A DNA stretch of 21,772 nt from a virus. Location: IMG/VR virus record IMGVR_UViG_3300008220_000092, positions 1-21,772 of that record, one strand, 5' to 3'. A program made the position numbers and the translations under genes. Shown here piece by piece: positions 1 to 21,772 of the stretch (within the stretch, counting starts at the first letter, position 1; each line of letters starts with the position of its first letter). The notes beneath the pieces were generated by a model that saw only the letters and a list, made by a program, of their open reading frames with translations, made no database searches and was not told the DNA's origin.

Positions 1-6
1 AACAAA

Positions 7-15
7 TGCTATAAT
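7..15 (+). promoter_or_regulatory. Possible extended -10 promoter element
   Basis: TGCTATAAT is a perfect extended -10 (TGn followed by TATAAT). Its -35 would lie before the window start, so only half the promoter can be judged. Transcription would start near position 22 and run into the first gene. AT-rich DNA produces such matches by chance. Confidence 0.3.
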
Positions 16-49
16 TTTGAAAGCTTTTGCCTTTTGTGACAGAAATCAC

Positions 50-78
50 TTGACATATACGTATATAAGTCGTATATT
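50..78 (+). promoter_or_regulatory. Sigma70-type promoter for the left small-gene cluster
   Basis: A perfect -35 TTGACA (50-55) is followed after exactly 17 bases by TATATT (73-78), a good -10. The predicted start is near 85, a few bases before the ribosome binding site of the first gene. It is the best host-type promoter noticed in the window and implies transcription by host RNA polymerase. Confidence 0.7.
55..77. promoter_or_regulatory. Operator-like palindrome and repeat inside the promoter
   Basis: ATATACGTATAT at 55-66 is a perfect 12-base palindrome in the spacer between -35 and -10. Its right part, CGTATAT (60-66), recurs as a direct copy at 71-77, exactly 11 bases (about one helical turn) downstream and overlapping the -10. 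This geometry suits a dimeric repressor or other regulator. No candidate regulator gene lies in the window, and AT-rich sequence weakens the inference. Confidence 0.4.
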
Positions 79-99
79 TACATACACTTAGGAGATACC

Positions 100-471
100 A
101 TGAATAGATTTATGACAGCTATTGTATCAGGTATTGCTGGTATAACACTAGCAAGTCTCCTCCTATCTACCCCCCAGACTAACGATAAAGAGATAAACAT
201 TTGGAACAAAGTTTCCACCGATGAGGCTAATCCAGGAGCAGTTATCACACTGGATATGAGTAGGGGATATTCATATTGTCAGAATGGGTATATTTTTCTC
301 GTTATAAAGGAGGTAGGTAAGGAGGATAACATTATATTGGCCTTTCCTGATGGAGGTTATTGGGAATCCCCAGTACAAGATCCCTTCTTAGAAGCTTTAG
401 AGCTGGAGTTCAATAGCTTGGAAGAGTATCTAAGGAATAAACAAGGTCAAAGTATAGAGAAGGACTATTAA
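100..471 (+). CDS. Small protein with N-terminal membrane segment
   Basis: This 123-residue protein of unknown function is the first gene after the promoter. Residues about 5-23 form a hydrophobic stretch (ending near LASLLLS) that could be a signal peptide or a single membrane anchor, with no lipobox cysteine. The rest is acidic and soluble-looking, with several aromatic residues and an acidic helical C-terminus (from about residue 95). If exported, it would face the periplasm or cell surface. The start is supported by GGAG at 91-94, six bases before the ATG. The stop overlaps the next ATG (TAATG), so the two are probably coupled. Superinfection exclusion or lysis accessory roles are possible, but nothing in the sequence decides this. 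Confidence 0.75.
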   Translation: MNRFMTAIVSGIAGITLASLLLSTPQTNDKEINIWNKVSTDEANPGAVITLDMSRGYSYCQNGYIFLVIKEVGKEDNIILAFPDGGYWESPVQDPFLEALELEFNSLEEYLRNKQGQSIEKDY

Positions 472-596
472 TGGACTATATAGCGCTATATTACAATAAG
501 TGCCTGGAAAATAAGCTACTTAAGGATGAAATAGATGTATTAGAGAAGATAGTACGAACGTCACTACCAATATTAGAAAGAGATGACCAAGAATGA
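471..596 (+). CDS. 41-residue hypothetical protein
   Basis: A short reading frame starting inside the preceding stop codon (TAATG) encodes 41 residues. It begins MDYIALYYNKCLENK and continues as a charged, probably amphipathic helix ending ILERDDQE. The tight coupling, helical character and lack of any other use for this stretch support it. No family is recognised. It is too short to judge by codon use, and it has no ribosome binding site of its own beyond coupling. Confidence 0.5.
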   Translation: MDYIALYYNKCLENKLLKDEIDVLEKIVRTSLPILERDDQE

Positions 597-599
597 AAA

Positions 600-926
600 A
601 TGGTCTATGATGAGATGGTTAAACCTCTTTGTTGGGTTATGGGGCTTATATTATTATATGGATGGGGGTTCGCTATTCCTTTTAGTGATATCTATCCTGA
701 ACATAGGAGTGTGGGCAATGACACGGGGAAAGTCGTTCTCTTCATTCTTTACGTAGTAATAAGCGAATATGGAAAAAAGCTTGATCGTAACTATAAATGT
801 CCCGTATATTGCGATGTAGACCATAAGCATATATTTTGGGGAAAAGATGAAAAGAAAGATGAAAAAGAAACTTACATACAACCAGTTAGCAGACTATATC
901 CAACAGTTAGAGCTGCAAGTAGATAA
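600..926 (+). CDS. Possible small membrane protein, overlapping the next gene
   Basis: A 108-residue frame with two hydrophobic stretches (residues about 11-28 and 45-57), followed by a charged tail rich in K, E and D. Its first codon positions are purine-rich (about 32 of the first 52 codons by hand count), as expected of coding sequence. However, the last 80 bases overlap the coiled-coil gene at 847 in another frame, and no clear ribosome binding site precedes the ATG. A second frame in the same DNA (607-756) also gives a plausible membrane protein, so which frame is used, or whether both are, is unresolved. No family is recognised. Confidence 0.4.
   Translation: MVYDEMVKPLCWVMGLILLYGWGFAIPFSDIYPEHRSVGNDTGKVVLFILYVVISEYGKKLDRNYKCPVYCDVDHKHIFWGKDEKKDEKETYIQPVSRLYPTVRAASR
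607..756 (+). CDS. Alternative 49-residue two-helix membrane protein
   Basis: Nested in the previous entry in the +1 frame, this frame encodes MMRWLNLFVGLWGLYYY, a short GGS turn, then FLLVISILNIGVWAM and a basic tail. That is the profile of a small two-segment membrane protein. It ends at three consecutive in-frame stops, TAG TAA TAA (754-762). First-position purines (about 24 of 49) are weaker than in the overlapping frame, and no ribosome binding site is evident. A holin-like role would fit the shape, but a better holin candidate lies at 15734. It may be only a shadow of the longer frame. Confidence 0.3.
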   Translation: MMRWLNLFVGLWGLYYYMDGGSLFLLVISILNIGVWAMTRGKSFSSFFT

Positions 927-1125
927 CCAACAGAGAGCTATTTACGATGTATCTGCACTATTACAAGAGTATGTAACAATGCGTAAGGATGTAGGTAAAT
1001 TGCAGAAACACCTGCAAAAGCGTTTAGGATCTGCTTCCCAGATTCCGACTCGCTGGTCGGTATTTCTTAAGTACTGTAAAAACAGCTACTTAGAGCTGAA
1101 AAAAAAACTTGCATCATATCTATAA
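847..1125 (+). CDS. Basic coiled-coil protein
   Basis: This 92-residue protein starts with a strongly basic segment (MKRKMKKK). A heptad-like amphipathic helix follows at about residues 13-60 (LADYIQQLELQVDNQQ and onward), then a basic C-terminus with a second short helix. It is probably an oligomer and may bind nucleic acid or an acidic partner. GGGG at 838-841 lies at a usable distance before the ATG. A second ATG four codons downstream is an alternative start. Function unknown. Confidence 0.65.
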   Translation: MKRKMKKKLTYNQLADYIQQLELQVDNQQRAIYDVSALLQEYVTMRKDVGKLQKHLQKRLGSASQIPTRWSVFLKYCKNSYLELKKKLASYL

Positions 1126-1174
1126 GACCTAGTAAACTACTACTAGTAACTATGCTTAATATAAAGGAGGTTGC

Positions 1175-1357
1175 ATGAGGGTTTATAACTTAACTATTGT
1201 TTTTGATGACAACACAGAAGAGATAGAGTATATCGAAGAGAGTGTTGATGAAGTTCAAAAGGAGGTTGATTACTTTCAAGCTATAGCAGATGACAAATAT
1301 GAAATGTCAACAACTTTAGATATATTAAGAAAGGTTAAAGATAAGGCTAAAGCATAA
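1175..1357 (+). CDS. 60-residue acidic hypothetical protein
   Basis: The protein begins with a beta-like segment (RVYNLTIVFDDNTEEIEYIE) and continues as an acidic helix with a basic end. The layout resembles many small phage accessory proteins, but no family is recognised. The start is well supported: AAAGGAGG (1163-1170) lies four bases before the ATG, one of the strongest ribosome binding sites in the window, so efficient translation is expected. A 6-base inverted repeat (CTAGTA at 1129-1134 with TACTAG at 1141-1146) precedes it in the short gap after the coiled-coil gene; its significance is uncertain. Confidence 0.7.
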   Translation: MRVYNLTIVFDDNTEEIEYIEESVDEVQKEVDYFQAIADDKYEMSTTLDILRKVKDKAKA

Positions 1358-1476
1358 AGAACTCTATCTCGACTCGCCTTCGGCAAGCCGAGTAATTAAT
1401 TTTAATCAACAGTTATTACCTCGACTGTTAAGCGAGTCACGAAGTGAGGAGTAAGGAGAGGTTATAACGAGGGGAT
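1358..1476 (+). promoter_or_regulatory. Structured intergenic segment before the small terminase gene
   Basis: This 119-base non-coding stretch contains several competing inverted repeats. ACTCG-C-CTT (1372-1380) pairs with AAG-C-CGAGT (1385-1393) around a CGGC loop. GACTCGC (1371-1377) is also complementary to GCGAGTC (1432-1438). AACAGT (1408-1413) pairs with ACTGTT (1424-1429). CTCGACT occurs twice (1368-1374, 1420-1426). Mutually exclusive stems suggest an attenuator or RNA processing site. The place just upstream of the small terminase also suits a packaging recognition site. The 3' part is purine-rich. Confidence 0.45.
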
Positions 1477-2208
1477 ATGAGAGAGTACAAAGTTAACGGA
1501 CAGTTACATACTGTCTATGATGAAATCGATGAGGTACCTAGCAATGTGTCATTCTTAGATGATTGGCGCAAAGCAGCGATAGGTGATTGGGTGATTGCTG
1601 ATGATGGAAGCGTTATCCAGATCCTACGCAAAGGGAAGATGCTTACTAGGAACAAGGTCAAAGAGTACGTGGGTACTTGCACTGGGTCATTCCCTGTGCT
1701 TGGAAGCGTTAAAATGGATACTTCACGGAGGGACAATATATATTCCTTCGGTGGACGTAGAGCCAAGGACGCTCTTTTGGACCGGACCACAAACAGTAAG
1801 CATGAAACCCTTTTTATACAATACTTGGTTTCGGGAATGTCATTACAAGATTCGTACATGAAGGCATTTCCTACAAATCAGGCTTGGTATGCTAGGGAAA
1901 AAGCAACAGCCCTTATGAGGCTGGAGAGGATAACAAAACAAGTGAAAGAAGAATTAAAACCAGTATTAGAAAAACTAGGTATAGACAATGAGACTGTTCT
2001 CAAGGATATCCATAACGTATCTAAAACAGCTGAGAAAGAAGATGTGCGCTTAAGGGCGCTTTTTAAATTAAGTGATATATTAGACCTTGAAGATAAAACT
2101 TCAACTAAGGTAACCCAGGTTACAGGAGCATTATTTCAAGGATTCCAACCAGATGCCTTAGAAGAAGTAGAAAGGCCAAGGGAGATAGAAGATGGCAACC
2201 CCGACTAA
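1477..2208 (+). CDS. Terminase small subunit (probable)
   Basis: A 243-residue protein proposed to recognise phage DNA and hand it to the large terminase at the start of packaging. Residues about 106-150 read as a helix-turn-helix DNA-binding unit (FIQYLVSGMSLQDSYMKAF then arginine-rich helix). A helical part with EDVRLRALFKLSDILDLED at about 188-206 follows, typical of small terminases. The C-terminal tail is acidic and proline-containing, as expected for contact with the motor. Residues 1-100 form an extra N-terminal domain with a beta-barrel-like stretch (IGDWVIADDGSVIQILRKG, about 35-53), longer than in simple small terminases. GAGG at 1469-1472 precedes the ATG, and an in-frame stop at 1465 excludes an earlier start. 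It overlaps the lysozyme gene by 17 bases. Confidence 0.7.
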   Translation: MREYKVNGQLHTVYDEIDEVPSNVSFLDDWRKAAIGDWVIADDGSVIQILRKGKMLTRNKVKEYVGTCTGSFPVLGSVKMDTSRRDNIYSFGGRRAKDALLDRTTNSKHETLFIQYLVSGMSLQDSYMKAFPTNQAWYAREKATALMRLERITKQVKEELKPVLEKLGIDNETVLKDIHNVSKTAEKEDVRLRALFKLSDILDLEDKTSTKVTQVTGALFQGFQPDALEEVERPREIEDGNPD

Positions 2209-2728
2209 AGAATTTATGGACCACTTAAGGGAGAGAGAAGGTTATAAGTCTGAGGTGTACTTAGATACTTCCAATAGACCCACTGTAGGTGTAGGACATC
2301 TTTTAACAGCTGAGGAGATAAAAAAGTATCCTGTAGGTACTACTATAGATAAGGAGCAGCTAGCTCTATGGTTGGAAATGGACTCTAGCGTGGCATATAA
2401 TGCTGGATTAGCTCAAGCAAAGGAAGCTGGCATTTCAGACCAGGGTATGATTGAAGCCTTAGCATCTGTAAACTATCAGCTAGGAAGATCCTGGGGCACA
2501 AAGAAGACTAAGTTCCCCAAGGCATGGAAAGCCATTAAGGATGGGGACTATATAGAGGCTGTGAAGCAAATAAAGGAGAATAGCTCTGGTGGAAAAAGTG
2601 ATTGGTATGATGAAACACCTACTAGGGTAGAAGATTTTGCAAAGGCATTAAATGCTTATGGTAAGAAAGTTAAACCACAAGATTATGCACTACAACAAAT
2701 GATAAATGAAGACAACACCTTTGCATAA
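2192..2728 (+). CDS. T4-type lysozyme / endolysin
   Basis: This 178-residue muramidase is predicted to cut the glycan bonds of peptidoglycan during lysis or DNA entry. The catalytic arrangement of the T4 lysozyme family is intact: E16, eight residues, D25, five residues, T31, followed by VGVGH (32-36). The rest of the domain is present, including a conserved-looking SVNYQLGRSWG segment (about 92-102) and a W-D-TPTR-type end (about 136-148). There is no signal peptide or signal-anchor helix, so release would depend on a holin unless the enzyme is carried in the virion. The gene sits among packaging genes rather than with the holin-like gene at 15734. Its stop overlaps the next start by one base. 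Confidence 0.9.
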   Translation: MATPTKEFMDHLREREGYKSEVYLDTSNRPTVGVGHLLTAEEIKKYPVGTTIDKEQLALWLEMDSSVAYNAGLAQAKEAGISDQGMIEALASVNYQLGRSWGTKKTKFPKAWKAIKDGDYIEAVKQIKENSSGGKSDWYDETPTRVEDFAKALNAYGKKVKPQDYALQQMINEDNTFA

Positions 2729-3441
2729 TGGAAAAAATTGATGCTAATGCTTTTGCTATGATGCAGCATGCTACAGCTGATAAGACTGCAGTATCGCTAA
2801 ATGGTAGTAAGTCAAGATTGAAGAGTGAGGATTTACACAACACCTTGATGGCTGCTGGCTTTACCCCTGTTCTAGGGAATCTGGCAGATGCTGCAGATGC
2901 GTTATTATATGCTGCAGAAGGGGAGTTTGGCAATGCAGCTTTATCTCTTACAGCTATGATCCCATTTATTGGGCAGGCAGTTTCAGCAAAGAGAGCTATA
3001 AAGGCAGCAAAAAAAGCCGGTGATGAGATAGTTGCTATATATAGGGGTACCAATTGGCATCCGGCAAGAAAGAAGGTAGGTGAATCGGTATTGGACACAG
3101 GGGAAGCGATGGTTAAGGATGGAAAATTTGTTGGAGGTAAGTACTCACGCTTTAATCCTGGTACATCTAGATATGATCTTCCAGAAGGAACTATATGGGG
3201 GAGTAAGAGCAAAAAAGAGGCTATGGAGTGGGGAGCGTCCCAAGTGGACGACATTAGTGATAACTCTAATTATATTCTAAAGTTTGAGATACCTCAGTCA
3301 GAATTATCTCGACTTAAGCCAGTGTTTGATAGGGGCAGTACAAACATTGGTATACCTGGTGGGCTAGATAAAAAGTGGCTTACCAAAGCTGAAAAGGTTA
3401 CTGAGGATATGTATATGGATTTAAAGTATGGCAAACATTAA
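2728..3441 (+). CDS. Pretoxin-like protein with possible ADP-ribosyltransferase-like C-terminal domain
   Basis: This 237-residue protein has two parts. Residues about 36-97 read like the hydrophobic pretoxin segment of polymorphic toxins: GFTPVLGNLADAADALLYAA (44-63), then AALSLTAMIPFIGQAVSAKR (70-89) and a lysine-rich helix. Residues 100-237 form a compact alpha/beta domain starting IYRGTNW (104-110), with TIWGSKSKKEAMEWG (155-169), YILKFEIPQSEL (182-193) and GIPGGLDKKWL (208-218). The order R106, S159/S161 and a late acidic residue (E222 or E226) resembles the R-S-E pattern of ADP-ribosyltransferases, but the final glutamate motif is not clear, so the fold is an inference. No immunity gene is evident beside it. 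It overlaps large terminase by 14 bases. It could be an injected effector, a virion protein or a host-modifying enzyme. Confidence 0.5.
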   Translation: MEKIDANAFAMMQHATADKTAVSLNGSKSRLKSEDLHNTLMAAGFTPVLGNLADAADALLYAAEGEFGNAALSLTAMIPFIGQAVSAKRAIKAAKKAGDEIVAIYRGTNWHPARKKVGESVLDTGEAMVKDGKFVGGKYSRFNPGTSRYDLPEGTIWGSKSKKEAMEWGASQVDDISDNSNYILKFEIPQSELSRLKPVFDRGSTNIGIPGGLDKKWLTKAEKVTEDMYMDLKYGKH

Positions 3442-4984
3442 TACTAGAAATGTATCACAAGCAGAAGAAGAACTCAAACTTGCAAGGGAGGACATTATAG
3501 CCTATGGTAAGTTATTTCTTCCAGATGATTTTATGCGCTCTGAAACGCCTTTCTTTCATTATCAGGTGGCAGATGTCGTTAATGACCTTTCAGTTAGACA
3601 ACTTGCGGTCATACTACCCCGTGGCCATGGCAAGACTGTACTCACTAAGTGTAGCATACTGCATGATTTTTGCTTTACTACAGAACCACTATTTTATGGT
3701 TGGGTCGCTGCATCTAGCAAGATTAGTGTTCCTAACTTAGACTATATAAAATATCACTTGGAATATAACGAAAAGTTGCGGTATTATTTCGGTGATTTAA
3801 AAGGGAGAAAATGGACAGAAGATGATATTGAACTTAAAAATGGTACCAAGCTTATTAGTAAGTCGAACTTGTCAGGGATACGAGGTGGCGCTAAACTACA
3901 CAAGAGATACGATCTCATTGTGCTGGACGATTTTGAGGATGAGAATAATACCGTTACGCCTGAGTCTAGAGCTAAAATCTCGAACCTTGTTACGGCTGTT
4001 GTGTTTCCTGCTCTTGAACCTGGCACTGGTCGCCTTAGGATTAATGGTACTCCCGTTCACTTTGATAGCTTCATTAATAACATCCTGGTTAACCATGATA
4101 GGGCGAAATCTGAAGGCTCGGATTTCAGCTGGAAAGTGATTACACATAAAGCTATACAATCTGATGGACAACCTATATGGCCTGATTGGTTTGGCCATAA
4201 GGAGATGGAGAGAAAGAAGAAATTTTATACTGACTCTGGACAACCGCAGAAGTTCTATCAAGAGTATATGATGGAAGTTCAAAGTACTGAGGATGCAATC
4301 TTCACCAGAGATCATATTAAGTACTGGGAGGGAGATTTTATACATGAAAATGAAACAGGGATATCTTATATACATACAACAGATGGTGACGTTAAGCCAG
4401 TCAATATTTTTACGGGTGTTGACCCCGCTACTGATTCTGCTCGTAGGGATAGTGACTTCAGCGTTCTACTTACTATTGGTGTGTGCCCTGATAATAATAT
4501 ATATGTGCTTAACTATGTACGCAAGCGCAGCTTGCCTGTTCTCGGGATACCAGGAGATCATAAAAAAGGAATCGTTGATCACATCTTTGAGCTTAATAAC
4601 ATCTATCACCCTTCCCTTTTTACAATCGAAGAGACTACGATGTCTAGGCCGATTTTTCAAGCGCTTATGGCAGAAATGCGTAGGCGTAACGATTTCACGG
4701 TTAAGTACGCTGCTGAAAAACCAGGTAATAGAATGTCGAAGCGTGACAGGATACAAGAAATACTTGCGCAAAGATTTTCAGTGGGTGCGGTACACCTTAA
4801 GAAAGATATGTTTGACCTTCAAAGAGAAATTATAACTTTTGGTCCTAGAATGGGCCATGATGATACTATTGACGCTTTAGCTTATGCATGTAAGTATGGC
4901 TATCCTTCTAAGGATCTTAGTCAAGATAAGAAGGGTAACTATTATAAGAAGAAACCACAAGCTAAGAATTGGGTCACAGCATAA
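3428..4984 (+). CDS. terL: Terminase large subunit (packaging ATPase and nuclease)
   Basis: This 518-residue motor pumps DNA into the prohead and cuts it. The N-terminal ATPase has a Walker A motif, LPRGHGKT (63-70), and a Walker B motif, LIVLDD (163-168), followed by E170. The C-terminal RNase H-like nuclease has its first catalytic aspartate in FTGVDPATD (D332) and the late acidic motif DDTIDALAYA (D478, D479, D482). The length is normal for the family. The start is taken as the ATG inside the end of the pretoxin-like gene; no strong ribosome binding site is seen, so coupling is likely. Arginine codons are mixed (11 CGN of 27 by hand count), unlike the following portal gene. Confidence 0.95.
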   Translation: MANINTRNVSQAEEELKLAREDIIAYGKLFLPDDFMRSETPFFHYQVADVVNDLSVRQLAVILPRGHGKTVLTKCSILHDFCFTTEPLFYGWVAASSKISVPNLDYIKYHLEYNEKLRYYFGDLKGRKWTEDDIELKNGTKLISKSNLSGIRGGAKLHKRYDLIVLDDFEDENNTVTPESRAKISNLVTAVVFPALEPGTGRLRINGTPVHFDSFINNILVNHDRAKSEGSDFSWKVITHKAIQSDGQPIWPDWFGHKEMERKKKFYTDSGQPQKFYQEYMMEVQSTEDAIFTRDHIKYWEGDFIHENETGISYIHTTDGDVKPVNIFTGVDPATDSARRDSDFSVLLTIGVCPDNNIYVLNYVRKRSLPVLGIPGDHKKGIVDHIFELNNIYHPSLFTIEETTMSRPIFQALMAEMRRRNDFTVKYAAEKPGNRMSKRDRIQEILAQRFSVGAVHLKKDMFDLQREIITFGPRMGHDDTIDALAYACKYGYPSKDLSQDKKGNYYKKKPQAKNWVTA

Positions 4985-4994
4985 GGAATAAAAA

Positions 4995-7292
4995 ATGGCA
5001 AAGAATAAAAAAGCAGATCAAGTAAGACAGTTATACAATATGTGTAGCAATACCACTAGAACTCAGTGGCAAAAGATTAACCAGATGGGTTATGAGTTTG
5101 CTCATGATGATCAAATTAGCCAGGCTGATAAAGCAAGCTTAGAAGAACAGGGTATGCCTACATTTACTATTAATAGGATACTGCCTGTAGTAGAGATGTT
5201 AAACTTCTATGCTACAGCTAATAACCCTAGATGGCAAGCTATAGGGGTAGAGGGAAGTGATTCTGCTGTTGCTGCTGTATATTCTGATCTATCTGACTAT
5301 GTATGGCATAACTCAAATGGCGCTACTTTATATGCTAATGCTATTAATGACTGTATCACAAAGTCTATAGGTTATCTGTTAATATCAGTTAATCAAGATG
5401 CAGACAATGGCCTTGGAGAGGTTGTAGTTCAACAGCCTGAACCATTTGACATATTTATAGATCCTAAGAGTAGAGATATGCTATTTAGAGATGCTGCTTA
5501 TATAATGGTAAGAAAGGTCCTACCTAAAAACCATCTTATCAAACTATTTCCTGATGCAAAAAGAAAGATAGCAAATGCTAGTAGCGATGACCAGTGGAGT
5601 AGAACATATTCACAGAGGCCTACCAATGATGCAAGCCAAAAGCTATTCACCTATAATGATGACACAGATGGGGATGATGCTCTTACTGCTATAGGAGAGC
5701 AGGATGAGCTTATAGAGTTTTTTGAAGTGTATGAAAAGATTAAGATGCCATATATGAGTGTCTTCTATAGAATACCACCAAACCCTCAGCAACTTGAACA
5801 AATCAAGAAGCAGGTAGAAGTAAAGATGAAAGAAATGGCTGCTGAGATGCAAGTGGAATTGTTAGAGCAAGAAAAGAAGATGCAGGAAGCTGTACAAAAG
5901 GGTGAGATGATACCAGAGAGGTATGAACTTGAAATGAAGAAGGCTCAGGAAATGATGCAGCAGCAGTTACAATCTGCAGAGCAAGAATACATGAGTGAGT
6001 TACAATCTGAAGCTTCCAAGATCGAGAATAAAATAGTTACAGAGAAAGAATATAAGATACTTATAAAAGATCCTCAGATACAGAAGAATATAGTAGATGC
6101 TGTTAGGTTCTTTAATGATAGAATAAAGCAGACTTGCGTTGCAGGCGATAAGCTATTGTATGAAAAGGTATTGCCAGATACTATAAAAGACTATCCACTT
6201 ATTCCATTTCACTATAAATGGACAGGCACTCCTTATCCAATGTCAGCTGTATCGCCACTTATTGGAAAGCAGAGAGAGATAAACAAATCCCATCAGATCA
6301 TGGTACATAATGCTTCATTAGGATCAAGTTTAAGGTGGATGTATGAGGAAGGATCAATAGATGCAGAGGTCTGGGAGAAATACTCCTCGAGCCCAGGTGC
6401 TTTGCTGCCTGTAAGGCCTGGAGTAGAGCCGCCTACATCTGTTATACCAGCACCATTATCAAATGCTTTCTTCCAGGTTGTACAAGAGGGTAAGGCTGAT
6501 ATGGAATACTTAGCTGGTATTTATAGCTCTATGATGGGTGATAGCGCAAATGCAGGGGAAACATATAGAGGTATGTTGGCATTGGATGAATATGGTACTA
6601 GACGTATTAAGCAATGGATGACTACATCTATAGAACCAGCTTTAAAGCAGACAGGTACAATTATTATGCAATATTCCCAGTCTACTTATACAGCTTATAA
6701 AAGATTTAGAATAGTACAGCCCAGCGCTCTACAGGAGCAAAAGGAACAAGAAATTAACATACCAATCTATAACGATATGGGTGAAGCTATAGGTAAGTCT
6801 ATGGATGTAGAAGCAGCCAAGTTTGATGTTAGAGTTATACAAGGGTCTACAATGCCAGTTAATAGATGGGCATACCTAGAAGAGCTTAAATCATTACTGC
6901 AAATGGGCGTAGTAGATGATATAGCTGTGTTAGCAGAAACCGATATAAAGAACAAGGAGAACATTGCGAAAAGAAAATCTCTGTACTCACAACTGCAAGG
7001 ACAAATACAACAACTATCCGAAAATCTTGAAGATAAAGAAGGCACTATTGAGACACTTGAACGTCAATTGGTCCAAGCGGGTATTAAAAACAAAGTCATG
7101 CAGGCAAGTGTTGAGATAAACAAAGAAAAGGAAGCAGTGAAATCTCAGATAGATAAAGAGTATGTAGAAACAGAGGGAAAACAGAAGTTACTACGTAATG
7201 TTATGTCTAACAATGTTGATGCTCAGCAACAAAAAGCAGCAAATATGTTAGAAAGTGTAAAAAATAACTTGCAAGCTAATAATAAAGAGTAG
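4995..7292 (+). CDS. Portal protein, P22-type
   Basis: This 765-residue protein forms the ring at the packaging vertex through which DNA enters and leaves and to which the tail attaches. The length and the N-terminal pattern fit P22-like podovirus portals: FTINRILPVVEMLNFYATAN near 55-75, then a KSIGYLLISV strand near 118-128 and FDIFIDPKSRD. Residues about 261-350 form a long, charged, methionine- and glutamine-rich coiled coil. The final 110 residues form another coiled coil (SQLQGQIQQLSENLEDKEG and onward), comparable to the helical barrel of large portals. Arginine is almost always AGA or AGG (24 of 27 by hand count). It follows the large terminase by 10 bases. Confidence 0.9.
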   Translation: MAKNKKADQVRQLYNMCSNTTRTQWQKINQMGYEFAHDDQISQADKASLEEQGMPTFTINRILPVVEMLNFYATANNPRWQAIGVEGSDSAVAAVYSDLSDYVWHNSNGATLYANAINDCITKSIGYLLISVNQDADNGLGEVVVQQPEPFDIFIDPKSRDMLFRDAAYIMVRKVLPKNHLIKLFPDAKRKIANASSDDQWSRTYSQRPTNDASQKLFTYNDDTDGDDALTAIGEQDELIEFFEVYEKIKMPYMSVFYRIPPNPQQLEQIKKQVEVKMKEMAAEMQVELLEQEKKMQEAVQKGEMIPERYELEMKKAQEMMQQQLQSAEQEYMSELQSEASKIENKIVTEKEYKILIKDPQIQKNIVDAVRFFNDRIKQTCVAGDKLLYEKVLPDTIKDYPLIPFHYKWTGTPYPMSAVSPLIGKQREINKSHQIMVHNASLGSSLRWMYEEGSIDAEVWEKYSSSPGALLPVRPGVEPPTSVIPAPLSNAFFQVVQEGKADMEYLAGIYSSMMGDSANAGETYRGMLALDEYGTRRIKQWMTTSIEPALKQTGTIIMQYSQSTYTAYKRFRIVQPSALQEQKEQEINIPIYNDMGEAIGKSMDVEAAKFDVRVIQGSTMPVNRWAYLEELKSLLQMGVVDDIAVLAETDIKNKENIAKRKSLYSQLQGQIQQLSENLEDKEGTIETLERQLVQAGIKNKVMQASVEINKEKEAVKSQIDKEYVETEGKQKLLRNVMSNNVDAQQQKAANMLESVKNNLQANNKE

Positions 7293-7331
7293 TAACTTAC
7301 ACAGAATTTTATTAACCATAAAGGAGAAATA

Positions 7332-8234
7332 ATGGCAGAAGATAATAAAGGTAACTCCGAAATAGGGATGCAAGAAGACTCTTTTGAGTCAGCAGAAGGT
7401 GCATCCAATACGGACTCCTCAGCATTCTTCGACCAACTCGAACACGAGGTAAATGGTGGAATAATCGAACACACTGAGGCAACCCAAAGTCAATCAAGTG
7501 GCTCCGAACAGGTAACCCACACAACACAGGACGATGGCTCCAATAACGTGAACCAGTCAGCCGACAGCACAGACTGGAAAAAACGCTACGAAGATAGTAG
7601 CAGAGAAGCTGTCCGCTTATCAGATCAGTATCGAGAGGTTGAACCTTTCGTACCTGTTTTGCAAGCGATGAAAAATGATAGTGGATTAGTAGAACATGTT
7701 AAAGACTATTTGGTCAATGGCGGTAAGCCAGATAAGACTATTCAAGAACAGTTAAATCTTGATGAAGACTTTATCTTTGATCAACAAGAGGCTATAACAG
7801 ATCCTCAATCTGATAGTGCAAAACTTTATAATGCACACATCGATAAAGTGGTCCAAGGTAGAGTGGGTCAAGTACTCCAAGCTGAAAAGCAAAGAGCGCA
7901 ACAGATCCAAGCTACTAGAAACCGTGCTATTGAAGAGCAAGCATTTAAGAAAGAGCATAACTTGTCAGATGCAGACTTTGAAGATTTCAAGGCTCGAGCT
8001 CAACAGCATACCATGTCGCTTAATGACGTGAACTTCCTGTTGAACCGAGACAGAAACAACGAAAATGTTGCGAACTCTACAAAGAAGGATATGTTAAACC
8101 AAATGAAAAATGTCAGGAATATGCCTACATCCGCATCAGGAGCAAACAGTCAAGGCGCACAGAGATCACAGTCAGATGAAATATTTGATGCGATAAGCGG
8201 CTTTGATGAAAGTGTTGATAACCTGTTTGGATAG
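7332..8234 (+). CDS. Capsid scaffolding protein (probable)
   Basis: A 300-residue acidic protein lying between portal and major capsid genes, the usual place for scaffold. The N-terminal 90 residues are disordered and rich in S, E, T and Q. The middle and C-terminal parts are helical and charged (QVLQAEKQRAQQIQATRNRA, about 178-197). A serine- and glutamine-rich linker (about 260-280) leads to a short acidic C-terminal helix. Such proteins guide shell assembly and leave before or during packaging. No protease domain is visible, so it is not an obvious protease-scaffold fusion. AAGGAG at 7320-7325 precedes the ATG. The assignment rests on position and composition, not on a conserved motif. Confidence 0.75.
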   Translation: MAEDNKGNSEIGMQEDSFESAEGASNTDSSAFFDQLEHEVNGGIIEHTEATQSQSSGSEQVTHTTQDDGSNNVNQSADSTDWKKRYEDSSREAVRLSDQYREVEPFVPVLQAMKNDSGLVEHVKDYLVNGGKPDKTIQEQLNLDEDFIFDQQEAITDPQSDSAKLYNAHIDKVVQGRVGQVLQAEKQRAQQIQATRNRAIEEQAFKKEHNLSDADFEDFKARAQQHTMSLNDVNFLLNRDRNNENVANSTKKDMLNQMKNVRNMPTSASGANSQGAQRSQSDEIFDAISGFDESVDNLFG

Positions 8235-8243
8235 ACTTATATA
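8215..8243 (+). promoter_or_regulatory. Candidate promoter before the major capsid gene
   Basis: TTGATA (8215-8220), five of six matches to the -35 consensus, is followed after 17 bases by TATATA (8238-8243), four of six matches to the -10. It overlaps the end of the scaffold gene and would start a transcript about 35 bases before the capsid ATG, a sensible place to boost capsid expression. In AT-rich DNA this match may be accidental. Confidence 0.35.
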
Positions 8244-8285
8244 GGTTTATTTGCTCTATCTAAGCATTAAATAGGAGATAGACAA

Positions 8286-9794
8286 ATGTCTGATATTCTA
8301 AATGTAACTGGAGACAGTTACATTAATGAGCCAACAGAAGCATACGGTCCGGATACGGCCACTGGCGCGCTTCGGAGACAATACAACTTCGGTAGTAAAG
8401 TCTCTGAACTCTCGCTATCACAAGATCCGTTCTTCCGCTTTGTTTCTATGGTGGCCAAAAAACCAACAGATGATCCGACTTTCAAGTTTACTGAAAGACG
8501 TGAATCATATTTAAGACGCTATGTATATGTTAATTTACATGGTGATGGAGACTCCACAACAGATAGCGAGGCTGGTGGTAATAGCAATACTGGTATAGCA
8601 ATTGCTACAGATGATGATGCTGATGGCGATAATATTTATATCGAAGTCGGTACAGATTGGCTATACGAAGGTAATAAGAGAAAGGCTTACGGGCAAACTG
8701 CTACCGCTATTGGCGCTAGTGGAACTGCACCTAAGTTCTTATTTCCTGGACAGCTACTTAAAGTACCTGTCTGCAGTGCAGAAAATGCATCTAATGATCA
8801 ATCGACAAATGACTATATGATTGTCAAGATTGATGAATTGATGAAAGGAGCTGCAACTAACTACCAAAAGCTACAGTGTAGTGTAGTTAAGGGTGTTACT
8901 GCTGGCTCATTCTTTATGGGTATGCCAGATGCTGCCCTTCTTAAAGGATCTGCTGAAGCTCTTGAACCGTATAGATGCTATGTATCTGGTACCGCATTTG
9001 CTGCTGGTACTGGGTATCCAGAGACCTGGCAAGATCAGCCATTCTCAGTCGCATCAGGCCAGACTCAAATCTGGAAAACCTCATGCGTAATGAATAATAC
9101 TGATCGTGCTACTGTACTAAAGTATGAAGGTAATGAATGGGCTCGTATCTGGAAGCAGAAACTTATCGAGCATAAATGGGATATCGAAAATAGTTTGTTA
9201 TTCGGAACCCAGAATGCTACCTATGGTACTACTCAAGGTGCTGTAGACTTCATTACACAGTATGGTAATGTCTTTGATCTTTCTAATCTGACAACCAAAA
9301 CTCAAGATAGCTTTCTTGATGACATGTCAGCCTTGTTAGATCCACGATATAATAATGCTAAGTCAACTATCTTCTTCTGCTCTACAGAAGTTTATAACTG
9401 GCTACATAAGTTATCTGGATACTTTTCTAACAATATTGCTAATGTCTACCCAGGAGATGGGCCAACTACAACCTCTTTAGGGCGTGCTGACTTTAGCACA
9501 TCAGGTAAGAAGAAAGTGTTTGGTGTTGACATTACGACTATATCTACAGTATATGGAGATATGAACATTGCACGAAATGTGCATCTTGATGGTACCAAAG
9601 TGAAAATCATTGGTATCAACATGAAATATTGTTCTTATCGCCCTCTTGTAGGTAATGGTTTAAATCGTGATACTGGAATCTACGTAGGAGTTCAGACTTT
9701 ACAGAACTCAGGTGTCGACCGTAGAGTGGATCAAATCTTAACCGAAGCTGGAATGGAATGGAGTTGTCCTGAAACTCATTCTATCTGGTCATAA
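8286..9794 (+). CDS. Major capsid protein (probable)
   Basis: This 502-residue protein follows portal and scaffold and is the expected shell subunit, probably of the HK97 fold. An N-terminal arm leads to a beta-strand region with repeated FRFV, FKFTER and YVYVNLH segments (about 49-84). A glycine/aspartate-rich loop follows (about 85-115), and later a long helix with WARIWKQKLIEHKWDIENSL (about 285-304) followed by a GTQ/TTQ segment typical of capsid proteins. The GVDITTI and IIGINMKY strands near the end fit the axial domain. Arginine codons favour CGN (12 of 18 by hand count), consistent with high expression. AGGAG at 8272-8276 precedes the ATG. The exact capsid family was not determined. 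Confidence 0.8.
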   Translation: MSDILNVTGDSYINEPTEAYGPDTATGALRRQYNFGSKVSELSLSQDPFFRFVSMVAKKPTDDPTFKFTERRESYLRRYVYVNLHGDGDSTTDSEAGGNSNTGIAIATDDDADGDNIYIEVGTDWLYEGNKRKAYGQTATAIGASGTAPKFLFPGQLLKVPVCSAENASNDQSTNDYMIVKIDELMKGAATNYQKLQCSVVKGVTAGSFFMGMPDAALLKGSAEALEPYRCYVSGTAFAAGTGYPETWQDQPFSVASGQTQIWKTSCVMNNTDRATVLKYEGNEWARIWKQKLIEHKWDIENSLLFGTQNATYGTTQGAVDFITQYGNVFDLSNLTTKTQDSFLDDMSALLDPRYNNAKSTIFFCSTEVYNWLHKLSGYFSNNIANVYPGDGPTTTSLGRADFSTSGKKKVFGVDITTISTVYGDMNIARNVHLDGTKVKIIGINMKYCSYRPLVGNGLNRDTGIYVGVQTLQNSGVDRRVDQILTEAGMEWSCPETHSIWS

Positions 9795-9805
9795 GGAGGT
9801 ATATT

Positions 9806-10000
9806 ATGGCAAATCCATTATATGGACAAAATAAGGCAGATGGCTTTCTTGATACTTTAGCAGATGCTGATGATAAAGTCGCAGCTGCTGGTACAGGTGG
9901 TACTGCTGCAGGTAATGCTGCTGGTGTGGCTACTAAAGTAATTCCAATCACTATAGCTGGTGTGGAATACTTTTTAGCATTGTATCCAGACAATGATTAA
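9806..10000 (+). CDS. Small head-associated protein (hypothetical)
   Basis: A 64-residue protein directly after the major capsid gene. It starts MANPLYGQNKADGFLD, has a central alanine/glycine/threonine-rich stretch (about 32-47), and ends with a beta-like hydrophobic segment (KVIPITIAGVEYFLALYPDND). A near-consensus ribosome binding site, AAGGAGG (9793-9799), overlaps the capsid stop six bases before the ATG, so strong translation at capsid-like levels is likely. Position, size and expression suggest a head decoration or minor capsid protein, but no family motif proves this. The gene ends shortly before a large hairpin. Confidence 0.7.
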   Translation: MANPLYGQNKADGFLDTLADADDKVAAAGTGGTAAGNAAGVATKVIPITIAGVEYFLALYPDND

Positions 10001-10017
10001 TCTGTTAAACTAGAATG

Positions 10018-10065
10018 GGCCTGCTCCTCCCCTGGGAAGATTTCTCTCCCCAGGGGGGGTAGGCC
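10018..10065 (+). terminator. Strong GC-rich hairpin after the capsid genes
   Basis: GGCCT (10018-10022) pairs with AGGCC (10061-10065). Inside, the 11-base arm 10026-10036 pairs with 10049-10059 (one G-U pair), and AGA/TCT can close the top around a TTTC loop. The hairpin is far more GC-rich than its surroundings. No T-run follows, so it is more likely a weak terminator, RNA processing site or 3' stabiliser of the capsid message than a full intrinsic terminator. Confidence 0.7.
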
Positions 10066-10082
10066 ACCTTAGATAGGAAGAT

Positions 10083-11717
10083 ATGGCAACCTTTACAGAT
10101 CAAGTAAAAGCAATCACTTCACTAACTGATGCTACAAACTTTGGTACATACTTAACGGATGGATTAAAAGATGTAGTCAACAGAGTTATACAGCTTAGAC
10201 CTGAAAAGGCTGGGCTTTTTGCAGTTAGTACAACATTAGAGGATGGGAATGGAGCCGATCTAGGAGGTGGCTCAGTTCTTAATGTGGTTAGGGAGAATGG
10301 TACTGCTGGTACAGACTATTTAAAGCTTACAGAAGTAACAAGTTCTAATACTAACGATAACTTTACCTATACAGCACATGGCTTAAGTGATGGAGATACA
10401 GTAAGGTTGAGTGGCTTTACAGGGTCAACTGGGGTGAATGGTATTACAGGTAAGGTAGAAAATAAAACTAATGATACCTTTGAGGTGGCAAATGTTGTAG
10501 TTGATGTTGATGGTACAGATGGAATTGTGGAAAGACTCTCTGTTGACAATTGGGTAACAGCCCAAAGAATTTCCCCAGAAGAGAGGTTCTTATCTAATGA
10601 CTCTACCAGTTTATACTATAGATCCAAGTATCATCCAGCCTTTTGGGAACTAGATGGTAAGACATATATACATCCAACACCTGGCTCTAGTGGTGATAGA
10701 GCTTCTATACATCATATTAAATATTCAACTGTAGCTGGAAGTGAAGATACAGGTGAGATAGTTGGCTTTCCTGATAGCTTTGAACATCTTATGGTCCTTT
10801 ATGCAGGCTCACAAGCACTATTAGAATACTTAGGAGACTTAGAGGACTCATTGCCTGCAGCTCTTGCGCTCCCAGCAACGCCGATATCCCCTGTATTAAG
10901 TGATTCTTCTATTAGCTTTACAGAAACTACTACATATACCGCTCCAGTCATTTCATTGCCAACATTTCCATCTTTAACATGGAACATGCCTACTGCGCCT
11001 GTGACACCAGCACTTGCCGATGCCAGTATTGATGCTTTAGGAACAGCACCTATATATACAGCTCCTGTAATTTCTCCTGATTTTGCAGAGATACAAACAT
11101 GGATAGATGATGATGATCCAGAGTTAGCACAATCTGCACAAGGAAAGGTAACCTTGGAGATAAATAAGTATCAAGCAGATATACAGAGTGCTCTTAACGA
11201 TTTTAACGAGCTTAATACAGAATATCAAGCAGATATGCAAGTTAAGACACAAGAGGCTCAACTACTATCTAAAGATGATGACCAGAAGATACAGAAATAT
11301 GGGGCAGAGTTACAAGAATATACAGCTAGTATAACAAAATTAGTACAAGAAAACCAAAGCAAGGTAGCAGAATGGCAAACAGAGTCAAGTGTAATAGTTC
11401 AGAAATATGGAGCTGAACTAACCAATAGTGTGAATGAGTTTAATAAGACACAGGTAGAGTACCAAGGTGAGCTACAGAAAGCTATACAAGAAGCTCAACT
11501 TATCTCCGCTGATGATGCTCAAAAGATACAGAAATATGGTGGAGAGGTACAGGATTATTCAGCCAATGTACAGGCGGTTGTAGCAGAGTTTAATTCTGCA
11601 GTACAAAAAGAAGGTACAAAATATCAATGGGCCCATGGGAGATATGTAGCTTTAAGACAACAATATAATGATGCTTTCGGACTATTAGCTCCGCCTAAGC
11701 AAAAAGGAGATAAATAA
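10083..11717 (+). CDS. Connector-like virion protein with coiled-coil tail
   Basis: This 544-residue protein has several parts. Residues 1-80 (DQVKAITSLTDATNFGTYLT and onward) and about 160-255 (FWELDGKTYIHPTP; FEHLMVLYAGSQALLEYLGD) resemble head-tail adaptor proteins. Between them, residues about 90-145 form a small beta domain (AHGLSDGDTVRLSGFTG, NGITGKVENKTNDTFEV) of the kind found inserted in many phage virion proteins. Residues 262-350 are a P, S and T-rich linker in which YTAPVIS occurs twice (285-291, 325-331). Residues about 355-535 are a coiled coil with QKYG-A/G-E at 404, 440 and 483 and a larger repeat with a 79-residue offset (380 and 459). It is probably a head-tail joining protein with a rod-like extension. 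Confidence 0.65.
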   Translation: MATFTDQVKAITSLTDATNFGTYLTDGLKDVVNRVIQLRPEKAGLFAVSTTLEDGNGADLGGGSVLNVVRENGTAGTDYLKLTEVTSSNTNDNFTYTAHGLSDGDTVRLSGFTGSTGVNGITGKVENKTNDTFEVANVVVDVDGTDGIVERLSVDNWVTAQRISPEERFLSNDSTSLYYRSKYHPAFWELDGKTYIHPTPGSSGDRASIHHIKYSTVAGSEDTGEIVGFPDSFEHLMVLYAGSQALLEYLGDLEDSLPAALALPATPISPVLSDSSISFTETTTYTAPVISLPTFPSLTWNMPTAPVTPALADASIDALGTAPIYTAPVISPDFAEIQTWIDDDDPELAQSAQGKVTLEINKYQADIQSALNDFNELNTEYQADMQVKTQEAQLLSKDDDQKIQKYGAELQEYTASITKLVQENQSKVAEWQTESSVIVQKYGAELTNSVNEFNKTQVEYQGELQKAIQEAQLISADDAQKIQKYGGEVQDYSANVQAVVAEFNSAVQKEGTKYQWAHGRYVALRQQYNDAFGLLAPPKQKGDK

Positions 11718-12277
11718 TGGCCGATCATATAAAGTATGCAGTATCAGTGGATGTAGTCGATCAATATACCCAACCTAGCATAGATTACACATCTGATGAG
11801 AATAATAATGCAGGCACTGTATCGGCAAATACAGAGTTATTTAGACATTATAGCGCGGTAGGTGGTACTATTGGGGCATCTGTTACAGCAATTAGTAATG
11901 CTACTGGAGGGATTGAAATATCTGGGACCGTAAATGGATATAGTGCAGGAGCACCAACTTATACAGCATTGGATACATCAGCTACTAAAGTATCTATAGG
12001 GGCTGATGACACCCCATATGCTGGCATATTTATAAAACATTCAGGGTTTACTGATGGGAACTTTGATACACGCTCATATGAATGGGTGTCAGTATGGATA
12101 GAATATACCTCTGGTAATTATGCATTGTTTTGCTCTATACCATCAGGTGGATGTATATTTTTACCAAATACCCCTGCTATTGGGGCTGGCTGTTCATTCC
12201 ATGTATCAGCATCAAGCGATAAAGTAGGAACGGCATCAGCAGCCACGATTCACTCACAATTAGTAACTATAACATAA
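11717..12277 (+). CDS. Beta-rich virion protein (hypothetical)
   Basis: A 186-residue protein rich in S, T, G and A with alternating beta-like stretches (ATGGIEISGTVNGYSAGAPT; SYEWVSVWIEYTSGNYALF at about 119-137). It has few charged residues and no helices of note. The composition matches virion surface or tail accessory proteins. It overlaps the preceding stop (TAATG), and AAGGAG lies inside the end of the connector-like gene, so it is co-translated with head-tail joining proteins. Specific function not recognised; decoration or a small joining protein would fit. Confidence 0.65.
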   Translation: MADHIKYAVSVDVVDQYTQPSIDYTSDENNNAGTVSANTELFRHYSAVGGTIGASVTAISNATGGIEISGTVNGYSAGAPTYTALDTSATKVSIGADDTPYAGIFIKHSGFTDGNFDTRSYEWVSVWIEYTSGNYALFCSIPSGGCIFLPNTPAIGAGCSFHVSASSDKVGTASAATIHSQLVTIT

Positions 12278-12293
12278 TAAACAGGAGAGACCG

Positions 12294-12494
12294 ATGAGTA
12301 ACGATGAAGTAAAACTGGAAGATGTTGCAGAACCTGCAACAGACTTTCAAGGCAAGACAAATGAAGAGCTCTTAGAGATAAGAGATACCTTAGCACAGCA
12401 ACTTCAACAGTATCAAACTATGGCTATAAAAGCTTCTGGCGCTCTAGAAGTGTTAGGCCAATTAGTAGTAGAACGGGAAGAAGATGACAGTTAA
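12294..12494 (+). CDS. 66-residue coiled-coil protein
   Basis: A short acidic protein whose residues about 22-60 form a clear amphipathic helix (NEELLEIRDTLAQQLQQYQ and onward), suggesting dimerisation or attachment to a virion partner. AGGAGA lies seven to twelve bases before the ATG. The end overlaps the next start by 11 bases (12484-12494). Small helical proteins like this occur between joining proteins in many podovirus-like genomes, sometimes as assembly chaperones, but no family is recognised. Confidence 0.65.
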   Translation: MSNDEVKLEDVAEPATDFQGKTNEELLEIRDTLAQQLQQYQTMAIKASGALEVLGQLVVEREEDDS

Positions 12495-12765
12495 GGAGAT
12501 TATGGAAAGGGCAGGTACGACTCAAACGGGTCGTGCCTTAGCCTATATTAATGACGCTCTAGATGAGATGGCTATATCTTCAGAGACACATGTCAAAACT
12601 GATAAGATCAATATCACTAAAGATCAAAGATTCTATACCCTACCTAGTGATCTCACTAAGCTTATGGATATAAGAGTCAAAGATCATAACAATGAAGATG
12701 GCAAGTATAGATCTGTACCTAGGTCTATTTATAAGCCTGTATTGGTAGACGAAGATGGCAGCTAA
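12484..12765 (+). CDS. Head-tail connector-like protein, N-terminal part
   Basis: This 93-residue frame starts MTVKEIMERAGTTQTGRALA, continues with AYINDALDEMAISSE (about 20-34), and then a beta segment FYTLPSDLTKLMDIRVKDHN (about 56-75). This is the usual opening of gp4/gp11-like adaptor proteins: a helical N-terminus with an INDA-type helix, then a TLPSDL strand. It ends abruptly at KPVLVDEDGS, where such proteins normally continue. The expected continuation (AYYIEGNKLAI) is found in the next frame, +1 relative to this one. It may be a genuine two-subunit arrangement, a frameshifted product, or a sequencing or real one-base indel. Confidence 0.65.
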   Translation: MTVKEIMERAGTTQTGRALAYINDALDEMAISSETHVKTDKINITKDQRFYTLPSDLTKLMDIRVKDHNNEDGKYRSVPRSIYKPVLVDEDGS

Positions 12766-13126
12766 AACATATGCATATTATATAGAAGGTAACAAACTTG
12801 CTATAATACAGAAGGATTCTACATCATCTACAGTAGATAATGAGTACAATATGTACAAGAGTCCTACAGAGTCTGTTACAGATGGTATAGAAGTTCAGTA
12901 TTCATATACTCCTACAGCCCCTACAGATGAAGGCTCATCTTTAGATATTACAAGGTATCAGGCAAATGCTATAGTTTACTATGTGAAGGCAAAGCTTGCA
13001 GAGGATTCAGGTGATATGGAACAGAGGGAGTATTTTTTAAGAGAGTTTAAACGACAACTAGAAAAGGGGAGTTCTGCTTTAAAAGGTGGAATCCACATAG
13101 TACAAGGATTAAAGGAGCTTAGATAA
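12755..13126 (+). CDS. Head-tail connector-like protein, C-terminal part
   Basis: This 123-residue frame starts 11 bases before the previous stop. It opens with MAAKTYAYYIEGNKLAIIQK, the strand expected in the middle of adaptor proteins. It continues with EVQYSYTPTAPTDEG (about 48-62) and a helical C-terminus, YQANAIVYYVKAKLAEDSGD (about 68-87), REFKRQLEK. Together with the preceding frame it would make a protein of about 215 residues, a normal size for a joining protein. No convincing ribosome binding site lies before this ATG, which favours coupling or an interrupted gene. The product would sit at the head-tail junction. Its stop overlaps the next start (TAATG). Confidence 0.65.
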   Translation: MAAKTYAYYIEGNKLAIIQKDSTSSTVDNEYNMYKSPTESVTDGIEVQYSYTPTAPTDEGSSLDITRYQANAIVYYVKAKLAEDSGDMEQREYFLREFKRQLEKGSSALKGGIHIVQGLKELR

Positions 13127-13545
13127 TGGCAGATTTAAAGAAGTATACCGTAGATGAGGTATTGGGCAAGATATTCAACGATGGTAGTGGTACCACTAAT
13201 ATACGTGGGAAGACTACTGGAGAGATGCTTAGTGCTGCATTAGATGATACTAATAACAGGCTTAATATAGACTTGCAAGGTGGAACTATTACTGGAGATG
13301 TAGCAATTGTAGCTGGAAATGGAGAGAGTGGAGACTTGACAGTAGCAGGCTCTGTCGGTATAAATGAGGTTGCCCCAGATTATAAACTTGATGTTAATGG
13401 ATCGTTTGGCTTTAACCCTGGTGCATCTGTTACTCCTGTAGACAATGGGGATATCGTTATTGAAGCTACAGATAATACAACTTTAACATTTAAACTGAAG
13501 GGATCTGATGGTACTGTAAGGACTGGTACTATTACATTAGCATAA
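13126..13545 (+). CDS. Small fibre-like virion protein with VGI repeat motif
   Basis: A 139-residue protein. A helical N-terminus (DEVLGKIFNDGSGTTNIRGK, about 11-29) is followed by beta-rich sequence with GDVAIVAGNGESGDLTVAG (57-75). The fibre-type motif VGINEVAPDYKLDVNG lies at 77-92, a variant of the VGIGTTSPxxxLDV motif seen twice in the large fibre at 19919. The C-terminus is a beta segment (TLTFKLKGSDGTVRTGTITL). AAGGAG precedes the ATG. Likely a short fibre or fibre-adaptor subunit; the receptor is unknown. The stop region overlaps a small perfect inverted repeat (ACATTA/TAATGT, 13534-13548). Confidence 0.65.
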   Translation: MADLKKYTVDEVLGKIFNDGSGTTNIRGKTTGEMLSAALDDTNNRLNIDLQGGTITGDVAIVAGNGESGDLTVAGSVGINEVAPDYKLDVNGSFGFNPGASVTPVDNGDIVIEATDNTTLTFKLKGSDGTVRTGTITLA

Positions 13546-13584
13546 TGTGTATATTTAGACAGAATAAAACATTGGAGAGTTAAC

Positions 13585-13872
13585 ATGATATCATTACTGG
13601 AAGCATTCAATGGTAGTATAGATACAAATAGGCTAGGACCTTCACAGAGGCCCAAAACACCCCCTAGAAGCTCGTCAAGTGGATTTTCCGATATGAAGTT
13701 CACTCACGCACTAATAAAGCATTTAGACAAGCTTTACGGACGTATTTTGGGAGATGAGCTCTCAGAAGTAGTCAATCAAGCAGATATTGTAGGAGATATA
13801 AACGGCATACCATTAGTTCGTAAGAACTCATACTATAATCCTGGGCATAGCAGTGTAACAGAGAGCGCGTAA
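13585..13872 (+). CDS. 95-residue hypothetical protein
   Basis: It begins MISLLEAFNGSIDTNRLGPS, has a P, S and R-rich flexible stretch (about 19-33), and then a helix FTHALIKHLDKLYGRILGDE (about 39-58) and a mixed C-terminus. GGAGAG before the ATG and the TAATG overlap with the next gene support translation. The helix is more basic than in the neighbouring virion genes. No family is recognised. Its place in the fibre gene chain suggests a small structural or assembly part. Confidence 0.6.
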   Translation: MISLLEAFNGSIDTNRLGPSQRPKTPPRSSSSGFSDMKFTHALIKHLDKLYGRILGDELSEVVNQADIVGDINGIPLVRKNSYYNPGHSSVTESA

Positions 13873-14342
13873 TGTCATACCCAAAGATCAAAATATCGGA
13901 TGACTCTGGGGAAACAGTAGGCATTACTGACAACCGTCTAGATGTTAACGTGGCTGGGGCTACTATAACGACAGGCGATATTGATGTAAATTTAGATTCG
14001 GCAACAGACAGTGTAGCTGTGACAGGCACAGTAACTGTAGACTCCCTTGATACCCAACCTGCAACCTTTAATACTGTAGACGGCAGTGAAATTACCACAG
14101 CAGATAATACTAATGCAGCTGCTTTTGCTAGTGTTGGCACTAATGTGAAAGAGGTGCAAATACAATCTTTATCTACTAACGTAGATAGTTTCTATATAAC
14201 TGATACAAGTGATAACCCTTGTGCAGAACTAACCCCAGCAGGAACATTATCCCTACCTATAAGTAACCTTAACTTACTGAAATATAAGAAGTTAACTAAT
14301 GATGGTACTAGTCAAAAACTCTTAATTACGGCATTAAGCTAA
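13872..14342 (+). CDS. Beta-rich tail or fibre-associated protein
   Basis: A 156-residue protein composed almost entirely of short beta-type stretches rich in T, V, D and S (ATITTGDIDVNLDSATDSVA; VAVTGTVTVDSLDTQP). A longer beta segment follows (EVQIQSLSTNVDSFYITDTS, about 92-111), and the end is SQKLLITALS. Similar threonine- and valine-rich proteins are common among phage tail collar and fibre accessory proteins. Overlapping stop/start junctions (TAATG) on both sides show it is one link in a translationally coupled chain. No receptor-binding motif is recognised. Confidence 0.6.
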   Translation: MSYPKIKISDDSGETVGITDNRLDVNVAGATITTGDIDVNLDSATDSVAVTGTVTVDSLDTQPATFNTVDGSEITTADNTNAAAFASVGTNVKEVQIQSLSTNVDSFYITDTSDNPCAELTPAGTLSLPISNLNLLKYKKLTNDGTSQKLLITALS

Positions 14343-15418
14343 TGGGAAGAATAGCACTTAAACAAGCTGGTATACCTAACCATAAGCTTCAGAAGAACCT
14401 TGATGTCAATGGGTTTGTTATAAATGATGGGCTTGCTGGTGAAGGCTTATATCTTAAGGATTGGGATGGCAATCCTCAAATGCGAGCAGGTTTAAATATC
14501 TCAAATCCTGCTCATACACTAACTGTATATGATGCGGACTATCCTTATATACAGTTTATAAACTCTCATACTGGTTCAGGGCAGAATGATGGACTTGTTA
14601 TAGGTATGCAAAAAAATGCTGCTGCATACATCACATTAAGAGAGTCTTCACCACTAATATTTAGAACAAGTGATACAGATAGGCTTACTATAGAGAAAGG
14701 TGGCAATGTAGGTATTGGTGTTGCAGACCCTGATACTACATTAGAGGTATGGAGTGCATCCACACAGCTCAAGCTATCTAACAGCGATACAAGTTATGCA
14801 ACAATAGGTGTTATTTCTGGTAGTAGACTATCTATTGCAACAGCAGAAAGTGGTAATATTACTATTGATACAGCTGGTGGTAATATAGCACTTAAGTCTG
14901 GTGGTGGTACTTATACTCCAACGGCAGATAGCGATGCTGCAACCAAAAAGTATGTAGATGATAAAGTTCCTGATACAAGTAAGTTTTATTATGATATCAG
15001 GATAGCTAATTATTATGCAACAGCAACAGCAAACTACTTGCCTCTTGCAGGGTATGTTACCGAAAAGACTTCTACTACGAGCAATAATGAATATCTTGCT
15101 ATGATTGCACCCTTTGATGGAACGTTGGAAGAAGTTGTGTGGAGAAGTGAAATGTCTCAAAATGGTGCAACAAGCCTGCGGATACTCGAGGCTTCCGATG
15201 AAACAGAAATTCCAGGCACAACCATATATAGAAAAGATTATACTTTGGGACTTACACAAGCTAATACAGTAGTAACTGTTGATATGTCGTCTCCCAGTGT
15301 TGGAACTGACCCTCCTACATTTACAAAAGGGAAATTATATGTAGTCTATCTAAGGCATCCCAATGCACCATATGATACAAATGTAACATTAACTTTTAAG
15401 TGGGATGTAACGAGTTAA
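14342..15418 (+). CDS. Tail fibre or collar protein
   Basis: This 358-residue protein has a fibre-like build. An N-terminal attachment-like part (LKQAGIPNHKLQKNLDVNGF, about 6-25) is followed by beta repeats and the motif NVGIGVADPDTTLEV (about 120-134). Another beta stretch (SGNITIDTAGGNIALKSGGG) leads to the junction motif DSDAATKKYVDDKV (about 196-209), common in phage fibres before a C-terminal domain. The last 145 residues look like a compact beta-sandwich head (EYLAMIAPFDGTLEEVVWRS, and a KLYVVYLRH strand), which could bind a receptor. It probably forms trimers, as fibres do. Confidence 0.75.
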   Translation: MGRIALKQAGIPNHKLQKNLDVNGFVINDGLAGEGLYLKDWDGNPQMRAGLNISNPAHTLTVYDADYPYIQFINSHTGSGQNDGLVIGMQKNAAAYITLRESSPLIFRTSDTDRLTIEKGGNVGIGVADPDTTLEVWSASTQLKLSNSDTSYATIGVISGSRLSIATAESGNITIDTAGGNIALKSGGGTYTPTADSDAATKKYVDDKVPDTSKFYYDIRIANYYATATANYLPLAGYVTEKTSTTSNNEYLAMIAPFDGTLEEVVWRSEMSQNGATSLRILEASDETEIPGTTIYRKDYTLGLTQANTVVTVDMSSPSVGTDPPTFTKGKLYVVYLRHPNAPYDTNVTLTFKWDVTS

Positions 15419-15419
15419 T

Positions 15420-15734
15420 ATGAAGATATATAGACATCCAGCAGCAACATCTTACTCAACCAATTGGGCTATATGGAGCAAAGGTTTAATACCAACCTCT
15501 TTAGTTGCAGATCTTACGGAACCGTCGAAACCTTACTTTACGACTAAAGACACTGGTAGTGGGATAGAAGTAGAAGGAGAGTGGTCTACATGGTCCTCTG
15601 CCGAATCTAGCTATATCACAATGTGTAATGCCTCTTCAGCAGATGATTATCTTGGTGGCTCAGGAAGGCCACTTGTTATCGCTCTCAATGTAATCACTCA
15701 CAGGATAACTGATGGAATTATTACGGCAAGATAA
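15420..15734 (+). CDS. 104-residue virion or fibre-associated protein
   Basis: It begins MKIYRHPAATSYSTNWAIWS and is rich in aromatic and small polar residues, with a tryptophan/serine segment EGEWSTWSSAESSYITMCNA (about 53-72). The end is a beta-like ALNVITHRITDGIITAR. Starting one base after the fibre gene stop and overlapping the holin-like start (TAATG), it is certainly co-transcribed with both. It could be the tip or a chaperone of the preceding fibre, as small genes directly after fibre genes often are, but no family is recognised. Confidence 0.6.
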   Translation: MKIYRHPAATSYSTNWAIWSKGLIPTSLVADLTEPSKPYFTTKDTGSGIEVEGEWSTWSSAESSYITMCNASSADDYLGGSGRPLVIALNVITHRITDGIITAR

Positions 15735-15892
15735 TGGATATTATAGACACACTTAAAGTAGAATCAATAGGTCTTGGTGGTTGGTGGCTCTCTATGAGTT
15801 CCTGGCTACCTGATATGGTTAGTCTGTTTGTTGGACTCGCCACGCTTATCTACCTAGTTATAAAGATAGGCAAAGAACTTAGAACTAAATAG
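15734..15892 (+). CDS. Holin-like small membrane protein
   Basis: A 52-residue protein. It has a hydrophobic N-terminal half (GLGGWWLSMSSWLPD, about 13-27) leading into one strong membrane helix (MVSLFVGLATLIYLVIKI, about 28-45) and a short basic tail (GKELRTK). Size, helix position and basic C-terminus fit small phage holins, which form membrane pores that let endolysin reach the cell wall. The matching lysozyme is about 13 kb upstream at 2192. The start overlaps the previous stop (TAATG), and the stop overlaps the ribosome binding site of the next gene. Any other small membrane protein remains possible. Confidence 0.65.
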   Translation: MDIIDTLKVESIGLGGWWLSMSSWLPDMVSLFVGLATLIYLVIKIGKELRTK

Positions 15893-15901
15893 GAGAGAAC
15901 T

Positions 15902-16807
15902 ATGTTATGTATCAAATGTGGATCAAATCAGACCATCAAGTATGGTATACGCACTAATAAAGATGGTAAGGATATACAGAGGCACTTTTGCAACAGTTGT
16001 AGAAGGGAATTTTCTACCAGTCTAGAAGCTTCTAAGAGTGCATCACAGGTAAGAAGGGCTATAATAACACCTGATAAGCATTTTCCATATGAGGATAAAC
16101 CAGCTATTAATGCTCTGGTAAAGGCTATAAGTCTAGTAAAACCAAGCATTTACGTGGATTTAGGGGATACTGGGGAATGGGAATCTGTATCAATGTGGAA
16201 GTGGAAGAGAAAGAAACAGCCACCGCTAGAACACATTATACCAGATATAGAGAAAGAGATTAAGGCTGTCAACCGTGGAATGGATGTAATAGATGAGGCT
16301 CTAGATAGTGTAGGATGTGATGAGCGTCACTTTACAGAAGGTAACCATGACAACTGGCTAAATAGGTTTGTAGAGAGATACCCCTATTTGCCCCAATATA
16401 GGCTCAAAAACGCGATAAAACTGGAAGAGCGAGGTTATACCTACCATCCATTCGGAAAGTACCTTAAAATAGGCAAGCTACACTTCTATCATGGACATCA
16501 GTATGGAGGTATGTATCATACTGCAAACCACTTAAGAAAGCTTGGATGCAATGTTATGTATGGGCATTGGCACGATCTGCAACATATGACAGCCACCCAT
16601 ATGGATGGACCTAAAGGAGCCTGGAGTATAGGATGTTTAAAGGATATGAGTACAGAATCTAATGCCTGGCTTGATAATAGGAACCATAACTGGGCACATG
16701 CATTTGCTATAATAGACTTCTTTGGAGATGACTTTACAGTGGATGTAGTACAGATAATAGATGGCAAGTGCTCTATATGGGGCAATATGATAAATGGTAA
16801 CGAATAA
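15902..16807 (+). CDS. Metallophosphoesterase with N-terminal zinc ribbon
   Basis: A 301-residue two-domain enzyme. Residues 1-40 form a four-cysteine zinc ribbon (C3, C6, C30, C33; LCIKCGS and FCNSCRREF), similar in layout to the zinc ribbons of IS1-type transposition proteins. Residues about 50-285 carry calcineurin-like phosphoesterase metal motifs in the right order: D58-x-H60, G88-D89, G147-N148-H149-D150, H197-G-H199 and G221-H222-W-H224. All expected metal ligands are present, so an active dinuclear metal phosphatase or nuclease is likely. The substrate is unknown. The gene lies in the tail module between holin-like and nozzle-like genes. AGGAGAG at 15891-15897 precedes the ATG. DNA or RNA end processing, guided by the ribbon, is an inference. 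Confidence 0.85.
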   Translation: MLCIKCGSNQTIKYGIRTNKDGKDIQRHFCNSCRREFSTSLEASKSASQVRRAIITPDKHFPYEDKPAINALVKAISLVKPSIYVDLGDTGEWESVSMWKWKRKKQPPLEHIIPDIEKEIKAVNRGMDVIDEALDSVGCDERHFTEGNHDNWLNRFVERYPYLPQYRLKNAIKLEERGYTYHPFGKYLKIGKLHFYHGHQYGGMYHTANHLRKLGCNVMYGHWHDLQHMTATHMDGPKGAWSIGCLKDMSTESNAWLDNRNHNWAHAFAIIDFFGDDFTVDVVQIIDGKCSIWGNMINGNE

Positions 16808-16818
16808 AGGAGAATAAC

Positions 16819-16974
16819 ATGAGTGCACTAATCGCATGGGTAACAAAAACAATCCTAACTGAAGCTGTTCTTAAGCAGATAGTTATGATACTAGGAGATT
16901 ATCTTGTAGAGAGTTCAGCTAATAAGCTTGATGACAAACTATGGGCTAAAGTAAAGAAAACACTGGTTAAGTAA
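16819..16974 (+). CDS. 51-residue amphipathic helical protein
   Basis: Preceded by AAGGAG (16807-16812), this frame encodes a 51-residue protein. A first moderately hydrophobic helix (ALIAWVTKTILTEAVLKQIV, about 3-22) continues into MILGDYLVES, then a charged basic helix (KLDDKLWAKVKKTLVK). It may lie along a membrane rather than cross it. Its stop overlaps the start of the large structural gene (TAATG). Because it sits one gene away from the holin-like protein, a lysis accessory role is conceivable, but no family is recognised. Confidence 0.6.
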   Translation: MSALIAWVTKTILTEAVLKQIVMILGDYLVESSANKLDDKLWAKVKKTLVK

Positions 16975-19919
16975 TGCCTAAGAAGTCATTAGTTATAAAT
17001 GGGTTCCTTGGAGGTATCAATGAGGATGCAGACTTAACAGATATACAATCTGAGGATCAAGGTGGTAAAAATGAACTTACAGCCTGTGATGATGGTATAT
17101 GCAATATGCCTGGCAAGATTCGTGGGAAGACTGTAGTTTCTGCAGCTGGAGAAGGCGCCCTTGGATTAAGTGGTACTGCTGATGCTAGCGAAGATCTGTT
17201 AATATATGGTACCGACTATTATAGAAATCAAGGAGTATATAAAGTTGGTAGTAATGTTGAATGGTCTGGAAAGAATACCGTTAAAAGACCTAATAGTACT
17301 GCGCTTGCAACTGGAAGTAGTAATGTATCACAGCAGACCAGCTCACTGGGACTAAAGGCTTCTGGCACATCAACAGGGGAGGACTTAGACTATGTATTTT
17401 TGGGCAAGGCCGCTACCCAGAGTAATGGAGACTGTCTTATTGCTAACAGCACTGCTGCTCTTACTCAAAAGACCGACCGTCTTATTGCATGGAACTATGA
17501 CGAGTATAATGATGGAAAAATCCCTAATCCACCGTTTGGTACTGAGTTTACATCTCATAAACATTTTGGGTTTATAAGTGATACTGGTTGGACCGTGAGT
17601 TTTTGGGATGAGAGCGCTAGCGCCAATTCCTGGGGTGGTCATACAGCATCCCCTGCAAATGGTAGTTTTATAGGGGCCTACCCAGACACCGGATCTCAAT
17701 CCTATGCAGAATGTGACTATATTAGACTTGGCAGGCGATATATAAATGATTCAAGTTGGAGTAATTATGATCCTGCAATAGTAATAAGAACTGGAAATGG
17801 GCCCACAAATAACCCAACAGATAATATACCTGGACTATATGATACAGGCATTAATGTTGCAGATAAGGATATATATATAGAGATATCCATCAATGGCAAC
17901 AATTCTGGAAATAATGATGCACATGAATGGGCCGAGCAGGGCACTAGTGGATTTACGAGGCTGACCATTGTTCTTGACTCGCATTTTGCAGATAGTATTG
18001 TAAATTACAATCCTGATTTGGTTGGAGACAGTTATTGTAAGATATATAGGAAAACTAGAGCTGAACTCGATTCATTACAGGCAATAGATAGAAGCAATGG
18101 AATCGGTCATGCAAATATTGCTAAAGCAAGGATTAAAATACCTTATGATAGTGCTATATTTACTGGGGACAATTTTAACGGTGCTAACATTGCAAATATT
18201 TGGATAATTGCTGAGGGTGCAGACATGAGCATAACAGATAACACTATAACTGGTGGAACTACTAGATGGTTATTGAATCTCTATGAGCTTTCATTTATGG
18301 GAAGTACGCAGCCAGGATGGGCCAACACAAATACCAAATTTATACAGACTAAGGTAACTAATGGTATAGAGTCTTTACTACGGCCATATGATGGGTATCT
18401 ATCATTAGTTTCAGACAATACAATGAACCTGGAAATAGCGAAACCCAGTGATGCTCATATAGGGAAGTTATATTACCAGGAAGCAGACGATAATGGGGTT
18501 GCCAGTGGATCTCTATTTTTACTAGCAGAGGTAGATACGTCAAAAGGAGTAAAGAGTATATTATCTACTTATTATAGGGATTGGGATGATAATGGTACTG
18601 ATCCCGACAGTGTGAAACTTGTTATGTCAGACCCTCCTATATCTTCAACATATAAGCTTGAGGCTGGATATCCAACAGATACAGAGTCTATTAACGCACA
18701 ATGGGACCATGCTGTTGCTATTGGCAGACAGGTATATATAGGTAGTGTTGTTAAAGAGGGTGAAGACTTAGCATCTACAGCCGTATCAGTTAATGCAGGA
18801 ACAACACCAGATTTATATCCCACTTTTAGTACTGTAGGCTATTCACTGGATACAGCTACTTATCCATATCCTCAATCAATACATGTAGATGTGACATCTG
18901 CAGCTGATCCTTCTATATTTCAGTATAGTTTTGATGGTGGTACAAGTTGGGATGTTGCTACTATAACAATGAATGAATCATTACAAGAACTTGGCAGTTC
19001 AGAAATATATGTGAAGTTTCCAGTTGATACTGGCTATACTGTGGGCGATGAATGGAAAATAGTTATAGAGAAGGAAACTGACCTTATCTTAAAAGGGACC
19101 ATAGGTAAAAAGTATGGCTTCCCAGATCTTAACTATATAGACCTTGAGTTACCAGGATCTGGTATTACAGCTATGATGGCTTCTGGAGATAGATTGTTTG
19201 TCTTCTCTGATGATATGCTTAATATAGTCAATGTAGCTCAAGACTTTGAGTTTCTAGAAGGTTCATTCCAGGGTTATGGTGTTACCAATAAGAAAAGTGT
19301 ATGTAAAGTGTTAGAGGGTTTGGCATTTGTAAATAATACTGGTGTGTACTATTTTGATGGTGCGGAAATGAACTCTTTATCTGACGATCTGATGATGAGT
19401 AGGGCATGGACTAATGGTAGTTCTATAGGCTATTTACCTTCTGAAAAGATAGTGGTTGTTTGGGATTCAGCAAAATTATGGGGATATAGTCTTGTTACTA
19501 AGGCTTGGGTAACAAAGAGTATAGCAGCAAATGCTATACCAAGTACGGCTATAGCCTATTATGGTAATGAAGCACATTTTCTCACCGCTTCAGCAATGAA
19601 TAAACTTGCTTTAAGTAGTAGTACACTTGACCCTAGCATAGAAACTGGCAAGATAATATGTGGTGATCCAAGCAGGAGAAAGAAGTTTAAAAAGGTGTAT
19701 ATAAGTTCAGCTTTTGGTGCCGGGACATTAACTCTACATTGGAGTATAGATGGAGCTGGATATAATGATAGCCAAGCTATAACAACTGGAGATAATTTTG
19801 CAGTGACTATAAATGCTAATGGTAAGAATATACGGTTTAAACTAGTAGGTAGTGGCCTGTCAGACGATTATAGCATAGGTGAGATATCCTTAATATATAG
19901 AGATAAAACAGTTAAATAA
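16974..19919 (+). CDS. Large tail nozzle or stabilisation-like protein
   Basis: This 981-residue protein begins KKSLVINGFLGGINEDADL (3-21), followed by CNMPGKIRGK (about 44-53), an opening typical of podovirus stabilisation or nozzle proteins such as P22 gp10. Residues about 725-865 contain propeller-like repeats (MMASGDRLFVFSDDMLNIVN; GLAFVNNTGVYYFDG; KIVVVWDSAKLWGYSLVTKA), and a beta domain (TLTLHWSIDGAGY) closes the protein. Residues about 125-470 look like an inserted beta-rich domain with aromatic, glycine and asparagine-rich sequence (SFWDESASANSWGGH), perhaps surface-exposed. It probably forms the lower part of the short tail and holds fibres. Assignment rests on pattern and position. 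Confidence 0.65.
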   Translation: MPKKSLVINGFLGGINEDADLTDIQSEDQGGKNELTACDDGICNMPGKIRGKTVVSAAGEGALGLSGTADASEDLLIYGTDYYRNQGVYKVGSNVEWSGKNTVKRPNSTALATGSSNVSQQTSSLGLKASGTSTGEDLDYVFLGKAATQSNGDCLIANSTAALTQKTDRLIAWNYDEYNDGKIPNPPFGTEFTSHKHFGFISDTGWTVSFWDESASANSWGGHTASPANGSFIGAYPDTGSQSYAECDYIRLGRRYINDSSWSNYDPAIVIRTGNGPTNNPTDNIPGLYDTGINVADKDIYIEISINGNNSGNNDAHEWAEQGTSGFTRLTIVLDSHFADSIVNYNPDLVGDSYCKIYRKTRAELDSLQAIDRSNGIGHANIAKARIKIPYDSAIFTGDNFNGANIANIWIIAEGADMSITDNTITGGTTRWLLNLYELSFMGSTQPGWANTNTKFIQTKVTNGIESLLRPYDGYLSLVSDNTMNLEIAKPSDAHIGKLYYQEADDNGVASGSLFLLAEVDTSKGVKSILSTYYRDWDDNGTDPDSVKLVMSDPPISSTYKLEAGYPTDTESINAQWDHAVAIGRQVYIGSVVKEGEDLASTAVSVNAGTTPDLYPTFSTVGYSLDTATYPYPQSIHVDVTSAADPSIFQYSFDGGTSWDVATITMNESLQELGSSEIYVKFPVDTGYTVGDEWKIVIEKETDLILKGTIGKKYGFPDLNYIDLELPGSGITAMMASGDRLFVFSDDMLNIVNVAQDFEFLEGSFQGYGVTNKKSVCKVLEGLAFVNNTGVYYFDGAEMNSLSDDLMMSRAWTNGSSIGYLPSEKIVVVWDSAKLWGYSLVTKAWVTKSIAANAIPSTAIAYYGNEAHFLTASAMNKLALSSSTLDPSIETGKIICGDPSRRKKFKKVYISSAFGAGTLTLHWSIDGAGYNDSQAITTGDNFAVTINANGKNIRFKLVGSGLSDDYSIGEISLIYRDKTVK

Positions 19920-21772
19920 TGAGAAGTAAAGAGGAAAGAAAGGCTTTACACAGACTTGCAGAAAGACGGTCTAGAAAGGATACCATTTCTAAGGCTGATA
20001 ATTCCTCACGTATAGTCAGGGATGGGAAGAAACTTTTCCAGGTAACTACTATAGATGGGGAAGAGTTATACAATGAAGTAAAGACCTCATCTAGAGCTGC
20101 TGCTGGACAGTCGACTGGCAGTGGTGGTGATACAACTCTCAATATATCTGGAGGGGGTGGAAGAGTAGGTGCAGCCTCTTCACACTTAAGCCTTGAAGAT
20201 GTTGGTAGAGATGACCATCATCCAGAACTACATACTTTAGCCTCCCACTCAGATTGGGCATCAACTGGTACAGGAAATAATGTAGTTCTATCTGCAGGGC
20301 CAACATTAACTGGAACTGCTGCTTTTGCTGATATTACAGCCTCAGGCGATCTTGATGTTACAGGAGATATTAGTTGTGATGATCTTACAGTTGGTGGTTC
20401 TGCCTCCATCTCTGTTGATACAACTGCCACTGGAACAGTTACTATTACTAAAACTACCACTAGTGCGCTAAAGGTAGAAGATGGGTCTAATAGCATAGCT
20501 CTACAAGTAGATACTACAAACAATACAGTTGGAATAGGGGGAGCTGATAGTACTGACACATTAACTGTTACTGGAACTACAAATATAACAGGTGCCACTA
20601 CCATTGGAGGAACATTAGGTGTAACTGGCTTAGCTACTTTAGATGGTGGTATTGTAGTTGATTCTGATAAGTTTACAGTAGCAGATGGTACAGGTGATAC
20701 TGTTATTGCTGGTTCATTAAATGTCCAAAGTGTAAGTGGGGTGACAATAGATACGGGTAATAGTTTTGAACTTACCTTTTCTGGTACCAATGCTGCTAAT
20801 ATACGCCACTCTGGCTCAAGTCAAGATATATATATACTCCCAAGTGGCTTGTTGAGACTTGGTTCTGGTGGTCAGAATGATAGGATTGTTATTGCATCTG
20901 ATGGTCATGTTGGTATAGGGACGCCAGCAACAGCAGCAGATATATTGAAGATTAGTGGTAAGCGTACATTAACTACAAGTGCAGATACAAATTATACTGC
21001 TCACATGATAGCTAATACTGGTAGCGGTAATGCTTCAACATACTATGATGCTATAGATGGGGACTTTTCTGGTAGCGACTATGGGAGAGTAGGTCAGAGT
21101 AATACTGGACATATGGAGTATGTAATTGAAGCTTCCTCACCCGCGCCATACCATGTATTTACAGGTGGCAATGTCGGTATAGGGACTACTTCACCAGGAG
21201 AACCTCTTGACGTTGCTAATTTAGGTGGTGGTGCTCAAATGTCTCTTACACGAATGGATAATAGTATATCTTCAGGAAATGAGATAGGTCATTTATTCTT
21301 TACTATGGTGGATGCAGATGGGACAACTGATAGAGATATTTCTTGTGGTATTGGTGCTTATGCAACGGAGACCCACGATGGGGCTAATTTTGGGGGAGAA
21401 CTTCGTTTTTCTACTTCTGATAATACAAGTTCTACAAAAACTACTAGAATGGTTATTGACGAAGATGGCTATGTCGGTATCGGGACTACTTCGCCATCTG
21501 CATTGCTTGAAATAGCTTCTTCAACTGCTAATAGACCAATTGTTTATATAACCAATACTTCTACTTCTCCAAACGATGAAGGTGGAAATATAATATTTAG
21601 AACTGGTGACCCAGATGCCAATCTTACTACAAATGATGTATTGGGTGATATATCGTTTCAAGGACAAGATAATTCTGACAATGCTTATATAACTGGTGCG
21701 ACAATTAGGGCACGAATAGATGGAACTCCTGGTACAGATAGTATGCCTACAGAATTAGCATTTTATACAAAT
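19919..21772 (+). CDS. Large tail fibre protein, cut by the window end
   Basis: The frame stays open for 618 codons to the last base, so the C-terminus is missing. A basic N-terminus (MRSKEERKALHRLAERRSRK, 1-20) probably attaches to the tail. A glycine/serine linker (about 62-84) and a histidine-rich DVGRDDHHPELHTLASH (about 92-108) follow. Then come triple-beta-helix-like repeats rich in T, G and V (TTTSALKVEDG; TGATTIGGTLGVTGLATLDGG). The fibre motif VGIG occurs at about 331, 419 and 519, the last two as VGIGTTSP. Such fibres form trimers and bind the host surface; the receptor-binding tip would lie beyond the window. The start overlaps the previous stop (TAATG). Confidence 0.85.
   Translation, partial: MRSKEERKALHRLAERRSRKDTISKADNSSRIVRDGKKLFQVTTIDGEELYNEVKTSSRAAAGQSTGSGGDTTLNISGGGGRVGAASSHLSLEDVGRDDHHPELHTLASHSDWASTGTGNNVVLSAGPTLTGTAAFADITASGDLDVTGDISCDDLTVGGSASISVDTTATGTVTITKTTTSALKVEDGSNSIALQVDTTNNTVGIGGADSTDTLTVTGTTNITGATTIGGTLGVTGLATLDGGIVVDSDKFTVADGTGDTVIAGSLNVQSVSGVTIDTGNSFELTFSGTNAANIRHSGSSQDIYILPSGLLRLGSGGQNDRIVIASDGHVGIGTPATAADILKISGKRTLTTSADTNYTAHMIANTGSGNASTYYDAIDGDFSGSDYGRVGQSNTGHMEYVIEASSPAPYHVFTGGNVGIGTTSPGEPLDVANLGGGAQMSLTRMDNSISSGNEIGHLFFTMVDADGTTDRDISCGIGAYATETHDGANFGGELRFSTSDNTSSTKTTRMVIDEDGYVGIGTTSPSALLEIASSTANRPIVYITNTSTSPNDEGGNIIFRTGDPDANLTTNDVLGDISFQGQDNSDNAYITGATIRARIDGTPGTDSMPTELAFYTN
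20907..21493 (+). repeat. VGIG-coding repeats in the fibre gene
   Basis: Three copies of a short DNA repeat encode VGIG-T/G-type turns, starting at 20907, 21171 and 21471. The last two match at 21 of 23 bases (differing at the IGG wobble base and one later base) and are exactly 300 bases, or 100 codons, apart. The first copy is shorter and more diverged. Such repeats can support recombination between fibre modules. Confidence 0.7.

Follow-up and report, generated by a model that had tools for sequence, protein, structure and literature searches.

Several phage metallophosphoesterases (MPEs) close to the enzyme considered here have been described, and they point in different directions. Gp48 of mycobacteriophage A10ZJ24, as presented in the accessible text of PMC12287305, has a phosphodiesterase activity that is lost in the D10G mutant, degrades linear, plasmid, and genomic DNA (degradation was not seen with mutant proteins), and is toxic to the host in a manner that requires D10, D41, and H175 and is lost in D10G, D41V, and H175D; the same text reports a role for it in counter-defence. 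Of Bxb1 Gp47, a homologous MPE from cluster A, the same source states that it functions as a recombination directionality factor (RDF) and is devoid of phosphoesterase activity, so membership of the family PHROG_221 does not fix function; the accessible part of a paper on Bxb1 gp47 (PMC5311408) contains nothing on enzyme activity. MPEs of jumbo phages have been proposed, in the accessible portion of PMC7824862, to cut signalling nucleotides and to heal RNA ends, and the zinc ribbons and MPEs mentioned there are separate proteins. Among zinc ribbons, those of NrdR are described in the accessible text of PMC12051234 as binding one per half-palindrome.

In this work, we examined a stretch of viral DNA of 21,772 nucleotides (IMG/VR record IMGVR_UViG_3300008220_000092, hereafter the window), in which a gene at 15902–16807 on the plus strand encodes a zinc ribbon followed by an MPE of PHROG_221. 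We consider five features of this locus established: the full set of active-site residues, membership of PHROG_221, conservation of the ribbon, the tight placement of the gene among structural genes, and more than one gain or loss of the ribbon in the family. The parts are known, namely a phage enzyme family and a kind of zinc ribbon, and their combination was not found reported: no account of a ribbon–MPE fusion turned up in the literature searched, whose coverage took in few subscription papers. The locus matters because a counter-defence DNase of the enzyme's family was recently described in mycobacteriophages (accessible text of PMC12287305) and because the family is common in uncultured phages.

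A single reading frame encodes both domains

The gene is one open reading frame of 301 residues with an ATG start, preceded by a Shine–Dalgarno-like aggagag read from the sequence at 15891–15897 (+), −11 to −5 from the ATG. Its product divides into a zinc ribbon (residues 1–40, with C3, C6, C30, and C33; 15902–16021, +), a linker (residues 41–50; 16022–16051, +) modelled with a short helix over residues 41–47 at a pLDDT of ~71, and an MPE domain (residues 51–298; 16052–16795, +) recognized by its PHROG_221 match and by fold.

A mis-called start can be ruled out for the window gene, where no ATG, GTG, or TTG other than the ATG at 15902 precedes the first MPE motif and hence no alternative common start would drop the ribbon. 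The same is true of five of the 11 ribbon genes, and the other six have at least one later in-frame start codon ahead of the motif. Chance cysteines were rejected as well, the pattern CxxC-x(15–30)-CxxC arising in 7 of 20,000 shuffles of the window protein. The original prediction had named a start codon that removes the ribbon and unconserved cysteines as findings that would speak against a fusion; the window gene offers no such start, the four cysteines are kept in 11/11 ribbon carriers, and the fusion, carried on one frame with its own start codon and ribosome-binding site, is genuine.

The enzyme domain is divergent, with an intact active site

All five MPE motifs, described as intact in the original prediction, are indeed present on the plus strand (DKH, GDTGE, GNHD, HGH, and GHWH), and nine metal-binding and catalytic residues (D58, H60, D89, E92, N148, H149, H197, H222, and H224) are identical in 77/77 aligned sequences, the alignment omitting one short member (L103) of 78. 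Motif I, D58-K-H60 (16073–16081), is invariant in 77/77; motif II, G88-D89-x-x-E92 (16163–16177), keeps D89 and E92 in all; motif III, G147-N-H-D150 (16340–16351), keeps G147, N148, and H149 in all, with D in 66 and E in 11 at position 150; motif IV, H197-G-H199 (16490–16498), keeps H197 in all and H199 in 74/77; and motif V, G221-H-W-H224 (16562–16573), keeps H222 and H224 in all. Motif II therefore reads GDxxE and not GDxxD, with an invariant glutamate at a position where many MPEs carry the canonical aspartate.

In a profile search, the PHROG_221 'metallo-phosphoesterase' family matches residues 33–293 of the window protein with an E-value of 7.5e-27. General models recognize the branch poorly: Pfam PF00149 (Metallophos) does not match the window protein at E up to 1 and matches 16/77 aligned sequences at E up to 0.01 (L055 reaching 22.4 bits against a cut-off of 21.5), and no NCBIfam MPE model, that of LpxH included, matched at E up to 1. 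A search of PDB sequences with the single protein gave no match at E up to 10, and a profile search of the PDB gave three chance matches only, to unrelated small proteins. Because Pfam recognition is weak while the metal ligands and the fold are intact, the branch is divergent within the MPE superfamily; by motifs and fold, the window enzyme is a divergent member of that superfamily.

The AlphaFold2 model of the full protein (mean pLDDT 92.3, pTM 0.84) finds its closest solved folds, by VIA-align, in PolD DP1 (Z 15.8 over 210 residues) and LpxH (15.2), which are tied, and then in Mre11 (14.3), with the alignments to MPE structures covering residues 45–289 of the model. Foldseek with the full model is led by Mre11, VPS29, and LpxH and lists phage MPEs among the viral predictions. 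In the comparison with Mre11/SbcD suggested in the original prediction, the fold lies near Mre11, and by VIA-align PolD DP1 and LpxH score a little higher. Filing the enzyme under either Mre11/SbcD or LpxH was dropped, the fold being near both and profile support absent, and the predicted fold leaves the substrate undecided.

Membership of PHROG_221 brings in named relatives. A10ZJ24 Gp48 belongs to it (E 2.4e-124) and is also matched directly from the window protein (E 2e-4); another member is Bruns gp50, which is annotated as an RDF. The latter, together with the lack of phosphoesterase activity reported for Bxb1 Gp47 in the accessible text of PMC12287305, would suit a regulator like Gp47 that acts through protein contacts, for example with a recombinase or a replication protein. 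We consider such a regulator unlikely: active-site residues that are invariant in 77/77 sequences of the branch make a non-catalytic role improbable, and the location of the gene among structural genes also counts against it.

The ribbon resembles nucleic-acid-binding ribbons

The ribbon has the layout C3-x2-C6 ... C30-x2-C33, and the original prediction had called it a transposase-type ribbon. By sequence, its nearest family is indeed the NCBIfam IS1/IS1595 zinc-binding domain NF050000, although the window protein scores 25.2 bits (E 1.8e-5), below the cut-off of 28, which makes the label borderline. Among ten ribbon-bearing relatives, L005 alone passes that cut-off (30.8), and L055 and L086 pass that of NF048018, an IS256-type model. 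The Pfam family Zn_ribbon_NrdR gives an E-value of 0.0041 with the window protein, also below its cut-off. Modelled alone, the ribbon is predicted with a pLDDT of ~91 over residues 1–40, and its top five structure matches are NrdR ribbons at modest Z scores of 5.6–6.3 (the best over 44 residues, rmsd 2.2), below which come ribbons of RNA polymerase, RNase P, and Dof proteins; Foldseek with the ribbon alone returned nothing at E up to 0.001. The proposed likeness to nucleic-acid-binding ribbons is borne out by both sequence (IS1/IS1595) and fold (NrdR).

Zinc ribbons also mediate protein contacts. The RNase P and RNA polymerase subunits among the ribbon folds below NrdR would fit a phosphodiesterase or phosphatase that acts on small nucleotides or RNA ends, such as a host defence signal or an end in tRNA repair, with a ribbon that contacts RNA or protein, and the roles proposed for jumbo-phage MPEs in the accessible portion of PMC7824862 are of this kind. 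We regard this reading as rather doubtful, given that the tested relative with activity, A10ZJ24 Gp48, degrades DNA and that a relative in a Friunavirus carries a helix-turn-helix (HTH) domain, which favours DNA.

Constraint on the ribbon can be read from its relatives. Eight positions, namely the four cysteines, S8, G15, Q26, and R27, do not vary among ten ribbons, which represent four groups. In close pairs (the window with L002 or L003; L030 with L105), the ribbon has a pN/pS of 0.12–0.15, and in more distant pairs, its pN/pS is 0.27–0.44 versus 0.10–0.22 for the enzyme, all of these ratios being rough because synonymous sites of the ribbon are near saturation in every pair but L006/L108. 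On these comparisons, the ribbon appears to evolve faster than the enzyme, yet under constraint. The faster change in distant pairs and the rare, patchy occurrence of the ribbon (11/204 sequences among the matches listed) would agree with an enzyme that acts as supposed and a ribbon that is an evolutionary passenger without a role; the eight residues kept across four groups and the low ratios in close pairs, even with synonymous sites near saturation, argue against this, and we give a passenger very little probability.

The ribbon is rare in the family and has come or gone repeatedly

In one scan, 320 stretches of viral contigs encoded a relative of the enzyme. Homologues were counted from the best 80 matches per scan of viral contigs, and three further scans extended the survey to 204 distinct homologous gene sequences; this set skips L082 and L184–L196, and L008, L242, L244, L245, L246, L256, and L332 failed its motif or length filter. 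The first survey comprised 158 viral contigs, with 24 loci set aside (22 repeats matched by name, the window itself as L081, and a named phage as L082) and L008 dropped for want of a motif match; it held 11 ribbon carriers among the matches listed, and since its contigs amount to 140 distinct gene sequences, counts per 158 include near-copies.

Searching for other proteins with the same domain order, as the original prediction had proposed, gave 11 carriers of a fused ribbon among the 204 distinct sequences in the matches listed. In the remaining 193/204 (again among the matches listed), the furthest common start lies no more than 27 residues ahead of the first motif, which leaves no room for a ribbon. 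Ribbonless homologues, which the original prediction had expected to weigh against it, are thus the rule, and because they are, the family does not depend on the ribbon. A natural pair with and without it is formed by the window and L007 (81% identical). A search of viral contigs with the ribbon alone returned three contigs, which belong to the same phage and to two near relatives; two scans of genome contigs gave no confirmed relative, and the plasmid collection gave one weak match over residues 50–264, from Nocardia farcinica.

The carriers fall into four groups (L001–L005, L006/L108, L030/L105, and L055/L086). On a tree of the enzyme domain, the distribution of the ribbon needs four changes, at least three of them forced by well-supported branches; the tree came from a quick search, with support by SH-aLRT only, of 79 of 157 cores left after reduction at 93% identity, with all 11 ribbon rows kept and one core too short for inclusion. 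The branching indicates that the ribbon was gained or lost repeatedly. Recombination at the ribbon boundary was considered for L006 and L108, where synonymous differences number ~2/21 in the ribbon and 51.5/147 in the enzyme (Fisher p 0.02); we do not rely on it, as this is one pair chosen post hoc and identities vary along the gene.

A ribbon can also lie next door. In 20/147 ribbonless loci among the matches listed, the enzyme gene is adjoined or overlapped by a small gene that encodes a four-cysteine protein on its own; 17 of these proteins form one 104-residue family that ends 7–8 nt before the ribbonless enzyme gene (17 loci within the range L087–L103), two have 81 residues, and one has 90. 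In sequence, these standalone ribbons are of another type than the fused ones, and a single query scan supplied 19 of the 20 loci.

A few loci depart from the common gene form. In L084 (around 3766–4011) and L085 (3490–3735), the enzyme frame lacks an ATG, GTG, or TTG ahead of its first motif, and a small ribbon gene in a different frame overlaps it, so that a non-standard start or a frameshift is possible. The enzyme of L030 has a C-terminal extension of ~28 residues that is absent from the other seven aligned ribbon carriers, and L105 is equally long. The enzyme gene occurs in two differing copies, L304 and L313, ~57 kb apart on one contig of 104,488 bases (IMGVR_UViG_3300030451_002683), which is perhaps two joined genomes.

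The gene is packed among structural genes

Directly upstream, and ending 9 nt before the enzyme gene, lies a gene for a 52-residue protein with one hydrophobic stretch (15734–15892, +), whose family takes this position in 55/158 loci among the matches listed. Directly downstream, after a gap of 11 nt, is a gene for a 51-residue protein (16819–16974, +), with its family in 21/158 loci among the matches listed, and then one for a 981-residue protein (16974–19919, +), whose family lies no more than five genes from the enzyme in 68/158 loci among the matches listed. Pfam at E up to 0.05 gave no family for the 52- or the 981-residue protein, and PHROGs gave nothing for the latter, a relative of which matched weakly; L163, a relative of the 52-residue protein in the same cluster, has one weak PHROGs match, of unknown function. 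The names holin-like and nozzle-like that the original prediction had given to the neighbours were guesses, backed by no family match.

The placement in a late structural region fares better. A tail-fibre-like gene lies upstream at 14342–15418 (phrog_9942, E 5.6e-8), and further genes upstream on the same strand encode a terminase (phrog_38, E 1.5e-66), a P22-type portal (Pfam E 9.2e-51), an SU10-type major capsid protein (E 1.3e-19), and an SU10-like adaptor (Pfam E 7.9e-4, below cut-off). In the IMG/VR relatives surveyed, the enzyme gene likewise lies near structural and lysis-type genes, few of the neighbouring families being nameable. The DNA metabolism genes found by scanning (primase small-subunit-like, AAA_24, DnaB-like, and PDDEXK, some below cut-off) are on the opposite strand. 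No Rfam family reached its gathering score in the window.

Proximity to lysis-type genes, often those for lysozyme and for small membrane-type proteins, bears on the possibility of an envelope enzyme that acts at lysis in the manner of LpxH. LpxH is tied for the closest fold (Z 15.2 versus 15.8), and a lysozyme-like family lies no more than three genes upstream of the enzyme in 40/158 loci among the matches listed; the window's own lysozyme gene (2192–2728), however, is 13 kb from the enzyme gene, the NCBIfam LpxH model finds no match at E up to 1, and the fused ribbon and the HTH of a relative point to nucleic acid. We judge an envelope role highly improbable.

A sister contig of 58,476 bases is the same phage (99.97% identity over 10,871 bases), and the bases at its start are found again 170 bases from the other end, which suggests a complete genome. 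On it (L194), two adjacent genes at 2971–3624 (−) and 3624–4556 (−) are ThiF/E1-like (Pfam E 3.6e-17) and JAB-like (E 2.3e-4, below cut-off), and a gene ~5 kb off, at 10036–10290 (−), encodes a ThiS/ubiquitin-like protein with GG (E 1.9e-4, just below cut-off); the three may form a phage ubiquitin-like conjugation set. Elsewhere on the sister contig (L193), one reading frame of 3016 residues at 1925–10975 (+) is followed by one of 884 residues, and the two products may be giant proteins of the virion interior or ones that are ejected.

Proposed function

We propose, with about even confidence, that the gene encodes a two-metal phosphodiesterase of PHROG_221 that is made with the late proteins, most likely cuts DNA, and stays on DNA through its accessory ribbon. 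The two-metal enzyme would hydrolyse DNA, a substrate suggested by its family; the N-terminal IS1/NrdR-like ribbon, presumed to bind zinc and DNA, would tether the enzyme there; and the enzyme would be produced together with the late proteins, as its position among structural genes suggests. Membership of PHROG_221 hints at a nuclease without proving one, and the end-processing and counter-defence roles that the original prediction raised for this protein are conjectural. DNA is the favoured substrate because A10ZJ24 Gp48, of the same family, is a tested DNase and because the Friunavirus relative carries an HTH. Two observations count against DNA: motif I is DxQ in the tested DNase versus DxH in the window protein, and the fold lies no farther from that of LpxH, a lipid A enzyme, than from those of the nucleases.

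A more far-reaching reading, which we put forward tentatively and hold possible at well below even chances, is that PHROG_221 consists of phage DNases of modular build, which gain interchangeable DNA-binding heads again and again (an HTH, an IS1/NrdR-type ribbon, or a next-door ribbon), and that, in this uncultured lineage, the enzyme has left early DNA metabolism for the late region. There, the ribbon would aim it at specific DNA, for example that of the host or a competitor, or the ends of genomes during packaging or lysis. Natural pairs that differ in the presence of the ribbon, such as the window and L007, allow a direct test of its role and could reveal how a single enzyme core is redirected by phages.

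Comparison with known systems

The window protein shares the MPE fold with Mre11/SbcD, PolD DP1, and LpxH (Z 13.3–15.8), and is 10–18% identical to them in structural alignments. With A10ZJ24 Gp48, D29 gp54, and Bruns gp50, it shares the MPE family and the overall layout of the metal motifs. Five other translated actinobacteriophage members have the DxQ motif I of A10ZJ24 Gp48 in place of DxH, and the translated actinobacteriophage members, unlike the window protein, start at the enzyme with no N-terminal domain. Their genes lie near primase, thioredoxin/NrdH-type, ribonucleotide reductase (RNR), or helicase genes, varying by record, and in the Autographiviridae and actinobacteriophage records examined, as in phage P8625, the enzyme gene is among or next to DNA metabolism genes.

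The PHROG_221 member of the Friunavirus vB_Ab4_Hep4-M, an Acinetobacter phage, resembles the window protein in having an N-terminal domain of DNA-binding type. It is annotated as a 'phosphoestherase with HTH domain', and its first 50 residues match Pfam HTH families with E-values of 3e-5 to 5e-5, just under cut-offs. It differs in carrying an HTH and not a zinc ribbon, in its DxQ motif I, and in the position of its gene, which is flanked by genes for an endonuclease and a dNMP kinase and does not lie among structural genes. The similarly long N-terminus of AJO2 gives weak matches to HTH families (best E 0.055), and P8625, IPa-2, and Ulina01 have ~90–100 extra N-terminal residues without an assigned domain. 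Judged by these profile matches, N-terminal additions recur in PHROG_221, at least two of them apparently of DNA-binding type.

The head itself has its closest parallels outside the family. In sequence and spacing, the ribbon is like those of IS1/IS1595 (NF050000) and IS256-type (NF048018) transposases, whose transposase domain is absent here, and its best fold match is the ribbon of NrdR, whose C-terminal ATP-cone is replaced here by an MPE. Set beside these systems, the ribbon looks like an optional targeting add-on to a known phage enzyme and not like a new kind of system.
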